NCBI RefSeq assembly: GCF_000190635.1 | Contig: NC_015172.1 | Span: 2,542,001 to 2,606,000 of the forward strand | Direction of reading: 5' to 3' | Length of the DNA: 64,000 nucleotides | Source: Syntrophobotulus glycolicus DSM 8271 | GTDB taxonomy: Bacteria > Bacillota > Desulfitobacteriia > Desulfitobacteriales > Syntrophobotulaceae | Shown here: positions 1-64,000 of the stretch, piece by piece | Layout of the letters: each line of letters begins with the position of its first letter | Position numbering within the stretch: position 1 is the first letter of the stretch | Position numbers and translations under genes: made by a program | The notes under the pieces: model-generated | Databases searched by the model: none | Told to the model about the DNA's origin: nothing | What the model saw: only the letters and a program-made list of their open reading frames with translations

Positions 1-303
1 GATGACTGAAAGCACTCCGGCCAGCGCCTGCGGCAATAAGATACTCCAACCGCTAAACCCGAATATCTTTGCCGAAACAGCCTGAAACCAATATCCCAGA
101 GGCGGTTTGTCGATCGTGACAAAACCGGAGGGGTCAAACGATACAAAAAAGAAGTTTTTCAGATTTAATGTCATGCTTTTCACTGCTGCCGCATAATATG
201 AATTTGCATAACCTTCCTTGCTCAAATTTGTAAAATTAAGAACTGCTGACAACAAAGAAATTAAAAACATGGCCAGTGTTTCTTTGGTCATCTTTTTTTT
301 CAT
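1..303 (-). CDS. GT39/PMT-family membrane glycosyltransferase, N-terminal part
   Basis: The first 101 codons are in the window; the gene runs off the left edge. The start at 303 has AAGGAGA seven bases upstream on the minus strand. After a short Lys-rich start comes a first hydrophobic helix (about residues 9-23), then the luminal-loop signature of PMT_2/GT39 proteins: GYANSYYAAAVKSM, FVSFDPSGFVTIDKPPLGYW and a second hydrophobic stretch. In the family the Asp-Lys-Pro-Pro segment lies in the first extracytoplasmic loop, which carries the catalytic acidic residue. Bacillus YkcB-type proteins of this family move sugars from a polyprenyl carrier at the membrane. Acceptor and sugar cannot be told from this part. 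Confidence 0.85.
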   Translation of the reverse strand, partial: MKKKMTKETLAMFLISLLSAVLNFTNLSKEGYANSYYAAAVKSMTLNLKNFFFVSFDPSGFVTIDKPPLGYWFQAVSAKIFGFSGWSILLPQALAGVLSVI

Positions 304-501
304 ATAGATTCTCCTTTTGATCAAAATCAGCCTGCTCCGGAGAACATTAATTGATTTGAATATCCTATTGAATTAATATACCAAACTACAATAAAAATTT
401 TCTGAATAGCTCCTGAATATTTGCTGAAAAGACTTGAAAATTTTCTTCCATCCTTCATCATCTCTTTTCATTGCGATCATACGTATAAATACACATTCAT
501 C

Positions 502-530
502 TTTACACACGTGTTAACACGTGCTAAAAT
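502..530 (+). promoter_or_regulatory. hic promoter with palindromic operator in the spacer
   Basis: A -35 TTTACA (502-507) and -10 TAAAAT (525-530) are 17 bases apart. The spacer is almost filled by the perfect 16-base palindrome CACGTGTTAACACGTG (508-523). The site sits 25 bases before the hicA remnant. HicB antitoxins are known to repress their own promoter, so this is probably the HicB operator. That link is inferred from position and symmetry. Confidence 0.7.
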
Positions 531-554
531 ATTATCAAAAAGAGGGAACAGTAA

Positions 555-694
555 ATGAAAACAGACGAACTGCTCAAGCTCCTAGCACAAAACAACATAA
601 AAATAAAAAGGAAAGAGCAAAAGGTACACTGAACAATATTCTAAAAGACGCGGGATTTGAAATAAGATTCCGTATCTCTCTCAATATAGTTTGA
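555..694 (+). pseudogene. hicA: Decayed hicA toxin
   Basis: From the ATG at 555 the frame reads MKTDELLKLLAQNNIKIK, the usual HicA N-terminus, then stops at TGA after 25 codons. The next frame continues with KGTLNNILKDAGF and ends at TGA 692-694, which is the HicA C-terminus. The middle, with the double-stranded-RNA-binding-like core and the catalytic His region, is gone. So the gene has an internal deletion plus a frameshift and cannot make active toxin. Intact hicB follows 15 bases downstream. Confidence 0.8.
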
Positions 695-709
695 AAGGAG
701 ATTCTAATT

Positions 710-1108
710 ATGGCTAAATATCTATTTCCCGCAGTTTTTACGCCTGAACCCAACGGCGCCCATTCAATCAATTTTCCCGATATCGAAGGCTGCTATACTC
801 AAGGGGATAACTTGCAAGATGCCTATGAAATGGCTGAGGATGTCTTGTGTTTGCTCCTGTATGATCTCGAGGAATCTAAAGAACCCATTCCCGCCCCTTC
901 AAATCCAACCGATATTGCTTTCGTGCAAGGATCTTTCGTAAGTTTAATTGGAGTTGATACTCTCGAATACAGAAAATTTCATGACAACAAAGCGGTTAAG
1001 AAAACACTTACCCTTCCTCAATGGCTAAATACCATTGCAGAAGAAAAGAACGTAAATTTTTCTCAGGTTCTGCAAAACGCTTTAAAGGATCATTTAGGTA
1101 TTCAATAA
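710..1108 (+). CDS. hicB: HicB-family antitoxin (orphan)
   Basis: 132 residues. The N-terminal half (residues 1-60, YLFPAVFTPEPNGAHSINFPDIEGCYTQGD split across a beta-rich fold) is the degenerate RNase-H-like HicB domain; the C-terminal 45 residues (KKTLTLPQWLNTIAEEKNVN and SQVLQNALKDHLG) are a ribbon-helix-helix DNA-binding segment. Start has AAAGGAG eight bases upstream. HicB normally neutralises HicA and represses the hicAB promoter. Here the toxin is broken, so this copy may survive as a DNA-binding repressor or as an antidote to another HicA. A decayed second hicB C-terminus lies at 51205-51387. Confidence 0.85.
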   Translation: MAKYLFPAVFTPEPNGAHSINFPDIEGCYTQGDNLQDAYEMAEDVLCLLLYDLEESKEPIPAPSNPTDIAFVQGSFVSLIGVDTLEYRKFHDNKAVKKTLTLPQWLNTIAEEKNVNFSQVLQNALKDHLGIQ

Positions 1109-1171
1109 GCTCAACAAAAAATAAATCCAGGGATCTAATCATTAAATATGCAAAAGATTATCTTTCATTGA

Positions 1172-1201
1172 TTGATAAATAACCCGATCCAGTGATATAA
1201 T
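1172..1201 (+). promoter_or_regulatory. Promoter of tRNA-Leu
   Basis: TTGATA (1172-1177) and a perfect TATAAT (1196-1201) are 18 bases apart, ending 53 bases before the tRNA. A small AAGGTTTTTACCTT hairpin lies in the leader. Confidence 0.65.
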
Positions 1202-1254
1202 AGATCAGAATCATTGATGCTGATTAAGGTTTTTACCTTAAACGCTGATTCTAT

Positions 1255-1337
1255 GCGGGAGTGGCGGAATTGGCAGACGCACTGGATTTAGGTTCCAGCG
1301 GGAAACCGTGGGGGTTCAAGTCCCTTCTCCCGCACCA
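1255..1337 (+). tRNA. tRNA-Leu (anticodon TAG)
   Basis: Acceptor GCGGGAG pairs with CTCCCGC; D arm GGCGGAATTGGCAGACGC; anticodon loop TTTAGGT gives TAG; variable arm is long, as expected for class II tRNA-Leu; T arm contains GGTTCAAGTCC; CCA is encoded (1335-1337). The whole gene is 83 bases. Confidence 0.96.
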
Positions 1338-1350
1338 CAATTTGTCCGAA

Positions 1351-1376
1351 AACCCGCTGTTCAAGCGGGTTTTAGA
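1351..1376 (+). terminator. Terminator after tRNA-Leu
   Basis: AAAACCCGC and GCGGGTTTT form a nine-pair stem around a seven-base loop, 14 bases after the tRNA. The T tract is part of the stem rather than a separate run. Confidence 0.65.
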
Positions 1377-1454
1377 GTTTCCTAAGCAACATTTTAACAG
1401 TTATTTAACTGTTTTTTTTATTTGCAGACTAAAAGTATAAAAAAAAGAAGGCCA

Positions 1455-1590
1455 TTAAGCCTTCATTGCTTCCACCAATCTTTTCGTTCCCACCATATTG
1501 ATGGCCCTTTTTAAATTGTATGCAAGGAAACTGAGCCCCAGCTCGCCTGTGGCTTTTTCTATGCCCTTGCATAATAGATTTAGAGTAATA
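1455..1590 (-). pseudogene. IS1182-family transposase, C-terminal remnant
   Basis: Minus-strand translation gives NLLCKGIEKATGELGLSF followed by LAYNLKRAINMVGTKRLVEA and a stop at 1455-1457. This is the typical C-terminus of IS1182-family DDE transposases (GLEKVxGELGLSFLAYNLKRAI). Nothing upstream matches the rest of the protein, because the ferredoxin gene begins at 1594. No terminal inverted repeats were seen. An old insertion-sequence scar. Confidence 0.75.
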
Positions 1591-1593
1591 TTA

Positions 1594-1782
1594 TTACTTC
1601 TTAACTGTTCGAATTGCACCCATAGGACAATAACTTACACATTTTCCACATTCAGTACATTTGGCCGCATCTACAGTTGGAGCTTTGTATCCTTGTTGCT
1701 TTAAAGCTCCGACTGGACATACCCTAATAGACGGACACGGATGGTTTTGAGGACACCTATTCTTTTCAACTATAATTGCCAT
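1594..1782 (-). CDS. Small 4Fe-4S ferredoxin-like protein
   Basis: 62 residues from the ATG at 1782, which has AAGGAG eight bases upstream; a TTG three codons earlier is less likely. Two Cys clusters: CPQNHPCPSIRVCP near the N-terminus and CTECGKCVSYCP near the C-terminus. The second is a standard 4Fe-4S motif; the first has unusual spacing (C-x5-C-x5-C). It is probably a cytoplasmic electron carrier. It follows a nested dyad operator (1797-1851), so it seems to be a separate transcription unit from the NifX/Mrp genes upstream. Confidence 0.8.
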   Translation of the reverse strand: MAIIVEKNRCPQNHPCPSIRVCPVGALKQQGYKAPTVDAAKCTECGKCVSYCPMGAIRTVKK

Positions 1783-1796
1783 TACAAACAACTCCT

Positions 1797-1851
1797 TATA
1801 AAACAGAATGTTATTATACCCAGTAGGGGTATTGTAGCATTCTGTTTTATA
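1797..1851 (-). promoter_or_regulatory. Nested dyad operator, CsoR/CstR-like core, before the ferredoxin
   Basis: Two perfect 14-base arms (TATAAAACAGAATG at 1797-1810, CATTCTGTTTTATA at 1838-1851) enclose a second dyad, ATACCC-AGTAG-GGGTAT (1816-1832). The inner dyad has the form of CsoR/CstR-family operators (ATACCC N4-5 GGGTAT). On the minus strand it overlaps TATAAT, a good -10, so binding should block transcription of the ferredoxin gene. No CsoR-family gene is in the window. Confidence 0.6.
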
Positions 1852-1920
1852 AGAATCAATATATAGCTTTACAACAATTTCATTTGCCTATCTCCCTAGA
1901 AGGTATGCCTTTTTGAAATT

Positions 1921-2280
1921 TTAATGTCCCCCACATTCACCATGATGTTGATGTTGATGGCAAACAGAGCCTGTTGATTGAAGCTGGCCTTGTAAATATT
2001 GTTCGACTGCAATTTTGGCATTACCTCTTACACCTGTAATGATTTCAATGTTTTTTTCAGTAAATATTTCGATAGCCCCGGCTCCCATCCCGCCGGCAAT
2101 AATAACGTTTACTCCAATATCATTTAAGAAGTTAGGTAAAAAACCTGGACGATGACCTGGGTTTTGTACTGCCTCACTTTTAAGGATCTGCTCTTTTTCT
2201 GTATCAAAAATAAAGAAACTATCACAATGTCCAAAATGTTCCGAGACCATTGGACCCTCACTCGCTACTGCTATTTTCAT
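1921..2280 (-). CDS. NifX/NifB-associated (dinitrogenase FeMo-cofactor biosynthesis) domain protein
   Basis: 119 residues if started at the ATG at 2280, eight bases after AGGGGG; an ATG at 2286 is too close to that site. One domain of the NifX/NafY/NifB-C family: MKIAVASEGPMVSEHFGHCD at the start, with NVIIAGGMGAGAI in the middle. Such proteins bind iron-sulfur metal clusters in other systems. The C-terminus is a His/Cys tail (CHQHQHHGECGGH) that could bind metal. The gene overlaps the end of the Mrp gene by 23 bases, so the two are translationally linked. No nif genes are near; the role is probably cluster carriage or redox sensing rather than nitrogen fixation. Confidence 0.8.
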   Translation of the reverse strand: MKIAVASEGPMVSEHFGHCDSFFIFDTEKEQILKSEAVQNPGHRPGFLPNFLNDIGVNVIIAGGMGAGAIEIFTEKNIEIITGVRGNAKIAVEQYLQGQLQSTGSVCHQHQHHGECGGH

Positions 2281-3118
2281 TTTCATTTCCCCCTAATCTT
2301 TCTAATATTTTCGCTGCATTATCAAGCAAGCTGCCTTCATAAAATTCAATCATTCCTTTATCACAAGCTCCTGCAATTTGGGGATCTATAGGCAGTTTGG
2401 CCAGTACAGGCAGTTGCTCTTGAGCAGCTACTCTATCAATAGAGCTTTCTCCGAATATCTGGTAGGTATTGCCGCAATCCGGGCACTTGAAATATGCGAG
2501 GTTTTCTACCAAACCAATGATTGGAATGTTCATGGTTTTAGCCATATTTACCGCTTTTGTGACAATCATAGAAACTAACTCCTGTGGTGAGGCAACTACT
2601 ATAATTCCATCGAGTGGAATGGATTGAAATACAGTCAGCGGCACGTCACCCGTTCCAGGAGGCATATCAATGAACATGAAATCAATATCTGTCCAGATGA
2701 CATCCGACCAAAACTGTTTAACAACACCGCCCAATATAGGACCGCGCCATATTACAGCGTCTGATTCTCTTGGTAATAATAAATTGGTAGACATGATCTC
2801 TATTCCGGTCTTACTTGTGGCAGGAAATAGACCAAACTCGTCTCCTGCGGCCTTCTCCGTAATACCAAAAGCTTTTGGTATTGATGGACCGGTAATATCA
2901 GCATCAAGAATTGCGGTATGATAGCCTTTTCGGTTCATTGTTACTGCCAGCAGAGAAGTTACTAAGGATTTGCCCACACCTCCTTTGCCGCTAACAATGC
3001 CGATTACTTTTTTGACGTTGCTCATTTCATGCAATTTTTCGCTGAAATCCGTCTCTTCTTTTCTTTCACTGCATTGTTCGCTGCAAGAATTACAATTTTG
3101 GCTGCAGTTTTCACTCAT
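2258..3118 (-). CDS. Mrp/NBP35 (ApbC)-type Fe-S cluster carrier ATPase
   Basis: 286 residues. A Cys-rich N-terminus (CSQNCNSCSEQC, residues 5-16) is followed by the deviant Walker A loop GKGGVGKS (about residue 44), the ILDADITGPSIPK switch, MFIDMPPGTGD (Walker B region) and a C-terminal CPDCG that in Mrp proteins bridges a 4Fe-4S cluster at the dimer interface. Mrp/ApbC proteins carry clusters to apo-proteins in the cytoplasm. It sits within the NifX/MinD gene run, supporting a role in metallocluster assembly or transfer. Confidence 0.88.
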   Translation of the reverse strand: MSENCSQNCNSCSEQCSERKEETDFSEKLHEMSNVKKVIGIVSGKGGVGKSLVTSLLAVTMNRKGYHTAILDADITGPSIPKAFGITEKAAGDEFGLFPATSKTGIEIMSTNLLLPRESDAVIWRGPILGGVVKQFWSDVIWTDIDFMFIDMPPGTGDVPLTVFQSIPLDGIIVVASPQELVSMIVTKAVNMAKTMNIPIIGLVENLAYFKCPDCGNTYQIFGESSIDRVAAQEQLPVLAKLPIDPQIAGACDKGMIEFYEGSLLDNAAKILERLGGNENENSSSE

Positions 3119-3164
3119 TTTTTGCCCTCTATTGTTAATATTCTACATTTATACCATTCCGGGA

Positions 3165-4052
3165 TCACACTTGATTGGAGTACTTTTCTTTGCTGATAAG
3201 AAACAGGATTGTCTTTTGAAAAACTTCGCTAACGGCATGACCGGCAAGACAATCCAAGTCTACTATACTTTGCCCGTTATTGATTGCTTTAACAACAGCA
3301 CTATCAAAAGGAATCTTGCCCATAACAGGGATATTTTGCTCCCGGCACAAAGCTATAATCTTGTTGGTAAGGATCTCATTGGTGTCATACTTATTAATGC
3401 AGACACCTATTTTGGGTCCAAAGCTTTGTGCAGTTTTAATTATTCTTTCCATATCACTCAGACCGGAAAGTGATGGTTCTGCAACAATGAGTACCAAGTT
3501 TGCACCGCTTATTGAAGCGATTACCGGACAGCCTATCCCGGGAGATCCGTCTATGATTGCCAGATCAACGTTATTGGCATTTTGGAATAATTGTTTTTTA
3601 ACTTCGGTAACAAGTTTACCAGACGTCCCGCTGCCCATTTTTAACTGAGCCGTAGAAAAAACAGCTTCACCCATATACAGTCTCAGTTCTCCGGCTTTAT
3701 CCGGCTGAAGAGAAATGGCCTGAACCGGACAAAAAGCTTCACATACCCCACAACCTTCACATTCATAACAACTTACTTCGTATTGGCTGTTATTCTTTTT
3801 TATAGCATTAAAGCGGCAGTATTCCAAACAAAGCCCACACGAAATACATTTTCTATAATCTACAACTGCTTTCGGCATGCCAAAATAGTCCTTTTGTTTA
3901 GTCAATTTATGGTTTTGAGTTACGAGATGCAGATTTGGTGCATCGACATCACAATCGGCATAAGCTTTTGCCTTGGCTAGTTTAATAAAAGCACCGGTTA
4001 TCGTTGTTTTCCCTGTGCCCCCTTTACCGCTAAGTATTAATAACTGTTTCAT
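3165..4052 (-). CDS. MinD-superfamily ATPase with inserted ferredoxin domain
   Basis: 295 residues. Deviant Walker A SGKGGTGKTT at residues 8-17, ADCDVDAPNLHL switch I at about 35, then two 4Fe-4S motifs inserted in the ATPase fold: CISCGLCLEYCRFNAI and CEGCGVCEAFCPVQAI (about 63-115). Walker B is IDGSPGIGCP. In anaerobes this type is found as tandem pairs next to NifX-like proteins; the biochemical role is not known, but nucleotide-driven electron or cluster transfer is likely. It overlaps its upstream paralogue by 23 bases and has GGAGGT before the start. Confidence 0.85.
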   Translation of the reverse strand: MKQLLILSGKGGTGKTTITGAFIKLAKAKAYADCDVDAPNLHLVTQNHKLTKQKDYFGMPKAVVDYRKCISCGLCLEYCRFNAIKKNNSQYEVSCYECEGCGVCEAFCPVQAISLQPDKAGELRLYMGEAVFSTAQLKMGSGTSGKLVTEVKKQLFQNANNVDLAIIDGSPGIGCPVIASISGANLVLIVAEPSLSGLSDMERIIKTAQSFGPKIGVCINKYDTNEILTNKIIALCREQNIPVMGKIPFDSAVVKAINNGQSIVDLDCLAGHAVSEVFQKTILFLISKEKYSNQV

Positions 4053-4887
4053 TACCTACCTCCTTAGTCACAGCAGATAATAAATTGCTGAATAATTCCC
4101 GGTACTTTTCTTTTTCCCTTATCACAATCAGCCCGTTGGAATTTAGGGTTCCTAATTCAGTGTCAAAGGGAATTTTCCCCAATATATTAATTTCGTTTTT
4201 TAGGCAAAAGTCCTCAGCAGGGTTGGCTTCGTCCAGGTATTTATTCAGTATCGCACCATGCGGTTTATTAAAGAGCTTGACTAAATCATGAACCATGCTT
4301 AGGTTATGAGCCCCGAATAACGTTGGTTCTGCTACCAGAATGCAATAATCGGCATCTTTTATGCTTTCCATAACAATGCATGCACTCCCCGGAGGGCAAT
4401 CGATCAAAGTTAGTTCGTTGTCTTGGGAAATAGTTTGCAGTAGTCTTCGGACAATAGGAACTCCCGAAGGCTCCCCGGTATTTAGTATTCCAGTCAAAAC
4501 CTGAACATTCTCGGATAACCCGCTTTGAATTAAACCTATACTTTGGTCTTTTTCTGTGATCGCTTTATTCAGGCATAGGAGTACACAGCCGTTACAAGAA
4601 TGGCATATTTCATTAAAAACAATTACTTTGTTTTTGATATATGCAAGGGCGTTAAATTTGCAAAAATCCACACAAGTCCTACATCCATTACATAGATTGT
4701 GGTTGATTTCAGGGAGCTTAACCGGCACATTTTCTTCTTTTAGTTTCTCCGGTTTAAAAAACAAATGACCATTTGGTTCTTCAACATCGCAGTCAACATA
4801 GATGGAACTTTTGGCGACTGAAGCAAAATTAACAGATACTAAGGTCTTGCCGGCACCTCCCTTGCCGCTTAAGACAGCAATTTTCAT
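4030..4887 (-). CDS. MinD-superfamily ATPase with inserted ferredoxin domain (paralogue)
   Basis: 285 residues, similar in build to the gene that follows it. Walker A SGKGGAGKT (residues 7-15), DCDVEEPNGHLF switch, cluster motifs CNGCRTCVDFCKFNAL and CHSCNGCVLLCLNKAI, and IDCPPGSAC (Walker B). The two proteins probably form a heterodimer, as MinD/Mrp ATPases dimerise around the nucleotide. GGAGGG lies before the start at 4887, and one base separates the gene from the NifX-like gene upstream. Seen: motifs and pairing; inferred: heterodimer and function. Confidence 0.85.
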   Translation of the reverse strand: MKIAVLSGKGGAGKTLVSVNFASVAKSSIYVDCDVEEPNGHLFFKPEKLKEENVPVKLPEINHNLCNGCRTCVDFCKFNALAYIKNKVIVFNEICHSCNGCVLLCLNKAITEKDQSIGLIQSGLSENVQVLTGILNTGEPSGVPIVRRLLQTISQDNELTLIDCPPGSACIVMESIKDADYCILVAEPTLFGAHNLSMVHDLVKLFNKPHGAILNKYLDEANPAEDFCLKNEINILGKIPFDTELGTLNSNGLIVIREKEKYRELFSNLLSAVTKEVGNETVINT

Positions 4888-4888
4888 T

Positions 4889-5257
4889 CTAATTCCCTCC
4901 GTGCTGGTGAAAACCCGGATGAATATTTTCCAGCAATTCCAGTTTTCCTTCAGCTAAGGCTTTTAGATTATTTTCCAGTGAATCATTTATAGTCCTATAC
5001 ATTTTTATCTCAGCAGCTTTTAATACATCTGCTGCATTCTCACCGCAACGTGGTGTGAGGAGAACATCCGCTCCCGAATCGGCAATTTTTTGTGCTGCCT
5101 TAATGCCAGCTCCGCCCTGATTGGCAATTGCGCTGTTGTCTATAAATTTGCTTTCATTTTTTCCCGTATCGTAAATAAGAAAATATGGAGCTCTGCCGAA
5201 GGAAAAGCAGATTTTTGCATCCATAGAATTACCTTCGACAGGTATTGCAATCTTCAT
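4889..5257 (-). CDS. NifX/NifB-associated domain protein, first gene pair of the MinD/Mrp operon
   Basis: 122 residues, one NifX-like domain: MKIAIPVEGNSMDAKICFSF at the start, and ADVLLTPRCGENAADVL in the middle. The C-terminus ends HPGFHQHGGN, a weaker His tail than that of its relative at 1921-2280. GGAGG precedes the start. It heads the MinD pair, which in other anaerobes is a constant association. Likely a cytoplasmic small cluster-binding partner of the two ATPases; no direct evidence here for which metal. Confidence 0.82.
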   Translation of the reverse strand: MKIAIPVEGNSMDAKICFSFGRAPYFLIYDTGKNESKFIDNSAIANQGGAGIKAAQKIADSGADVLLTPRCGENAADVLKAAEIKMYRTINDSLENNLKALAEGKLELLENIHPGFHQHGGN

Positions 5258-5351
5258 CGCTCAACCCTCCTATTAAATAATTACTCGGTTTTTCTGCGTA
5301 ATTACCGCCGCAAGAAATTAACAGGAGCGTCCTCCTGTAATTTTTTCTTTA

Positions 5352-5573
5352 CTATTGACTATTAATTTGTTTATTAATTAAATTAAGTTTCTTTTCTAAA
5401 AATTCTTTTTGCTCAAAAAGCAATTCTTTTTTTGTTGAAGAAAAAGTCATATCATCAGTAATCTTTCTGCAAAATCCCTTTCTTCTGCCAGTATTCGCTC
5501 TGGTACATAACCCAAAACCATTGCCACTCATTGCTCCACGTCCCAATGGACCCGTTCCGTCTCTGCCAGGCAT
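5352..5573 (-). CDS. DUF5320 family small protein
   Basis: 73 residues, starting MPGRDGTGPLGRGAMSGNGF, the Gly-rich N-terminus typical of DUF5320. The C-terminal half is a Lys/Glu-rich helix, probably coiled coil (EQKEFLEKKLNLINKQI). GGAGGT eight bases before the start. First gene after the promoter/operator at 5593-5655, so it leads the operon 5573 to 1921. The family is repeatedly found beside NifX-like and MinD/Mrp genes in anaerobes, but no function is established. Confidence 0.82.
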   Translation of the reverse strand: MPGRDGTGPLGRGAMSGNGFGLCTRANTGRRKGFCRKITDDMTFSSTKKELLFEQKEFLEKKLNLINKQINSQ

Positions 5574-5592
5574 GAAATCACCTCCTTAGCCA

Positions 5593-5655
5593 AGTTATTG
5601 ACATATGCCCTTTATGTTTTATATTATACTGCGTTTTGAACATATGTCAATAACT
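5593..5655 (-). promoter_or_regulatory. Promoter enclosed by 15-base inverted repeat (putative DUF134 operator)
   Basis: Perfect arms AGTTATTGACATATG (5593-5607) and CATATGTCAATAACT (5641-5655), 33 bases apart. On the minus strand the outer arm supplies a consensus -35 TTGACA (5645-5650) and a consensus -10 TATAAT (5623-5628) lies in the gap, 16 bases on. The second arm would be just downstream of the start site. The same layout recurs before the DUF134 regulator gene (10280-10341). Confidence 0.8.
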
Positions 5656-5794
5656 ATAAATAAAAAAACGATGTACGAAAAAGTCATCGGTCCTGTAGAT
5701 TTAGCATATTAAAATGTTTTTTAAACGAATATATAATTTGAAATATTTTCAATATTTTCCTTTAAGGAAATTTAATAACAGCTTATTGAATGAC

Positions 5795-5829
5795 AATGGT
5801 GTAACAGAACTTTAGCCTGTTACACCATT
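5795..5829 (-). terminator. Hairpin after the DUF364 gene
   Basis: Thirteen-pair perfect stem AATGGTGTAACAG/CTGTTACACCATT with a nine-base loop, 30 bases beyond the DUF364 stop. The T run is on the plus-strand side (CCATTTTTC), so it may act in both directions or mainly for rightward transcription. Confidence 0.6.
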
Positions 5830-5858
5830 TTTCATATTTATCCGATAATCAGGTTAAA

Positions 5859-6605
5859 CTAAGAAGCCTGCGGACAAAAGCGTTTCAGGCCTAAAAGTGA
5901 AGCTGTGCCTGCAATTGTGATACCAAAATAAACAACCGGTTTTTTAATTGGAAGGAAGTTAACAATTGATTTGTTGCAGAGTGTACTTCCCGTGACTAAA
6001 AACAAATCTGCCCAAGTCTGAACCTCTTCGAGATCACAGATCCCATCCTCGACCACAATGCCGAACTTTTCTTTGCCGATGTTATCCTGATCCAAGTCAA
6101 AAATTCTCAGGCTGTATTTCTCGGATAATACCTCAGACATCGCAGGCTGCAGACCAAAAAGAGCAATCTTAGGATTCCCGTACTCTTTTTCGATCATTTC
6201 GACAAGCTCCAAGCTGCATTTCTTGGGGCCCTCATCTTTACAGTGAATCGTCCGGTCAGTCATTTTCAGCTCGCGCATAACTGCATTCAGAGCAGAAATA
6301 AAAACTGCCCGTTCAAAGTTTGTCTCAAGCGGCATCGTTGCCAGTTCCTTTAATTTTCCGGAATAAGTGTTAGACATATCTGTAAATGCTTGTCCGCAGG
6401 AGCAGCCGAAACACGCCTGCATCATTTTCTCCTTGCCCTTTTGAATTGGAAAATCATCTCTTTCAGGATTTCCGATCGCTTCCTGAAGTGTAAGTACGGA
6501 ACAGGTAACTTCTACTATTTCCTCATTTAATCCGTTTTTATCAGCCAATTCCTTCAAGGCTCTTTGAAGCTTTAACAGTATAAATTCTGTTTGTTTTTCT
6601 TCCAT
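5859..6605 (-). CDS. DUF364/DUF4213-type putative heavy-metal-chelation protein
   Basis: 248 residues from the ATG at 6605, which has GAGGG eight bases upstream; an earlier ATG (6623) lacks a site. The C-terminal half matches the DUF364 fold: PKIALFGLQPAMSEVLSEKY, DLFLVTGSTLCNKSIV and the closing PVVYFGITIAGTASLLGLKR before FCP. The N-terminal half is DUF4213-like and contains ACFGCSCGQAFTD. Members are found with metal and corrinoid transport genes and are thought to bind metal or a metal complex. It is the last gene of the mod operon (39 bases after modC), suggesting a part in molybdenum or tungsten handling. Confidence 0.75.
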   Translation of the reverse strand: MEEKQTEFILLKLQRALKELADKNGLNEEIVEVTCSVLTLQEAIGNPERDDFPIQKGKEKMMQACFGCSCGQAFTDMSNTYSGKLKELATMPLETNFERAVFISALNAVMRELKMTDRTIHCKDEGPKKCSLELVEMIEKEYGNPKIALFGLQPAMSEVLSEKYSLRIFDLDQDNIGKEKFGIVVEDGICDLEEVQTWADLFLVTGSTLCNKSIVNFLPIKKPVVYFGITIAGTASLLGLKRFCPQAS

Positions 6606-6644
6606 TTTCTTTTCCCTCAGCATAAATTAATTTTTCCCGAGATA

Positions 6645-7739
6645 TCATAGGTTTGCAATCAAATGAATGTCTTCAACATCAATTGATAAAGTTATCTCAT
6701 CATGAGCTCTGGCAGAAATTCTTTCCCATTCATTCCGGGACAGTACCGCATGCCAGCAACCGTTCCCTCTACAGGTCAACCCTACATAAGAGCTGTTAAT
6801 GATTACTTTCTCAATCAAAGCATTCCAGCTAATTTTCTTGGAATGGAAACAATCCTCCTTGGAAGATACCTGTATTTGCCCAGCCTGAAGCATAAGGAAC
6901 AATTCATCAGACATATTTTCCGGAAGCAGATCCTCTGCCAAAGGCCCTGCTGACCAGTTCAGCTCTACATTTTCAAACCAATATGTCCCCTGGATTTTTT
7001 TAATTTTACCGCTCACAATGTTTTTATTTTGCAGAAAATCAGCTACCCAAAGGGAGTTTGGTTTGTTAAATACTGTTAAAGGGCTTCCCTGCTGCAAAAT
7101 CTTCCCCTGATTCATAACAAGCACCTGGTCAGCCAGGTACATAGCATCTTTAAAATCATGGGTTACATGGATAATTCCCATACCTTCATTTTTATGGATA
7201 TCCTGCAGCAAAGAGCGCAGGGCGTCCCGTTTTTGAGGGTCTAAGGCCGATAACGGCTCATCAAGCAGAAGAACCGGAGGGCAGACAAGAATAGCTCTTG
7301 CCAGCGAAACCCGCTGCTTCTCGCCTCCGCTTAAGGTAAGGGGGAAGCAATCCAGCAGGTGAGTAATGCCCATAGCTTCAGCCAACATGGATACTCTTTT
7401 GAGAGTACCATGTTCCTTGTGTTTTCTTCGCGCTTTTGCTGCAAATAATATATTTTCCTTTACAGTCAAAAAAGGATAAAGCAAACTATCCTGATAGGCA
7501 AATCCAAAACCCCGCATTTCCGGAGGCCAGGCAGAAATCTCCTCTCCTTGCAGAAACACCTTCCCTGATTTGGCTTTGCGCAAACCAGCCAGAGTTTCCA
7601 GCATGATCGTTTTTCCGCATCCGGTAGGTCCCAGAATAACAAGATAGTCTTTGCTTTCTAAAGAAAAAGTTATGTCTTGGAGCTTAAATCCTCCAGCCTG
7701 AACATTAAGATTTGATACTTCAAACAGAGGTGCTCTCAT
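6645..7739 (-). CDS. modC: Molybdate/tungstate ABC transporter ATPase ModC
   Basis: 364 residues. Walker A GPTGCGKT (about residue 37), Q loop YQDSLLYPF, signature LSGGEKQR (about 138), Walker B LLLDEPLSALD, and switch His in THDF. A C-terminal domain of about 130 residues follows, as in ModC-type ATPases with a TOBE-like oxyanion-sensing domain. The start overlaps the modB stop by four bases. It powers uptake of the oxyanion bound by ModA. Confidence 0.88.
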   Translation of the reverse strand: MRAPLFEVSNLNVQAGGFKLQDITFSLESKDYLVILGPTGCGKTIMLETLAGLRKAKSGKVFLQGEEISAWPPEMRGFGFAYQDSLLYPFLTVKENILFAAKARRKHKEHGTLKRVSMLAEAMGITHLLDCFPLTLSGGEKQRVSLARAILVCPPVLLLDEPLSALDPQKRDALRSLLQDIHKNEGMGIIHVTHDFKDAMYLADQVLVMNQGKILQQGSPLTVFNKPNSLWVADFLQNKNIVSGKIKKIQGTYWFENVELNWSAGPLAEDLLPENMSDELFLMLQAGQIQVSSKEDCFHSKKISWNALIEKVIINSSYVGLTCRGNGCWHAVLSRNEWERISARAHDEITLSIDVEDIHLIANL

Positions 7740-8575
7740 ACCTTTTCCTCATTGTGTACAGCTATTTTTACAACAACTAAAAGAAGTGAAGCCAGGGAGA
7801 GCATAACAATAGCCGTTGATATGGCAAATTTTATCTCACCAATTGACATGTTTAAAAAGATAGCTACTGAGAGTGTTTCAGTCTTCATCCGCGTAATTCC
7901 TGCTAACATTGCCGTTGCACCAAATTCTCCGAGCGATCTTGCCCACGCCATCATTATCCCGCCAATAATACCCCCTTTAGCCAAAGGCAGGGATACTTTT
8001 AAAAAAACCTGAGCGGGTGAAAAACCTAAGGTCCTTGCTACATTTTCCATCCGCCTGTCTACTCCGTTGAATGCCTGCATAAAACTTTTGATGGCATAAG
8101 GAGCAGCAATAAACCATTGAGCGACTACTACCCCTAACGGAGTAAAAACAATATTGATTCCGGCCTTAGCTAACCTTTCTCCCAATACCGGGCCAAAACA
8201 AATAAGCAGCGCAATTCCGCTGACCAGCGGCGGCAGCACAATTGGAATGTCAACTAAGGTGTCAAATACAGCCCTGCCCGGAAAATTAAAGCGGGACAGA
8301 ACATAGCCGCAGGGCAAGGCTGTCAGTACCGCAAAAAAGGCAGCTGTCAAAGAAGTCCATAGGGTAAACTTGATCGCAAAATGGAATTCCGGCTGTTTAA
8401 CGACATTGACGATAGTTGCAAAATCACTATAAGTGCATAACCCAATGATAATAATTAGGAAGAATAAGCTTGTCAGTATAAAAGTCAGCCAAAATGACCC
8501 CAAAAATACATGTTTTTTCGCAGCCTTAAGCCATTTTAATTTTAAAGCCATATTTCTCAAAGACTTCCGGGCCAT
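7736..8575 (-). CDS. modB: Molybdate/tungstate ABC transporter permease ModB
   Basis: Up to 279 residues with about six membrane helices. The EAA loop that contacts the ATPase is VARTLGFSPAQVFLKVSLPLAKGG (here given by position, about residues 178-201). It overlaps the end of modA by 50 bases if started at 8575 (AGGA only three bases upstream) or by 26 at the ATG at 8551; both sites are weak and the start is uncertain. Translational coupling to modA is likely. Confidence 0.87.
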   Translation of the reverse strand: MARKSLRNMALKLKWLKAAKKHVFLGSFWLTFILTSLFFLIIIIGLCTYSDFATIVNVVKQPEFHFAIKFTLWTSLTAAFFAVLTALPCGYVLSRFNFPGRAVFDTLVDIPIVLPPLVSGIALLICFGPVLGERLAKAGINIVFTPLGVVVAQWFIAAPYAIKSFMQAFNGVDRRMENVARTLGFSPAQVFLKVSLPLAKGGIIGGIMMAWARSLGEFGATAMLAGITRMKTETLSVAIFLNMSIGEIKFAISTAIVMLSLASLLLVVVKIAVHNEEKV

Positions 8576-9311
8576 TTTCCTGAAGATATTTCAGAAAATC
8601 ATTTGCTAAGTCTTTATTGGTCGTATAGACCAAGGAAGCAACAGGAACCTGGTCAATTGCATTTACTTTGGGGTCAATTTCAATAATATCAATTCTATCT
8701 TTATCTTTTTGGGTATTGCTAAATTCAACAATTCCAGCATTGCCTTGTCCCATCTCAATAGCAGCTAATACTTTTGCCGGACTTTCTACTACAGCAATAA
8801 TATTTTTCTCAATTTCTTTGGTTTTACCAATCTTATTAAAGACTATATAAGCGGACTTTCCTATGGCGGTTGCATCCTTATCCGGAATAATCAGTTTAAC
8901 ATTCTGTTTAGCCAAATCCTCTACAGAAGATATCTGGGCTGGGTTTCCTTTGGGAGTAATAATCACTGGAGTGGTATATGCAATCGGACCGGCTACCTGA
9001 TCAATTAATCCTTTCTGTTTACCCTGATCAATTGCAGCCATTCCGCCCGGTATGTAAATATCGCCTTTTTTAGTTGTCTCAATCTGATTTAGCAAGGTTC
9101 CCGAGTTGTTGAAATTGAGCTCAACTTTCACTCCAGTTTTTTGCTCATACGATGAAGCAAGTTCACTGATCGGATCTTTAAGATTAGCTCCGACATAGGC
9201 AGTCAATGTTTTCGCCTGAGCAGAGGTTTGGATATTCTGCTCCTTGCTGCAGCCTAAAATGCCAATACAGAATACTATTATTAATATAAATCCACCAATT
9301 TTCTTTAACAT
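8526..9311 (-). CDS. modA: Molybdate/tungstate-binding lipoprotein ModA
   Basis: 261 residues. Signal peptide with lipobox GILGC (Cys 21), so a membrane-anchored lipoprotein. Mature protein starts with the oxyanion-binding fold: LTAYVGANLKDPISELASSY, NNSGTLLNQIETTKKGDIYI and later GKSAYIVFNK. Belongs to the ModA group; tungstate versus molybdate cannot be decided from sequence. GGAGG is nine bases before the start. First gene of modABC-DUF364. Confidence 0.88.
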   Translation of the reverse strand: MLKKIGGFILIIVFCIGILGCSKEQNIQTSAQAKTLTAYVGANLKDPISELASSYEQKTGVKVELNFNNSGTLLNQIETTKKGDIYIPGGMAAIDQGKQKGLIDQVAGPIAYTTPVIITPKGNPAQISSVEDLAKQNVKLIIPDKDATAIGKSAYIVFNKIGKTKEIEKNIIAVVESPAKVLAAIEMGQGNAGIVEFSNTQKDKDRIDIIEIDPKVNAIDQVPVASLVYTTNKDLANDFLKYLQENGPEVFEKYGFKIKMA

Positions 9312-9348
9312 CCCTTAGATCCTCCTATTATATTTATATATAAATTAA

Positions 9349-9385
9349 AATGGCGAAGCATTGTATTAATACAAGCCTCGCCATT
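9349..9385 (-). promoter_or_regulatory. Long hairpin in the modA leader
   Basis: AATGGCGA and TCGCCATT pair fully, and the inner part is the palindrome TTGTATTAATACAA with one bulge. It ends 38 bases before the modA ATG. On the plus strand it is followed by GAGTTTTTT, so it could also be a terminator in that direction. It may be a leader control element; it does not match a molybdenum-cofactor RNA that I can recognise. Confidence 0.5.
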
Positions 9386-9401
9386 GAGTTTTTTAAATGA
9401 C

Positions 9402-9458
9402 ACACATTATAACATGATAAAACTTAATAAAACGCAAAATATTTATTATGTTATGTGT
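9402..9458 (-). promoter_or_regulatory. modA promoter region with imperfect dyad
   Basis: A perfect minus-strand -10 TATAAT (9406-9411) lies in one arm of an imperfect inverted repeat: ACACATTATAACATGATAAA (9402-9421) against TTTATTATGTTATGTGT (9442-9458), with a three-base insertion in the first arm. No clear -35 is seen at 17 bases. A candidate repressor site for the mod operon. The rest of the gap 9459-9697 is AT-rich and shows nothing I can name. Confidence 0.45.
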
Positions 9459-9697
9459 ACTTATGTATGGTATATATTATACGCAATTTTTAAACAAAAT
9501 CAATAATGTTGCCTTACATACATTTATTGTAATAGCATATTTTAGTTCTAATGTTAAATGATCTTTACGTATTGCTTTTCAGGGGTACTTAAGAGTAATT
9601 TATTTTTGAAGATATTTTCAAAAATACGTTGGCGTCAGAATTCTTATTATGGCAATTTAGTGAATAGACGATTACCTTAAATTTTGATAGCTTATGT

Positions 9698-9725
9698 AAA
9701 AAAAATCAGGAAAATCAATTCCTGA
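9698..9725 (-). terminator. Terminator of the DUF134 gene
   Basis: Stem TCAGGAA/TTCCTGA (9706-9725) followed on the minus strand by eight T (9698-9705), about 75 bases after the DUF134 stop. A textbook intrinsic terminator. Confidence 0.85.
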
Positions 9726-9800
9726 ATTTACAATTTTTATTTATATCAGCTAATACTGTCTGCTTATGGCTTAATGCCACAATAAGCACGGTCTTATCTT

Positions 9801-10187
9801 CTAATCATCAGTGATTTGTCTGGTATTATCATTATTAAAATTATCGCACCGGTGTTTACGGCACCCTCCGCAAGCGCATGTTTTTTCAATCCCATTGCAA
9901 AGTTCGTAATCACCCCCCTCAATTCTCAGAAATTTACCGTTAACTAATGATTCGGCAAGTTTTTTTCGGGCATCATTATAAGTGCGCTGGACTGTTGTTC
10001 TTGCAATATGCATTTGCTCAGCACACTCTTCTTGGGTAAATTCCTGTAAGTCAATTAGTCGTATAGATTCATACTCATCTACCGACATAATAACAAAATC
10101 CGACTGATTAAATCCAGCATCAAGCGGTCCAAAAAGATTACTCCCGGGCAAGCAGCATACTCGTCTACCTTTTCTCGGTCTTGGCAT
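9801..10187 (-). CDS. DUF134 family DNA-binding regulator
   Basis: 128 residues. N-terminal [20 protein letters not shown] is the DUF134 signature. A sigma-70 region 4-like helix-turn-helix follows ([20 protein letters not shown] and [20 protein letters not shown], about residues 44-85). The C-terminus has [11 protein letters not shown], which could bind metal or a cluster. AAGGAGT precedes the start. Its promoter sits in the same inverted repeat that encloses the MinD/Mrp operon promoter, so the protein probably controls itself and that operon. Ligand unknown. Confidence 0.85.
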
Positions 10188-10279
10188 ATTTTACTCCTTT
10201 TAAAAGAAATTAGCAGGAGCATATTTGTAATACAATTTACGTTATTATTGCTGCGACCTGCCAACATATTAATAATTTT

Positions 10280-10341
10280 AGTTATCAACATATGCTCTTT
10301 ATGCATTATAATAAATTTGCGAACGACATATGTCAACAACT
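10280..10341 (-). promoter_or_regulatory. Promoter enclosed by inverted repeat (putative DUF134 operator)
   Basis: Arms AGTTATCAACATATG (10280-10294) and CATATGTCAACAACT (10327-10341) match at 13 of 15 positions and are 32 bases apart. Minus-strand -35 TTGACA lies in the outer arm; TATTAT is a fitting -10 at 17 bases. The inner CATAAAGAGCATATG is nearly the same as CATAAAGGGCATATG at 5593-5655. Confidence 0.78.
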
Positions 10342-10489
10342 CAATTATAAGGAATTAAAATATGAGGGTATATAGGTTGAAAGACTTTATATTCTCAACG
10401 GGATGAGAAAGGCATAACAAAAAGAGCTCCAAAACAGCTGTTTTGAAAAGTGAATATAAGTGAATCGTTATGTGCTGGCGGGAAGATAA

Positions 10490-10650
10490 CTTGTTATACT
10501 GAATTAACCATTTCCGCAGAGCCAGCAAATCTACGGTAAAAGTGGAAAACTTTTTGGTTTGGTACTCGGTAGTTCCTGCTTCGCTTGGTGGAGCCAATGG
10601 TCGCTATGATAAACTTCTTGTGAACATTATTGACGACAATAACATGTCAA
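10490..10650 (-). pseudogene. IS110-family transposase, N-terminal remnant
   Basis: In one minus-strand frame: VVNNVHKKFIIATIG (the IS110 start, VVGIDVHKKFIVATIG in intact members). A frameshift later: EYQTKKFSTFTVDLLALRKW, which is the next IS110 segment (FSTxTxDLLALRDWL). The following VAMESTGVYW motif and the rest are missing. No ends were seen. It shows an old insertion between the DUF134 gene and the ABC operon. Confidence 0.65.
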
Positions 10651-10699
10651 ACAATAAGCATCACTATAGATAATGATATTTTTTTGTTTTCAAAATATA

Positions 10700-10728
10700 T
10701 TGCATGGATTTAAAAAATCGGTTACAAT
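10700..10728 (+). promoter_or_regulatory. Promoter of the NMT1-type ABC operon leader
   Basis: TTGCAT (10700-10705), 17-base spacer, TACAAT (10723-10728). It lies about 50 bases before a strong terminator-like hairpin, and 375 bases before the first gene of the operon. Confidence 0.6.
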
Positions 10729-10778
10729 GTCGTTAGCTTAATAAAATTTGAAATATTGATTTCAACGCTGGCAACGGT

Positions 10779-10838
10779 GCCTTAAATTATAAGTATTTTA
10801 TAAAATATTTATAATTTAAGGCATTTTTTGTTTTTGTT
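10779..10838 (+). terminator. Strong leader terminator (possible attenuator)
   Basis: GCCTTAAATTATAA (10779-10792) pairs perfectly with TTATAATTTAAGGC (10809-10822), then ATTTTTTGTTTTTG. No plus-strand gene lies upstream, so this ends a leader RNA of about 100 bases. Before it are TTGAAAT-ATTG-ATTTCAA and the small hairpin GGCA-ACGG-TGCC, whose 3' arm overlaps the terminator stem. That is the usual layout of a riboswitch or attenuator. Confidence 0.7.
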
Positions 10839-10850
10839 GAATGATTATAA

Positions 10851-10900
10851 GACAAAGAAGTCTTCCGGATCGCTGACGTCAGCGGCAAAGAAGATTTTTT
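10851..10900 (+). terminator. Second terminator-like hairpin in the leader
   Basis: TCTTC/GAAGA enclose the perfect palindrome CGCTGACGTCAGCG (10871-10884), followed by six T (10895-10900). Pairing between TCTTC and GAAGA is interrupted, so it is weaker than the first. From here to the SBP gene at 11103 the sequence is AT-rich with no convincing gene. Confidence 0.5.
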
Positions 10901-11102
10901 GTGTTATATTAGGCGCCATCAATATTTTAAAAAAGAATCCAACATCAACAAATGACAACATCGCATTTTATTTTTTTAATTGTAAATGTCATGATGTCCG
11001 TACAAAGCAAAATGTCTCAAAAGTTAGTAAAAAATGAAAAGGCTCAAAATCAGTGGATTCTTCAGTTCTGTTTTTTAAGCAAAATGAAAGGAACGATGAT
11101 AA

Positions 11103-12113
11103 ATGAAAAAAATAATAATTGGATTACTCTTATCGATGTTAATACTCTCCGCTGTTGCCACAGGGTGTGCTAAAAAAGAGACTCCGGAGAACAGCGCCGG
11201 ACAAACAGTAAACTTACCGGCGCCGAAAGTGGTCAAATTTGGCGTTCAACCTTCTTTACAACCGCCTCATATTGCAAATATGAAAGGTTTTTTTACGGAA
11301 ATTGAAACAAAATATAACACAAAGTTTGAGCTTATCTCTTTTGCATCCGGCGGCCCTGAGAACAATGCCCTGGCAGCGAATGAAATCAGCTGGGCCCAAT
11401 ACGGGATGGCGCCTGCGATTGTTGGAATGGAAAAAGCAGGCGGGATGCTGGTGGCAATAGATATATTGGAACAAACCGCGATTATCTCAGATAAAAGCAT
11501 CAATACAGTAGCCGATTTGAAAGGAAAAACAGTCGCGTTCCCTGGTAAAGGCTCTCAGCAATATCCGCTTATGCTAAAGGCCTTAGAAGGTGCAGGCTTA
11601 AAAGAAGATGATGTTGTCCTTTTAAAGATGGATGCTTCCAATATGTCTACAGCTTTAGAAAAAGGTGAAATATCGGCATACATTGCCTGGGATCCTCATA
11701 CCACAAAAGCGATAAGCTCGGGGGCGGGAAAGATATTGGTAAAGGCCGAAGAAGTTATGCCGTTGAAAGAAGGCCATTATTTAGGTGAAGGGGTCGTTGT
11801 AAGAAAAGATTTCGCAGATGAATATCCGGATTTAACAGAAGATATCGTCAAAGCGATAATGAAGGCAAATGACTATATTGTTGACAATTTATCAGAAACA
11901 CCGGCTTTGTGGAGCAAAGCGATCGGTTTGGATGAGTCCATTATAAAATTATCCTTAGACAATAACATGTCTGTCTTTGTAAAGGATATTTCTCCTGATT
12001 TGGAGGCATTAAATCCATATGTAAAATTGTTGAATGAGTATGGTATTACACAGATATCAGATGTCGACAAATTTTTGGATGAGCACGTGATATTGGATTA
12101 TACCAAAAAGTAA
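11103..12113 (+). CDS. NMT1/THI5-like ABC transporter substrate-binding lipoprotein
   Basis: 336 residues. Signal peptide with lipobox SAVATGC (Cys 22). The mature part is a periplasmic-binding type II fold of the SsuA/NrtA/NMT1 group: VKFGVQPSLQPPHIANMKGF near the N-terminus, a middle segment GKTVAFPGKGSQQYPLML, and YIAWDPHTTKAI. Such proteins bind small anionic or amino compounds (nitrate, sulfonates, pyrimidines, bicarbonate). The substrate here is not clear. First gene of a plus-strand operon with ATPase, asparaginase and permease. Confidence 0.85.
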   Translation: MKKIIIGLLLSMLILSAVATGCAKKETPENSAGQTVNLPAPKVVKFGVQPSLQPPHIANMKGFFTEIETKYNTKFELISFASGGPENNALAANEISWAQYGMAPAIVGMEKAGGMLVAIDILEQTAIISDKSINTVADLKGKTVAFPGKGSQQYPLMLKALEGAGLKEDDVVLLKMDASNMSTALEKGEISAYIAWDPHTTKAISSGAGKILVKAEEVMPLKEGHYLGEGVVVRKDFADEYPDLTEDIVKAIMKANDYIVDNLSETPALWSKAIGLDESIIKLSLDNNMSVFVKDISPDLEALNPYVKLLNEYGITQISDVDKFLDEHVILDYTKK

Positions 12114-12160
12114 AAAAGCGGAACTTTCCTATACGATAAGAATGATGATATCAACCATAT

Positions 12161-12192
12161 AGAAATTGAATAGAGCATTCTGTTCAATTTCT
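12161..12192 (+). promoter_or_regulatory. Hairpin between binding-protein and ATPase genes
   Basis: AGAAATTGAA (12161-12170) and TTCAATTTCT (12183-12192) pair fully. No real T run follows. Hairpins in this place often protect the 3' end of the binding-protein message and lower transcription into the rest of the operon. Confidence 0.45.
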
Positions 12193-12227
12193 TCTTATAC
12201 AATATAAATTGGCTAGGGGGAAAAATC

Positions 12228-13016
12228 GTGGATCTAATTGAAATCAAAGACCTTTCTTTAAACTATCAAACGGATGGAGGAGCCTCGTTCCTTGCGTTGG
12301 ATCAGATCAATCTCAATGTGAGCCAGGGAGAGTTCATTTGCCTGCTTGGTCCTTCCGGCTGTGGAAAAAGTACGTTATTGTATACTCTTGCGCGGCAACT
12401 GAAGCCATCCTCCGGAAGCATTAAATTTAATGGAGAGAATTTAGCAAATGTGAGGGATTTTGCCAGAAATGTATCCATTGTTTTTCAGGAGCATGCGCTG
12501 TTTCCCTGGCTGACAGTAAAAGAAAATATAGAATTTCCGCTGACCTCAAGGAGCTTATTAAAAGCGCAAATTCATCATACCAGTGACTATTACATGAAGA
12601 TGGTGGAACTGGAAGAATGGAAGGATAAAAAGCCCCGTCAGCTTTCCGGAGGGATGAAGCAGCGGGTGGGTATTGCAAGGGCCTTGGCGATGGAAACGAA
12701 TCTGATCCTGATGGATGAACCTTTTGGCGCCCTTGATGCTCAGACAAGGTCAATGCTGCAGGAAGAATTGGTTTCTATCTGGAAGAAGGCAAGTAAGACC
12801 ATTGTTTTTGTTACTCATGACATCACGGAAGCAATATACCTTGCAGACCGGATTGTTGTGATGGACGCCAATCCCGGGCGTATTAAAGCTGTACTGCCGG
12901 TATCCTCAAAAAGGCCCAGAGATACCTCTTCCGATGAATTTAGAATGCTTGAAAATCAAATCAAAGCGATGTTAAAGAAGGATACAAATCTCGTTGATAA
13001 GGAAGAAAAGATATGA
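12228..13016 (+). CDS. ABC transporter ATPase, SsuB/TauB/NrtD type
   Basis: 262 residues from a GTG at 12228, with AGGGGGA eight bases upstream. Walker A GPSGCGKST (about residue 43), Q loop VFQEHALFPWLTVKENIEFP, signature LSGGMKQRVGIARAL, Walker B LILMDEPFGALD and switch THDITEAIYLADRI. The C-terminal RPRDTSSDEF is typical of the nitrate/sulfonate/taurine group. It is the motor for the permease at 14017-14796. Overlaps the asparaginase start by four bases. Confidence 0.9.
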   Translation: MDLIEIKDLSLNYQTDGGASFLALDQINLNVSQGEFICLLGPSGCGKSTLLYTLARQLKPSSGSIKFNGENLANVRDFARNVSIVFQEHALFPWLTVKENIEFPLTSRSLLKAQIHHTSDYYMKMVELEEWKDKKPRQLSGGMKQRVGIARALAMETNLILMDEPFGALDAQTRSMLQEELVSIWKKASKTIVFVTHDITEAIYLADRIVVMDANPGRIKAVLPVSSKRPRDTSSDEFRMLENQIKAMLKKDTNLVDKEEKI

Positions 13017-13993
13017 TGAAAAAAATTGTTTTCATTACCACAGGCGGAACCATTTCAATGAAATATGCCCACGAATCAGGTGGCGTTGTTCCTTCTTTAT
13101 TCGGAAAACAATTGCTGGATTCAATCCGGTTCGAGAACAAGGAAGACTTGGCAATAGAAGTCAACGACTTTTGTCATGTGGGGGGTGGCGAGCTTACGCC
13201 GTCCATATATCTTGAACTGTCAAATTTGATTAAGCGGTATCTGGCAAGAGAAGACAAACCGGACGGGTTTGTGATCTCCCAGGGGACCGATACAATGGAA
13301 GAAACATCCTTTCTACTTGATCTCTTGCTTGATATTCCGGAGCCCGTCGTGATAACCGGCTCTATGCGAAACGCATCGGAAATGAGTTATGACGGAACAG
13401 TTAACCTCTATCATTCCATTCAGGTTGCCGGGAGTGCAAAGGCAATGAATAAGGGGGTAATGGTGTGTATGAACAATAATATTTATGCCGCCATGGATGT
13501 CCAAAAGACTCATGCCTTTAATGTTGCCAGCATCGCGGCGCCGGGGAGAGGTCCCATAGGCAGCATATTGGGCGACAGAATGATATTTTATTATCAGCCT
13601 CTCTTGAGACAGCATTGTGAACCGGAGCACCTGAATCATAACGTTTTTATTGTTAAGACCGGCATTGGGGAGCTTCCTTTACCGTCAGTATTGCCTGATT
13701 ACGACGGCTTTGTCATAGAAGGAACGGGATTAGGCAATGGCCAGGCCTGGATGGAGCCCTGGATCAAGGAACAGCTTGCACAGAAAAAACCGGTAATTAT
13801 CACAACGCGCTGTGCTGAGGGTTGGGTTGACTCAATGTATGCATACCCTGGTTCAATCGGCAGGCTTTTAGAGGCCGGAGTGATTCCAGGCCATGGAGTG
13901 AATGGAGTAAAAGCCAGAATAAAGCTCATTGCAGCGCTGGGGAGCAAGATGACCAATAAAGAGATTAAAAGTTTTTTCGAATGGGATCTTTAA
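13013..13993 (+). CDS. L-asparaginase/glutaminase-family amidohydrolase
   Basis: 326 residues. N-terminal nucleophile motif TTGGTIS (about residues 9-15), the second Thr-Asp motif SQGTDTMEET (about 89-98), and the Lys motif DVQKTHAF (about 162-169). These supply all known catalytic residues of the type II asparaginase family. There is no signal peptide, so it is cytoplasmic. It lies inside an ABC transporter operon, overlapping the ATPase by four bases, with the permease right after. This suggests it cleaves an amide in the imported compound; the substrate need not be asparagine. Confidence 0.88.
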   Translation: MMKKIVFITTGGTISMKYAHESGGVVPSLFGKQLLDSIRFENKEDLAIEVNDFCHVGGGELTPSIYLELSNLIKRYLAREDKPDGFVISQGTDTMEETSFLLDLLLDIPEPVVITGSMRNASEMSYDGTVNLYHSIQVAGSAKAMNKGVMVCMNNNIYAAMDVQKTHAFNVASIAAPGRGPIGSILGDRMIFYYQPLLRQHCEPEHLNHNVFIVKTGIGELPLPSVLPDYDGFVIEGTGLGNGQAWMEPWIKEQLAQKKPVIITTRCAEGWVDSMYAYPGSIGRLLEAGVIPGHGVNGVKARIKLIAALGSKMTNKEIKSFFEWDL

Positions 13994-14016
13994 ACTATAG
14001 TGAAGAGGTGCGGAGA

Positions 14017-14796
14017 ATGAAAAAAGATTTATCGTTAGTCAATAAAACCTTTCGTTCAATTCAAAAAATTATCCCTTTTATCCTTGCAATAGCATTCATT
14101 TTTATTGTTTGGCAGATTGGTGCGATGATATCGAATAATGCAACATTGCTTCCCGGGCCTACAGTTGTCATGAAAACGTTTCTTGAATTTATCGTATCCG
14201 GTGAAGCGATAGAGCATACGGTAGCGAGCCTTTTGAGAATTGTTCTTGCATGGGTCTTATCTGCTTTTATTGCGATTCCTATTGGGGTTATTATGGGCCG
14301 GATAGCCCTGTTAGAAAAATTGCTGCATCCTGTTATTGAATTAATTAGGCCCATTTCACCGCTGGCGTGGATTCCGTTAGCTGTTTTGTGGTTTGGTATC
14401 GGACTGAGCGGCAAGGTTTTTGTGATCGTGATTGCCAGTTTATTTCCGATTTTATTGAATACGATTTCGGGAATTAAGGGGGTTAATCCCATTTTATTAA
14501 AGGCCGGTCAGTCCTTTGGATTTTCACAATTGAGAATTACAACACGTATCTGCTTGCCTGCGGCGATGCCAACCATTGTAACAGGATTAAGAATTTCTTT
14601 CGGAAGTGCGTGGATGGCGATTATCGCTGCTGAAATGGTTGCTTCAAGGTCAGGATTGGGTTATATGATTAATGACGGGATGGAAATTCTTCGACCGGAT
14701 ATTGTTATTATGGGAATGGTCATTATCGGTGTGGTTGGTTTTTTGTTTGATGCGGTATTCAGGCATATAGAAAAGTTAATGGGATACAGCCTTTAA
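14017..14796 (+). CDS. ABC transporter permease, SsuC/TauC type
   Basis: 259 residues from the ATG at 14017, six bases after GAGGTG; the upstream ATG at 13981 would overlap the asparaginase and lacks a site. About six membrane helices of the BPD_transp_1 fold. Features: LPGPTVVMKTF, RPISPLAWIPLAVLWFGIG, and the EAA loop in AGQSFGFSQLRITTRICLPA. Partner of the ATPase at 12228 and the binding protein at 11103. Confidence 0.88.
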   Translation: MKKDLSLVNKTFRSIQKIIPFILAIAFIFIVWQIGAMISNNATLLPGPTVVMKTFLEFIVSGEAIEHTVASLLRIVLAWVLSAFIAIPIGVIMGRIALLEKLLHPVIELIRPISPLAWIPLAVLWFGIGLSGKVFVIVIASLFPILLNTISGIKGVNPILLKAGQSFGFSQLRITTRICLPAAMPTIVTGLRISFGSAWMAIIAAEMVASRSGLGYMINDGMEILRPDIVIMGMVIIGVVGFLFDAVFRHIEKLMGYSL

Positions 14797-14820
14797 TAAA
14801 ATGAAAGTGGGAACACGAGA

Positions 14821-15576
14821 ATGAGTACATTATCGGGACCTTTACCACTGTATTATCAAATTAAGCAGTTTATTCTAGAAAAAATAGAAAATGGTGATTA
14901 TGAGGTAGGCGAAGCTATTCCGACGGAAGAAACGTTGATGAGAGATTTTGAAGTAAGCCGCACAACGATAAGACAGGCTATTATGGAATTGGTGCAAGAA
15001 AAACGGCTGGTCAGAAAAAGAGGAAAAGGTACTTTTGTATCGGAGCCTGCCATTCTGACAAACATGATAAAATACAGTACCTTCGCCGAGGAGATGGATG
15101 ATCTGGGCAAAAATCATAAAGCCGTATTGATTAAGAAAAGAGTAATAAAAGCCAATGAACAATTGAGCAGGGATCTCAATATTCCCCTGTACAGTGAAGT
15201 ATATGAAATGATCAGACTGAGGCTGGGAGATAATGAGCCCCTGGTGATTCGAATTTCCTTTATCCCCAAAGAGATCCATCCGTCTTTGTTCGAAAAGAAT
15301 CTTGAACAAATGCCTTTGTATGAAATACTGAAAAATGATTGTGGAATAATCATCGGAAAAGTCTGCCAAACCTTTCAGGCTGTACTGGCAAGAAGCTGGG
15401 AAGCGGAAAAGCTTTCGGTTAAAATAGGCAGTCCGCTTATCTTGTCTACAGGGATCGTATACGATGATCAAAATAATAAGCCCATTGAATGGGTAAAAAC
15501 ACTGTTCAGAGGCGACCGTTATCGATTCTATATCGAGCAAAACCACAATTACGCCGATGAAAACAATTATCGTTAG
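14821..15576 (+). CDS. GntR-family regulator, HutC subfamily
   Basis: 251 residues. N-terminal winged helix (residues 8-75) with YYQIKQFILEKIENGDYEVG, then IPTEETLMRDFEVSRTTIRQ and KRGKGTFV, the GntR hallmark. The rest is a UTRA ligand-binding domain (about 90-245). It lies directly behind the permease (24 bases), before the TauE/SafE gene, so it probably senses the transported compound or its product and controls the operon. No operator could be assigned. Confidence 0.88.
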   Translation: MSTLSGPLPLYYQIKQFILEKIENGDYEVGEAIPTEETLMRDFEVSRTTIRQAIMELVQEKRLVRKRGKGTFVSEPAILTNMIKYSTFAEEMDDLGKNHKAVLIKKRVIKANEQLSRDLNIPLYSEVYEMIRLRLGDNEPLVIRISFIPKEIHPSLFEKNLEQMPLYEILKNDCGIIIGKVCQTFQAVLARSWEAEKLSVKIGSPLILSTGIVYDDQNNKPIEWVKTLFRGDRYRFYIEQNHNYADENNYR

Positions 15577-15651
15577 AATGATGTGCAAATCAAGATAGTG
15601 TAAAGCAGCATATGAAAAGTTACACAAACAAATCAAAAAGAGGGGCAATGT

Positions 15652-16395
15652 ATGCAGGCATTATTATTTGGATTGACCGCTCTATTTGCCGGATTCCTCA
15701 AAAATGGCTTCGGGATCGGAGCCGGTGCATTTCTTACACCCATTTTATCGCTTTTTTTTGAACCTGCTTATACAATTCCTTTCATGACGGTAATTTTGCT
15801 GATTACCGATATCATTGGTGTGAAAAATTGTTGGATGGAATGGGAATCACAGAATTTATTATCATTGATATTTTCCGGCGTAATCGGAACGGTTGTTGGT
15901 ATCATTCTTCTCATTTATTTACCGGTTCATAATTTTAAAAAGGTCATGGGATTGATCGCCTTGATATACGGATTGTGGATATTGTATACTAAAAGTAAAT
16001 TTTACCGGCAAAAAAAAGATAATGGAGGCATAAGTCAGGTCTTGGGCTTTCAGACTATTCTATGGGGCAGTGCGGCAGGTGTTATTGGCGCAATGGCTAA
16101 TGCGGGCGGCATTGTACTAAACATTTACTTATCAAGATTACAGTATGATAGAAGAACGTATATCGGGACGTTAATGATTTTTCTATGTGTCATGGATGGA
16201 ATAAAGTTCATCGCATTTACGGCATTAGGCTTGTTAGATGTACAAATTTGGTTGAATATCTGGTGGACCATTATCTTAGTGTTTGCAGGAGGTTTTTTAG
16301 GGAATAAAATCAATCAATTTATCTCTCAGAATAAATTTGAGCTTTGTGTTTCAATACTGTTATGCTTGTCAGGAACGGCACTGATGTTTACATAA
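15652..16395 (+). CDS. TauE/SafE-family membrane carrier
   Basis: 247 residues with about eight hydrophobic helices. Two repeats, each with the Gly-rich family motif: FAGFLKNGFGIGAGAFLTPI at the start and AAGVIGAMANAGGIVLNIYL in the middle. TauE/SafE proteins move organic or sulfur anions (sulfoacetate, sulfite, others). GAGGGG lies before the start. Last in the ABC-asparaginase-GntR operon, where it could export a waste anion such as the product of the imported compound. Confidence 0.85.
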   Translation: MQALLFGLTALFAGFLKNGFGIGAGAFLTPILSLFFEPAYTIPFMTVILLITDIIGVKNCWMEWESQNLLSLIFSGVIGTVVGIILLIYLPVHNFKKVMGLIALIYGLWILYTKSKFYRQKKDNGGISQVLGFQTILWGSAAGVIGAMANAGGIVLNIYLSRLQYDRRTYIGTLMIFLCVMDGIKFIAFTALGLLDVQIWLNIWWTIILVFAGGFLGNKINQFISQNKFELCVSILLCLSGTALMFT

Positions 16396-16467
16396 GCTCA
16401 TCGCTCGGTCGCCAATCCAATCGCTGACACAGGCTTTACCCGCTGGCCTTTATGGAGGAAAAAAGAT

Positions 16468-16935
16468 ATGAAATTCCCCCTCGATTCCATCATCGATACC
16501 AAGAAAAAGAAAGCAGGTGTTGTCGTTCTGTGCATCGTGCTTATCGCCACTGTCGCTCTGGGAACGAGGTCAGATGATAGGGCTCCACTGTGGGAAAACA
16601 GCTTTTATCAATCGGTAAGTTATGATACTGATAAAAAATTATTGAGCTTTACAATCCCTGAAACCATACCAGAAGGTTACCGTTTTTATCTCCATGTCAG
16701 CGGACGCATCTTCATGGATGGATCTGACGGCATGAGCTTTCATGCTTTTGATGAAGAAAGCCTAACCTGCAGTTGGAAAGCTGGGAAAACCTACACCTAC
16801 TCTGTGAACTCAAATGGGCTGGATTATTGTCTGTTATCTTACGGACTTGTGGATCATAACGGAAATGCACAGGAACCTTTGCACGAGATAAAGATTCTTC
16901 CTGCCGGGACAAAAACCATTAGTCCTGATCAATAA
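16468..16935 (+). CDS. Hypothetical membrane-anchored protein
   Basis: 155 residues. A Lys-rich start (DTKKKK) precedes one membrane helix (about residues 17-32, AGVVVLCIVLIATVAL), so the rest should be outside the cell. The outer part is beta-rich with paired motifs such as IPETIPEGYRFYLHVSGRIF and YSLNS-like turns. No catalytic motif. The layout recalls the C-terminal ends of M56/BlaR1-type membrane proteins, but I could not confirm that. GGAGG precedes the start. Followed by a strong terminator. The 72 bases between the TauE/SafE gene and this one hold no feature. Confidence 0.65.
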   Translation: MKFPLDSIIDTKKKKAGVVVLCIVLIATVALGTRSDDRAPLWENSFYQSVSYDTDKKLLSFTIPETIPEGYRFYLHVSGRIFMDGSDGMSFHAFDEESLTCSWKAGKTYTYSVNSNGLDYCLLSYGLVDHNGNAQEPLHEIKILPAGTKTISPDQ

Positions 16936-16937
16936 AA

Positions 16938-16982
16938 AAACACTTGCGCTTTGACCTTAATCATCGTCAATCGCAAGTGTTT
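16938..16982. terminator. Bidirectional terminator between convergent genes
   Basis: AAACACTTGCG (16938-16948) and CGCAAGTGTTT (16972-16982) form an 11-pair stem, with an inner TTGAC/GTCAA stem. T-rich tracts follow on both strands. It separates the plus-strand gene ending at 16935 from the minus-strand gene ending at 17004. Confidence 0.85.
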
Positions 16983-17003
16983 CCGTTTTTCTCTCTTCGT
17001 CAA

Positions 17004-17930
17004 TTATAATTTAGTTGTGTTTTCTGTTGTACTTGTGTTATCTTTTCCATTCTGGTCTGTTTTTTCTGGATCTGTCTTTTCCGAATCTGTTTTTTCCTCA
17101 TCCGTAATGACCAGATTCAGATATTTCTTATCGCTTTCCGGATAAGCAGACCCCTGGAGCTGGATTGTCCCCGTGATCGCGACCACATATTTCCCCGGTT
17201 TTATTCCGGAAAAATTCTTTAACAAGATTGTACGGTCATATGTTACATATCTGCCGATAACCGTACCGCTTTCATTGCTTAAAACACACTCCAGCCTGAC
17301 TTCGGCCTGAGGCCCTGTTACCTTTATTGCCGCGTTCTGATTATTGATTGCAGCCATGGATATTACCGCGGAATTGGCGGGAGAGGTGATTGTTAATGGA
17401 ACAGCCTTTAAACTGTTCACTGTAAAAGCCGACTGAACAGTTTGGGAAGCAGTGCCGTCTTTTTTGGTGAATTCAATCTTATACTCGTGCGCTTCCGTTA
17501 ATAAACTGCCGCTCAGAGAATAGACTTGTGCATTATTTAATGAGTTGCTTGCAATTAAAGTTTTCCCGCTATCTGTTGTATCGTAAACAGATAATGCTCC
17601 ACTGGCCGGGGTGTTAAGCTTAATCGTCACCGTACCTTTCTCCACTACGGCATTATTGGCCGGAGAAGCGATTGTAACGGACTTATCCACGGTTTTATTT
17701 GTTGTTGTAGTAACTGATGGAGTCTGTACCTTTTGCTGATATTGCGAAACGTCGGTCGAAGTAATCGGCTGATCGGCGGTTGTGTTTTCAGCGGTTTGAT
17801 TTTTAGTATATTTCGCATTATGGAATGCGGCGTTGACAGCCGTAAATCCCGTCACAAACACCAGCGTTGTAAACAAAAGCAGGATGGTCAATACCCTTGG
17901 TGATCTGCTGATCTTTCGTCCCAAACCCAT
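17004..17930 (-). CDS. Secreted or membrane-anchored surface protein with Ig-like domains
   Basis: 308 residues from the ATG at 17930, right after AAGGAGG; an earlier in-frame start lies upstream of the terminator and is unlikely. Basic start and one hydrophobic segment (about 15-33), then a Thr/Gln-rich linker and two beta-rich repeats that each open with an Ig/bacterial-surface-like phrase: VTIASPANNAVVEKGTVTI and LTITSPANSAVISMAA. The C-terminus is a low-complexity Glu/Lys/Thr/Asp repeat (EKTDxEKTD). It is probably a cell-surface protein. Function unknown. The tRNA-Gln promoter is the only clear promoter upstream. Confidence 0.7.
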   Translation of the reverse strand: MGLGRKISRSPRVLTILLLFTTLVFVTGFTAVNAAFHNAKYTKNQTAENTTADQPITSTDVSQYQQKVQTPSVTTTTNKTVDKSVTIASPANNAVVEKGTVTIKLNTPASGALSVYDTTDSGKTLIASNSLNNAQVYSLSGSLLTEAHEYKIEFTKKDGTASQTVQSAFTVNSLKAVPLTITSPANSAVISMAAINNQNAAIKVTGPQAEVRLECVLSNESGTVIGRYVTYDRTILLKNFSGIKPGKYVVAITGTIQLQGSAYPESDKKYLNLVITDEEKTDSEKTDPEKTDQNGKDNTSTTENTTKL

Positions 17931-17946
17931 TCGTCTTCCTCCTTGT

Positions 17947-17972
17947 AAAAAAAACGTCATTCCTTCATGACG
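17947..17972 (-). terminator. Terminator of tRNA-Gln
   Basis: CGTCAT/ATGACG stem followed on the minus strand by eight T. It is 29 bases after the tRNA. The AAGGAGG of the next gene starts within a few bases of the T run, so any read-through mRNA has this hairpin next to its ribosome site. Confidence 0.8.
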
Positions 17973-18000
17973 CTCCATTATCCGGGCTTATTTAGATTTC

Positions 18001-18074
18001 TGGCTGGGGTAGATGGATTCGAACCACCGATGTCGGAGTCAGAGTCCGATGCCTTACCGCTTGGCGATACCCCA
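18001..18074 (-). tRNA. tRNA-Gln (anticodon CTG)
   Basis: Acceptor TGGGGTA pairs with TACCCCA; anticodon stem TCGGA/TCCGA around loop CTCTGAC gives CTG; T arm GGTTCGAATCC; discriminator G and encoded CCA at 18001-18003. 74 bases. Confidence 0.95.
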
Positions 18075-18108
18075 GTGCTTAAAACTCATATGTTACCGAC
18101 CAAGTGAA

Positions 18109-18137
18109 ATTATAATCGATATTTGGGATGATGTCAA
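18109..18137 (-). promoter_or_regulatory. Consensus promoter of tRNA-Gln
   Basis: Minus-strand TTGACA (18132-18137) and TATAAT (18109-18114) with a 17-base spacer, about 35 bases before the tRNA. Both hexamers are perfect. Confidence 0.85.
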
Positions 18138-18153
18138 CCAAAATTCCATAAAG

Positions 18154-18184
18154 AAAGCAGCCTTAGCCTAACTAAAGCTGCTTT
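18154..18184 (-). terminator. Terminator of the 2-hydroxyacid oxidase operon
   Basis: AAAGCAGC (18154-18161) and GCTGCTTT (18177-18184) form an eight-pair stem 25 bases after the GlcD-like stop. On the minus strand TTTCTTT follows, a modest T tract. Confidence 0.65.
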
Positions 18185-18208
18185 ACAAATAACTTGATTA
18201 TTAAACTT

Positions 18209-19624
18209 TTATAGATCAATCAGTTTGGTCGGGTTGAAGGTATTTTTGGGGTCAAAAGCTCTTTTGATCTTTTTGAATACATCCATTGTTACAGCACTGA
18301 ATTCCTGGAAAAGGAGAGGCTTTTTCACAAGGCCGATTCCGTGTTCACCGCTGATTGTACCTTCGAGGCCAAGAGCCAGCTTACAGAGTTCTTTTTCAGC
18401 CTTATGAACGACTTCAACTTCATCCTGATTCCTTTGATCAAATAAGATAAGCGGATGAAGATTTCCGTCACCGGCATGGGCAACAACTCCGATTGTTACA
18501 CCAAAGTCCTTTTTAACCTTTTCAATTCCGGCAATCACCGCCGGGAATTGACTTCTCGGAACCGTAATGTCATTTACACCATAGTTTGGTCTGACACGGG
18601 CAACAGATCCGAAAGCAACGCGGCGCGCAAGCCAAATCTGATCCACTTCCGCTGCTGACGACGCAACCTTAAATTCTCTCGCATTGGCCTTCTTCACAAT
18701 TTCGGAAATTGTCTTGACCTGCTCATCCAGATCTCCCGGATGTCCGTCTACTTCAAGGATGAGAAGAGCTCCGGCATCACGGGGATTCCCCGCATGAACA
18801 AAATCCTCAGTGGTATTGATAATCAGATTATCCATCATTTCCAGTGTCGTCGGAATAATACCCGCTGAAACGATATCAGCAACAGACTGAGATCCGTCTT
18901 CCGGAGTGTTGTAAATGGCAAGCATCGTCTTTTTGGCCGCAGGAATCGGCAGAATACGAATGGCAATCTTGGTAATAAAACCGAGCGTACCTTCAGAACC
19001 AATGATGATTCTCGTCATATCATACATCGGTTCACTGGAAAAATCATTGCCCCCTACCCAGATGACTTTCCCGGTGGGAAGAACAACTTCCAAGCCATAG
19101 ATAAAGTCACGGGTAACACCATATTTAAAGCATTTCGGTCCACCGGAGCATTCACCCAGGTTTCCGCCTAAAGTTGAAGATTTCCATGAAGCCGGGTCGG
19201 GCGGATAATAGTATCCGTATTTAGCGAGGATCTCCTGAATATCCCAGTTTACAACACCGGGTTCTACAAGAGCTACATAGTTATCAACGTCTACTTCAAT
19301 GACTTTTTTCATCCGGCTGAAGCCTATCGTGATGCTGCCGTTAACCGGAATTGTTCCTCCGGCTTCATTGGTCCCTGCCCCACGGGGAACAAGAGATATG
19401 CCCTGCTCACGGGCGAAATTGACAATGTCCACGACTTCCTGGGTTGTTTCAGGGAAAACAATCGCACTGGGTACCCCAAACAACAGTGTTCCGTCATATC
19501 CATAAGCATACATCCCGATCTTGCTGGTGATGACATTCTTTTCGCCGCAAATGCTCTTTAATTTGTCAACAGCAGCCTGACTCAATTTAGGGGAACCAAC
19601 TGTCTGTGTTGCATGACTTGACAT
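18209..19624 (-). CDS. FAD-dependent 2-hydroxyacid oxidase, GlcD-like subunit
   Basis: 471 residues. FAD-binding PCMH domain in the N-terminal 220 residues (VPRGAGTNEAGGTIPVNGSI, and GNLGECSGGPKCFKYG), then an FAD-oxidase C domain with HAGDGNLHP and the closing GTISGEHGIGLVKK. This is the catalytic subunit of the GlcDEF/lactate dehydrogenase family, which oxidises glycolate, D-lactate or related acids. The three subunits are encoded together here (GlcF, GlcE, GlcD in order). Lactate and glycolate cannot be told apart from sequence. Last gene of its run. Confidence 0.87.
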   Translation of the reverse strand: MSSHATQTVGSPKLSQAAVDKLKSICGEKNVITSKIGMYAYGYDGTLLFGVPSAIVFPETTQEVVDIVNFAREQGISLVPRGAGTNEAGGTIPVNGSITIGFSRMKKVIEVDVDNYVALVEPGVVNWDIQEILAKYGYYYPPDPASWKSSTLGGNLGECSGGPKCFKYGVTRDFIYGLEVVLPTGKVIWVGGNDFSSEPMYDMTRIIIGSEGTLGFITKIAIRILPIPAAKKTMLAIYNTPEDGSQSVADIVSAGIIPTTLEMMDNLIINTTEDFVHAGNPRDAGALLILEVDGHPGDLDEQVKTISEIVKKANAREFKVASSAAEVDQIWLARRVAFGSVARVRPNYGVNDITVPRSQFPAVIAGIEKVKKDFGVTIGVVAHAGDGNLHPLILFDQRNQDEVEVVHKAEKELCKLALGLEGTISGEHGIGLVKKPLLFQEFSAVTMDVFKKIKRAFDPKNTFNPTKLIDL

Positions 19625-19651
19625 ATTATAACCTCCTTTTCTAAATTATTC

Positions 19652-20929
19652 TTATAATTTAATTCCCGGAGCCATGATCCCTTTAGGGTCAAACTCACTG
19701 CGGACGGAATTAAGAATACGGGAGATTTCTCCGAGCATTTCATTATCGTTATACGCTTTGCAGCGCAGCTGGCTTCCCAAAAGACCGCTGATATTGCCGC
19801 CAAAGCTCATCGCGACCTTATTGATTGCCACAGCATCGGCATCCGGTTTCTTCGTGAATACAGCTATTTTACCGTTCAATCCTTCAACCAGAACGCCCGG
19901 ATTCTCATCGAGGTTTCCGACGATACCTGTCAGGCCGCTCAGGGCATTGGTCACCTTAGCCGGGCCAACGGTAAATTTAACGGTATTTTGCTCCAAGTTA
20001 ACCTTTTCGCGGATGAGCAGCCATTTGGCCACAACTTCATCATATTCCGCTTTGTCCTCGACGATCTTGGTTGCGGTTGCCCCGGCTATTCTCAGCTCAG
20101 CTTCAATTGTCTTGGCATAGTCCGCGGCAGAAACAGGATAGCTTTCAATGTCCACAAAAACCAAAGCACCGCCTTTTGTCTCCGTCATGATATTGCCAAG
20201 AGCCTTACTTACCGCATTCATACGGGTCGGTAAAATTCTGCGTTTCTGAATGGATTTAAACGCAACCGCAGCGGCATTGAGTGAAGGCATATCGGCAATC
20301 ACGGCCCTGGTCACCTTAGGCACCGGTAATAATTTCACAAGAACCTTAGTAATGATGCCAAGGGTTGCGCGGGTACCGACAATAAAATGGATCATATCAT
20401 AACCGGATACACATTTAATGCATTTCGTACCGACCTTATAGATTTCGCCTGTGGGAAGCACTGATTCATAAGCAAGAATATAAGTTCTGGTTGGCAAATA
20501 GTTAAAGGCTTTGGAGTCGGTATCTCCGATTGCAAAACATCCGGCTATGGAACTTGTGGATACTGCATACGGTTCAGGAGCAAAATATAACTTTTCAGAA
20601 GCAAGCTTTTCAACAAGCTCTTGATGATTCATGCCTGCCTGAACCCAGCAGGTAAGGTTTTCATGGTCGATTTCTTCGATAGCCGACATTTTGGACATTA
20701 CGACAGCGATTCCGCCCTTCAGTCCTTTGGTCTCGACTACCTTACCGCCAACATTGATTTTAACGTTAGCTTCATTCGCAGCGATAACAATTTTAGACAC
20801 TTCTTCGGTTGAACTTGGAAACACAACAGCGGCCGGCTGCTCATTTCCTCTTAAATATTGTGAAATGTTAGATGTTTCAACATTCTGATCGCCCACAATG
20901 GATTTAAGTTTTGAAACAATATCACTCAT
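19652..20929 (-). CDS. FAD-binding oxidase, GlcE-like subunit
   Basis: 425 residues, a second FAD-binding PCMH protein, with AAVVFPSSTEEVSKIVIAAN at the start and a shorter C-terminal half than GlcD. PEPYAVSTSSIAGCFAIGD is the flavin-site loop. It is typical of GlcE-type partners, although longer than E. coli GlcE (about 350). It sits between the Fe-S subunit and the GlcD-like subunit, 27 bases from the latter. Confidence 0.82.
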   Translation of the reverse strand: MSDIVSKLKSIVGDQNVETSNISQYLRGNEQPAAVVFPSSTEEVSKIVIAANEANVKINVGGKVVETKGLKGGIAVVMSKMSAIEEIDHENLTCWVQAGMNHQELVEKLASEKLYFAPEPYAVSTSSIAGCFAIGDTDSKAFNYLPTRTYILAYESVLPTGEIYKVGTKCIKCVSGYDMIHFIVGTRATLGIITKVLVKLLPVPKVTRAVIADMPSLNAAAVAFKSIQKRRILPTRMNAVSKALGNIMTETKGGALVFVDIESYPVSAADYAKTIEAELRIAGATATKIVEDKAEYDEVVAKWLLIREKVNLEQNTVKFTVGPAKVTNALSGLTGIVGNLDENPGVLVEGLNGKIAVFTKKPDADAVAINKVAMSFGGNISGLLGSQLRCKAYNDNEMLGEISRILNSVRSEFDPKGIMAPGIKL

Positions 20930-21026
20930 TACTACCCGCCCTCCCTAAAAATGTTCTTCACTGGCCGGACCAATTCACCAGATGAATGGCCAGACCGTGA
21001 GTCAATTAAAAAACCACTTTTTTCAT

Positions 21027-22262
21027 TTAGTTCAATGCAGCAGCCAGAACATCCGCAACATGTTTTACTTCAACATTGGAACCTTTGAGTCTCAGACCAC
21101 TGTTGATTTTGAGCATACAAGCCGGACAGCTGGTTGCAACAATATCCGCCCCGGTGTTCATAATATTCTGAGCTTTTTGCGCAGTAATCTTTTCCGACAT
21201 TTCATGATAGAACGCCATAACCAGACCTGCGGCTCCACAACACCTGTTCGCTTCAAACATTTCTACAAAATTCAGTCTCGGAACACTCTTCAGAAGGCTG
21301 CGAGGTTCAGCCGTAAGGCTGTTGTAACGGACCATATGACATGGGTCATGCAAGGTCACGCTGACAGGAGTTTCATTTTGAAGCTTATCTGCGATGTCCA
21401 GTTCATTAACCACGAATTCAGAGAACTCGTAACATTTTTTAGTAAACGCTTCAGCCTTAGGCAGCATCGAAGCATCCCCATGGAACAGCTCGATAACTTC
21501 TTTTTTCAGCATAGATGCACAAGAAGCACAACCGGTAATCACGTAGTCATATTTGCTGAACGTATTGATGATTTTTGTCATCTGTACTTTTGCCTGTTCG
21601 AAGTCCCCATAAACATACTGTGGAAGACCGCAGCAGACTTGATCTTTCGGCACAATCACTTCACAATCGTTCTTGGTGAGAACTTTAACAATTGAATGTG
21701 CGGAACTCACAAATGCATGGTTCATAAAACATCCGACAAAGAAAGCGACCTTTTTCTTAGGATTAGGGACCGTGATAATCTCCGGCACCTGTTTAGAAAA
21801 CGGAACCTTTGCCGCAGGCATTGTATAAATGTCAATACCGCGAACAAACTGCAAGGCGTCAACCTTTTTGAGGACACTCTTACCGGTACCGGCAAGGAAA
21901 CCAAATCCAAACTTTAAGACACCTGGTTTTGCCAAACTTTTTAAGGCAACAGATTTCAGGAACGGCTTCACTCCATGCCTCAGCTTGAGATCACGGCGGG
22001 CAGCCAATACGAGTTCATGTCCCCTAACACCGCTGGGACAGGCAACTGCGCATTCACCGCAAAGCAAACAGCTGTTGACCGCATCTTCATAATCATCGTC
22101 CGCTTCAACTTTACCGTCTGCCAGAGCTTTGATGAGCTGCACTCTCCCTCTTGCGACCAAGAATTCGGCACCGTCATTCTTGTAGGTCTTACAAGCTCCG
22201 TGACAGAACCCACATTTGCCGCAAGTGTTCAGCTTTTCATAAACTTCTGCCAAAACCCCCAC
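21027..22262 (-). CDS. Fe-S oxidoreductase, GlcF-like subunit
   Basis: 411 residues from a GTG at 22262, seven bases after GAGAGGGGGG; the longer form from 22295 has no good site. Two 4Fe-4S motifs at the N-terminus (CGKCGFCHGACK and CLLCGECAVACP), then two Cys-Cys-Gly domains: CCGLPQYVYGD and DPCHMVRYN with CCGAAGLVMAF. It passes electrons from the flavin subunits to a membrane acceptor or a bifurcating partner. First of the oxidase trio. Confidence 0.86.
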   Translation of the reverse strand: MGVLAEVYEKLNTCGKCGFCHGACKTYKNDGAEFLVARGRVQLIKALADGKVEADDDYEDAVNSCLLCGECAVACPSGVRGHELVLAARRDLKLRHGVKPFLKSVALKSLAKPGVLKFGFGFLAGTGKSVLKKVDALQFVRGIDIYTMPAAKVPFSKQVPEIITVPNPKKKVAFFVGCFMNHAFVSSAHSIVKVLTKNDCEVIVPKDQVCCGLPQYVYGDFEQAKVQMTKIINTFSKYDYVITGCASCASMLKKEVIELFHGDASMLPKAEAFTKKCYEFSEFVVNELDIADKLQNETPVSVTLHDPCHMVRYNSLTAEPRSLLKSVPRLNFVEMFEANRCCGAAGLVMAFYHEMSEKITAQKAQNIMNTGADIVATSCPACMLKINSGLRLKGSNVEVKHVADVLAAALN

Positions 22263-22464
22263 GATAATACCCCCCTCTCGCCCAGACTGCTTCAAGTCTA
22301 AGCAAAATATTTAAAATATATTGTAACTTAGTTTGTTACCAAGATTATTATATCTTTATTTTACGAACTTTCATAGTATTTGTTGAATTATTCTTACAAT
22401 TATTTAAAAGAAACTAAATAATTATATGGTAATTGAAAAAATGTCTTGCTACATTGTAATTTTT

Positions 22465-23349
22465 TTACAATATTTCAATTTTTGTCAAGTTTTCAAGCAC
22501 TTTCGTGACAGCGGACATATCCTCACCGCCAAAACCGCAAATACTCGCTTCCCGTCCAACCTGATGGGCCAAGGCTCCCAAAAGCAGCCTTACACCCTGA
22601 TCCCGTGCCAGATTTTCCGCTAACGCCATATCCTTATTCAGCATATCCAAAGTAAATGCCGGTTTAAAATCCCGCTTGAAAACGAAATTCGGAATGTTCC
22701 TTCTCAACATCATACTGTCCGCCGTTGCGTTCGACAAAACATCTAAAACCTGATGAGGGTCAAGTCCGGATTTTACAGCCAGAACAAAGGCTTCAGCCAA
22801 TGCCGCGTTTGCCACTCCGACCAGAAGATTATTCACCAGCTTCATGGCATTGCCACTGCCGGACTCACCCATGTAATAAATGTTTTGCCCCAGAATTTCA
22901 AGCAATACGCGCACTCTCTTCAGAGTGGATTCATCACCACCTACCATAATGCTGAGGGTTCCGTTTTGGGCTCCTGTTACTCCGCCGCTGACTGGAGCAT
23001 CCAGATATTCCGCACCTTTCAGTCTGCATTCCCCGCAAATGCTCTTGGATTCCGCAGGACTAATGGTGCTGTGATCGACAATAACCGTTCCCGGTTGAAC
23101 CGAATCCAAAATTCCGTTTTTACCACAGACAACTTCGGCTACCTCTTGCCCCGTTGGCAGGCATAGAAAGATCACTTCGGCCAATTCCCCGACCCTTGCC
23201 GGGGAGTCGGCCCGGACAGCCCCTAAAGCCGTCAACTCATCCATTACCGGAAGACTTCGGTTCCAAATCGTCAAATCATGGGAGGAATTCAGCAGGTTCA
23301 CTGCCATCGGCTTTCCCATCTTGCCCAAACCGATAAACCCCAGCTTCAT
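22465..23349 (-). CDS. 3-hydroxyisobutyrate/tartronate-semialdehyde dehydrogenase family (GarR type)
   Basis: 294 residues, the family norm. N-terminal Rossmann motif GFIGLGKMGKPMA, the substrate motif DAPVSGGVTGAQNGTLSIMV (about 122-141) and the catalytic Lys in GSGNAMKLVNN (about 170). NAD(P)H-dependent reduction or oxidation of a 3-hydroxyacid such as glycerate. It lies between the oxidase trio and the transketolase. The gap 22263-22464 is AT-rich and shows nothing I can name. Confidence 0.85.
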   Translation of the reverse strand: MKLGFIGLGKMGKPMAVNLLNSSHDLTIWNRSLPVMDELTALGAVRADSPARVGELAEVIFLCLPTGQEVAEVVCGKNGILDSVQPGTVIVDHSTISPAESKSICGECRLKGAEYLDAPVSGGVTGAQNGTLSIMVGGDESTLKRVRVLLEILGQNIYYMGESGSGNAMKLVNNLLVGVANAALAEAFVLAVKSGLDPHQVLDVLSNATADSMMLRRNIPNFVFKRDFKPAFTLDMLNKDMALAENLARDQGVRLLLGALAHQVGREASICGFGGEDMSAVTKVLENLTKIEIL

Positions 23350-23433
23350 GATTTCATCTCCGTTTCATCTCCACTTATAAAATGATCGATTAAAGAATAC
23401 GTTCACATTGTCCATTCCTGGTATCTGTAATAG

Positions 23434-23466
23434 TATATGTATTTATAATTATAATAAATACATATA
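23434..23466. promoter_or_regulatory. 13-base perfect inverted repeat before the GarR-type gene
   Basis: TATATGTATTTAT (23434-23446) and ATAAATACATATA (23454-23466), seven bases apart, 85 bases before the ATG. A smaller relative, TACATAAATATGTA, lies at 25349-25362 before the transketolase gene. The IclR protein of this cluster is a possible ligand; there is no T run, so it is not a terminator. Confidence 0.45.
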
Positions 23467-23540
23467 ATTTAGCAAGTATTCTGAAAATTTATTTTTCGCA
23501 GTTTTCACCCTCAGGACATGTTATGCTTGTATATCCTTAT

Positions 23541-24479
23541 TTATCCTCTCTTTTGCACTAAAACATTTTTGACGGCTTCAACGATTTTCTCTGCGGTTAA
23601 ACCCATCGCTTCATGAATTTCATCATATGTCCCGCAAACACCAAATCTGTCTTTTGTTCCGACAAACTGTACAGGAACCGGTTTAGTCGCCGCCAGAAAT
23701 TCCGCAACGGCTGAACCCAGCCCGCCAATGACACTGTGTTCTTCGGCTGTAACCACTGCCCCTGTTTTATTCACACTGTTCAGGATGGTCTCTTTATCCA
23801 AAGGCTTGATGGTATGCATATTGATTACCTCTGCCCTGATGCCTTCCGTAGCCAGTTCCTGAGCCGCAGCCAGGGCCATGGAAAGCATCACCCCACAGGC
23901 GATAATCGTCACATCCCAGCCTTCTCTGAGCACATTGGCCTTTCCGATGATAAAGCTGTCCGTTTCCTTTGTGATAACCGGATTGGGAAGCCTCCCTACA
24001 CGCATATAACATGGTCCCACATGCTCCGCTATCGCTTTAACCGCCTTCTTCATTTCGATACCATCGGCCGGTTCAATGATGGTCATGTTCGGAAGCACCC
24101 TGGTCAGAGTGATATCTTCAAAAGGCAAATGTGTCGGGCCGTCTTTACCGGAGGAAGCTCCGATATTATGGCCAATTATCTTTACATTCTGATTGGCATA
24201 GCAAACTGAAAGCCTGATCTGTTCCCATCCATTACCAAGCAGGAAATTTGCATAAGCATTGACAAAAGGTATTCTGCCCGCTACCGCAAAACCGGCTCCT
24301 GTTCCCACGATATCCGATTCAGAAATCCCTATGTCAAAGAACCTGTCCGGAAAAACCTCTTTGAATAAAATCGTCATTGAAGCCTTGGCCACATCCGCAT
24401 CAAGAACAATGACGTCCTTATTTTCTTTTCCCAGCTCAACCAGTGCCTCACCATAAGCCTGACGTGGTGCAATCATCAT
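23541..24479 (-). CDS. Transketolase, C-terminal subunit
   Basis: 312 residues. Pyrimidine-binding and C-terminal transketolase domains: DRFFDIGISESDIVGTGAGF near the start carries the Glu that activates the TPP pyrimidine ring, followed by PFVNAYANFL and the domain with EEHSVIGGLGSAV. It pairs with the N-terminal subunit encoded one base upstream. Split transketolases move two-carbon units between sugars; this one may act on an unusual sugar given its setting. Confidence 0.88.
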   Translation of the reverse strand: MMIAPRQAYGEALVELGKENKDVIVLDADVAKASMTILFKEVFPDRFFDIGISESDIVGTGAGFAVAGRIPFVNAYANFLLGNGWEQIRLSVCYANQNVKIIGHNIGASSGKDGPTHLPFEDITLTRVLPNMTIIEPADGIEMKKAVKAIAEHVGPCYMRVGRLPNPVITKETDSFIIGKANVLREGWDVTIIACGVMLSMALAAAQELATEGIRAEVINMHTIKPLDKETILNSVNKTGAVVTAEEHSVIGGLGSAVAEFLAATKPVPVQFVGTKDRFGVCGTYDEIHEAMGLTAEKIVEAVKNVLVQKRG

Positions 24480-24480
24480 T

Positions 24481-25305
24481 TTAACTCAACTCCTTTAAGG
24501 CTTTTTGCAGCTGTTCATCATTTGGCGCGGCAGCGTGCCAGCCAACTTCATCTTCCATAAAGGATACGCCCTTGCCTTTAATTGTATTGGCAATGATCAC
24601 GGAAGGGCCTTTTTTATAATTTTCCGCTTCTGCAAAAGCATCATAAATCTGGCTCAAATCATGACCGTCAATCTCAATGGTATGCCAATCGAAGGCATCC
24701 CATTTCGCTCTTAAGTCGCCTAAAGATTTCACTTCATCCAGAGAACCGTCAAGCTGCAGCTTATTATAGTCAACAATAGCACAGACATTGTTCAATTTGA
24801 AATGGGCCGCTGTCAGCATTGCTTCCCAGCATTGCCCTTCATGCAGTTCTCCGTCGCCCAGCATGCAATATGCTCTCTGATCAGAACCTTTAAGCCTGCA
24901 GGACAAAGCAATGCCATTGGCAATCGAAAGTCCTTGGCCAAGCGAACCCGAAGCCATATCAACACCCGGTGTCAATTCACAGCTTGGGTATGCCGGCAAT
25001 CTGCCTTCCAGCTCCCGGAAATCATTGATTTCTTCCTGGGACAAAAAACCCTTTTCAATCAGCACCGCGTATAAAGCCGGCACTGCATGTCCCTTGGACA
25101 ATAAAAAATAGTCGCGATCGGGTGATTTAGGATAGGCCGGATCAATTCTCATAAAACACTTGTAAAGAACAGCCAATAAATCTGTTGCCGACAGACAACC
25201 ACCGGGATGGCCTCCTTTCGCCCTGTGCGTCATGAGCAAGATATTGCGCCGCATATTTGTCGCAGCCCGCTTCGCTTCTTCCAGCTGTTTTTCTTTTTGA
25301 GACAT
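24481..25305 (-). CDS. Transketolase, N-terminal (TPP-binding) subunit
   Basis: 274 residues. GHPGGCLSATDLLAVLY near the start, and the TPP/metal motif GDGELHEGQCWEAMLTAAHF (about residues 149-168). GGAGG precedes the start. Its partner follows one base downstream. The gap 25306-25511 holds a 14-base palindrome (25349-25362) and is otherwise AT-rich without a recognised signal. Confidence 0.88.
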   Translation of the reverse strand: MSQKEKQLEEAKRAATNMRRNILLMTHRAKGGHPGGCLSATDLLAVLYKCFMRIDPAYPKSPDRDYFLLSKGHAVPALYAVLIEKGFLSQEEINDFRELEGRLPAYPSCELTPGVDMASGSLGQGLSIANGIALSCRLKGSDQRAYCMLGDGELHEGQCWEAMLTAAHFKLNNVCAIVDYNKLQLDGSLDEVKSLGDLRAKWDAFDWHTIEIDGHDLSQIYDAFAEAENYKKGPSVIIANTIKGKGVSFMEDEVGWHAAAPNDEQLQKALKELS

Positions 25306-25511
25306 TTTTTTAATCCTCCTGGAACATAAAATGTTTATAAAAGCTCAATACATAAATATGTAAGTCCATACTTTAAAATATTACTTTATTTAACGGCAAA
25401 ATTCCAGTCCTGCCAGTTGTTATTTTGCGTAATATTCCGCTATTTTAAAGAAAAAAGCTGAAAAACAAGACTATTTTTCACCCTTTGCTTATTTTTAGTT
25501 TTCATCAGTGG

Positions 25512-26141
25512 TTATCTTAAAGGATTCCGATAATTTTGGCAAAATGAATAAAATCCGAATAAGTAAGTGGCAGCCTTTTCCGGTCTCAGCCCTTGCCAAT
25601 CCTTAGTATCCGCAGCCTGACCGAAACGGTTGCGGGCAATACCTTTTTCATTGAGCCAGCCCTTGGCCTGGTCATCACCGATACTGATCTCCCATTCCTT
25701 TGTTCTGACAAAATCGACCGGCAGAATACGCAGATTGCAGCGGGCATGAAAAATCTGAACCAGCTTGGCCATAAGAACAAAAAGATAGCTGCCGTCTTTT
25801 GCCGGGTTTTCAGTTTGAATATTCGTCATTGTGCATATGCGGTCGGTCAACCCTTTAATACCCGTGAAAGAATCATAGCTTTCAAGCAAACTCATTTGCA
25901 CAGGGCCCGAAGCAAGCAGACCCGTATAACATCCGATCCCGATTTCCATACCGCAATCCTGAATTGCGAGTACAATTTTATTGCCCTCGATTTGCCATTG
26001 GCCGCCGAAACGTGCCAATAGCTCCTCCGCTACTTGAAAAGCAAGAATGTAACGGGAAAGTTCCAGCTCGTCTCTGCCGGAACAGCCCCGGCATTCGCGC
26101 TGATGATCATACTGATAATGGGCCAGATCAATAAGGCTCAC
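25512..26141 (-). CDS. Protein of unknown function
   Basis: 209 residues from a GTG at 26141, eight bases after AAGGAG; the ATG at 26165 lies upstream of that site. I do not recognise the family. An early CRGCSGRDELELSRYI contains a C-x2-C pair; later segments are QWQIEGNKIVLAIQDCGMEI and LFVLMAKLVQIFHARCNLRI. The composition suits a soluble alpha/beta protein, with a C-terminal DUF3786-like look (EKAATYLFGFYSFCQ). It sits between the transketolase and the IclR gene. Confidence 0.55.
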   Translation of the reverse strand: MSLIDLAHYQYDHQRECRGCSGRDELELSRYILAFQVAEELLARFGGQWQIEGNKIVLAIQDCGMEIGIGCYTGLLASGPVQMSLLESYDSFTGIKGLTDRICTMTNIQTENPAKDGSYLFVLMAKLVQIFHARCNLRILPVDFVRTKEWEISIGDDQAKGWLNEKGIARNRFGQAADTKDWQGLRPEKAATYLFGFYSFCQNYRNPLR

Positions 26142-26328
26142 GGTACTCACTCCTTCTCTATCCATGACGGTTGATCACCATTCACTTCTCGGCAGAGTTT
26201 GTTTCATCATTCAAAACTGCGTTTCATAAATTAACCAAAAAAATATCCTTTTATGACTTGTTCAAATCTCCTGTCCACTGATGATATGACCATTAAAAAA
26301 CTTCCGTCAGAATAAACCAACGGACGTC

Positions 26329-27117
26329 TTAACTCCTTTGTAAGGTTTTATTGATATGGGAATATCCCATTTGAGCCGATACAGCCTGTCCGGCCTTTCT
26401 CAAAACCTCGCTCAGTTTTTCAATATCCTTTTCCAGCATCCTGTTGGTCGGGCCGGAAACACTTATCGCCCAAATCGCCCTGCCGGTATAATTTCTTATC
26501 GGAGTGGCCAGACAGAAGATGCCAACCTCATTCTCTTCCGATTCCATGGCAATCCCCTTTTCCCTGATTACCCTCAACTGTTCCAGCAGTTCTTCAGAAT
26601 CGGTGATCGTTGCCGGGGTAAATTTAAACATTCCCTTTTTCGACAAAATCTGCCTGACCTCTTCTTCGGGCATTGTGGACAGTATCGCTTTTCCGGCGGC
26701 GGTACAATGCATATACGCCCTGCGCCCAACCATAGAATGCATACTGATGGTTTTGGGACTTTCCCTCTTATCTATATAGACAATCTCTCCATCTTCATAT
26801 ACAACCAGATTGACAACTTCATCAAAAGTTTTTGCCAGCTGGCTTAAATAAGCTCCGACAATCTTTCGAATCTCCAGGTCATTAAGGAAGCTGATCCCCA
26901 GCTCAACAATTTTGATTCCCAAATGATAGCGTTCCCTGTCTTTTTCCTTCTCCACATAACCTCTATAGCATAAGGTCTGCAGAATACGGTGAACAGTGCT
27001 TTTATGCAGGCTTATTCTGTGGCCGATCTCAGTTACTCCCAGAGGTTCCTCAGATTGTGCCAATACCTCCAGAATATCCAGCGATCTTTCCAGTGTTTGC
27101 ACATATCTCTCAGCCAT
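26329..27117 (-). CDS. IclR-family transcriptional regulator
   Basis: 262 residues. N-terminal winged helix (LERSLDILEVLAQSEEPLGV, then IGHRISLHKSTVHRILQTL, residues 8-65), and a GAF-like effector domain (about 80-250) with RRAYMHCTAAGKAIL. IclR proteins sense small carbon compounds and often control adjacent catabolic genes; here the likely targets are the transketolase, reductase and oxidase genes to its left, transcribed the same way. Confidence 0.88.
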   Translation of the reverse strand: MAERYVQTLERSLDILEVLAQSEEPLGVTEIGHRISLHKSTVHRILQTLCYRGYVEKEKDRERYHLGIKIVELGISFLNDLEIRKIVGAYLSQLAKTFDEVVNLVVYEDGEIVYIDKRESPKTISMHSMVGRRAYMHCTAAGKAILSTMPEEEVRQILSKKGMFKFTPATITDSEELLEQLRVIREKGIAMESEENEVGIFCLATPIRNYTGRAIWAISVSGPTNRMLEKDIEKLSEVLRKAGQAVSAQMGYSHINKTLQRS

Positions 27118-27240
27118 TTACAGTCCCCCATTATCTCAATAAATATATGATTAGCTTTTCTCAAGCAAAATATTTCTAATTTTGTATTTTATCCTATCTA
27201 GTATGCAATTAAAAAGCCCATCTGTCAATTGTTTCAAACA

Positions 27241-27275
27241 AAAAAAATACCGGAATTCGGCTTAAATCCAGGTAT
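27241..27275 (-). terminator. Terminator downstream of the decayed ATPase
   Basis: Stem ATACCTGGA/TCCGGTAT (one bulged base) followed on the minus strand by seven or more T. Confidence 0.65.
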
Positions 27276-27310
27276 CTTTAAGCAGCAGAAAAAGCTTCAC
27301 GATTTGACGG

Positions 27311-27616
27311 TTATATCAGCTTGTTTGTCATCGCCGCGTTGTCAACGCCGGCCATATGCTTGAGCAGCCCCGTGTCAAACAGAAAGAGCTTGAAATAAAG
27401 CGGCGGGTCTATGGCGGCGATAAATTCATCAAAGGACAGCGGATACAGATTAATCAGGTTGACCATGCCGACCGGATAAGACTTCGGCTTTGCCAAGAGG
27501 GTACCGAGCAGGCTTCCGGCTGCAAGGACATGATATTCGTTGGCTTTTTCCTTGAAATATTTCAGGGAGTTCAGCGCGGCGGAGCACTCCTGTATCACAA
27601 AAATGCACAGTTTCAA
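27311..27616 (-). pseudogene. AAA/DUF4143 ATPase with internal deletion
   Basis: Minus-strand frame reads IQECSAALNSLKYFKEKANE, then VLAAGSLLGTLLAKPKSYPV and PLSFDEFIAAIDPPLY, the middle of the AAA_14 ATPase domain. It then joins directly to FKLFLFDTGLLKHMAGVDN, which belongs to the C-terminal DUF4143 domain far downstream in intact members. The N-terminal Walker A part and 100 or more residues between the two segments are absent. A decayed gene of a large clostridial ATPase family. Confidence 0.75.
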
Positions 27617-27686
27617 AGGAGAATTTTACACATTATCTCAAAATAATCGACATCATATACACGTTTTCACAAGAAAAAGAGTGCCC

Positions 27687-28115
27687 TCAGGAAACCGTAT
27701 TCCATCCAATCTCCAAAATTCGCTGCGTGACCGCGCCGTCCACAATCTCAAAGGCTTTCAACACCGGTGTTTTCTCCGCCAGCGAAAGGATAAGATAGCT
27801 TGCCTTGGGATCATAGGCCAGCCGGATATCCTCCTGTGAAGGTCTTGACGGAGTTGACGGATGAGAATGGAAATTCCCCAGCGGCGCAAGCCCTAATTTT
27901 CGCATATCTTTGATTGCTTCCAACTGCTCGGCAGGGTCGATGGAAAAATGCTCGGGGCTCTGGTCAGGGTTGGAAAGCAAATATATTTTTTCAATCACCG
28001 CATCGCCGTCTTCCAGCTTCCCGGCGATCAGTCCGCAGACTTCGTTCGGCAGCCCGGCCTTTGCGTGACTGACCATCAATTCAAAATCAGATTGTTTTAT
28101 TGTTATCCTCATCAT
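27687..28115 (-). CDS. JAMM/MPN metalloprotease for sulfur-carrier protein (HcyD-like)
   Basis: 142 residues. Mpr1/Pad1 fold with the zinc motif NFHSHPSTPSRPSQEDI (His-x-His-x10-Asp, about residues 80-95) and an upstream Glu in NEVCGLIAG. Bacterial members (HcyD, QbsD, Mec) cut extra residues off the C-terminus of ThiS-like carriers so that a di-glycine end is exposed. The ThiS-like protein nearby ends GGGR, so it needs exactly such trimming. A second ATG at 28112 is also possible. Confidence 0.85.
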   Translation of the reverse strand: MMRITIKQSDFELMVSHAKAGLPNEVCGLIAGKLEDGDAVIEKIYLLSNPDQSPEHFSIDPAEQLEAIKDMRKLGLAPLGNFHSHPSTPSRPSQEDIRLAYDPKASYLILSLAEKTPVLKAFEIVDGAVTQRILEIGWNTVS

Positions 28116-28123
28116 CGCGCTTC

Positions 28124-28930
28124 CTACTTCTTTAAATCACATTCCGCCTGCTCATAATCAAACGGCGCCAATATTGCCGGATGTTCGCCGCAGACGGCGC
28201 AGTGTTTATCCACAGGCAGCTTGATCTTGCGGAAATCCATTTTGAGAGCGTCGTAGGTGAGCAGATAACCGGTCAGGAGATCGCCTTTGCCGATCATGTA
28301 CTTTATCGCTTCCATAGCCTGCAAACTGCCGATGATGCCACCCATCGCACCGATTACCCCGGCCTGCTTGCAAGTGGGCACGGCATCCGGCGGAGGCGGC
28401 TCTTTAAATACACAGCGATAGCACGGCCCTTCACCCGGCACATAGGTCATGAGCTGCCCTTTGAAGCGGATGATTCCCGCATGAGAAAAAGGCTTTTTAG
28501 CCAATACACACGCGTCGTTAATGAGAAATTTAGCCGGAAAATTATCGGTGCCATCGATGATAAAATCATAATCGGCGATCAGATCCATGATGTTGTTTGC
28601 GTCCACAAAGACGCGATAGGTTTGGACAGCGATGTCCGGGTTAATCGCCTCCATAGTCTCCCTGGCAGATTGGATTTTCGCCTTGCCGACATCCAGCGTG
28701 GTATGGATCACCTGACGCTGGAGGTTGGACAAATCTACCTCGTCGGCATCGGCAATGCCGATTGTGCCGACCCCGGCAGCGGCCAGATAGAGCGCGGCGG
28801 GAGCGCCTAAGCCGCCTGCACCAATAATCAGAACCTTGGCGTTCAGCAGCTTCTTCTGCCCTTTTACTCCAACCTCAGAAAGGATAATGTGGCGGGAATA
28901 GCGTTCAAGCTGTTCATTGGTAAAAGCCAT
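28124..28930 (-). CDS. ThiF/MoeB/HesA adenylyltransferase (HcyF-like)
   Basis: 268 residues, an E1-like enzyme without the C-terminal rhodanese domain found in MoeZ. ATP-binding GAGGLGAPAALYLAAAGVG (about residues 36-54), Arg finger region SNLQRQVIHTT, and a zinc site from CYRCVF and CAVCG. It adenylates the C-terminal Gly of the small ThiS-like carrier encoded next to it, ready for sulfur transfer. Overlaps the carrier gene by one base. Confidence 0.87.
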   Translation of the reverse strand: MAFTNEQLERYSRHIILSEVGVKGQKKLLNAKVLIIGAGGLGAPAALYLAAAGVGTIGIADADEVDLSNLQRQVIHTTLDVGKAKIQSARETMEAINPDIAVQTYRVFVDANNIMDLIADYDFIIDGTDNFPAKFLINDACVLAKKPFSHAGIIRFKGQLMTYVPGEGPCYRCVFKEPPPPDAVPTCKQAGVIGAMGGIIGSLQAMEAIKYMIGKGDLLTGYLLTYDALKMDFRKIKLPVDKHCAVCGEHPAILAPFDYEQAECDLKK

Positions 28931-29136
28931 CAGCGCCCGCCTCCCATGAAGTAAAGAAACTCCACGATATCGCCGTCTTTCAGGACGATCTCTTCAAAAG
29001 TTCCGCTCTGGACAAACTCATCATTAATAGAAACCGTAACATACTCCGGGTTTTCCACCTGCTCAAGCTTGATCAGTCCGGCAATGGTCAAGCTCTCTTG
29101 ATATTCTTTTTTCTCCCCCGCTACAGTCAGTTTCAT
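28930..29136 (-). CDS. ThiS/MoaD-like sulfur carrier with blocked C-terminus (HcyS-like)
   Basis: 68 residues, beta-grasp fold: EKKEYQESLTIAGLIKLEQV, then TVSINDEFV and DGDIVEFLYFMGGGR. The chain ends GGGR rather than GG, so the reactive glycine is covered by an Arg. The JAMM protease two genes downstream should remove it. GGAGG lies before the start. With ThiF-like, TusA and a siroheme reductase this matches the protein-thiocarboxylate route to homocysteine described in Wolinella (HcyS/HcyF/HcyD with Sir). MetY is not in the window. Confidence 0.85.
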   Translation of the reverse strand: MKLTVAGEKKEYQESLTIAGLIKLEQVENPEYVTVSINDEFVQSGTFEEIVLKDGDIVEFLYFMGGGR

Positions 29137-29139
29137 TGA

Positions 29140-29237
29140 TTAACCCTCCAAAAGTTTATTGACGGTGTTCAGCAAAGCGTCTTTACGGATATAACCGGTC
29201 TGCACTCCTGCCCGTCTTTGAAGAAAAGGAGAGCGCC
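29140..29237 (-). pseudogene. Thioredoxin-family C-terminal remnant
   Basis: Two minus-strand frames joined at one shift read ALLFFKDGQE and then VQTGYIRKDALLNTVNKLLEG before a stop. This is the C-terminal strand-helix of a thioredoxin. The active-site part is gone; TusA starts directly upstream. Its tail still carries the GGAGG that serves the ThiS-like gene. Confidence 0.6.
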
Positions 29238-29239
29238 AT

Positions 29240-29485
29240 TTATTCTCCCGCCTTTCTCACGATCAGGTTATAGGTACCGTCGCCGTTGTCAATGAGTTTT
29301 AGGATCTGATGCCCCTCATCCTTGATGCTGCGGGGAACATTCTGCACCGGTTCTCCGTCGTTCATGCGGATGGACAGCACTTGGCCGTCATTCAACTCCT
29401 CCAGCGCCACCTTTGCCTTGACGAAGGTAACGGGGCAAACGACATCGGTGATGTCAACGGTCTCGTCCACAACAAACTCAGCCAT
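29240..29485 (-). CDS. TusA/SirA-like sulfurtransferase
   Basis: 81 residues from the ATG at 29485, with GGAGG nine bases upstream. The TusA signature is VVCPVTFVKAKVALEELNDG (Cys at about residue 17), followed by VPRSIKDEGHQIL. TusA-like proteins carry a persulfide on that Cys to other sulfur enzymes. It overlaps the end of the siroheme reductase gene by eight bases, so it probably works with it to supply sulfur to the ThiS-like carrier. Confidence 0.87.
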   Translation of the reverse strand: MAEFVVDETVDITDVVCPVTFVKAKVALEELNDGQVLSIRMNDGEPVQNVPRSIKDEGHQILKLIDNGDGTYNLIVRKAGE

Positions 29486-30338
29486 TGTAAGCCGCCTCCA
29501 TTTCTTTTTTGAATGTGTCCCATCCGGCACGGTCAATCGCCACACGGAAACGCTCGCTTGGATTGGCGTACTGATCGAAGAACGCAAGCGCCGCGTCCGC
29601 TGCCCGAAAAAGGACCTCTTTATCGCGGATGATGGGCAGGACCTCCTCACCCTTCGCGATTAAGTTACCGAAGGTTCCGCCAAAAGAGAGGATATATCCC
29701 GGTTCGCCCCGCCATGCGTCAAAGGGACAGGACTTCACACAGCGGCCGCAGTTGTTGCATTTGCTCTCATCCAAAAGCAGTTCGGTTTCAGTCTGGGTGA
29801 TCGCCCCGTCGCGACAGGCCTTGGCGCACACTCCGCAAAGGGTGCAGGCTTCTTTGATCCATTCGATGGTATAGCCGCCCTTGACGCCTAAATCATTCTC
29901 CTCGGCTTTCAGGCAGTTGTTCATACAGCCGGTGATCCCGAATTTAAACTTGTGAGGCAGCTCTCGGCCAAAGTAGCGGTCGGAGATTTCACAAGCCAAT
30001 GGGTATGTCTCAATGCAGCCGCTTGGACATATCGCGCTGCCCTGACAGGCCGTCACAGTGCGCACTCTCGGGCCGCAGACGCCTGTATTCACGCCGCCCG
30101 CTTCCAGCTCGGCCTTGACGTCCTCCACGTTTTCCAATTTGACAAACGGAATCTCCACACCTTGCCGGGAAGTGAGATGCACATGCCCGTCGCCGTATTT
30201 TTTGCTGATTTCAGCGATGGTCAAAAGCTGCTCCGCCGTAAGGCTGCCGCCCACTACCTTCAGCCGCAGGGAGAAGTGATTCTTCTGCACCTGCCGCATG
30301 AATCCGCCGTTTTTCAGCGCCTTGTAATCAGCCTCCAT
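29478..30338 (-). CDS. Small siroheme sulfite/nitrite reductase with ferredoxin insert
   Basis: 286 residues from the ATG at 30338; the longer frame upstream overlaps the LacI-type gene. Ferredoxin-like half-domain HVHLTSRQGVEIPF, then the siroheme-4Fe-4S cysteines TACQGSAICPSGC and ITGCMNNCLKAEENDLG, followed by two 4Fe-4S motifs CTLCGVCAKACR and CNNCGRCVKSCP. It is one repeat long, like small Sir/Fsr-type and AsrC-like enzymes. Probable role: six-electron reduction of sulfite to sulfide for the adjacent sulfur-carrier genes. Confidence 0.83.
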   Translation of the reverse strand: MEADYKALKNGGFMRQVQKNHFSLRLKVVGGSLTAEQLLTIAEISKKYGDGHVHLTSRQGVEIPFVKLENVEDVKAELEAGGVNTGVCGPRVRTVTACQGSAICPSGCIETYPLACEISDRYFGRELPHKFKFGITGCMNNCLKAEENDLGVKGGYTIEWIKEACTLCGVCAKACRDGAITQTETELLLDESKCNNCGRCVKSCPFDAWRGEPGYILSFGGTFGNLIAKGEEVLPIIRDKEVLFRAADAALAFFDQYANPSERFRVAIDRAGWDTFKKEMEAAYNG

Positions 30339-30372
30339 GTTCGTCACCACTTTCCTTTGTTTTTGTTCCCAG

Positions 30373-31416
30373 TCAAAACGCATTGGCAAGCACCGCAACA
30401 CTTTGCCTATGTATGAATTCATTTTGCAGGTAGATGCGCAACGGTTTTTTGTGCCGCCGCTCAATTCTGCCAATCAAGGTTTGCACCGCCACATTGCCGA
30501 TTTCCTGAACCGGCGCCCCCATCGTGGTGAGCATGGGCGATACATACCCGGACAGCTCTATATTATCAATGCCAACGACAGAGACCTGCTCCGGCACCTG
30601 GATCTTGGCGTCTTTCAGGCGGTTCATCAGCGCGATGGCGGAGGTATCGCTGGCGCATAAAACGGCGGTCGGTTTGCTCCCGTCGGCCTTGATCAGTTTC
30701 TCGGCACCCAAGACGCCGCCTTCGCCGTTGTGTTCGCACGGATACACCAGTTCATCCTCAAAAGCGAGATCATGTTTCCGCAAGAAATTTTGATAAGCGA
30801 GAAAACGCACCTCGCTCTCTGTTCCGCCAAGATAACCGATCCGCCTGTGACCCTGCAGGTAAAGATGAGAGAGCGCAATTTCGGCAGCCTCATACGCGTC
30901 ACAGATGACCTGATCCCATTCCGCGTTGATTCTGCCGCGCCCGGCATAGACAATATTGGCGTAATACCGGTTGAGCAGATCAATCGCGCATTTGTTGAAC
31001 TGCCCAATGGCAATCGCGCCGGCCGGTTTGAACGATTCAATTTTTTCCCTGATCACATTTGTCATCAGCTTTTCATTGACGTCGAAAATGGAGTAGGAGA
31101 ACCGAACCGGGTAACCGTGTTCCATGGCTTGCTTCTCAATCACTCTTGAAAGCTGAGATAGAAATGGATTTTCTTCCATGGTATCGGTGCGGCCCAATAT
31201 ACAGCACAGAGAACCGCTGCGCACAGTTTCGCCGCTTTTTTTGCCCTGCTGAAGCTCCCGGGCGCTTTTATTGGGAAGGTAACCGGATTTCTTGACGATT
31301 GCCCAAATCCTGTCCCGAACTTCCTTGCTGGCGAAGCTGTCGTTCCGCGAATTGACCACTCTGGATACGGTTGAAACAGATACGCCCGCTTCTTTGGCGA
31401 TTTCTTTCAGTGTCAC
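30373..31416 (-). CDS. LacI-family transcriptional regulator
   Basis: 347 residues from a GTG at 31416, seven bases after AGGGGGA. Helix-turn-helix TLKEIAKEAGVSVSTVSRVV (residues 2-21), hinge PNKSARELQQ, then a periplasmic-binding-like effector domain (about 65-345). LacI-type palindromes lie just upstream of its own promoter (31489-31502) and of the promoter of the long operon to its right (49475-49484), so it probably regulates both. Sulfite-reductase genes follow after 34 bases. Confidence 0.87.
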   Translation of the reverse strand: MTLKEIAKEAGVSVSTVSRVVNSRNDSFASKEVRDRIWAIVKKSGYLPNKSARELQQGKKSGETVRSGSLCCILGRTDTMEENPFLSQLSRVIEKQAMEHGYPVRFSYSIFDVNEKLMTNVIREKIESFKPAGAIAIGQFNKCAIDLLNRYYANIVYAGRGRINAEWDQVICDAYEAAEIALSHLYLQGHRRIGYLGGTESEVRFLAYQNFLRKHDLAFEDELVYPCEHNGEGGVLGAEKLIKADGSKPTAVLCASDTSAIALMNRLKDAKIQVPEQVSVVGIDNIELSGYVSPMLTTMGAPVQEIGNVAVQTLIGRIERRHKKPLRIYLQNEFIHRQSVAVLANAF

Positions 31417-31450
31417 CGTTCTCCCCCTTTCCTGTTCCATAAACAAAATC

Positions 31451-31502
31451 ATTATACACAACATTTTCGCAAAAACCAAGGGCAATCAGCGCAAATTTGC
31501 GT
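31451..31502 (-). promoter_or_regulatory. Promoter and operator of the LacI-family gene
   Basis: Minus-strand TTGGTT (31474-31479), 17 bases, perfect TATAAT (31451-31456). The palindrome GCGCAAATTTGCGT (31489-31502) lies ten bases upstream of the -35, and a further ACGCAAA half-site follows at about 31504-31511. The 31417-31544 gap holds nothing else. Confidence 0.65.
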
Positions 31503-31544
31503 TACTTTGCGTACATGTTGTGCAAGAATTTCGGGAGCCTTGGT

Positions 31545-32459
31545 TCAGCGCAAAGGAAGGCAAAATGAACTGCAGATTCTCTTTGCGGTCAGCATAAAAT
31601 CCTCTGAGGGATGAGGATCGCCGCGCAGTAAATATGGTTTGCCTATTGATTGATATTTTTTCACCCCATAGTCATGAAACGGGAGCAGCTCAACCTGAGC
31701 TATGCCTGGTATTTCACTAAGAAAACGCGCAATCGCCGCGATTTCATCCCCTGTATCGTTGATCCCGGCGATTATTGGGATTCTGACCCAAATCTCAGTG
31801 CCGAGAGACGAGAGCCGGCGGAGATTTTCTAAAATTACAGCATTATCTGCCCCGGTGTATTTTTTATGAATTTCGGATGAGAAGGCCTTGACATCGAACA
31901 AAAATAAATCTGCAAAACAGGCGGCATACTCTAGGCTTGAGAAGGGAACGCATCCGGCTGTGTCAAGCGCAACATGAAAATTTTCTTGCTTCAGCTTTGG
32001 CAGGAAATTATGCAGGAAATCAAGCTGCAATAGAGGCTCACCGCCGGAAATTGTCACGCCGCCGCCGGATTCCTGATAATATGGCCGGTCCTTTTTCATG
32101 GTTTCCAATAACTCGGACGACGTCTTCCACTCCCCAACGATAGATAGGGCGTCATATGGGCAGATTTTAACACAGCAGCCGCAAAGGACACATTTCGTTT
32201 GATCGATATTTCCGCAGCTTCGCATTGCGCCGTTCGGGCAGGAAGCGGAGCATAAATCACACTTTTGGCATACCACGTCATCAAATTGAATCTGCGGATG
32301 CATGTCGATGCACTCGGGATTGTGGCACCAGCAGCAGCGGAGATTGCACCCTTTCAGGAAGACGGTAGTCCGTATGCCCGGCCCATCGTTCACTGAAAAG
32401 CGTTGGATGTTTGTTACGAGTGCGCTGACCTCATGCCAATCAGGATCAAAAATTCCCAT
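31545..32459 (-). CDS. Glycyl radical enzyme activase (radical SAM), partner of the 762-residue GRE
   Basis: 304 residues. Radical SAM cysteines C-x3-C-x2-C in GCNLRCCWCHNPEC (about 34-47), then a ferredoxin insert with two 4Fe-4S motifs, CDLCSASCP and CVLCGCCVKICP, and the SAM-binding GGGVTISGGEPLLQ. This is the build of activases of the eliminase-type GREs. It overlaps the GRE gene by 14 bases and puts the radical on that enzyme's Gly. Last gene of the operon. Confidence 0.88.
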   Translation of the reverse strand: MGIFDPDWHEVSALVTNIQRFSVNDGPGIRTTVFLKGCNLRCCWCHNPECIDMHPQIQFDDVVCQKCDLCSASCPNGAMRSCGNIDQTKCVLCGCCVKICPYDALSIVGEWKTSSELLETMKKDRPYYQESGGGVTISGGEPLLQLDFLHNFLPKLKQENFHVALDTAGCVPFSSLEYAACFADLFLFDVKAFSSEIHKKYTGADNAVILENLRRLSSLGTEIWVRIPIIAGINDTGDEIAAIARFLSEIPGIAQVELLPFHDYGVKKYQSIGKPYLLRGDPHPSEDFMLTAKRICSSFCLPLR

Positions 32460-34731
32460 GCTCTGTCCTCGCGATGATTTCGTCCTGTGTTGCGGGCAGC
32501 AGTGAACAAAAATATGCTGAAAATCCCGATACGCGCACGACTAAATTTTTGTACTTCTCGGGCTCACGTTTGGCGGCCAGCAGAGTTTCACTGTTGACGA
32601 CATTGATTTGAATCTCGATTCCGCCGCGGGCAAAGTAGGAATTGATCAAATGGCGCGTCGCCTTGGCGTTCGAAGGATTTTGCAAAAACTGCGGCGAGAA
32701 TTTCAGATCGAGCACCATGCCGTTGCCGGCGCCTGAAATCTCGGCCTTGACGGCGGAATTGATTAATGCAGTAGGGCCGGAGATGTCCTTGCCCTGCACA
32801 GAAGCAAAGCCGTTGGAAAGAGCGGTGCCCGCGAGCCGTCCATCGGGCAGGGCACCGGTAAGATACCCCATTTTGGCGTGATCCTGCACGGTGTACAAAC
32901 CGATACCGTAGGTCCCTCCGCGGCTGTTCTTCCTGCCCTCGGCCTCATCGATAAAGATATCCACAATGTCGCGGACGAATCTATCGACAGCATCATCATC
33001 ATTGCCGTATTTGGGACAGGCGCTGATCAAGCGGAGAAGATGCTCATAGCCTTTATAATCTTGATCAAGGGCAACTGCCAACTCAGACAATGTCATTATT
33101 TTTTCATCAAACACGAGTTTTTTGATCGCGGCGAGCGAGTCGGCCGTTGAAGCGAATCCCCCGCCGTTTAAGACAGAATTATTGTAGATCGGGCCGCCAT
33201 CGGCAACATCGCGTCCCTTTTGAACACAGCCTTTCATTGTGAAAGACAAAAAGGGAGCCGGATACAACCTGCCCCAAAAGCTCTCGATGAGATCGGCGCT
33301 TTCCAGACCGAGGTTAATATAGGCGCGCAGTTCTCGCTTGAACCAGGCATAGAATTCGTCAAAACTTTCCAGGGAATCAAGGTCGTGACTGTTGTGGAGA
33401 GGGAAAACCTCTCCCGTAAGTCGTTGGACGCCGCGGTTGAGCATGAATTCAAGCAGCAGTGGGATATTGATCCTCATGGATTCCGTATTGGAAAAGTCAT
33501 TTCCGCAGCCAGTCAGCTCTACACAGCCCATAACGGCGAAGTTTACGGCATCTTCATGAGACAATCCCTGTCGTTCTTTGACGGCGATGCAAGCCGCATC
33601 GTGAAAAAAGGAAGGAAAGCCGGTGCCGCTTCGCAAGACGTTAAGCGATTCTTCCCAAAGCTCTTCGGGCATATCCGGAGCATAGCGCAGGGCAAGCAGC
33701 GGCTGATCACAGCGCAGGCGCTCAGTTGCCCGCAGGCACATAAGGGTAATGGGGTTGCTGATCAATTCGCCGGAAACCGTCGTCCCGCCAATCGTAACAT
33801 TTTGGTAGCACATCTCGTTGGCAGCAAATTTGAGCCACAAGGCATCGATGATTTCCTGCGCTTCATCCCCGGTAATGTGCCCGGCGGCAAGATCGGCTTG
33901 ATAGAAAGAGTCGAGATATAAATCCAACCGCCCGACGGAGATGACACAGTTTACGGGCATATCAGTGATCAGAACTTCATGCACCAGCCAGACAAGCTGA
34001 ACCGCCTCAAAAAAGCTTTGGGGTGGATTTTTTGAGATATGTTTACAGGCCGTGGATATTTTTAACAGTTGCTTTTTTTCAGAAGGATCCTCAATGCTCC
34101 GGGCAGAATTTTCTGCTTCTTCCGAATATCTCAGGATATAATTTGAGAACGCCTCAGCACAGCGCAGCATGGCGGAGATATAGCTCTTTTCACTATCCGT
34201 ATGCTCTCGGCCCAGTTCGGTTTTCGCCTCATCCTGCAGCGCCTTCAAACCTGAGGTCAAAATGCGCTGCTGGCCGGGGATAATATGCCCGCCGCTGTTA
34301 TGCTTAAACAGCCAGGAATGTACTCCTTTCTGGAAAAAGCGAAGCTTTTTTACCGCGGGATGATGTTCATCGCCGCCGAGATAAGCCTTGATCCGCTCAA
34401 CCTCATCGTCGATGCAGAAAGGGTCGTAGGGAGGGACTTCCGCCGCATTGTAGCTGTCCGGGGTTTTATGCGGATCGGTGAGATCCCAGGAATACTTGTA
34501 AGCGTATCCCGCAAGCACATCACCGGGCAAAACAGATATTTTTTTCTCAGAGAGAAACTCCTCAAAGGCTAAGGCGATTTTTGCAGGGAGATCAAGGGCT
34601 GGGTGCCGGGAAAACACCTTGCCGTACACTTGAGCGCGGTGAGGGATGACTTCGCTGTCGTAAAGCTCATTCCTCATTGCATATAGCCTTTGAATCCGGT
34701 CAGACAGCCCCGGTTTGTTTGCATTGCTCAT
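32446..34731 (-). CDS. Glycyl radical enzyme, eliminase/dehydratase type
   Basis: About 761 residues. N-terminal PFL-like domain, active-site VMGCVELTGCGN (Cys at about 403, Glu at about 405), and glycyl radical motif RVSGFSAYF near the C-terminus (Gly about 736). Cys-Val-Glu is the signature of GREs such as glycerol dehydratase, choline lyase and isethionate lyase that abstract a hydrogen and eliminate a neighbouring group, rather than of PFL itself. Length (about 760) is slightly short for those enzymes. Substrate unknown; GTG at 34734 is an alternative start. Confidence 0.85.
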   Translation of the reverse strand: MSNANKPGLSDRIQRLYAMRNELYDSEVIPHRAQVYGKVFSRHPALDLPAKIALAFEEFLSEKKISVLPGDVLAGYAYKYSWDLTDPHKTPDSYNAAEVPPYDPFCIDDEVERIKAYLGGDEHHPAVKKLRFFQKGVHSWLFKHNSGGHIIPGQQRILTSGLKALQDEAKTELGREHTDSEKSYISAMLRCAEAFSNYILRYSEEAENSARSIEDPSEKKQLLKISTACKHISKNPPQSFFEAVQLVWLVHEVLITDMPVNCVISVGRLDLYLDSFYQADLAAGHITGDEAQEIIDALWLKFAANEMCYQNVTIGGTTVSGELISNPITLMCLRATERLRCDQPLLALRYAPDMPEELWEESLNVLRSGTGFPSFFHDAACIAVKERQGLSHEDAVNFAVMGCVELTGCGNDFSNTESMRINIPLLLEFMLNRGVQRLTGEVFPLHNSHDLDSLESFDEFYAWFKRELRAYINLGLESADLIESFWGRLYPAPFLSFTMKGCVQKGRDVADGGPIYNNSVLNGGGFASTADSLAAIKKLVFDEKIMTLSELAVALDQDYKGYEHLLRLISACPKYGNDDDAVDRFVRDIVDIFIDEAEGRKNSRGGTYGIGLYTVQDHAKMGYLTGALPDGRLAGTALSNGFASVQGKDISGPTALINSAVKAEISGAGNGMVLDLKFSPQFLQNPSNAKATRHLINSYFARGGIEIQINVVNSETLLAAKREPEKYKNLVVRVSGFSAYFCSLLPATQDEIIARTEHGNF

Positions 34732-34776
34732 CACTATCGCCAGCTTTCGTTTGATTTACACAAGAGCTATGATCGG

Positions 34777-35715
34777 TCAAAATGGTGTATCCTCGCCGAT
34801 ATAGCACGCAATCCCCTTTTGGGCGAATATCTCTTTCATTCCGGATAGATCAATAGCGGACGGTTTATCATCATATGGGCTCTCCTTGCCAAGCTGACGC
34901 CACTTGGATTCCCCCAGGCGGTGAAATCGCAGAAGGTTTATTTCCTTTAAATCCAACCCGCTCATAAACCGGGCGGTGGCGGTCATGTTTTCAACGGTAT
35001 CGTTATAGCCTGCAACCATTGGAACCCGTATGATCAGCCGCCCTTGATACCCGCTCCTGGCAAGAGCTGTTATATTGCTGAGAATAGGGGTGTTATCGAC
35101 ACCCGTGCGGGAGTGGTGAAGCGTTGGATCCACATGCTTGATATCGATAAAAGCGAAATCAATCTCATCCATCACCGCCTGAAAAACTTCTTCAGCTGCG
35201 AAAGCCGATGTTTCTATGGCGGTATGGATGTTTTCCCGCTTTAAAATTGGCAAAAGGGAGAGCAGAAATCCGGCTTGCCTGAGCGGTTCGCCGCCGCTGA
35301 AGGTAACGCCGCCGCCTTCTCCCCAAGAACCGCTGTCAATGCGGAGCCGCTCCATAAGCTGGTCTGCGGTGTAATCTTTCCCGCACAGCCTGATCGCGTC
35401 CAGGTGACATACTTCGGTGCAATGAAAGCTGATACAATCCGTGCAAATCCCCCGGTCAATCTGCAACGCCCCGTTTGCCGATCTAAGCGCACCGTGGGGG
35501 CAAGCCTTGACGCAACGGGAACACCCATCCCTGGCACGGCAGTTTTGCTCTGCAAACAAGATTTTACGCTTTGACTCCATGGCTTCGGGATTGGCGCACC
35601 AATCACACTTTAACGGGCATCCGGCAAAAAATATTGTGGTGCGGCAGCCTGGACCGTCATGGGTTGTAAAGCTTTCAATACTGGATATTAACGCTTTATC
35701 CTGGATTTCCATCAT
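34777..35715 (-). CDS. Glycyl radical enzyme activase (radical SAM), HpdA-like
   Basis: 312 residues. Radical SAM motif GCPLKCDWCANPEA (C-x3-C-x2-C, about residues 31-44), then a ferredoxin insert with CSRCVKACP and the unusual CTDCISFHCTEVCHL, and GGGVTFSGGEPLRQ. It overlaps the end of the small-subunit gene by four bases. In the 4-hydroxyphenylacetate decarboxylase operon the order is large subunit, small subunit, activase, the same as here. Confidence 0.87.
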   Translation of the reverse strand: MMEIQDKALISSIESFTTHDGPGCRTTIFFAGCPLKCDWCANPEAMESKRKILFAEQNCRARDGCSRCVKACPHGALRSANGALQIDRGICTDCISFHCTEVCHLDAIRLCGKDYTADQLMERLRIDSGSWGEGGGVTFSGGEPLRQAGFLLSLLPILKRENIHTAIETSAFAAEEVFQAVMDEIDFAFIDIKHVDPTLHHSRTGVDNTPILSNITALARSGYQGRLIIRVPMVAGYNDTVENMTATARFMSGLDLKEINLLRFHRLGESKWRQLGKESPYDDKPSAIDLSGMKEIFAQKGIACYIGEDTPF

Positions 35716-35975
35716 GCTTTTTCAAAATACCGGCACAGGGAGGCATTAAAGTTCCCGTCGATCCAATAGGGTTTAGCATAACCGGCACACTTACCGAGAC
35801 CCGCTCCGTCATCGGCATATAACTTACAATGAGCACATTTTGGCAGGGTCTCAAATTCGGGGCAAAGCGGGGCGTCGATCAAAACGATTGCGTCACTCCA
35901 GCGGCAGAGCCCTTTTGCCACATCCAAAGGAGCAAAATTTTTGCAATCAGAATGATTGGGGGCAGATTTAATCAT
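35712..35975 (-). CDS. Cys-rich small subunit, HpdC-like
   Basis: 87 residues with eight Cys: HSDCKNFAPLDVAKGLCRW, then LCPEFETLPKCAHCKLY and the tail GKCAGYAKPYW with LCRYF. It has the spacing and length of HpdC, the two-cluster small subunit of 4-hydroxyphenylacetate decarboxylase. HpdC is known to be needed for activity and regulation of the large subunit. Here it lies between the 900-residue GRE and the activase. Confidence 0.87.
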   Translation of the reverse strand: MIKSAPNHSDCKNFAPLDVAKGLCRWSDAIVLIDAPLCPEFETLPKCAHCKLYADDGAGLGKCAGYAKPYWIDGNFNASLCRYFEKA

Positions 35976-36017
35976 GATCTATCAAACTCCTATCCATTTG
36001 GATTGTGGACACGCGTC

Positions 36018-38720
36018 CTAAAGCCCACACTCATATTCAGTACGGGAAATGACCTCGTCTTGAATGGGCTTGCTTAATTCACACCAATAGTGGGTGAATC
36101 CTGAAACTCTCACCAGAAGGTCACGGTAATTTTCAGGGTGGCGCTGGGCATCCCGGAGATTGTTGCTGTCCACGATATTATATTGGATGTGGTGACCGCC
36201 CAAGCGCATGTAGGCACGGGTAAGGGCGAGAAGCTTTTTTGTTCCGGCATCTCCCGATATCGCGGTTGGGTGGAGCTTGAGATTGAGCATGGAGCTCTGG
36301 GTATTGGAATGATCCCACACCGTGGCCGACCGGAAGATGGCATAGGGACCGTTTTTATCGGTGCCCGGATAAGCCGACATGGAAGCGTCGGTATAAGTGG
36401 TGCCCGCAAGTCGTCCATCGGGAGTCGCTAAAGTCACACCCCCCTGGGCGTTATGATGGCCGGTGACAAACTGCCCCACTTGGAGTTTCTCGCCGTAGAG
36501 CGTTTCCTTGGATGTCACGATTTGCGGGAACCAATCCTCGTAATCGGCAAGGATCGCATCAACATATGGGTCGGCATTGCCGAATTTGGGAGCGCGGAGA
36601 CAGTCGGCATAAATATCGTCATATTGATCCGAGCCATCCTTCTTGCGGCGGTCAAGTACTGAAAAACTGCCCGATTCCTCGGCGGTATCATAACCGAAAT
36701 TGTGAAGCAGGGCATCGGTTAATTGCTCCAGACTGTATTTCCCTTCCTCAAAAACCAATTTCTTTATTTGTGCCAGGGAATTGACAAACGTAATTGTGCC
36801 GCTGGTTATGGCCAAAAAAGTCGTGTTATAACGGTATCCCTTTTGACCGTTGTGATGGCCGGTTTTTAGGCAGTCAGGCTTCATAAAGGAATTGATAACC
36901 GACATGTTGTTCTTGCGTGTGATGTCAAAATAAAGATTATTAAAGCGCGTGAGAACATCAAGGGCTTTGTCGATATAGGCCTTGAGCTGAGTAAGAAACT
37001 CCTCGTATGAATGAAAAACCCGGTTGTGAGGCGGAAATATCTGCTTTTTAAGATTGTGGTCATAACCGTTGAAGAGGGTCATCTCCAGCATTTTAGGCAA
37101 AGCAAACGGACGAATCCCCCCCATGGTGGTAAGTCCCGCTCCTCCTGGAATTTCATATTTTCTGCCGTTTAAATCGATGGTGTTATAGACCCCCGGAGCA
37201 ATGGCCAGACAGCCTCCCACAGCGGCGGCGGCGGATTCTTCTTCCGTCATGCCCTCATGGCCAAAGTGCTTGACCAGCATCTTCCTAGAGGTTTGATTGT
37301 TGACCCAGGCCGGATATCCCGTGCCTGTCTTGTTGCATTTGGCGCACTGCAGCAGGAAATCCTCGGGCAGTTTCTCATCGTAAAGGCAGGTGATGGTAGG
37401 CTGCGGAGTAGAACAGCGGATTCCAGCCTCCACAAAAAGATATTCAAGACGGTTGACCGCCGGCGAGCCGTCCCTTTTAAGGCCTCCTACCGTGAGATTG
37501 TTATAGGTGTTTCCGGCATTTCCGCCCACGGTATTGGGGGAAGCGAAGATATCCATTGTGGTTAATTTGATTCTCTGCATCTCCAGGAGCTCAATAACCT
37601 CTTCCTCCGTAATTCGCCCCGCCTCGATATCCTGTTCGAACCAGGGATACAAAATCTGACCTAAGCGGCCGGGGGAAACGCCGCAGATCGGATCTTCATT
37701 GGACGCGGCAATATGAAGAGCGTGAAAAAGCTGAAGAGCTTCTCTAAACGTGGAAGGCCGATCAAAGGCGATCTTCCGAAGCGTCTTTCCCAATTCGGAA
37801 TAAATATCGGCGTAGCTTTCCCCTGAATCCTCGACGACATGGCGACGCCGGATCTCATCAGGTAAAGCGCTCTCCCTGGCCGCCAGCTTTTCGGCGAGGG
37901 CGGCATGATTTAAAATCCAAGCCTGAATCCCCCGAATGGCAATGATGACGGCCTGATCATAATAAAATCGGTCCATGCCCAGAACACCGTCTCCATCAGC
38001 CCTTCCGGCAACGGCGTCTCGTTTTTCTTCCAGCAGCTTGACAAGCCCCTCCAAACCATATTGAAAAGGATAATAGAGGTTCATGGTTTCGCGGCCTTGA
38101 ACGATGGTAAAGCCGGCATCATCATAGCTGACCTTTGATTCTTGAATCAAATCCTTGAGCGTCTTATCGGGCACAAACTCCTCCATTTGCCTTGATACCG
38201 CTTCGGCCGAACGGCCGTCCCAGCTTTGGGCAAGCCGCCGATAGGCCGGAAAATCTTCTTTCCTCAGGCCAAATTTTCCCGCCACCGACTTGACCTCTCC
38301 GAAATCGGAGGTGACATTTCCGCCGCCTGTGGCGATCACCCGTTTTCCTCCCGAGAAATTTTCATTCGATCTTGCCAGAAGGAAGCTGTTTTGAATCCAG
38401 GGCATAGCGAAAGAACCCCGGTAATTTTTTGATTTCTGCAGGGCAAGCTTCTCGCCCGGCCATATCGTGGGAGTGAGATGTTCAAAGGCGCTTTTGAGCG
38501 CTTCGGCGCGCCTTATCACGGGAACGGAACCGTCCAATTCATCCCATCGGCGGGTATACCAATACGTGAATTCATTATCCGCCGAGGAAAGAGATTGATA
38601 AAATAACCCTAAAAGCCTTTTGACATTCCCGCCCGTGCCTTCTTTCTCCTCACGAGGTGTATAATCGAATTCGGGCGTGTATGCTTCGGATTTGATCTGC
38701 TTTGCAGCCGTCACCGCCAT
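36018..38720 (-). CDS. Arylacetate-decarboxylase-like glycyl radical enzyme, HpdB-like but lacking Cys-x-Glu
   Basis: 900 residues from the ATG at 38720, eight bases after AGGGGG. Glycyl radical motif RVSGFTHYWCEL with Gly 874; thiyl Cys 504 in VGGCLAIAPG. In 4-hydroxyphenylacetate decarboxylase (HpdB) the pair is Cys 503 and Gly 873 with Glu 505 two residues after the Cys. Length and both radical positions match HpdB closely, but position 506 here is Ala, so that acid is missing. The gene is followed by an HpdC-like subunit and activase, which is diagnostic of the decarboxylase group. The substrate is likely different, for example another arylacetate. Confidence 0.82.
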   Translation of the reverse strand: MAVTAAKQIKSEAYTPEFDYTPREEKEGTGGNVKRLLGLFYQSLSSADNEFTYWYTRRWDELDGSVPVIRRAEALKSAFEHLTPTIWPGEKLALQKSKNYRGSFAMPWIQNSFLLARSNENFSGGKRVIATGGGNVTSDFGEVKSVAGKFGLRKEDFPAYRRLAQSWDGRSAEAVSRQMEEFVPDKTLKDLIQESKVSYDDAGFTIVQGRETMNLYYPFQYGLEGLVKLLEEKRDAVAGRADGDGVLGMDRFYYDQAVIIAIRGIQAWILNHAALAEKLAARESALPDEIRRRHVVEDSGESYADIYSELGKTLRKIAFDRPSTFREALQLFHALHIAASNEDPICGVSPGRLGQILYPWFEQDIEAGRITEEEVIELLEMQRIKLTTMDIFASPNTVGGNAGNTYNNLTVGGLKRDGSPAVNRLEYLFVEAGIRCSTPQPTITCLYDEKLPEDFLLQCAKCNKTGTGYPAWVNNQTSRKMLVKHFGHEGMTEEESAAAAVGGCLAIAPGVYNTIDLNGRKYEIPGGAGLTTMGGIRPFALPKMLEMTLFNGYDHNLKKQIFPPHNRVFHSYEEFLTQLKAYIDKALDVLTRFNNLYFDITRKNNMSVINSFMKPDCLKTGHHNGQKGYRYNTTFLAITSGTITFVNSLAQIKKLVFEEGKYSLEQLTDALLHNFGYDTAEESGSFSVLDRRKKDGSDQYDDIYADCLRAPKFGNADPYVDAILADYEDWFPQIVTSKETLYGEKLQVGQFVTGHHNAQGGVTLATPDGRLAGTTYTDASMSAYPGTDKNGPYAIFRSATVWDHSNTQSSMLNLKLHPTAISGDAGTKKLLALTRAYMRLGGHHIQYNIVDSNNLRDAQRHPENYRDLLVRVSGFTHYWCELSKPIQDEVISRTEYECGL

Positions 38721-38739
38721 TGTGATTACCCCCTTATGA

Positions 38740-39753
38740 TTAAGATTTGACCGCGCCTGTAAAAGCTTGCAAATTATCCATCGGCGAGGATGTGGATAAG
38801 CCGCAGGCAGGAGCGATAATATCAATATTCGATTTGATCAGATGCTCCGTGCGGGCTTCGATAGCCTCTTTCTTCCCTGATTCCAAAAGATAGGTGCTAA
38901 GATTCCCCATGGTCAATAGATCGGGATATTCTTCCTTCAGCCCCCTTAAATTGACCATGGCGTCTGTACTGATCACATCGGCATAAAACTCAGGCAGGTA
39001 TTGCTTCACGCTGTTCATATTGCCGCAGATATGGAGAATCACGCTCCTGTCGGCGGCCTGAACGGCCTCGGTCAATTTATTGATATAGCGCACGGCAAAT
39101 TCGGAGAACATTTTGGGCCCCAATATTTCGCCTGTAGCGGTGGGATCGGCGATCGAGATGATATCCGCTCCGCTTTCCAGCAGGGTCAGGGCGTAGGCGA
39201 TCAAAAAATCGGTGACATAATCAAGAACACGGTGCGCTTCAGAAGGTTTTTTCCGAAGCTCTTTCAAAAAAGTCATGGGGTCGACGATCGAAGCCGCCGT
39301 GCTGATGGGACCTGTCAGACTGCAAATCAACGGCAAATCCCCCCCGGATAAAGCCGCGGCAGCATTTGCGATGGTTTCAACCCGCCCCTTTTCCAGCAAG
39401 GCGGGGATATCCCTGTATTCGACCGCCGATACCGAAGGAAAGAGCTCCCTGGCGATTTTAGGCTCACATTCCAGGGTGCCGAAATCGATTTCCGCCCCCA
39501 ATATCTCGGGTTCGATTGTCATGCAAAAGGGCACGCCGATGTTCTCGAAGCCGGTAAGCGAGGCCACCCTTTGCGCCAGAGCGCTCATCAGGAGGGCGTC
39601 GGAATGAGCGGCAGGCAGAACACTCTCCGAATCCCGCATGACATCAACCACTGCGGCATTCATCATGCCGCCGGGACAGATAACGGGCTTACGGTCGATG
39701 GATTTTCGCTTGATCGTTCTGAACAAACGCTCTTTGGGTGATAATTGAGACAT
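38740..39753 (-). CDS. UroD-fold corrinoid/CoM-type methyltransferase 1 (MtaA/MtbA-like)
   Basis: 337 residues. The UroD-like barrel with zinc-site motif HICG (about residue 237) and PACGL (about 317), as in MtaA/MtbA, which use a His-x-Cys-x(n)-Cys zinc to activate a thiol. It lacks the catalytic residues of true uroporphyrinogen decarboxylase. It lies 19 bases before the 900-residue GRE gene and is followed on its other side by a corrinoid protein, so it moves a methyl group on or off that protein. Confidence 0.83.
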   Translation of the reverse strand: MSQLSPKERLFRTIKRKSIDRKPVICPGGMMNAAVVDVMRDSESVLPAAHSDALLMSALAQRVASLTGFENIGVPFCMTIEPEILGAEIDFGTLECEPKIARELFPSVSAVEYRDIPALLEKGRVETIANAAAALSGGDLPLICSLTGPISTAASIVDPMTFLKELRKKPSEAHRVLDYVTDFLIAYALTLLESGADIISIADPTATGEILGPKMFSEFAVRYINKLTEAVQAADRSVILHICGNMNSVKQYLPEFYADVISTDAMVNLRGLKEEYPDLLTMGNLSTYLLESGKKEAIEARTEHLIKSNIDIIAPACGLSTSSPMDNLQAFTGAVKS

Positions 39754-39757
39754 GCTA

Positions 39758-40423
39758 TCAAGCTCCTTTATGAGATGAGTCGAACAGCCTGTTCAGCAGT
39801 TTCAAGGCATCGGAGGCATTGGTGGAATAGCCGTCGGCGCCGATCTTATCGGCAAAGCGCTGAGAAATGGGACCACCGCCGATAATCACCTTAAAGTGAT
39901 CACGGATACCCTCCTCCTTGAGCAGGGTGATCACCTCTTCCATGTGCGGCATGGTGGTGGTCATCAGGGTAGAAAGAGCGATGATCTGCGCCCCCGCCTC
40001 CTTGGCCTTATCCACGATGATCCGCGGCGGGATATCCCGGCCCAGATCAATCACCTCATAGCCGCCGGCATCAAGCATAATGCGCACGAGATTTTTTCCG
40101 ATATCGTGGGTATCCCCTTGCACCACAGCGATAACAACCTTTTTCAGATTTTGGCCATCCTCCCGCTCAATATGCGGGGAAAGCACCTGAATGCCGGCAT
40201 CCATGGCATCGGCGCAGAGCATCAGCTCAGGAATAAAATATTCCTCCTCCTCGAACAAATCGCCCGCCCTTCTCATGCCGTCGGACAGGCCTTTGTCTAT
40301 GGCCTCGAAGGGGTCATATCCCTCGTTGATCACTTGGTTTGCGGTATCGCGGGAGATGTCCTCATCCATATCCACAACCGCGTCGGACAGCTTTTGAAAT
40401 AATTCTTCCTTTGCAATCGCCAT
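39758..40423 (-). CDS. Corrinoid (B12-binding) methyl carrier protein
   Basis: 221 residues. N-terminal helical cap domain (about residues 1-90), then a B12-binding Rossmann domain with the base-off/His-on motif GDTHDIGKNLV (Asp-x-His-x-x-Gly, about 101-111) and later STLMTTTM and GGGPIS. MtbC/MtvC-type. GGAGG lies before the start. It accepts a methyl group from one UroD-fold protein and hands it to another. It is the only corrinoid protein in the operon and must serve up to four methyltransferases. Confidence 0.9.
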   Translation of the reverse strand: MAIAKEELFQKLSDAVVDMDEDISRDTANQVINEGYDPFEAIDKGLSDGMRRAGDLFEEEEYFIPELMLCADAMDAGIQVLSPHIEREDGQNLKKVVIAVVQGDTHDIGKNLVRIMLDAGGYEVIDLGRDIPPRIIVDKAKEAGAQIIALSTLMTTTMPHMEEVITLLKEEGIRDHFKVIIGGGPISQRFADKIGADGYSTNASDALKLLNRLFDSSHKGA

Positions 40424-40449
40424 TACAATATCCTCCTACAGCGCATTCT

Positions 40450-41502
40450 TCATGCGATATTTTCATCTTTTTTTCGGCCGGCCAAATGGCTGTATTTGCG
40501 CACCGCGTCAACCATGGCCTTGAGATTTTCTACAGGGATATTGGGAGCAAGGCCGCAGCCGGGTTGAATGATCACTCCGCTTTTATGCTTCAGTCTCTCT
40601 ATCATGGCCTTGATATCACGGTCAACTGTTTCGGGCGTACCTAAAAACAAGGTATTGGCGGGATCCACCCCTCCCGCTACCGGAAAACGGCGGTAAAAAA
40701 TCTTCTGAGCCACCGCAATATCAACCAACTCTGAAAACCAAAAGGAATCGGCCCCGGTATCCTTCATCTGGTCGATGATCGGATACTCGCCGCCGCAGGG
40801 ATGAAACTGAGCAATCAGCCCCGCGTCATGAATACCGCGCAAGAGACGTCCCTGATGAGGGATCACGATATCGGTAAACATTTTGGGCGAAAGCACCGAA
40901 GGACTGCACATGCCGTCCGCCAGCTCAAAAATATCCCCTCCGGCTCTCTTCACTGCCTGGGCCATCCAAATAATGGTGTCCGTTACCTTGTTGCCGATTA
41001 CATCAAAAAAATCTCTGTCGGTGGCCAGGACATTCATCATTTTCTCGACACCCAACAAACGCGATACGGTGTTGAAAACCCCATGACTTGTGACATGATA
41101 CACCACCTCGTCTCCCGCTTCCTTCCGCATAAGGCGGATCTGGTCCAACACCACCTTTAAGTGCGGCTCTGTTTCAGGATCGGGGATTTTAATGGCTTCG
41201 GCCTGCTCTTTGGTGAATATCGCAGCCTCTCCGAACTGATGATGGTCATCGTGGGGGAAATACAGCTTGCAGCCCAGACTCTTCTGAACGGCATACGCGG
41301 TACGAATATTGAAGCAGTCTGCCCGCACCACCTCCCATACCGCCAGCTCGGCTTTGGCCAATGCCTCGGGGTCGTTCAAAATATCCTCGTCAAAATCCCG
41401 GCCGATCAGGCGGGGTCCACTGGCCGCGTCATTGGCAAAGACGGGGATATAATCCACTGGTTTGAATTTGTAGGCGTTGAACACACGCTCACGGGAAGTC
41501 AT
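40450..41502 (-). CDS. UroD-fold methyltransferase 2
   Basis: 350 residues. Opens MTSRERVFNAYKFKPVDYIP, the usual UroD-like beginning. Zinc motif HPCGG (about residue 237) and PGCGLAP (about 315). It overlaps the end of the third UroD-fold gene by four bases. In O-demethylation systems, proteins of this fold act as methyltransferase I, taking a methyl from the substrate to the corrinoid protein. Confidence 0.85.
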   Translation of the reverse strand: MTSRERVFNAYKFKPVDYIPVFANDAASGPRLIGRDFDEDILNDPEALAKAELAVWEVVRADCFNIRTAYAVQKSLGCKLYFPHDDHHQFGEAAIFTKEQAEAIKIPDPETEPHLKVVLDQIRLMRKEAGDEVVYHVTSHGVFNTVSRLLGVEKMMNVLATDRDFFDVIGNKVTDTIIWMAQAVKRAGGDIFELADGMCSPSVLSPKMFTDIVIPHQGRLLRGIHDAGLIAQFHPCGGEYPIIDQMKDTGADSFWFSELVDIAVAQKIFYRRFPVAGGVDPANTLFLGTPETVDRDIKAMIERLKHKSGVIIQPGCGLAPNIPVENLKAMVDAVRKYSHLAGRKKDENIA

Positions 41503-42272
41503 CCTATCACTCCTTCCGACATCTCATAGATCGTTTCCGTTACCTTGATATGGGGGCATTGCCGTCCCACAACCACCCGCCTCCCTCTTTCATAACGCTC
41601 CAAAACCGCGGCCTGATAATCCTTCCCGGGTATAGGATAACCATGATAGAAAGCAAGGCTATATGTTTCCAGGGGCGAAAATGTGAATGGGCAAACATGG
41701 ACAACACCACGCCCGCCCTCCGCAAGGAGGCTTTTCAGGAGCAGCACTTGATATTTGGCCGCGAATCGGCGATGATGTTTTTCACCCAGAACAGCAGGCA
41801 GAGCCTGCATATCACAAAGAGATATCACCTTGACTCCATGGTCAAAAGCCTTTGCCCCATAATCGGCAAGCGCTTCGGTGAGGGATAAAAGCGCCGCTTC
41901 CACCTCGTCAGGATACCGCAGAAGCCATAACGGCAGCCGGGGCGAGCAGACATCACAAAGCAGAGAATAGGGCGCCATCATATTGAGCCAGAGGTTATTT
42001 GCTTCCGCGAGAACGTTCAATGAATCCAGCAGATTTTTTAGTTTTTCCTCAAGAAAATGGCATGGGAGACGGTTCAGTTCTTCATGACAATTGATCAAGG
42101 GGATCACATCTCCGAAACCGCTGACAGTAGGCGTGATATCAGCCCCAAGAAGGCGGGCCTCAAGAGCCGGGGCCCCTTGATAAGTATAAAAGAGGCCGCC
42201 TACTTCCTTTGCGTTTTTTGCCTCATCGGAGCAAAACCGGCTCAAAGCCTCGCGGGTTAATTCAGGATTCAT
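41499..42272 (-). CDS. Short divergent UroD-fold protein 3
   Basis: 257 residues, about 80 fewer than its paralogues. Recognisable UroD-type segments are LPCHFLEEKLKNLLDSLNVL and RYPDEVEAALLSLTEALADYG. The C-terminal zinc-like motif survives in altered form (HVCPFTF and RQCPH). The N-terminal part of the barrel is missing, so it may bind a partner or substrate rather than act alone. Good GGAGAT before the start. Confidence 0.7.
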   Translation of the reverse strand: MNPELTREALSRFCSDEAKNAKEVGGLFYTYQGAPALEARLLGADITPTVSGFGDVIPLINCHEELNRLPCHFLEEKLKNLLDSLNVLAEANNLWLNMMAPYSLLCDVCSPRLPLWLLRYPDEVEAALLSLTEALADYGAKAFDHGVKVISLCDMQALPAVLGEKHHRRFAAKYQVLLLKSLLAEGGRGVVHVCPFTFSPLETYSLAFYHGYPIPGKDYQAAVLERYERGRRVVVGRQCPHIKVTETIYEMSEGVIG

Positions 42273-42282
42273 GGGTTATCTC

Positions 42283-43947
42283 CTAAAAATTCAGTGATTT
42301 TACGAACAGCTTCTCAAAATCCGGGGTGTTGGCAAGCTCAACTTTTTCCACCGATTCCACAAGGGCTTTCATCTGTTCTCGGAAGGTCTTATTGAGCAGA
42401 AAAGCTGCCGCCCCCGATTGGGATGTGTTTCCGATAAAACGCACTTTGCCCTTGAATACACGCGGCAGAAGCCTGATATCGAGGAGGCTCCTCTCGCGCA
42501 GATGATAGCCGAAGGACCCTGCGATCAAAACTTCATCCACCGATTCCGGAGGAACATTCAACTGTTCCAGCAGGGCCACGATTCCGGCGTATACCGCACC
42601 TTTGGCAAGCTGAACCTGTCGGATATCCTTTTGGGTGAGATAGACCTTATCCGTGAGATAAAACGTGGTTTTTCCCTCCGTCAATCTGATCTGCTGTTTG
42701 ATCTTTTCAGAATATCGCGCTTCGCTCTCCTTGACAAACCGTCCGTTTTTGCCTACGATTCCGGTTCGGACAAGCTCACCCACGATATCCAATAGACCGC
42801 TGCCGCATATCCCGATCGGTTCCATTCCCCCAATGGTTTTATAGTTGACATTTCCTTCTTCATCAATGGAGAATTCCTCCACCGCCCCCGGCGCGGCTCG
42901 CATACCACAGGTAATATTCATGCCCTCAAAGGCAGGGCCGGCCGCCGTTGAAGTGGCCGCAAGCTTCCCGTTCTGCGCGACAGCCATCTCGCCGTTGGTC
43001 CCGATATCAATAAAAAAAGTAACACCTTTTCTTTCTGTAAGGCGTGACGCCAATACTCCGGAGGTAATATCCGCTCCCACAAAAGCCGATATGATCGGCG
43101 GCAGGTATATGCTGCCAAAGGGGGAAATGCCCAGCCTTTTCGCAGGCAGATAACTGTTTCCCGAAAGATTGGTGTGATAAGGATAGCTGCCCAAAGGGGT
43201 GGGGTCAATTCCCGCCGCAAGATGAAGCATTGTCGTATTTCCGCTGTAAACGACGTCATAGATATGAGCGGGATTGATCTCCGCTCTTTTGACGAGTCTA
43301 TCTCGCAGTTCAGCGAATGCCCCCAGAAAGGCTTCATATAAAGTTGTCAAGCCATCGTCAGAAGCGAAATGGATGCGGGATAGAACGTCTTGCGCATAAG
43401 CGCTTTGCGGATTAAGCATAGACTCATGGGCGAAATGTTCCCCCGTTTTTAAATTGACCAGTTCGGCCACCAGGGTGGTCGTACCAATATCAAGCGCGAT
43501 ACCGTATACTTCACCCGCCGTATCGCCCGGTTCGCTCCCCAGAGGCTTTCCATCCCCCAAAATAATCGTATTGCGGCCATCAAACTGTTTCGTAACATAA
43601 GGATCCCTATGATAATTGAAAGATTCGCCGCCAGCTAAAATCTGAAGCTTTCTGTTCTCGTCCGCTTTACTTTCCCAAAAAACACCAATATCCTCCAAAA
43701 CAGCGCTTTGACAAGCTAAAACATACCCTTCCTTCTGCTCGATTTCACTCAGCCGGTGAGAACATTCCCTCTCGATCTCGGAATACCCAAGGGGATCGGC
43801 CAACCTGACCTTGCACTTGCCACAAGTACCTACCGCGTTGCAGGGAGCCTCAATTCCAAGGGCCAGCGCACGGGCTGCCTCCAATATAGTCGTACCCTCT
43901 CTTACCTCAATTTGAACGTCTTGATTGATAAATCGAACAACCGGCAC
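42283..43947 (-). CDS. Corrinoid reductive activase (RACE/RamA-like, DUF4445)
   Basis: 554 residues from a GTG at 43947, seven bases after AAAGGTG. N-terminal 2Fe-2S ferredoxin domain (CNAVGTCGKC, C-x5-C-x2-C, and a fourth Cys at about 78), linker, then a long ASKHA ATPase domain with GIALDIGTTTLVAELVNL (about 150-167) and VGADITSGV. RACE proteins use ATP to reduce Co(II) corrinoid back to Co(I) after accidental oxidation. Fits the corrinoid protein encoded nearby. Confidence 0.88.
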   Translation of the reverse strand: MPVVRFINQDVQIEVREGTTILEAARALALGIEAPCNAVGTCGKCKVRLADPLGYSEIERECSHRLSEIEQKEGYVLACQSAVLEDIGVFWESKADENRKLQILAGGESFNYHRDPYVTKQFDGRNTIILGDGKPLGSEPGDTAGEVYGIALDIGTTTLVAELVNLKTGEHFAHESMLNPQSAYAQDVLSRIHFASDDGLTTLYEAFLGAFAELRDRLVKRAEINPAHIYDVVYSGNTTMLHLAAGIDPTPLGSYPYHTNLSGNSYLPAKRLGISPFGSIYLPPIISAFVGADITSGVLASRLTERKGVTFFIDIGTNGEMAVAQNGKLAATSTAAGPAFEGMNITCGMRAAPGAVEEFSIDEEGNVNYKTIGGMEPIGICGSGLLDIVGELVRTGIVGKNGRFVKESEARYSEKIKQQIRLTEGKTTFYLTDKVYLTQKDIRQVQLAKGAVYAGIVALLEQLNVPPESVDEVLIAGSFGYHLRERSLLDIRLLPRVFKGKVRFIGNTSQSGAAAFLLNKTFREQMKALVESVEKVELANTPDFEKLFVKSLNF

Positions 43948-44013
43948 GATAACACACCTTTCACCTGTGATTGGTTTTCAGCCTATCGAGTTCACCTCGC
44001 CAAATGAACCAGA

Positions 44014-45042
44014 TCAATATTTCCCATATTTCTCATGCACCCTGCAAATCGCCCGAATATTCTCCGGCGGAGTATCCCGGGGAACGGAACAATTGGCACT
44101 CAGGATAAATCTTCCGCCTGCCTTGCCGTCCTTTATGCATTGCAGGGCCGCTTCCGCCGCTGTTTCCGTCGTTCCCTGATGGAGCACATCCACTGTGTGC
44201 AGATTGCCGAAGGCCACAACTTTGTCACTGAATCTTTGCTTGAATTCGGATATTGCTATCTCGTCAAAATGGATGATGTCCACATTCTCCTCACAAACCA
44301 GATCCAACCGGTCAGACCAGCAGCCGCAAGTGTGATACATGGTTTTTTTGGCGCCATATTCCTTTAAGGAACCCAAGAACCGCTTTGAATAAGGGTGGAC
44401 AAACTCACGGTAATGCTTTAAGGATATACATTCGGTATTGGCGACAGGATTGGAGGTGTGGATAATATCAGCGCCTCGGTCGATCAAGGCTTTCCCGTAA
44501 GCAATCAGGTTGTCGGTAAGAAAGGAAAGCAGTTCCCTGGCCTCATTCGGATGCCTGATCAAATCGCGGTAGAAATTGGCTTCACCCCTTAGCATACAAG
44601 CTGAACGGAAAGGCTGGGACACCCAGGCAAAGAGCGGTACGTCCGGACCGGCTGCCGCTTTTAGCTTTTGCACAAGCGAAAGCATATAGGGCATCCGCCC
44701 GTCGGTATTGGGATTGACGAGCTTTAATTTATCCAATTCAGCAAGGGATTTTAAAAAAGGATTGTAATCCACGTATGGAGAATCATCCTCCGGAAATACA
44801 AGCTTGGCTCCCAGCGCCTCATCCACCACAGGAACAGCGTTGATATCCCACACCCCGTCTTGATTGAAATCCTGCCTAACCTTGATTTGCGCCCCGATAA
44901 AAGAATCGGGGTCCGTGAAAGCCTGGGAAAGGGAGAATCCGGCATATTTCATGCCGAATTCCCTCGTGCTCAAAAGGAATGGGATGCGGTCGGGCAGCTC
45001 ATGGTTGCAGACCGCCAGTATACGCTCCATAGAAGTCATCAT
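44014..45042 (-). CDS. UroD-fold methyltransferase 4
   Basis: 342 residues. Starts MMTSMERILAVCNHELPDRI. Zinc motif HTCGCW (about residue 230) and ANCSVP (about 313). GGAGAG lies before the start. First of the four UroD-fold proteins in transcription order, just behind the importer genes. It may be the substrate-facing methyltransferase, but sequence alone does not show which of the four is. Confidence 0.84.
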   Translation of the reverse strand: MMTSMERILAVCNHELPDRIPFLLSTREFGMKYAGFSLSQAFTDPDSFIGAQIKVRQDFNQDGVWDINAVPVVDEALGAKLVFPEDDSPYVDYNPFLKSLAELDKLKLVNPNTDGRMPYMLSLVQKLKAAAGPDVPLFAWVSQPFRSACMLRGEANFYRDLIRHPNEARELLSFLTDNLIAYGKALIDRGADIIHTSNPVANTECISLKHYREFVHPYSKRFLGSLKEYGAKKTMYHTCGCWSDRLDLVCEENVDIIHFDEIAISEFKQRFSDKVVAFGNLHTVDVLHQGTTETAAEAALQCIKDGKAGGRFILSANCSVPRDTPPENIRAICRVHEKYGKY

Positions 45043-45054
45043 CAGTCTCTCCAG

Positions 45055-46086
45055 TTATTTCTTATCATATGGATTGTATTCATTGGTATAGATGTCCGAA
45101 GGCTTCACCGCGTCCTTCTTGACAATGCCGTTATCGACCATGAAATCAATCCAGTAAGTTACCATGCTTTCAGGCCACAGACCATAATTTACCAATTTAA
45201 CAGGTTTCCAATACTTGGCCAATTCCGGGTTTTGACCATGCTTCGTCAAGATCTTCTTGACGACTTCCCGCGCTTCATCCGGGTGGGCCTCTGTCCATTG
45301 ATCGGTCTTCACCAGGGCGGCCACCAGCTTCTTGGTTGTTTCGGGATATTTAGCCATAAGATCGCTGTTAATAAAATATCCCCAACCGGAACCCGCAAGT
45401 TCCGGACCCAAGACAGTATAGAGATCGGAGAGTTTTTTTGCGGTGCCGTTTTCAATGAGCTGATCCGCTATTGGGGAACCGTCCACGACCAAATCAGCCT
45501 GTTTGCTTTGGAGCACCTGCTCATGCTGGGCGATCGGAACAACGATGATGTTTACATCGTCTACTGTCAGGCCGCCTTTGGCCAGATACTGACGGGTGAT
45601 GAATTCAAACATGGCACCCTTAGCGCCCAGGGCAATGGTCTTGCCTTTCAAATCCTGCGGGGTTTTAATCGTATCATCATCCGCGCGAATCAATAATTGA
45701 TAACCGGGGTTCTGGTCGCTGCCGATTGCGGGGCCGCCATAGATAACCTTGATGGGGGTGCCCGCAGCAGCCGCGTTGATGAAGGCCGGAATTGCCGCAT
45801 TGCAAATATCGGCCTGACCGCCCGCGATCGCCTGGATGGCCGCCGAACCGCCGCCAGCAAGTCCGGCTTCCTCTACCTTCAAGCCTTCCTCGTCAAAAAA
45901 GCCTTTCTCCAGCGCGATGTCAAAATTTACAATGTCGCCGTAGTTATTGACAATGTAGCGGAGCGTATAGTCTTCTTCTGTTTTGCCCTTACCCGTCGTC
46001 AGAATGACTCCGGCCACAATCGCCACAACGATGACTGCCGCGATCGCGGCGATAACGGTTTTTGTGCTTCTTCTTAATGTTGCCAT
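45055..46086 (-). CDS. ABC substrate-binding protein, SsuA/NMT1 type, membrane-anchored
   Basis: 343 residues. A hydrophobic N-terminal helix (about residues 10-28) with no lipobox Cys, so it is held by an uncleaved or signal-type anchor. Binding fold: YTLRYIVNNYGDIVNFDIAL, AGGGSAAIQAIAGGQADICN and GKTIALGAKGAMFEFITR. This group binds sulfonates, nitrate or aromatic acids. It partners the permease (47711) and ATPase (48484) and brings in the operon's unknown substrate. Confidence 0.85.
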   Translation of the reverse strand: MATLRRSTKTVIAAIAAVIVVAIVAGVILTTGKGKTEEDYTLRYIVNNYGDIVNFDIALEKGFFDEEGLKVEEAGLAGGGSAAIQAIAGGQADICNAAIPAFINAAAAGTPIKVIYGGPAIGSDQNPGYQLLIRADDDTIKTPQDLKGKTIALGAKGAMFEFITRQYLAKGGLTVDDVNIIVVPIAQHEQVLQSKQADLVVDGSPIADQLIENGTAKKLSDLYTVLGPELAGSGWGYFINSDLMAKYPETTKKLVAALVKTDQWTEAHPDEAREVVKKILTKHGQNPELAKYWKPVKLVNYGLWPESMVTYWIDFMVDNGIVKKDAVKPSDIYTNEYNPYDKK

Positions 46087-46102
46087 TGAAAATCCCTCAT
46101 TT

Positions 46103-47698
46103 CTAAATAATATTTAATCTTTGGAAATGTGCCATATATTTATTGTCATGGACAAGGCTTTCTTCCCAGGCAAAATATTCCTTTGCCTCTTTCTTGCCAT
46201 ATTCAGAGAGAGGAATATGCCAATCGTCGAGATCAAACCCTGCCGAGCCTTCCTCGAGAGAATATCCTTTTGCCGCCCATGCTGCGCACCCACCCTCAAT
46301 TACTTTGACGTTCCCATAGCCCAATTCAGACAAGGCAACGGCGGCGAATACCGCTTCAATGGGGTCGGCGGCGGTAAGCAGAATGGAAGTGGCTTTCTCA
46401 GGCACTGCCGTGCTGATTCTCTCCTCCAACCTCCCTCTGGGAATCCACCTGCTCTCCTGGATATGTCCCGCGGCAAAATCCCGCCCATAGCTTACATCAA
46501 TGAGAAGGGGAGGATTTTTACCTGAAAGCGACTCCCGGGCCGCTTCGACGCCGAGCAACTCAACTGAGCCTCGATCGCGCTCATCATCCAGATACCGGTT
46601 TGGGGGACTTCCCCGCTCTAATCTGTATCCACGCTCCTTCCAACCATCCAGCCCGTCTTTCAGCACAAAGACATGCGGGAATCCCATTTTGATGTACCAA
46701 TAAGCGGTGATGGCGGAGCGGGTTTCCCCGTCACTCACCAAAACGATATCCGCGCCGCGGACCGGTACGGCATCTTCGGCGTTTTGTATGGCCTGCCCGC
46801 CCGGATAGGACAGGGAATCCGCGATATGCCCCGCTTCATATTCATTTTTTGTGCGCGTATCAATGACATAAAGAGGATTTTTATCTGAATTTTCCTGCCG
46901 GAACTTTAGACCCTCAGGTGAGATCAAAGGAATATGATTGGCCTGAGCGAGCTTTTGCGCCGCCAATTCTGCTTTATTCCGACTGTGAGAAGAAGGAACG
47001 GATGCGGCAGGCATTTCCTTTTGCAGCTCATAGCCCGCCAGAACCCAGCCAAGGGTGCCGTTGGTCAGATCGAGAACCTCTCCCAAACCCAATTTCTTGA
47101 CGGTTGCGGAAGCGATAAAGCCCCGGGTTCTGCCGGCGCAGGTCAATACTACCTTCTTGCCGCGTTCCATATAATCAGATATCGCCGCAAAAAGCTCCAC
47201 GCCCGGGATATTGACCGCCCCGGGTATGCTGCCTGTCTGGTTTACCTCTTCGGCCGGGCGCACCTCAATCACGGTATATCTGGTCAAATATGCATGAAGT
47301 TCTTCGGGGGATATCGGTGTCACATCCTGCCAGATCTCGCCAACAATCTCCCCAAAGGCTTTGCTGGGCACATGCAAGCCCTTAACTTCCGGAAATCCTG
47401 CGGATTTCCAGCCATCAAGCCCGCCTGCAAGGACATAGACATTGGTATAGCCGCCCTTCTCCAGAGTATTGGCGGCACAAAGCGCCCGATTGCCATCTCC
47501 GCTGTATATGACCGTTTTGATTTCCTTATTCGGCACCGATTGAAGAATCTTTCTCTCAAGGGAACGGCGGGAGATAATGGCTGCCCCGAAAATATGGCCT
47601 CTTTCATATTCGCAGCGCTCTCTTACATCAATAAGCGCAAAAAGCTCATCGCTTTCCAGAAGATTGTTCAATTGGGCGGGAGATATTGATTTTGCCAT
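46103..47698 (-). CDS. Four-domain rhodanese protein with one catalytic cysteine
   Basis: 531 residues with four rhodanese-homology domains (about 1-115, 125-235, 255-365 and 375-515). The catalytic loop of domain 2 is TCAGRTRG, with the active Cys. Domain 1 has YSGDGNRA, domain 3 VSDGETRS and domain 4 TAADPIEA, all without Cys. So one domain can carry a persulfide and the rest are structural or regulatory. Start has AAGGAAG six bases upstream. It lies inside the ABC importer genes, unusual for a rhodanese; sulfur of the substrate or of an enzyme cofactor may be handled. Confidence 0.85.
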   Translation of the reverse strand: MAKSISPAQLNNLLESDELFALIDVRERCEYERGHIFGAAIISRRSLERKILQSVPNKEIKTVIYSGDGNRALCAANTLEKGGYTNVYVLAGGLDGWKSAGFPEVKGLHVPSKAFGEIVGEIWQDVTPISPEELHAYLTRYTVIEVRPAEEVNQTGSIPGAVNIPGVELFAAISDYMERGKKVVLTCAGRTRGFIASATVKKLGLGEVLDLTNGTLGWVLAGYELQKEMPAASVPSSHSRNKAELAAQKLAQANHIPLISPEGLKFRQENSDKNPLYVIDTRTKNEYEAGHIADSLSYPGGQAIQNAEDAVPVRGADIVLVSDGETRSAITAYWYIKMGFPHVFVLKDGLDGWKERGYRLERGSPPNRYLDDERDRGSVELLGVEAARESLSGKNPPLLIDVSYGRDFAAGHIQESRWIPRGRLEERISTAVPEKATSILLTAADPIEAVFAAVALSELGYGNVKVIEGGCAAWAAKGYSLEEGSAGFDLDDWHIPLSEYGKKEAKEYFAWEESLVHDNKYMAHFQRLNII

Positions 47699-47710
47699 GA
47701 TCGTCTTCCT

Positions 47711-48484
47711 TTACTCTTCATTTATGGTGGGTTTCCAGAAGGTCAGCTTTTTCTCTATTATCTCTAAGATAAAGTTGAGAATGATCCCGATTAAAGCGAT
47801 GGTTAAAATAGAGACATACATTTTTGAGATCTGGAAATTATATTGGGAATTGATCACCTGGAATCCGAGGCCAGCCTTTGCTCCGATCATTTCCGCCGCA
47901 ACAAGAGCCTTAATCGCTGATCCGGAACCGAGCCTCAATCCTGTCATCAAGGAGGGTACGGCCCCTGGCAGCACCACTGAGGAAAGAATCCTTTCAGTAT
48001 CCGCCCCCATGGAACGGGCGGCCTTAATCAACAGCAAATCGGTGTGCCGGACCCCGCTTATGGTATTCAGCAAGATGTCCCAAACCGATACCCAGAATAC
48101 GATGGTCACCTTTGATGTCTCTTCGATACCGAAAAACAGGATGAACACAGGAAAGAGAGCCAACGCGGGTATTTGGCGGCAAATATGCACCAGCGGGGAG
48201 AAGAAATCAGAAAAGCTCTTAAAATATCCGATCAAAAGTCCTAACGGTATTCCGATCAGAAGGGCAAAGCCGAAACCCAGCAAGGCTCGTTGAAGGCTGA
48301 TCAGGATGTCGGGAATCAACTCGTGTTCGCCCAAGAAGATCAGCTGAAACCAAGTGATCAGCACATCAGAGAAAGGGGGAAGCAAAGAGGGTCTGATTAT
48401 TTTCAGACTGGGCAAAATCTCCCACAACGCAAGGATGAAGAAAATCAGAGCACTTTTCTTGATCAATTTTATGACAAATTCCAT
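47711..48484 (-). CDS. ABC transporter permease, SsuC/TauC type
   Basis: 257 residues, about six membrane helices; RPSLLPPFSDVLITWFQLIF, then the EAA loop in KAARSMGADTERILSSVVLP. It overlaps the ATPase gene by one base. Works with the binding protein at 45055 and ATPase at 48484. Confidence 0.87.
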   Translation of the reverse strand: MEFVIKLIKKSALIFFILALWEILPSLKIIRPSLLPPFSDVLITWFQLIFLGEHELIPDILISLQRALLGFGFALLIGIPLGLLIGYFKSFSDFFSPLVHICRQIPALALFPVFILFFGIEETSKVTIVFWVSVWDILLNTISGVRHTDLLLIKAARSMGADTERILSSVVLPGAVPSLMTGLRLGSGSAIKALVAAEMIGAKAGLGFQVINSQYNFQISKMYVSILTIALIGIILNFILEIIEKKLTFWKPTINEE

Positions 48485-49320
48485 TATATTCCATCTCCAT
48501 TATGTATGATCTGCGAGGGCGGGGTTTTGCCGTGAAGAGAATCCGCTATCCTGCGGGTAAGTTCGAGGTAATCTGGTGTGAGGCGCACTCCATCGCGGGG
48601 ACGGCGGAGTTCTATGGGAAAGATGTCCCGCAAGGTTCCCGGATTTGCGGAAAGAACAACCACCCTGTCGGAAAGATATATGGCCTCGTCTATGCTATGG
48701 GTAACAAATATGATGGTTTTTTGAGTCGCCGCCCAAATCCGCAAGAGCTCATCCTGCAATATTTCGCGGGTTTGCGCGTCGAGAGCACCGAAAGGCTCAT
48801 CCATCAGCAGCACTTCGGGGTCATACGCGAGGGCCCGGGCAATCGCCACCCGCTGTTTCATCCCCCCCGAGAGCTCATATGGATACCTTTCGGCAAATTC
48901 CTCAAGCCCCACCAATTCTAAAAATTTCTGGCTGATTTCCCGCCGTTCCTGCTTGGGCATTCCCTTGACCTCAAGTCCATATTCAACATTTTTCCGCACT
49001 GACCGCCAGGGGAACAGGGCATAGCCCTGCATCACGATACCTCGATCAAGCGCGGGTCCCTCAACCTTTTTTTCGTCTATATAAATGCCACCCGAGGTAG
49101 GCTCAGAGAGTCCTGACAGCAAATCAAGAAATGTAGATTTTCCGCAACCTGACGGGCCTACAATGCTCAGAAACTCCGATTCCCGAACATCAAGACTAAA
49201 ATCTTTAAGCGCAACAAACTGCTTCACGTTATTGCCCTTTTCCCGTTTGCGGGTAAAACACTTGTTCAGAACCCTAACCGAAATTTTCACACTTTTATCG
49301 GCTATTTGTCCAATGCTCAT
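48484..49320 (-). CDS. ABC transporter ATPase, SsuB/TauB type
   Basis: 278 residues. Walker A GPSGCGKST (about residue 56), Q loop VMQGYALFPWRSVRKNVEYG, signature LSGGMKQRVAIARAL, Walker B VLLMDEPFGALD, and THSIDEAIYLSDRV. First gene of the long operon, 100 bases after the -10 region at 49423. Confidence 0.88.
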   Translation of the reverse strand: MSIGQIADKSVKISVRVLNKCFTRKREKGNNVKQFVALKDFSLDVRESEFLSIVGPSGCGKSTFLDLLSGLSEPTSGGIYIDEKKVEGPALDRGIVMQGYALFPWRSVRKNVEYGLEVKGMPKQERREISQKFLELVGLEEFAERYPYELSGGMKQRVAIARALAYDPEVLLMDEPFGALDAQTREILQDELLRIWAATQKTIIFVTHSIDEAIYLSDRVVVLSANPGTLRDIFPIELRRPRDGVRLTPDYLELTRRIADSLHGKTPPSQIIHNGDGI

Positions 49321-49422
49321 TCAATCTTCTCTCCTTTTGGCACTACAGTTTTCTCGTCATCCTCTTCATCCCATCTACCACTCAAAACAATCTATACAAT
49401 CCCTATGTGTTTAGTGAGTATT

Positions 49423-49484
49423 ATTGTGCAATAAAATCATCTCCCTGTCAATAGTTTTTTGCTGTAAATTCACGCAAACGTTTG
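49423..49484 (-). promoter_or_regulatory. Promoter and LacI-type operator of the long methyltransferase/GRE operon
   Basis: Perfect minus-strand -35 TTGACA (49446-49451), 17-base spacer, weak -10 CACAAT (49423-49428). Upstream of the -35 is ACGCAAACGTTTGAGT with the palindrome CAAACGTTTG (49475-49484), the classic LacI-family pattern with central CpG. The ATPase start is at 49320. Confidence 0.65.
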
Positions 49485-49497
49485 AGTCTTATCGTTT

Positions 49498-49536
49498 TAA
49501 AAAGAGAACCCCATGATCCAAAAATTCATGGGGTTC
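49498..49536 (-). terminator. Hairpin upstream of the long operon
   Basis: GAACCCCATGA/TCATGGGGTTC (49506-49536), an 11-pair stem followed on the minus strand by CTCTTTTT. It insulates the operon promoter from transcription coming from the tRNA side. Confidence 0.7.
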
Positions 49537-49570
49537 ATTCTATCTTTACTGAATGAGGAACAGCCTCCGA

Positions 49571-49610
49571 AAAATAAAAAAACTGCTGACAAATACTACT
49601 TTGTCAGCAG
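49571..49610 (-). terminator. Intrinsic terminator of the tRNA-Arg/tRNA-His transcript
   Basis: CTGCTGACAAA/TTTGTCAGCAG, an 11-pair stem with a six-base loop, followed on the minus strand by seven T. It lies after two tRNA genes and the duplicated segment. Confidence 0.8.
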
Positions 49611-49657
49611 CCCATTCAGGGAAGTTAGGTCAAAAAAAATGCGTTTGAGCAGCACAC

Positions 49658-49680
49658 ATCAATCAATCAATCAATCAATC
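49658..49680. repeat. ATCA tetranucleotide repeat
   Basis: Nearly six tandem copies of ATCA in a non-coding stretch. Probably neutral; it could vary in number between isolates. Confidence 0.9.
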
Positions 49681-49768
49681 TTCATAATGACCTTTACATG
49701 AAATAATCCACAAGTTATTGTTCTCATCAAAATGATAAAAGCAATTTGATACATTTTATTTAAAATTT

Positions 49769-49984
49769 CAAAGAAAACAAACTTCATCTTCGATGAAGTT
49801 TGTTTTCTTTGGGGTGAATGATGGGGATCACTCCGCTTCGCCTCCGGCTCCGCTTTCATGCCGGGGCGGGAAATTGCTCCCTTTGGTCGCATTTTCTTTT
49901 CCGCCCGTTCGATCCCCATCATTCAAAAAAAGAAAACTTCATCTTCGATGAAGTTTGTTTTCTTTGGGGTGAATGATGGGGATC
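49769..49984. repeat. Duplicated and inverted tRNA-His 3' end with terminator hairpins
   Basis: A 51-base direct repeat (49779-49829 and 49934-49984) covers a strong hairpin (AAACTTCATC-TTC-GATGAAGTTT) plus the last 18 bases of tRNA-His. Between the copies lie 81 unique bases and an inverted copy of the tRNA end, GATCCCCATCATTC (49911-49924). The left hairpin is extended to a 20-pair stem. Both hairpins are terminators for the minus strand. Repeated tRNA 3' ends are the usual trace of integrase-type attachment or of slippage. Confidence 0.75.
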
Positions 49985-50041
49985 GAACCCACGAATGCCG
50001 GAGCCACAATCCGGTGCGTTAGCCACTTCGCCACATCCACC
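49965..50041 (-). tRNA. tRNA-His (anticodon GTG)
   Basis: Extra 5' G (position -1) present, acceptor GTGGATG, anticodon loop TTGTGGC gives GTG, T arm GGTTCGATCC, CCA encoded (49965-49967). 77 bases with G-1 and CCA. Confidence 0.94.
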
Positions 50042-50049
50042 ATAATATA

Positions 50050-50126
50050 TGGCGTGCCTGGAGAGATTCGAACTCCCGACGTTCTGCTTAGAAGGCAGAT
50101 GCTCTATCCAGCTGAGCTACAGGCAC
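50050..50126 (-). tRNA. tRNA-Arg (anticodon TCT)
   Basis: Acceptor GTGCCTG/CAGGCAC, D arm AGCTCAGCTGGATAGAGC, anticodon loop CTTCTAA gives TCT, T arm AGTTCGAATCT, CCA encoded at 50050-50052. 77 bases; eight bases from tRNA-His, same transcript. Confidence 0.95.
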
Positions 50127-50287
50127 AACTCAATTCCGCCGCTGAATCCGGCAGATTTTCAAATAACAGCCAGAGCAGAGGGCCCTGAACAATACTACCT
50201 TCGTCTTTGCCCTCAATCGCTTTAATCCCCAGGACTCTGACCATTTTCTGACAGAACCTGTGAATTCCTTTGTCTGTTACCTTGAAT

Positions 50288-50316
50288 ATTATGCACAAAT
50301 TGCACTGAGTTGTCAA
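50288..50316 (-). promoter_or_regulatory. Promoter of the tRNA-Arg/tRNA-His unit
   Basis: Minus-strand TTGACA (50311-50316), 17 bases, CATAAT (50288-50293). About 160 bases before tRNA-Arg. The leader and the rest of 50127-50424 show no gene. Confidence 0.75.
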
Positions 50317-50424
50317 CCTAAAAAGTTCAGTCCGATCGCAATTCTGGTATGAGTCATCTGCAATTTCAATCGTTCTTTCATTTTAATCCTACCTTGTCAG
50401 GCTGCTGTATCTTTTTTCCTGAGA

Positions 50425-50475
50425 CAAAGAAACCGCTGCTTACGGACGGAAAGTTCGTAAACAGCGGTTTCTTTG
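50425..50475. terminator. Terminator after the DoxX gene
   Basis: CAAAGAAACCGCTG/CAGCGGTTTCTTTG (50425-50438 and 50462-50475), a 14-pair perfect stem extended by TTACG/CGTAA. It follows the DoxX stop by 11 bases on the minus strand and is symmetrical enough to work both ways. Confidence 0.8.
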
Positions 50476-50485
50476 TTGATATGAT

Positions 50486-51049
50486 TTATTTTGCTGTCTG
50501 AGTTCTGGAAACCGGAGCTCTTCCGGCCTTTCTTCCCTTACGGTAGTCGCAGTAGCCGCTCAAGCCGATCATTTCACCGTATTTAGCAAGGTTCATTATA
50601 ATAATATTCGTCCAGATATAGCCGAAGTTGTTCGCAGATCCAGAAGCAATGAACTGGACATTCAAAAAAAGTCCGAGCAGCGCAGTCCAGAATAATCTGA
50701 AGCCCAGAATCATTAAAATGCCAATGGCCATTTCACAAAGAGGAACAAAGAAATCAGTTAGTCCGGGCACACTGTTGAAGATATGGCCCGCAACCCAGGC
50801 CCACAATTTATTGATGTATAAAGGGTCGAAACCATGTGCTTTTGGCGGAAGCATGTTGGCCGCCATCGTATCAATCAATTTGGACGCGTGTCCTCCCTGG
50901 AAATTCAGCCAACCCGTCGTTGCTTTTCCCCATCCGGCTTGCAGCCAGGCCCAGCCGTAAATAATACGGGCCACCGTGAAAATAACGGCCAAAACAGCTG
51001 TCTTGGTCTCTTTAAATTGTTCCTTTATCCAGCTAAAATAATTAAACAT
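50486..51049 (-). CDS. DoxX-family membrane protein
   Basis: 187 residues from the ATG at 51049; GGAGGG is 14 bases upstream, a long but tolerable distance. About four membrane helices; RIIYGWAWLQAGWGKATTGW is the DoxX motif, and the C-terminus is Lys/Arg-rich (RKGRKAGR). The family includes the quinol-oxidising DoxD/DoxA of archaea and small redox partners such as MhqP. A membrane redox role is likely, with no clear partner in the window. Confidence 0.8.
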   Translation of the reverse strand: MFNYFSWIKEQFKETKTAVLAVIFTVARIIYGWAWLQAGWGKATTGWLNFQGGHASKLIDTMAANMLPPKAHGFDPLYINKLWAWVAGHIFNSVPGLTDFFVPLCEMAIGILMILGFRLFWTALLGLFLNVQFIASGSANNFGYIWTNIIIMNLAKYGEMIGLSGYCDYRKGRKAGRAPVSRTQTAK

Positions 51050-51204
51050 CGTCTGATAAAATTCCCTCCTTATATAATTATTAACCAATAACAATATTAA
51101 TATTATACCTCTGTTTCCCGGAAAAGCGTCCTTAAGCAATCCAATACTATCTTTATAATGTATATAATTTCATAATGATTATAAAGTATTTGCGGGATTA
51201 AAGC

Positions 51205-51387
51205 AAGGATACTGTCAATAAATCTGTCCCTTGATATTGAGTTTTGATGCTTACCGCAAAGCAAATGATCGTCGAACAAGAAGAAAAAACCTGACCATTC
51301 CAAGCTGGTTAAATGTGCTGAAAAGGCAGGAGTTAACTTTTCTCCGGTGCTTCAAGATGCTTTGAAGACCGTCTTGGTATTCAGTAA
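51205..51387 (+). pseudogene. hicB: Decayed hicB, C-terminal half
   Basis: Three plus-strand frames joined by single-base shifts give DAYRKANDRRTRRKN, then LTIPSWLNVL, AEKAGVNFSPVLQDALK and a final DRLGIQ with stop at 51385-51387. This lines up along its length with the intact HicB at 710-1108 (EYRKFHDNKAVKKTLTLPQW, NVNFSQVLQNALKDHLGIQ). At least three frameshifts, so it is dead. No hicA trace was seen beside it. Confidence 0.75.
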
Positions 51388-51388
51388 A

Positions 51389-52600
51389 TCAAATTTTAAC
51401 ATCTTCCTCAGGCTTCAATACAGGCAATTCTACCTGCACGGTGTCGGGGTATTTTAATCCCGTACCCGTGTTGAGTATAACAACTTTCTCATCTGCACCA
51501 ATCCAGCCCTGCTCTCTTAATTTGGATGCAGCAGCTAAGCAGGCCGCCCCTTCTGGGCAGACAAAAGCGCCTTCAGCTGCCGCCAGATCAACCTGAGCCT
51601 TCAGGATTTCATCGTCTGCGACGGCGATTGCACAGCCATTCGTCTCATATACAGCCTGTAAAACTAAGAAATCGCCGAGTGCTTTGGGAACCGTAATCCC
51701 AAAAGCGATAGTTTTGGCATTTTCCCAGAACACGGAAGCTTCCTTTTTCTCTTCCCAAGCTTTAACGATCGGAGCGCAGCCTGTGGCCTGAACCGCTACA
51801 AGCCTGGGCATCTTTTCACCGATCCATCCCATGCTCTGCAGTTCCTTAAGCGCTTTGTAAATTCCGATGATTCCTACGCCCCCTCCCGTCGGGTAAAGAA
51901 TAACATCAGGGACTTCCCAGTTGAACTGCTCCGCAATTTCCAGACCCATCGTCTTTTTTCCTTCAATTCTATAAGGCTCTTTTAATGTGGACGCATCAAA
52001 AATACTGTGTTTGGCCACGGCCCGGCCAACAATCTTGCCGGCGTCACTGATCAGACCATTGACAAGGTAGAGGTCAGCGCCGGTTATCGCGCATTCGTTG
52101 CGCGTGATTTCCGGAGCGTCTTCAGGCATTACGATGATGCATTTGATTCCGGCACGAGCGGTATAAATAGACCAAGCGGCACCTGCGTTACCGTTGGTCG
52201 GCATGGCCAGGGCTTTAATCCCCACTTCCTTCGCCCTGGATACTCCGACGGCCGCCCCGCGGGCTTTAAAGGTCCCCGTCGGAATAATTCCTTCGTCTTT
52301 TAAATAAAGGTTATTCAGACCAAGCTTGGGCCCAATTGTTTTCAAGGGAATGATGGGCGTCATTCCTTCGCCCAAGGAGACAATATTCTTATCGTCTTTC
52401 ACGGGTAAAATTTCACGGTAACGCCAAAGACTCGGTTCACGGTTTGCCAGATCGCTTTTTTTCAAGGCTTTTCGGGCAGACTCCAGATCATACTGTGCAA
52501 GCAATGGACTGCCGCAAAGGCATAACTGTGTTACTTTATCCGCATCGTAGGTTTTTCCGCATTTCGGACATTTCAAATGGGTTAAATAGCTTATTGGCAT
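51389..52600 (-). CDS. Threonine synthase-like PLP enzyme
   Basis: 403 residues. N-terminal zinc ribbon-like CPKCGKTYDADKVTQLCLCG, then the PLP fold-type II domain: EGIIPTGTFKARGAAVGVSR with the Schiff-base Lys (about residue 111), PTNGNAGAAWSIYTARAGIK, and the phosphate loop TGGGVGIIGI. It matches ThrC, which makes threonine from O-phosphohomoserine, but the setting beside a peptide-use operon and the absence of other thr genes leave open a catabolic ammonia-lyase role. Confidence 0.83.
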   Translation of the reverse strand: MPISYLTHLKCPKCGKTYDADKVTQLCLCGSPLLAQYDLESARKALKKSDLANREPSLWRYREILPVKDDKNIVSLGEGMTPIIPLKTIGPKLGLNNLYLKDEGIIPTGTFKARGAAVGVSRAKEVGIKALAMPTNGNAGAAWSIYTARAGIKCIIVMPEDAPEITRNECAITGADLYLVNGLISDAGKIVGRAVAKHSIFDASTLKEPYRIEGKKTMGLEIAEQFNWEVPDVILYPTGGGVGIIGIYKALKELQSMGWIGEKMPRLVAVQATGCAPIVKAWEEKKEASVFWENAKTIAFGITVPKALGDFLVLQAVYETNGCAIAVADDEILKAQVDLAAAEGAFVCPEGAACLAAASKLREQGWIGADEKVVILNTGTGLKYPDTVQVELPVLKPEEDVKI

Positions 52601-52632
52601 TTTGGCCCTCCTAAATTTCTTTATTTGATTGG

Positions 52633-52938
52633 TTATTTGTCTTTTTCAGCGCTGTAAACCTTTAGCTTCCGAGGGTCTTCCTTGCCGTTAAGCCAGCGAT
52701 TGCGGAAGTAAATCAGAAGATCTGTCGATACCATGATAAAATTGAGCAAGTATAAATATACAACCTCATCATACCGATAGTAAATTTTATTCAGAATCCC
52801 CGCAGCATATCCGATGAGGATGACGATCAGGAAAGATGCGCTTTTACCCTTAATGGACCGTGAAGTATAAGCTTTATAAATGGAAAAGGGCCATGCCGCA
52901 CCGAAACAAACCAGCATAATGATTTCAAAGATGCTCAT
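52633..52938 (-). CDS. Small PQ-loop-type membrane protein
   Basis: 101 residues with three hydrophobic helices. The segment AAWPFSIYKAYTSRSIKGKS resembles a PQ-loop motif, found in small membrane transporters and sensors. The C-terminus is charged (KEDPRKLKVYSAEKDK) and probably cytoplasmic. It lies 32 bases upstream of the threonine-synthase-like gene in the same direction, so the two are probably co-transcribed; it might transport the substrate or product. Confidence 0.68.
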   Translation of the reverse strand: MSIFEIIMLVCFGAAWPFSIYKAYTSRSIKGKSASFLIVILIGYAAGILNKIYYRYDEVVYLYLLNFIMVSTDLLIYFRNRWLNGKEDPRKLKVYSAEKDK

Positions 52939-53164
52939 AATCAGACCTCATTTAGCGATAGACTCTCAGCATTGGCCGAGGCAGTTTGGTCATTTTCTCT
53001 CATTTACCTTGAGTTTTCTATCACTCACCTTGGTGTATTTCTCATTTACTTGGATACCTTTCCCTATTTTCTAATTTATTTTATCTATCATACAATTTTA
53101 TTTTATGTATTACAATAAAATTTTAATTCATGAGTCCGGTTGATCAGACAGTCCCTTCGAAGCG

Positions 53165-53193
53165 TTGAGATCACAAAAATTAAATTGTATAAT
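53165..53193 (+). promoter_or_regulatory. Promoter of the YheO-type regulator
   Basis: TTGAGA (53165-53170), 17 bases, perfect TATAAT (53188-53193), 34 bases before the annotated start. The rest of 52939-53164 is AT-rich and shows no signal I can name. Confidence 0.75.
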
Positions 53194-53226
53194 TATTTAA
53201 GGAGTTTCAACGACAAATAGGGTTTC

Positions 53227-53919
53227 ATGGCTATATGGCTATTAGAGAGGAATGAATTACACTTGGATACGAAAGAGATCCTGCTGGAAAACCTGAAAGC
53301 AATCGCCCGGGGGCTTGCTGAAACATACGGACGCAACAGTGAGGTCGTCGTGCACGACCTGAGGGATTTGGAACATTCCGTGGTTTACGTAGCCGGTAAT
53401 TTAACGAAACGGGAACCCGGTATGCCGATTACCGACCTTGTCGTCAAAGCGCTGCGCCAGGAAGGAAACAGTGCCCAAGATATCATCGGTTATAAAACCG
53501 TGACGAAAAACGGCCGCGTTATGAAGTCCTCGACAATTTTCATCCGGGACGATAAGGGAGAAATTTTTGCCTCACTTTGTCTGAACTATGACCTGACAGA
53601 GATGTTGAATTTCAAAGCCATTCTGGAAGATTTCTCGCAAATCCGGGGGGCAAATGACGAGAAGCAGGAAACCTTTGCCACCACGGTCCAGGAGACGATC
53701 GAATCCTTAGTCAGCCAGGCCGTCGAAATCCTCGGCAAGCAACCGGCTACGATGTCCACCGATGATAAAGTGCGGCTGGTGGGAATTTTGGAGAATAAGG
53801 GAGCCTTTCTCATTAAAGGCGCTGTTGACTACGTGGCGGCCGTGCTTGGTGTCTCCAAATTCACCATCTATAACTACCTGAATAAGCTGCGTTCCACCAA
53901 CGGATTGAATCTGATTTGA
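53227..53919 (+). CDS. YheO-type PAS/HTH transcriptional regulator
   Basis: 230 residues from the ATG at 53227; a TTG at 53263, after AGAGAGG, is a possible alternative. N-terminal YheO-like PAS-type domain (about 20-130) with YGRNSEVVVHDLRDLEHSVV and STIFIRDDKGEIFASLCLNYD, C-terminal HTH (about 175-225) with GAVDYVAAVLGVSKFTIYNYL. Such regulators (DauR/YheO) often control amino-acid or peptide genes. It sits between the threonine-synthase-like unit and the peptide-use operon, facing the latter, and may control either. Confidence 0.84.
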   Translation: MAIWLLERNELHLDTKEILLENLKAIARGLAETYGRNSEVVVHDLRDLEHSVVYVAGNLTKREPGMPITDLVVKALRQEGNSAQDIIGYKTVTKNGRVMKSSTIFIRDDKGEIFASLCLNYDLTEMLNFKAILEDFSQIRGANDEKQETFATTVQETIESLVSQAVEILGKQPATMSTDDKVRLVGILENKGAFLIKGAVDYVAAVLGVSKFTIYNYLNKLRSTNGLNLI

Positions 53920-53943
53920 GGATTTACGCTGCTTGAAAAGCGC

Positions 53944-55083
53944 TCAAGTACTGACCATGCTCTCCCCGATCAGACAGGCTAACAAGTTTGAGCGTTGGAG
54001 AATATGACTGATTGAAACGAATTCCTGCAGGGAATGGGCCCCTTCCCCTACTGCGCCGAGACCATCCAGCGTCGGAATACCCAGGGCCGCCGTAAAACAC
54101 CCGTCGCTGGCGCCCCCGGTACCGGCTCCTGCCAGCGAAAAACCAAGCTTTTGGGCAATGTCTTGGGCCCTGGCAAGCAGTATCTTGCTGGTCTCCGCTT
54201 CCATGGGCGGCCTCTTGATCGCACCGCTGGCCTGAATCGTCGTCCCCTCGAGATGAGGTTTTAAATGCCGAACCAAACCGGTCAGACGCTCCGCCTCCCT
54301 CAGGGATTGGAAACGCAAATCCACTTCGGCATATGCCTTCCCGCTAACGACGTTAGGACCCGTGCCACCGCTGATTACACCGACGTTAACGGTCGAGCCA
54401 AGTGTGTAGTCGGTCAGCCCATGCAGGTAGATGACCTGATGGGCCAGCTCTTCAATGGCGCTTCGCCCTTTGCTGTGGTCAATACCGGAATGAGCGGGGA
54501 TCCCTTGAATCTCAAGTTTATAACGCGCGACCCCTTTGCGCGTGGTCTTTAGCTTTCCCTCGGGCCCTAAAGCAGGTTCGAGCACAAACACCGCGTCGCT
54601 TTGACGCGCTTCCTTTTCAATCCATTCCCGGGAAGTCGGGCTGCCAACTTCCTCGTCCGTATTCACCAGAAACACGATTTTTTTCCGCACCACATCGCGC
54701 TTAACCAAACTGCCGATGGCATACAAGCCCTGAACCAGGCCGCATTTCATATCAAAGACCCCCGGTCCAAAAGCCCGGCCGCCTGCGATATAAAAGGGCC
54801 TTTTTTGCGCTTCCCCTTCCGGCCAGACGGTGTCGGCATGGCCCAGAACAAGAATTTGCCCCGGCCCAGAGCCGACCTGCATTTTAGCATGATCGCCAAA
54901 GTCCCTTTGGGCTATGAATTCCACCGCGCCGCCCGTTAATTCCCGGAACCGCTCAGCCGCGTAATGCACCGCTTTATCCGTCAGCCCTTTATTGTTGCTG
55001 GGTGAATCCAAATTTACCAAAGCCTCAAGGTCCTTAAGCATCAGGTCCAGATGATTATTTTCCCCATTGAAGATTTCACTCAC
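53944..55083 (-). CDS. M20-family metallopeptidase (glutamate carboxypeptidase/ArgE-like)
   Basis: 379 residues. Zinc and catalytic motifs in order: LGHADTVWP (His-x-Asp), FDMKCGLVQG (Asp), NTDEEVGSP (Glu-Glu), LEPALG (Glu) and GEGAHSLQEF (His); the dimerisation domain lies in the middle with GIPAHSGIDHSKGRSAIEEL. Acts in the cytoplasm on small peptides or acylated amino acids. Last gene of the peptide operon, 22 bases after the S9 peptidase. Confidence 0.88.
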   Translation of the reverse strand: MSEIFNGENNHLDLMLKDLEALVNLDSPSNNKGLTDKAVHYAAERFRELTGGAVEFIAQRDFGDHAKMQVGSGPGQILVLGHADTVWPEGEAQKRPFYIAGGRAFGPGVFDMKCGLVQGLYAIGSLVKRDVVRKKIVFLVNTDEEVGSPTSREWIEKEARQSDAVFVLEPALGPEGKLKTTRKGVARYKLEIQGIPAHSGIDHSKGRSAIEELAHQVIYLHGLTDYTLGSTVNVGVISGGTGPNVVSGKAYAEVDLRFQSLREAERLTGLVRHLKPHLEGTTIQASGAIKRPPMEAETSKILLARAQDIAQKLGFSLAGAGTGGASDGCFTAALGIPTLDGLGAVGEGAHSLQEFVSISHILQRSNLLACLIGESMVST

Positions 55084-55105
55084 GAGCCGCCGCCCCCCCT
55101 CCTTA

Positions 55106-57049
55106 TCAATGGCTTTCCAACCAGTCCGCGATCGCCTTCAAGCGGGCCCGCCTCTGCTGTGGTCTGCCCGTAGCCGCCATAGCATGCGACGCGCCGGGAA
55201 AGCGGATAAACTCAACCTCTTTGCCCAAGCGGCGCAGGGCGTTAAACCATTGTTCAGATTGTTCAATCGGACAACGCTGGTCGTTCTCACCATGCAGTAA
55301 AAGAACCGGCGTCGAAACCTGCGGCGCGTACCGGATTGGCGAGCGCTCCATGAGCAGCTCTTCATCCGTCCACAGCTCACCCCCGCCCAGTTCCGCTTTA
55401 TTGATGCTGAAGCCTAAGTCGCTGTTGCCGAATTTGCTGTACAGATTGCAGACGGTGCGCTCGGAAATGGCGGCTTGGAAACGGTGATCGTGTGCGATCA
55501 GCCAGTTGACCAGATAGCCCCCGTAGCTGCCGCCCATCAGGAACAGCGGACCGGTTATTTTTTCCTCCCGGCCGACGGTATCCAGGAACCCCAGGACATC
55601 GCCGGCGTCTTTATTTCCCCATTCACCGACAATCGCCCGGGAGAAGCTCTGCCCATAGCCCGAACTTCCCCGCGGATTGCCAAAGATAACCCGGAAGCCT
55701 AAGCTGCATAAATAAAGAAAATCATAAAAGAAGGTATCGCCAAAACTCAGGTGCGGACCCCCGTGAATAACCAGCACTGATCCCAAAACCGGCTTGCTGC
55801 CCGGACTTCGGGGAGTCATTGTCCAGCCGCGGGTGATGATTTGGTCCTGAGAAGTATATGCATAAGCCTTGATTTCCACTTCCGGCCAAACCAACACCGG
55901 GTTATCATTCCAACGGGTCAATTGTTCCGGGCGCACGGAATTTTGCAAGTCCCAGAAGCCGGTATACACTTCCGCCGGCTGCTTGAACGAATCCGCCAGG
56001 TAGACGATTTCGCACCCTTTTTCCTCGCAGGAGATGAGATCAAAGGCGATAACATTGGCCGCCAAGGGAACTTCCCGGCATTCCAGCGTATCCAGACGCA
56101 GTCTGAAGACGAGCTGCCTGCCTTCCCTGGTTCCGGCAAAGAAAATTTGCCGCTCGTCCTCGCTGATCTGAACGGCGGCGTTAAGCCCGGTTCGCCTTAC
56201 ATCGCTCAAAACCCAGTACCCCACGGGAACGTCCAGATTTACCGCCAGCCATCGGAGCCCTTTTCTTTCTTCAAAAACAAAAAGCTTATCGAACTCCACG
56301 CTGTTTTCCGTCGTTTTTTTACCTGCGCCATAAAATTTATCGTTGACCCACAAAAGCGCTGAAATGGATTTTGCGCCCGGACTCAGGGAAGAACGCTGTC
56401 CCTGGGCCAAATCCGCAATCTCGATTTGCGGCTGCTTCTCCAGATCATCCCCATCCGAAAATTCCACCACATAAGCAAGACGCCGGCCATCGGCGGAGAA
56501 AACCGGACACCGGTGGTCGGACGCGGCAGTGGAAATCCGGGTAAGCTTCGCCGTTTCCACATCAACCAGATAAACATGATCGAAGCCGTTGGGTATCCCC
56601 TCCCCATCCAGCTTATAGCGCAGGCGGCGCACCTGGAAGCAAACGCTGTCCCGGTTTTGCTCCCGCGTTATGTAGGCAATTTTGTCGCCCTGAGGGCTCC
56701 ACGCATAGTCTTTGACCTGCACCCCGGGGACAAGGCATTGCGCCGTGCCCGCGGCAAAGCGATAAAGCCATAATTCATTCACACCGTTCTGATTGCTTAA
56801 AAAAGCGATTTTTTCGCCATCCTCAGACCATTTCGGACTATGCCCCCCATAGGGTTCCCCGGTCGTCTGGTCCTGCAGGACAGCCTGCTCCCCGCTTTTT
56901 AAGTTGAGCAGGATTAATTCACTGGGATAACTGTCTTTCTCCGCATCGATTCGAGAGCGGGCCAATACCACCCATTCCGGTTGACGGGGATTGACTTGCG
57001 GCGCGCCGGGAAGGCGGAGCGCTTCCAGGCCAGGCAGTTCTGCAGCCAT
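55106..57049 (-). CDS. S9-family prolyl oligopeptidase/acylaminoacyl-peptidase
   Basis: 647 residues from the ATG at 57049, which shares its A with the stop of the DppF-like gene. N-terminal beta-propeller (about 1-390), C-terminal alpha/beta-hydrolase with nucleophile GGSYGGYLV, acid in HGENDQRCP and His in ASHAMAATGR. No signal peptide. Cleaves short peptides once imported; co-transcribed with the peptide importer. Confidence 0.9.
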   Translation of the reverse strand: MAAELPGLEALRLPGAPQVNPRQPEWVVLARSRIDAEKDSYPSELILLNLKSGEQAVLQDQTTGEPYGGHSPKWSEDGEKIAFLSNQNGVNELWLYRFAAGTAQCLVPGVQVKDYAWSPQGDKIAYITREQNRDSVCFQVRRLRYKLDGEGIPNGFDHVYLVDVETAKLTRISTAASDHRCPVFSADGRRLAYVVEFSDGDDLEKQPQIEIADLAQGQRSSLSPGAKSISALLWVNDKFYGAGKKTTENSVEFDKLFVFEERKGLRWLAVNLDVPVGYWVLSDVRRTGLNAAVQISEDERQIFFAGTREGRQLVFRLRLDTLECREVPLAANVIAFDLISCEEKGCEIVYLADSFKQPAEVYTGFWDLQNSVRPEQLTRWNDNPVLVWPEVEIKAYAYTSQDQIITRGWTMTPRSPGSKPVLGSVLVIHGGPHLSFGDTFFYDFLYLCSLGFRVIFGNPRGSSGYGQSFSRAIVGEWGNKDAGDVLGFLDTVGREEKITGPLFLMGGSYGGYLVNWLIAHDHRFQAAISERTVCNLYSKFGNSDLGFSINKAELGGGELWTDEELLMERSPIRYAPQVSTPVLLLHGENDQRCPIEQSEQWFNALRRLGKEVEFIRFPGASHAMAATGRPQQRRARLKAIADWLESH

Positions 57050-58080
57050 CACGCTTCTCTCCCTTCCGTTTTGCTTTTTACTGTTTTGCTTTTCACCAGA
57101 TGGCAGGCCACCCAGTGCCGGGGTTCGATCTCCCGCCACCGGGGTTCCTCCTGCCGGCACTGCTCCTCGCAGAAATTGCACCGGGTGTGAAAATGGCAGC
57201 CTTGCGGCGGATTGAGGGGGCTCGGCAAATCACCGGCCAATATGATTTTCTCGCGGCTGCGCTGGAGCCGCGGATGGGGAACAGGGATCGAGCTCATGAG
57301 CGCCTGAGTATAAGGATGCAGCGCATTGGAATATATCCTGTCCACTTGACCCAGCTCAACCAATTTCCCTAAATACATGACTCCGACTTCATCGCTCACA
57401 TAGCGCACAACAGATAAATCGTGCGAAATAAATAAGTACGTCAGACCCAATTCTTTCTGCAGACTGCTGAACAGGTTGATTATCTGGGACTGAACGGAAA
57501 CGTCCAGAGCGGAAACCGGTTCATCGCACACGACAAAGCGAGGCCGCAGGGCGATCGCGCGGGCAATCACAATCCGCTGCCTCTGCCCCCCGGAAAATTC
57601 ATGCGGGTACTTTTGCGCCGAGCTCGGCGGGAGACCCACCAGATCCAGCAACTGCTCAACCTGCGCCCGCAATTCTGCCCCGCGGTACAACCGGTGGATT
57701 TTAAAGGGCTCCGCCAATATCTCCGCAACTTTCATCCTGGCGTTAAGCGAAGAATAGGGATCCTGAAAGATCAGCTGAAGATTGCGCCGCGTTTTCCTGA
57801 GCTCGTCCCGGTTTAAATGCGTAATCTCCTGTCCGTCAAAAACAATGCTGCCCGAGGTGAGACGGTCCAGATTTAAGATCGTCTTTCCGACCGTAGATTT
57901 GCCGCACCCGCTTTCACCGACCAAGCCCATAGTTTTCCCGGCCTGCAGTTCAAAACTGACGCCGTCGACCGCTTTGATGACCTTGCTGTGACCGAAAAAC
58001 GGCTTCGTATGATAATATTTGGTTAAGTTTTTTACTGCGAGCAGCGGGGTCTTGCCCGCTGTTTCCGTTCCAATATTCAT
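57049..58080 (-). CDS. dppF: Oligopeptide/dipeptide ABC transporter ATPase, DppF-like
   Basis: 343 residues from the ATG at 58080, overlapping the DppD-like stop by one base. Walker A GESGCGKST (about 55), LSGGQRQR-type signature FSGGQRQRIVIARAI, Walker B VVCDEPVSALDVS and a C-terminal oligo_HPY region with the CHFHTRCNFCEEQC cysteines that bind a Fe-S cluster in some members. Pair of the DppD-like ATPase. Confidence 0.88.
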   Translation of the reverse strand: MNIGTETAGKTPLLAVKNLTKYYHTKPFFGHSKVIKAVDGVSFELQAGKTMGLVGESGCGKSTVGKTILNLDRLTSGSIVFDGQEITHLNRDELRKTRRNLQLIFQDPYSSLNARMKVAEILAEPFKIHRLYRGAELRAQVEQLLDLVGLPPSSAQKYPHEFSGGQRQRIVIARAIALRPRFVVCDEPVSALDVSVQSQIINLFSSLQKELGLTYLFISHDLSVVRYVSDEVGVMYLGKLVELGQVDRIYSNALHPYTQALMSSIPVPHPRLQRSREKIILAGDLPSPLNPPQGCHFHTRCNFCEEQCRQEEPRWREIEPRHWVACHLVKSKTVKSKTEGREA

Positions 58081-59123
58081 CAGCACTCTCTCCTACTCAT
58101 CGGGTTCCAACAGGCTACATCATGATTGCGGGCGCCGCCCGCCAATACCGGCGACTTGCTTCTGCAAATATCGGCCGCATATGGGCACCGGGTGTGAAAG
58201 GCGCAGCCCGGAGGCAAGTTGTTCAAGTCGGGCACGCTCCCCGGGATCATCTGCAGCTCCCGCGTGCGATCGCCGGCCAAATCCGGAATACTCTTCAGCA
58301 AGCCGACGGTATAAGGGTGAAGGGGCTCCAGGAAAAGATCGTCAACTGAAGCAATCTCCACGATCCGACCGGCATACATGACGGCTACCCGGTCGGCTAC
58401 ATCTGCGATCACGCCCATGTTGTGCGTAATCAATAAGATGGCGGTATGGTAATCATCCCGAATCTGTTTCAGGAGATTGAGAATTTGGGCTTGAATGGTC
58501 ACATCCAAAGCCGTCGTCGGTTCATCCGCAATAATGACTTTAGGATTGCAGGCCAAGGCCAGGGCAATCATTACGCGCTGCCGCATCCCGCCCGAAAACT
58601 CGAAGGGAAATTGGCGGTACCGTATTTCCGGATCGGAAATGCCCACTGAATTCAGCAGGTCGATTATCCGCCCATGGATTTCCGGACGTGAGGAAAGCTT
58701 CCGGTGCAGCAGCAGAGATTCTTCAATTTGACGGCCGATCTGGATAAGCGGATTCAGGGACGTCATCGGTTCCTGAAAGATCATCGAAATTGAGCCGCCC
58801 CGGATCTTGCGCATCGCTTCTTCAGAAATAGCAGGAATGGATATCCCGTCGATTTTAATATCCCCGCCGATGATCCCCGCCCCTTCCGGCAATAACCGCA
58901 TTACGGATAAAGAGGTAAGACTTTTGCCGCAGCCGCTTTCCCCTACCAGACCGACGATCTCCCGGCGGTTGATTTTGAGGTTGATATTGTGCAGGGCCTT
59001 TATTTGCCGGTCCCGCTTCTGAAATGCTACCGATAAATTATTGATATCCAAGACCACATCGGGGTTTTCTTTTTCCATAGCAACCCCGGCAACGTCGCTG
59101 TATTCCAAGTTTCCCTGCGCCAT
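58080..59123 (-). CDS. dppD: Oligopeptide/dipeptide ABC transporter ATPase, DppD-like
   Basis: 347 residues from the ATG at 59123, ten bases after GAGGGGG. Walker A GESGCGKS, Q loop IFQEPMTSLNPL, signature FSGGMRQRVMIALAL, Walker B VIIADEPTTALDV, and C-terminal CAFHTRCPYAADIC. Overlaps the DppF gene. The two ATPases drive the DppB/DppC channel encoded upstream. Confidence 0.88.
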   Translation of the reverse strand: MAQGNLEYSDVAGVAMEKENPDVVLDINNLSVAFQKRDRQIKALHNINLKINRREIVGLVGESGCGKSLTSLSVMRLLPEGAGIIGGDIKIDGISIPAISEEAMRKIRGGSISMIFQEPMTSLNPLIQIGRQIEESLLLHRKLSSRPEIHGRIIDLLNSVGISDPEIRYRQFPFEFSGGMRQRVMIALALACNPKVIIADEPTTALDVTIQAQILNLLKQIRDDYHTAILLITHNMGVIADVADRVAVMYAGRIVEIASVDDLFLEPLHPYTVGLLKSIPDLAGDRTRELQMIPGSVPDLNNLPPGCAFHTRCPYAADICRSKSPVLAGGARNHDVACWNPMSRREC

Positions 59124-59164
59124 CAAAGGTCGTCCCCCTCGTCTATTTCGAATGGCCAAACAGC

Positions 59165-60016
59165 TTATCCAAAATCAAACACAATTTTCTCCCGGAAGCG
59201 ATCAGCATACTTGACGGAGTGATAAGCGGCAATATCCGCACAAGTTCCCCACCAAACGGCCGGATCGCGCTTTAAATGGGAGATCAACTGCTCTAAGGCA
59301 TCGAGCCTGGAAGCGCGGCCGCTCATCCAGGGATGCATGGTAATCAGGAAAAGTCCGCCAAAACGCTTCATCCCGTTAAACTCCTGCTTCCAGAGATCGA
59401 TGACATTCGCCGGATTTTGCGGAGGACAGCTGCTGCTTCCGCTGGCTGTATAGCGGTAAAAAATAGCGTCGTCCAGCAGCCACTGAACCGGGATTTCCGG
59501 AAGACCATCGACCCAATAGGGATGATCATAGCCCATTAAAGAGCTGTCATATAAAACATGGTGCCGCTGCAAAACCTTAAAGGCCGCCTCGGTCATTTCC
59601 CAGGACGGCGAGCGGTAGCCCAGGTCTTTTGGGCCGGTGAATTTCCCGAGGGACGCTTTGGCCCTGATCACCGTCTCTTCGATTTCTTCTTCATTCAATT
59701 CATCTACCCGTTCATGCAAATACCCGTGCAGGGCAATTTCATGTCCTTGTTCCGCTATTTTCTCTACCGCCTGGGGGTATTTATCCGCAATAAAACCCGG
59801 CACAAAAAAAGTCGCGGGCTGTTCCCATCTGGAAAGCATTTCAAGAATGCGGTAAATCCCCTGGCGCGGCCCAAACCTCCGCTGCTCAAGTTCACCAAGG
59901 GTACTGGGCCGGGTCTTATGGGTTTTCCAAAGGTAGGGGCTTTCACCGTCGAAGTCAAAGCTGATGCTTACCGCAATTTTTTTGCCATCCGGCCATTGAT
60001 AGGTCAAATCGTCCAT
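59165..60016 (-). CDS. NodB-type (polysaccharide) deacetylase family protein, PuuE-like
   Basis: 283 residues from the ATG at 60016, after AAGGAGGCAGAGGA. NodB fold: SFDFDGES with the Asp pair (about residues 20-24), metal-ligand motif LHGYLHERVDEL (His-x3-His, about 102-107) and late LITMHPWMSGR. Members act on N-acetyl sugars, allantoin or similar amides. In this peptide operon it may remove an acyl or formyl block from the imported compound. No signal peptide, so cytoplasmic. Confidence 0.84.
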   Translation of the reverse strand: MDDLTYQWPDGKKIAVSISFDFDGESPYLWKTHKTRPSTLGELEQRRFGPRQGIYRILEMLSRWEQPATFFVPGFIADKYPQAVEKIAEQGHEIALHGYLHERVDELNEEEIEETVIRAKASLGKFTGPKDLGYRSPSWEMTEAAFKVLQRHHVLYDSSLMGYDHPYWVDGLPEIPVQWLLDDAIFYRYTASGSSSCPPQNPANVIDLWKQEFNGMKRFGGLFLITMHPWMSGRASRLDALEQLISHLKRDPAVWWGTCADIAAYHSVKYADRFREKIVFDFG

Positions 60017-60029
60017 TCCTCTGCCTCCT

Positions 60030-60818
60030 TCACTTTCCAAGCCCGTGATTTCTTTTATAGGTTCCGGCCGTCCTTCCGCCGTCAACCGTTAAGGTTGCGC
60101 CGGTAATAAAGGCGGCCGCCGCAGAGCATAGGAATAAAACAGCCTGAGGCGCGTCCTCTGGTCCGGAGGTCCGTCCCAGAGGAATGCTCTCCACCATTTT
60201 GCTCACATAATCATCCGTCAAATGGCTGACCTCGCTGCCCGGAGCAAACCCGGGCGCTACCGAATTCACTCTTATGCCATGAGGCGCCAATTCCAAAGCA
60301 AAGGCGCGGGTTAACATCGCCAGGGCCGCCTTGGATACGGAATAAGGACCTCCGCCAACCTGCACGCTGAAAGCAGCGCCGGAAATAATATTGATGACTG
60401 AACCGGGGATTTTCCCCTGGATCATCAGCTTTGTCAGATTTTGGGTCAGCAGGAAGGGCGCCGTCAGATTTACGGCCATGAACTCTTCCCAAGCCCGGGG
60501 CGGCATATCCATAAGAATCTGCCTGTGATACAGTCCGGCGTTGTTGATCAGGATGTCCGGCGCAGACCATTCTTTTTCGATAACAGCACATAAATCGGCA
60601 ACCGAGTTTGGTTCCGACAAATCTGTCCGGTGGACAATAAATTCCGTGTTTTTAAACAATGGATCGCGGATCAATTCCTTCAGTTTGTCCTCCCGTATGT
60701 CTGATAAACACAGGCTTGCTCCCTGACCGGCAAAGGCTTTGGCGATCCAGGAGCCAAAAATCCCGGCCGCCCCTGTGATCACAACATGTTTCCCCGCGAA
60801 TTCCTGATCATAGTTCAT
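60030..60818 (-). CDS. Short-chain dehydrogenase/reductase (SDR)
   Basis: 262 residues. Cofactor motif ITGAAGIFGSWIAKAFAG (about 13-30), NNAG, catalytic Ser in ISGAAFS and YSVSK (Tyr-x3-Lys, about 160-164). The DIREDK after the second strand suggests NAD. It lies between DppC and the deacetylase, so its substrate is probably part of the same imported compound. Confidence 0.87.
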   Translation of the reverse strand: MNYDQEFAGKHVVITGAAGIFGSWIAKAFAGQGASLCLSDIREDKLKELIRDPLFKNTEFIVHRTDLSEPNSVADLCAVIEKEWSAPDILINNAGLYHRQILMDMPPRAWEEFMAVNLTAPFLLTQNLTKLMIQGKIPGSVINIISGAAFSVQVGGGPYSVSKAALAMLTRAFALELAPHGIRVNSVAPGFAPGSEVSHLTDDYVSKMVESIPLGRTSGPEDAPQAVLFLCSAAAAFITGATLTVDGGRTAGTYKRNHGLGK

Positions 60819-60833
60819 TGGTCATCAGCTCCT

Positions 60834-61733
60834 TCATTGCACTTTAGGATCCAAGGCGTCTCTGATCAAATCCCCAATCTGGTTAATCGCGATCACAACC
60901 AAAAAGATCGCGCATCCGGGGAATGTGGCGAGCCACCAGGCCTGAGATACGTATTGCTGCCCGGAGGTAAGCATCGAGCCCCAGCTCGGATCGGGCGGCT
61001 GAACCCCCAGTCCGATAAAAGATAAGGACGCCTCAAAAATGATCATTAAACCCATTTCGATCGTGGCGACAACCACCAGAGACGGCACAATCTCGGGCAG
61101 AATGTGACGGATTAAAATCCTTCCCGTTCCGGCGCCCATCACCTCCGCCGCCTTCACAAAATCCTGGTTGACGGTCGTCAGTGTCTTACCTTGGGCAACC
61201 CTGACATACCTGGGCCAGCGCGCTATTCCCAGCACGATGATCATGTTCAAAAGACTGGGTCCTAGGACGGCAACAGTCAAAATCGCCAGCAGAAAAAAAG
61301 GAATGGACAAAACAATGTCGGCAAACCGCATGATAACCGTACCAAGTTTGTTGCGGTAATACCCCGCAAGGATCCCCAATAGTCCTCCCGTGATTCCGGA
61401 AATCAGCACAGCCGCCACGGAAACCGAAAGTGACACCCTGGTTCCATAGAGCAGGCGGGTAAAAACATCCCGGCCCAATTCGTCCGTGCCAAGCAGATTA
61501 AGAGATCCGTCCGCGCTTCTGTAACCCGGGGGCATTAATCTCTGGGTCAGGTCGGTGATATTCGGAGCATGATTGGCAAACCACCCCGGAAAAAGTGCAA
61601 CGATGATAAATACGGCAATAATCAGAATAAAAGGAACCATCTGGGCAGCATTGCTTTTCAGGATCAAAGGCTTACGATTATTGCGGATTGCAGCCGGCAG
61701 TTTCTTCTTCTCCGGCTTAAGTTTTAAGATCAT
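60834..61733 (-). CDS. dppC: Dipeptide/oligopeptide ABC permease, DppC-like
   Basis: 299 residues; long N-terminal tail with first helix (about 33-52), then OppC-type LLGTDELGRDVFTRLLYGTR and the EAA loop in VKAAEVMGAGTGRILIRHIL. Overlaps DppB by four bases. About six helices. Confidence 0.89.
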   Translation of the reverse strand: MILKLKPEKKKLPAAIRNNRKPLILKSNAAQMVPFILIIAVFIIVALFPGWFANHAPNITDLTQRLMPPGYRSADGSLNLLGTDELGRDVFTRLLYGTRVSLSVSVAAVLISGITGGLLGILAGYYRNKLGTVIMRFADIVLSIPFFLLAILTVAVLGPSLLNMIIVLGIARWPRYVRVAQGKTLTTVNQDFVKAAEVMGAGTGRILIRHILPEIVPSLVVVATIEMGLMIIFEASLSFIGLGVQPPDPSWGSMLTSGQQYVSQAWWLATFPGCAIFLVVIAINQIGDLIRDALDPKVQ

Positions 61734-62659
61734 GACGAGGCCTCTTTCCCCAACTTGATTCGCGGATCTACCATCACATACACCAAATCCGTAATCAGGT
61801 TAATCACAATGTAAATAACCGATATAAACAGTACGATCGCCTGCACCAAGGGAAAATCCCGGGCATTGATGGCCTGAATCATCAGTTGGCCCAGCCCGGG
61901 CCAGGCAAAGATCGTCTCCGTTATCACGGCGCCGCCCAACAAATTCGCTGTTTCCATGCCCACAAGCGTAATAATGGGGATGGCCGCGTTTCGCAGAATA
62001 TGCCGCCCAATCAGTCTTATCACTCCCGCCCCCTTGGAACGGGCGGTTCTGACATAGTCTTGACCCAGCTGCTCGAGAAAACTCGACCTGGTCATCCGGG
62101 CCAGGGTGGCCATGGAAAGGGAAGCCAGCGTGACGGACGGCATAATCAGGGATTTAAACCCGCCGACCCCTGAAGAAGGAAGCCAATGCCAATGAACACT
62201 GACCAGCATGATCAGCAGGATTCCCGTCCAAAATGCCGGCATGCTCTGCCCGATCAGAATGAGCGGCATCAATATTTTTTCCACCCATTTGCCGCGGTAA
62301 ATAGCGCTTAACATGCCCACCGGAATTCCGACCGCTACCGAAAGAAAAAGCGCGCATGCGGCCAACTGGATTGTGTAGGGAAACCGCTGCAGGATAATCT
62401 CCGCGACCGGCCGGCTCTGGATGTAGGACCGCCCAAGATCACCCGTAAATAAATTTTTAAGATAATCGATATACTGAACACCCAGTGGCTGGTCAAGCCC
62501 AAGCGCATGTCTGAGCACCTCGATATCGTTTGCGCTGGCATCGGGGGGAACCATCAGCAGAACCGGATCTCCAGAAAGATGCAGTGAAAAAAAGACAATC
62601 GTGGCAATTCCCAATATCGATATCAAAGCTTGGACAATTCTTCGTCCTATATATGCCAT
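61730..62659 (-). CDS. dppB: Dipeptide/oligopeptide ABC permease, DppB-like
   Basis: 309 residues; about six helices; starts MAYIGRRIVQALISILGIAT, the standard DppB opening. EAA loop: VRTARSKGAGVIRLIGRHIL. GGGAGG before the start. Makes the channel with DppC. Confidence 0.89.
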   Translation of the reverse strand: MAYIGRRIVQALISILGIATIVFFSLHLSGDPVLLMVPPDASANDIEVLRHALGLDQPLGVQYIDYLKNLFTGDLGRSYIQSRPVAEIILQRFPYTIQLAACALFLSVAVGIPVGMLSAIYRGKWVEKILMPLILIGQSMPAFWTGILLIMLVSVHWHWLPSSGVGGFKSLIMPSVTLASLSMATLARMTRSSFLEQLGQDYVRTARSKGAGVIRLIGRHILRNAAIPIITLVGMETANLLGGAVITETIFAWPGLGQLMIQAINARDFPLVQAIVLFISVIYIVINLITDLVYVMVDPRIKLGKEASS

Positions 62660-62724
62660 GAGCTTCCCTCCCTCCCACGACGGATCAGCTGCTTCAAAAG
62701 GCTCCTGGTTTGCTTACGCCCAAA

Positions 62725-64000
62725 CTAGTTCGTCCACTTCATATCCCGGACAAAGAAATTCTCCTGGGCGTCGGGCTGCCATTGAAGATGCTTCGAAGCG
62801 GCGCTGATATTGTAGGCCTGCCAGAGACCGATGCCCGGAACTTCCTCCTGCAGGATCGCGAAAGCTTTTTTATAGTTTTCCAAGCGGACTGCGGTATCGG
62901 TTGTTTTACCTGCGGCAGTGACAGCAGCGTCAAATTCCTTATTGGAATAACTGCTCCAGACCGTTCCCGTTCGGAAAAGCGGGAGTATCGTTCCATGGGC
63001 GTCCATGGTTCCGCTCGACCAGATGCCGAAGCGGATTCCTCCCCAGTTATGTGCAGGATCCTGTACTTTTTTTAAGTATGTCGCCTGATCGGAGTTGACG
63101 ATTTTAACATCGATGCCGACTTTGCTCAGGTCCCCCTGAATGGCTTGAATAATGCGCTGGTCATAGGCAGGGGAAGTGGGAAATTCTATAGTAATTTTTT
63201 CCAGACCGGCGTCTTTCAATAATTGTTTCGCCTTTTCCGGATTATAGGTGTATCCCTCAACCGTGTCGTCATAACCAAAGGATAAAGGTGTCAATACTTC
63301 TTTTACGGGTTTGCCGTATCCTTTTAACAACGAGCTGATGATCGATTCATAATTTATTCCGTAAGCGATCGCTTGCCTCACATTGACGGATTTGGTCGGG
63401 GAATCTCCCAGGCAATTTAAAGCTAAATAAGCAACGCGCTCGGTTGCGACGGACAGAGTCTGCAGATCATTGTTTGATTTAAGCACTTCAATATCGTCGG
63501 CATTTAAGGCTAAAGCAATATCGGCCTGCCCAGACTGAAGGTCCGCGATCCGACTTGCCGGATTAGATACGAAACGGAAGCGAACACCGGAAATACTTGG
63601 CTTGCCTTGCCAATAATCCGGGTTAGTCTCCAGATTAATTTCGACCCCCTTTTGCCAGTCACTGAATTTGTAAGCGCCACTTCCGATCGGATGAAGATTA
63701 AAGTTTTCATTGCCGCTTTCCTTCACATACTTTTCCGGCACGATGCTTAGATTGACAAGCTGCGCCAAAAGCGAGGGACTCGGTCCATCCGTCGTGATTG
63801 TCACCACGTTCCCTGAAGCATTGACTTCAGTGATCTGACTGTAATTGGCATATTGCGGACTCTTAAAGTCTTTATCCAATATTCTCCGGATGCTGAACGC
63901 AACGTCCTGCGCCGTCAGGGGGGCTCCATTTTGAAATTTTATGTCGCTGCGGATTGCAAAGGTCCAGGTGTTCTCATTTTCCTGTTTCCAAGACTCCGCA
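62725..64000 (-). CDS. dppA: Dipeptide/oligopeptide-binding protein, DppA-like, partial
   Basis: The 3' part of the gene; the N-terminus with the signal peptide is beyond the right edge. 424 codons are visible and the frame stays open to 64000. SBP_bac_5 motifs: the opening ENTWTFAIRSDIKFQNGAPL, PIGSGAYKFSDWQKG, and the C-terminal half with ARGxG-like AGLEKITIEFPTS. First visible gene of the nine-gene peptide operon. Likely a lipoprotein, but that end is not in the window. Confidence 0.88.
   Translation of the reverse strand, partial: AESWKQENENTWTFAIRSDIKFQNGAPLTAQDVAFSIRRILDKDFKSPQYANYSQITEVNASGNVVTITTDGPSPSLLAQLVNLSIVPEKYVKESGNENFNLHPIGSGAYKFSDWQKGVEINLETNPDYWQGKPSISGVRFRFVSNPASRIADLQSGQADIALALNADDIEVLKSNNDLQTLSVATERVAYLALNCLGDSPTKSVNVRQAIAYGINYESIISSLLKGYGKPVKEVLTPLSFGYDDTVEGYTYNPEKAKQLLKDAGLEKITIEFPTSPAYDQRIIQAIQGDLSKVGIDVKIVNSDQATYLKKVQDPAHNWGGIRFGIWSSGTMDAHGTILPLFRTGTVWSSYSNKEFDAAVTAAGKTTDTAVRLENYKKAFAILQEEVPGIGLWQAYNISAASKHLQWQPDAQENFFVRDMKWTN

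Follow-up and report, generated by a model that had tools for sequence, protein, structure and literature searches.

A descendant of 4-hydroxyphenylacetate decarboxylase lacking both family acids is encoded among corrinoid methyltransferase genes in Syntrophobotulus glycolicus

The window analyzed here, a stretch of 64,000 nt from the genome of Syntrophobotulus glycolicus DSM 8271 (NC_015172.1, positions 2,542,001 to 2,606,000), encodes a glycyl radical enzyme (GRE) that belongs to the lineage of 4-hydroxyphenylacetate decarboxylase (HPAD) but lacks both acids of that family, in an operon with an ABC importer and a corrinoid methyltransferase system. We estimate a probability of roughly 40% that this HPAD descendant was recruited to a pathway for the uptake and demethylation of organosulfur or organoselenium compounds. 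What the sequences support directly is the descent from HPAD, the loss of the acids, the remodeling of the pocket, the conservation of the gene partners and the type of zinc site in the methyltransferases. The pathway, the substrate class and a decarboxylation are what we infer, the link to sulfur being drawn indirectly, via the zinc-ligand rule described below, the neighboring genes and the family of the transporter. All statements on the clade as a whole refer to its three known members.

By far the best match of the GRE among solved structures is HpdB of Clostridium scatologenes (PDB 2y8n; E 1e-261; 48% identity). The initial annotation had described a protein of 900 residues with a thiyl Cys504 and a glycyl Gly874, which was confirmed by a check of the open reading frame and the positions. 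It had also pointed to an Ala two residues after the Cys, where HpdB has Glu505, and this observation holds: the alignment with 2y8n is gapless at the Cys loop (GGCLAIAPG in the GRE, GGCLESAPG in HpdB), with Cys504 aligned to Cys503 and Ala506 to Glu505 (Cys504, Ala506 and Gly874 are located within VGGCLAIAPGVY and LVRVSGFTHYWC). The same alignment excludes a catalytic Cys located elsewhere and followed by Glu, a possibility that had been raised together with these claims.

The replacements extend well beyond this single Ala. The active site of HPAD (HpdBC/CsdBC; PDB 2y8n, 2yaj) has been published as comprising Arg223, Ser344, Gly345, Phe405, Cys503, Glu505, Gly532, His536 and Glu637 (PMC4979209). 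In the GRE, Ile638 is found at the place of Glu637, the second acid, which takes the phenol proton in HPAD; Cys346 is found at Ser344, Tyr406 at Phe405, Arg537 at His536 (Arg or Leu within the clade), and Asp200 at Phe214. In addition, the strand 750-754 is rewritten, from ISVST in HPAD to FVTGH, and the pocket gains Ile638 and Phe751. Shared with HPAD are the thiyl Cys, the glycyl Gly and Arg223, which are kept in all three clade members. The Gly532 position says little because it is variable (Gly or Ser) in ordinary HPADs too. Arg537 was considered as a new carboxylate-binding residue and was ruled out, Leu being present in both relatives. An AlphaFold2 model of the GRE, built from 12 sequences, had a mean pLDDT of 66.7, with values under 50 across the active-site loops 199-210, 345-347, 390-406, 529-535 and 749-811; these values are too low, and therefore neither a reading of the pocket nor a fold search was taken from the model.

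The HPAD-like subunit composition is intact. The adjoining genes for an HpdC-like subunit and an activase, as already annotated, were verified with NCBIfam equivalog models, and the activase is of the HPAD type. In the small subunit, H8, C11, C24, C38, C47, C50, C63 and C81 each fall on a cluster ligand of chain B in 2y8n; the two [4Fe-4S] ligand sets that are a feature of HPAD are present, with all eight positions conserved.

Relatives were sought in one scan of 84,980 species genomes and in about 1900 whole-genome searches, in which some genomes were covered more than once. Altogether, some forty HpdB relatives were recovered, and only two of them share the Ala at the Glu505 place, namely, those of Acetitomaculum ruminis DSM 5522 (L005; 63% identity to the GRE) and of a genome of the same family, G335 (L033; 63-65% identity; G1304 and G335 appear to be one assembly). 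Both orthologues read GGCLAVAPG and have Asp, Cys, Tyr and Ile at the changed places of the GRE. Because these two genomes share the Ala, Ala506 is not a chance or sequencing oddity. No further members were found in the roughly 1900 genome searches, repeats included. In the remaining relatives, nearly all with identities of 47-57%, Glu505 is kept throughout, and Glu637, His536, Ser344 and Phe405 are kept where covered (one relative is a fragment ending before 637), with the exception of L017 (40% identity), in which Glu505, Ser344 and Phe405 are kept, Glu637 is replaced by Trp and His536 by Asn. In the tree, the three members group together with 100/100 support, nested within the HPAD radiation on a long stem of 0.58 changes per column, with L017 and other GREs falling outside (97/99). 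Since the clade is nested inside the HPADs, both acids were lost within this lineage.

Other pocket variants were encountered in these searches. L017 (L017:10001-12691) is an HpdB-like protein of the Acidobacteria 'Tolsyn' MAG, a bin name that suggests toluene synthesis; its matched frame as cut has two internal stops. The HpdB relatives in L034 (G288) and L072 (G1592) keep both Glu residues and have Cys at Phe214, and the 753-758 loop is changed in L034; G288 and G1592 each also have a second, ordinary HPAD.

That the chemistry or the substrate differs from that of HPAD had been concluded from the Ala. Taken by itself, a missing Cys-x-Glu acid would be no proof of this because phenylacetate decarboxylase has Gln at this position (PMC9248008). 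Glu637 and the rest of the pocket are lost as well, and these changes are shared by all members of a distinct clade whose operon also differs; thus, a different chemistry or substrate is now well supported, and a known decarboxylase with Cys-Leu-Ala was not among anything found. The best explanation would be that phenolic arylacetates are no longer substrates of the GRE.

The GRE gene is part of a run on one strand that extends from position 49320 to 30373 and in which no gap exceeds 67 bases (Table 1). The run begins with the ABC transporter, the rhodanese and the substrate-binding protein, followed by four UroD genes with those for RACE and the corrinoid protein among them, and continues with the GRE, HpdC and its activase, a second GRE (GRE2) with its activase, and a LacI-family regulator. 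A perfect palindrome, CAAACGTTTG, is located at 49475-49484, just upstream of the promoter-like site. It is the sole copy in the window even at one mismatch and could be the operator for the LacI regulator, whose gene closes the operon. A search of the window for riboswitches gave none. The LacI gene is directly followed, at 27687-30437 (-), by genes for a sulfite reductase-like protein, a TusA-like and a ThiS-like protein (both assigned by eye, the latter ending in GGGR), ThiF and a Prok-JAB protease in a row. This module and the rhodanese of the operon, both present in the window only, are in line with a sulfur theme.

Table 1. Features of the GRE operon and its upstream region. Positions refer to the window; percentages are amino acid identities.
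Feature	Position	Strand	Remarks
Strong terminator-like hairpin	49613-49580		upstream of promoter-like site; consensus match only
Promoter-like TTGACA-17-CACAAT	49423..49451	-	ahead of run; consensus match only
ABC transporter ATPase	48484..49320	-	47-49% to both other loci; first gene of run
ABC transporter permease	47711..48484	-	44-47% to both other loci
Four-domain rhodanese (sulfurtransferase)	46103..47698	-	window only
ABC transporter substrate-binding protein, NMT1/SsuA family	45055..46086	-	
UroD342, third full-length UroD-family methyltransferase	44014..45042	-	His-Cys-Cys; 23.5% to MtaA; window only
Corrinoid reductive activator, RACE/RACo type	42283..43947	-	
Short UroD-like protein	41499..42272	-	HxC and late Cys
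UroD350, UroD-family methyltransferase	40450..41502	-	25.6% to MtaA; His-Cys-Cys; beside GRE in 3/3 genomes (47-49%)
Methyltransferase corrinoid protein	39758..40423	-	65% to Acetitomaculum orthologue
UroD337, UroD-family methyltransferase	38740..39753	-	MtaA-like; 30.7% to MtaA 4ay7; His-Cys-Cys zinc site
HpdB-like glycyl radical enzyme (GRE)	36018..38720	-	900 aa; Cys504/Gly874; Ala506 and Ile638 replacing Glu505 and Glu637
HpdC-like small subunit, 87 aa	35712..35975	-	NCBIfam equivalog; aligned with 2y8n chain B
Glycyl radical activase, HPAD type	34777..35715	-	NF033717, 485 bits (cut-off 420)
Second glycyl radical enzyme, GRE2	32446..34734	-	Cys404-Val-Glu, Gly737; window only
Activase for GRE2	31545..32459	-	
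LacI-family regulator	30373..31485	-	end of run

The methyltransferase genes resemble a type of gene cluster, mlp, whose published definition combines a corrinoid protein and a RACE with two or more UroD proteins that exceed 25% identity to a soluble CoM methyltransferase, and requires that no gene for a tetrahydrofolate methylase lies close by (Kountz and Balskus 2023, PMC10418091). In the window, both UroD337 and UroD350 exceed 25% identity to MtaA (4ay7), and the corrinoid protein and Ram/RACE are encoded on the same strand within 2 kb. No pterin-binding family that would indicate a tetrahydrofolate methylase was detected among the main ORFs scanned from 18.2 to 63.9 kb (the published definition requires that none is present within 20 kb). 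According to the same study, His-Cys-Cys zinc sites are those of S/Se methyltransferases, and in O-demethylases one or both of the zinc-site Cys residues are replaced, mostly by carboxylates (PMC10418091). UroD337, UroD350 and UroD342 alike have His-Cys-Cys, which, by this rule, marks the UroD set as being of the predicted S/Se methyltransferase type. Aromatic O-demethylation of methoxylated arylacetates by the UroD set was also considered and was put aside, as all full-length zinc sites are His-Cys-Cys, not the carboxylate-bearing O type. Judged by the published description, the locus is like the type 1 mlp gene clusters in its two UroD proteins, corrinoid protein and RACE on one strand with His-Cys-Cys; unlike these clusters, the run includes a GRE with its subunit and activase as well as an ABC importer. 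The word 'glycyl' is absent from the main text of PMC10418091, and among open-licence PMC papers, none was found that describes a GRE together with mlp-type methyltransferases.

The association is conserved in the two other genomes. In Acetitomaculum, a single run comprises the ABC importer, GRE, HpdC, UroD350 (47%), the corrinoid protein (65%), UroD337 (67%), RACE (47%) and the activase. In G335, the importer, GRE, HpdC, UroD350 (49%) and the activase are found together, and the corrinoid protein, UroD337 and RACE are on another contig (L070:8037-11395), beside an aspartokinase and a homoserine dehydrogenase; these neighbors hint at homocysteine as the methyl acceptor. Altogether, the ABC importer, HpdC, the activase and UroD350 are present at all three loci, as is a short UroD-like frame near the GRE, and the corrinoid protein, RACE and UroD337 (66-67% identical between the window and both other genomes) are part of the GRE operon in two of the three genomes. 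A UroD, corrinoid protein or RACE was found at none of 17 ordinary HPAD loci, flanks included. Judged by this distribution, the GRE clade is linked specifically to the methyl system. Inside the GRE operon of both sisters, there are also genes for a HAD-type hydrolase and a choline-kinase-like protein (L005:12839-15183, L037:119-2431) that are absent from that of the window.

How might such a system work? The activase would form the radical on Gly874, from which it would pass to Cys504, the large subunit being stabilized by HpdC as in HPAD. An organosulfur or organoselenium acid would be imported by the ABC system and then acted on by the GRE. HPAD-family enzymes convert X-CH2-COO- to X-CH3 (PMC9248008); most likely, the GRE would carry out the same conversion on a carboxymethyl thioether, thiol, sulfonium or selenium analogue. 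The product could then donate its methyl group to the UroD enzymes with His-Cys-Cys, and the UroD/corrinoid/RACE set would transfer the S- or Se-methyl group to another thiol. As no acid is available at the Glu505 or Glu637 place, the proton-coupled Kolbe mechanism of HPAD would not be usable, and hydrogen abstraction from the CH2 group would be more likely than a Kolbe route. A CH2 beside S or Se is activated for such an abstraction, so that a phenol base would not be needed. Asp200, which is conserved in the clade, may, as a guess, suit a cationic or hydrogen-bonding ligand. This specific scheme, in which a GRE without both family acids decarboxylates a carboxymethyl S/Se compound and a dedicated corrinoid system demethylates the S-/Se-methyl product, is tentative and, taken with all its details, rather unlikely. 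If true, both the reaction and the resulting anaerobic salvage route for organosulfur or organoselenium compounds would be previously unknown. The type strain has been reported to grow only on glyoxylate and glycolate (PMC3156405); therefore, the route may serve the supply of sulfur or selenium, or be silent.

The gene context would be equally suitable for a GRE that acts as a C-S or C-Se lyase on a methylthio or methylseleno compound, the thiyl radical initiating the cleavage, with the released methanethiol or methylselenol being demethylated by the UroD/corrinoid set. Cleavage of C-S bonds is common among GREs, and homologues of the C-S-cleaving MarHDK have been reported as non-core genes of mlp clusters (PMC10418091). 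However, the Cys-x-Glu acid that is present in known eliminating GREs is lost here, and elimination is not performed by the relatives of HPAD. An eliminating role would be better suited to the adjoining GRE2, which has Cys-Val-Glu; this enzyme lacks a close solved relative, is about equally distant from diol dehydratase, CutC, HypD and others, and was not found in the two sister loci. We consider such a lyase unlikely.

Alternatively, the GRE might decarboxylate a non-phenolic arylacetate, phenylacetate-like or substituted, and the methyl system would either strip a methyl group elsewhere on the imported molecule or be co-regulated for some other reason. Known enzymes provide partial precedents. 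Indoleacetate decarboxylase (IAD) keeps the first acid and is without Glu637 (PMC9248008, PMC6181972), as the GRE is without this second Glu, and phenylacetate decarboxylase PhdB, compared here by its description, is likewise without Glu two residues after the Cys, although the residue is Gln in PhdB and Ala in the GRE (PMC9248008, PMC6181972). The gain of Ile638 and Phe751 in the pocket is compatible with such a substrate. In contrast, IAD requires the Cys-x-Glu acid, the E502Q mutant being dead (PMC9248008), and the GRE differs from IAD in having Ala506 there; it also scores 575 bits with the NCBIfam IAD model NF033718, below the cut-off of 1100. Moreover, the changes of Phe214 to Asp and of Phe405 to Tyr suit a more polar ligand. 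On balance, a non-phenolic arylacetate is a similarly improbable substrate.

Automated annotation would assign the unchanged HPAD activity. The NCBIfam HPAD equivalog NF033715 (cut-off 1150 bits) accepts all three proteins, with 1200 bits for the GRE and 1320 and 1313 bits for the others (window 36018-38720 (-), L005:9980-12616 and L036:13236-15875 were scored), and HpdC and the activase are retained. Nevertheless, the two canonical HPADs tested score 1594 and 1645 bits, and none of the three members retains either mechanistic acid or the residues that bind the phenol, so that an enzyme that still decarboxylates 4-hydroxyphenylacetate and merely tolerates the changes is very improbable. The HPAD label of the three proteins is thus probably a misannotation, and a higher cut-off of NF033715 may separate them from HPAD. 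As far as can be judged from sequence, the GRE is not to be filed as an HPAD, though it shares the HPAD radical machinery. Finally, addition of the substrate to fumarate is likewise very improbable: the small HiPIP-like subunits of X-succinate synthases do have a fold related to that of HpdC, and these enzymes have a Cys-loop oxyanion hole (PMC12358834), but the GRE shares 48% identity with HpdB and resembles BSS or MasD only distantly, and the sole new candidate for a conserved active-site Arg, Arg537, is Leu in both relatives.

Taken together, the sequence, the tree and the operon agree that this lineage has probably left the HPAD reaction, for which automated annotation would predict p-cresol as the product. 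GREs catalyze reactions of which few other enzymes are capable. The recruitment of an HPAD descendant to organosulfur or organoselenium demethylation would link GRE chemistry with corrinoid methyl-S/Se clusters, for which few donors have been identified, two fields that were not linked in the papers found. If confirmed, the GRE would be a decarboxylase-fold enzyme that naturally dispenses with the Cys-x-Glu acid and would provide a direct test of the need for that residue. New substrate classes of GREs (those involving skatole, toluene, TMA and sulfide) have each opened a pathway.
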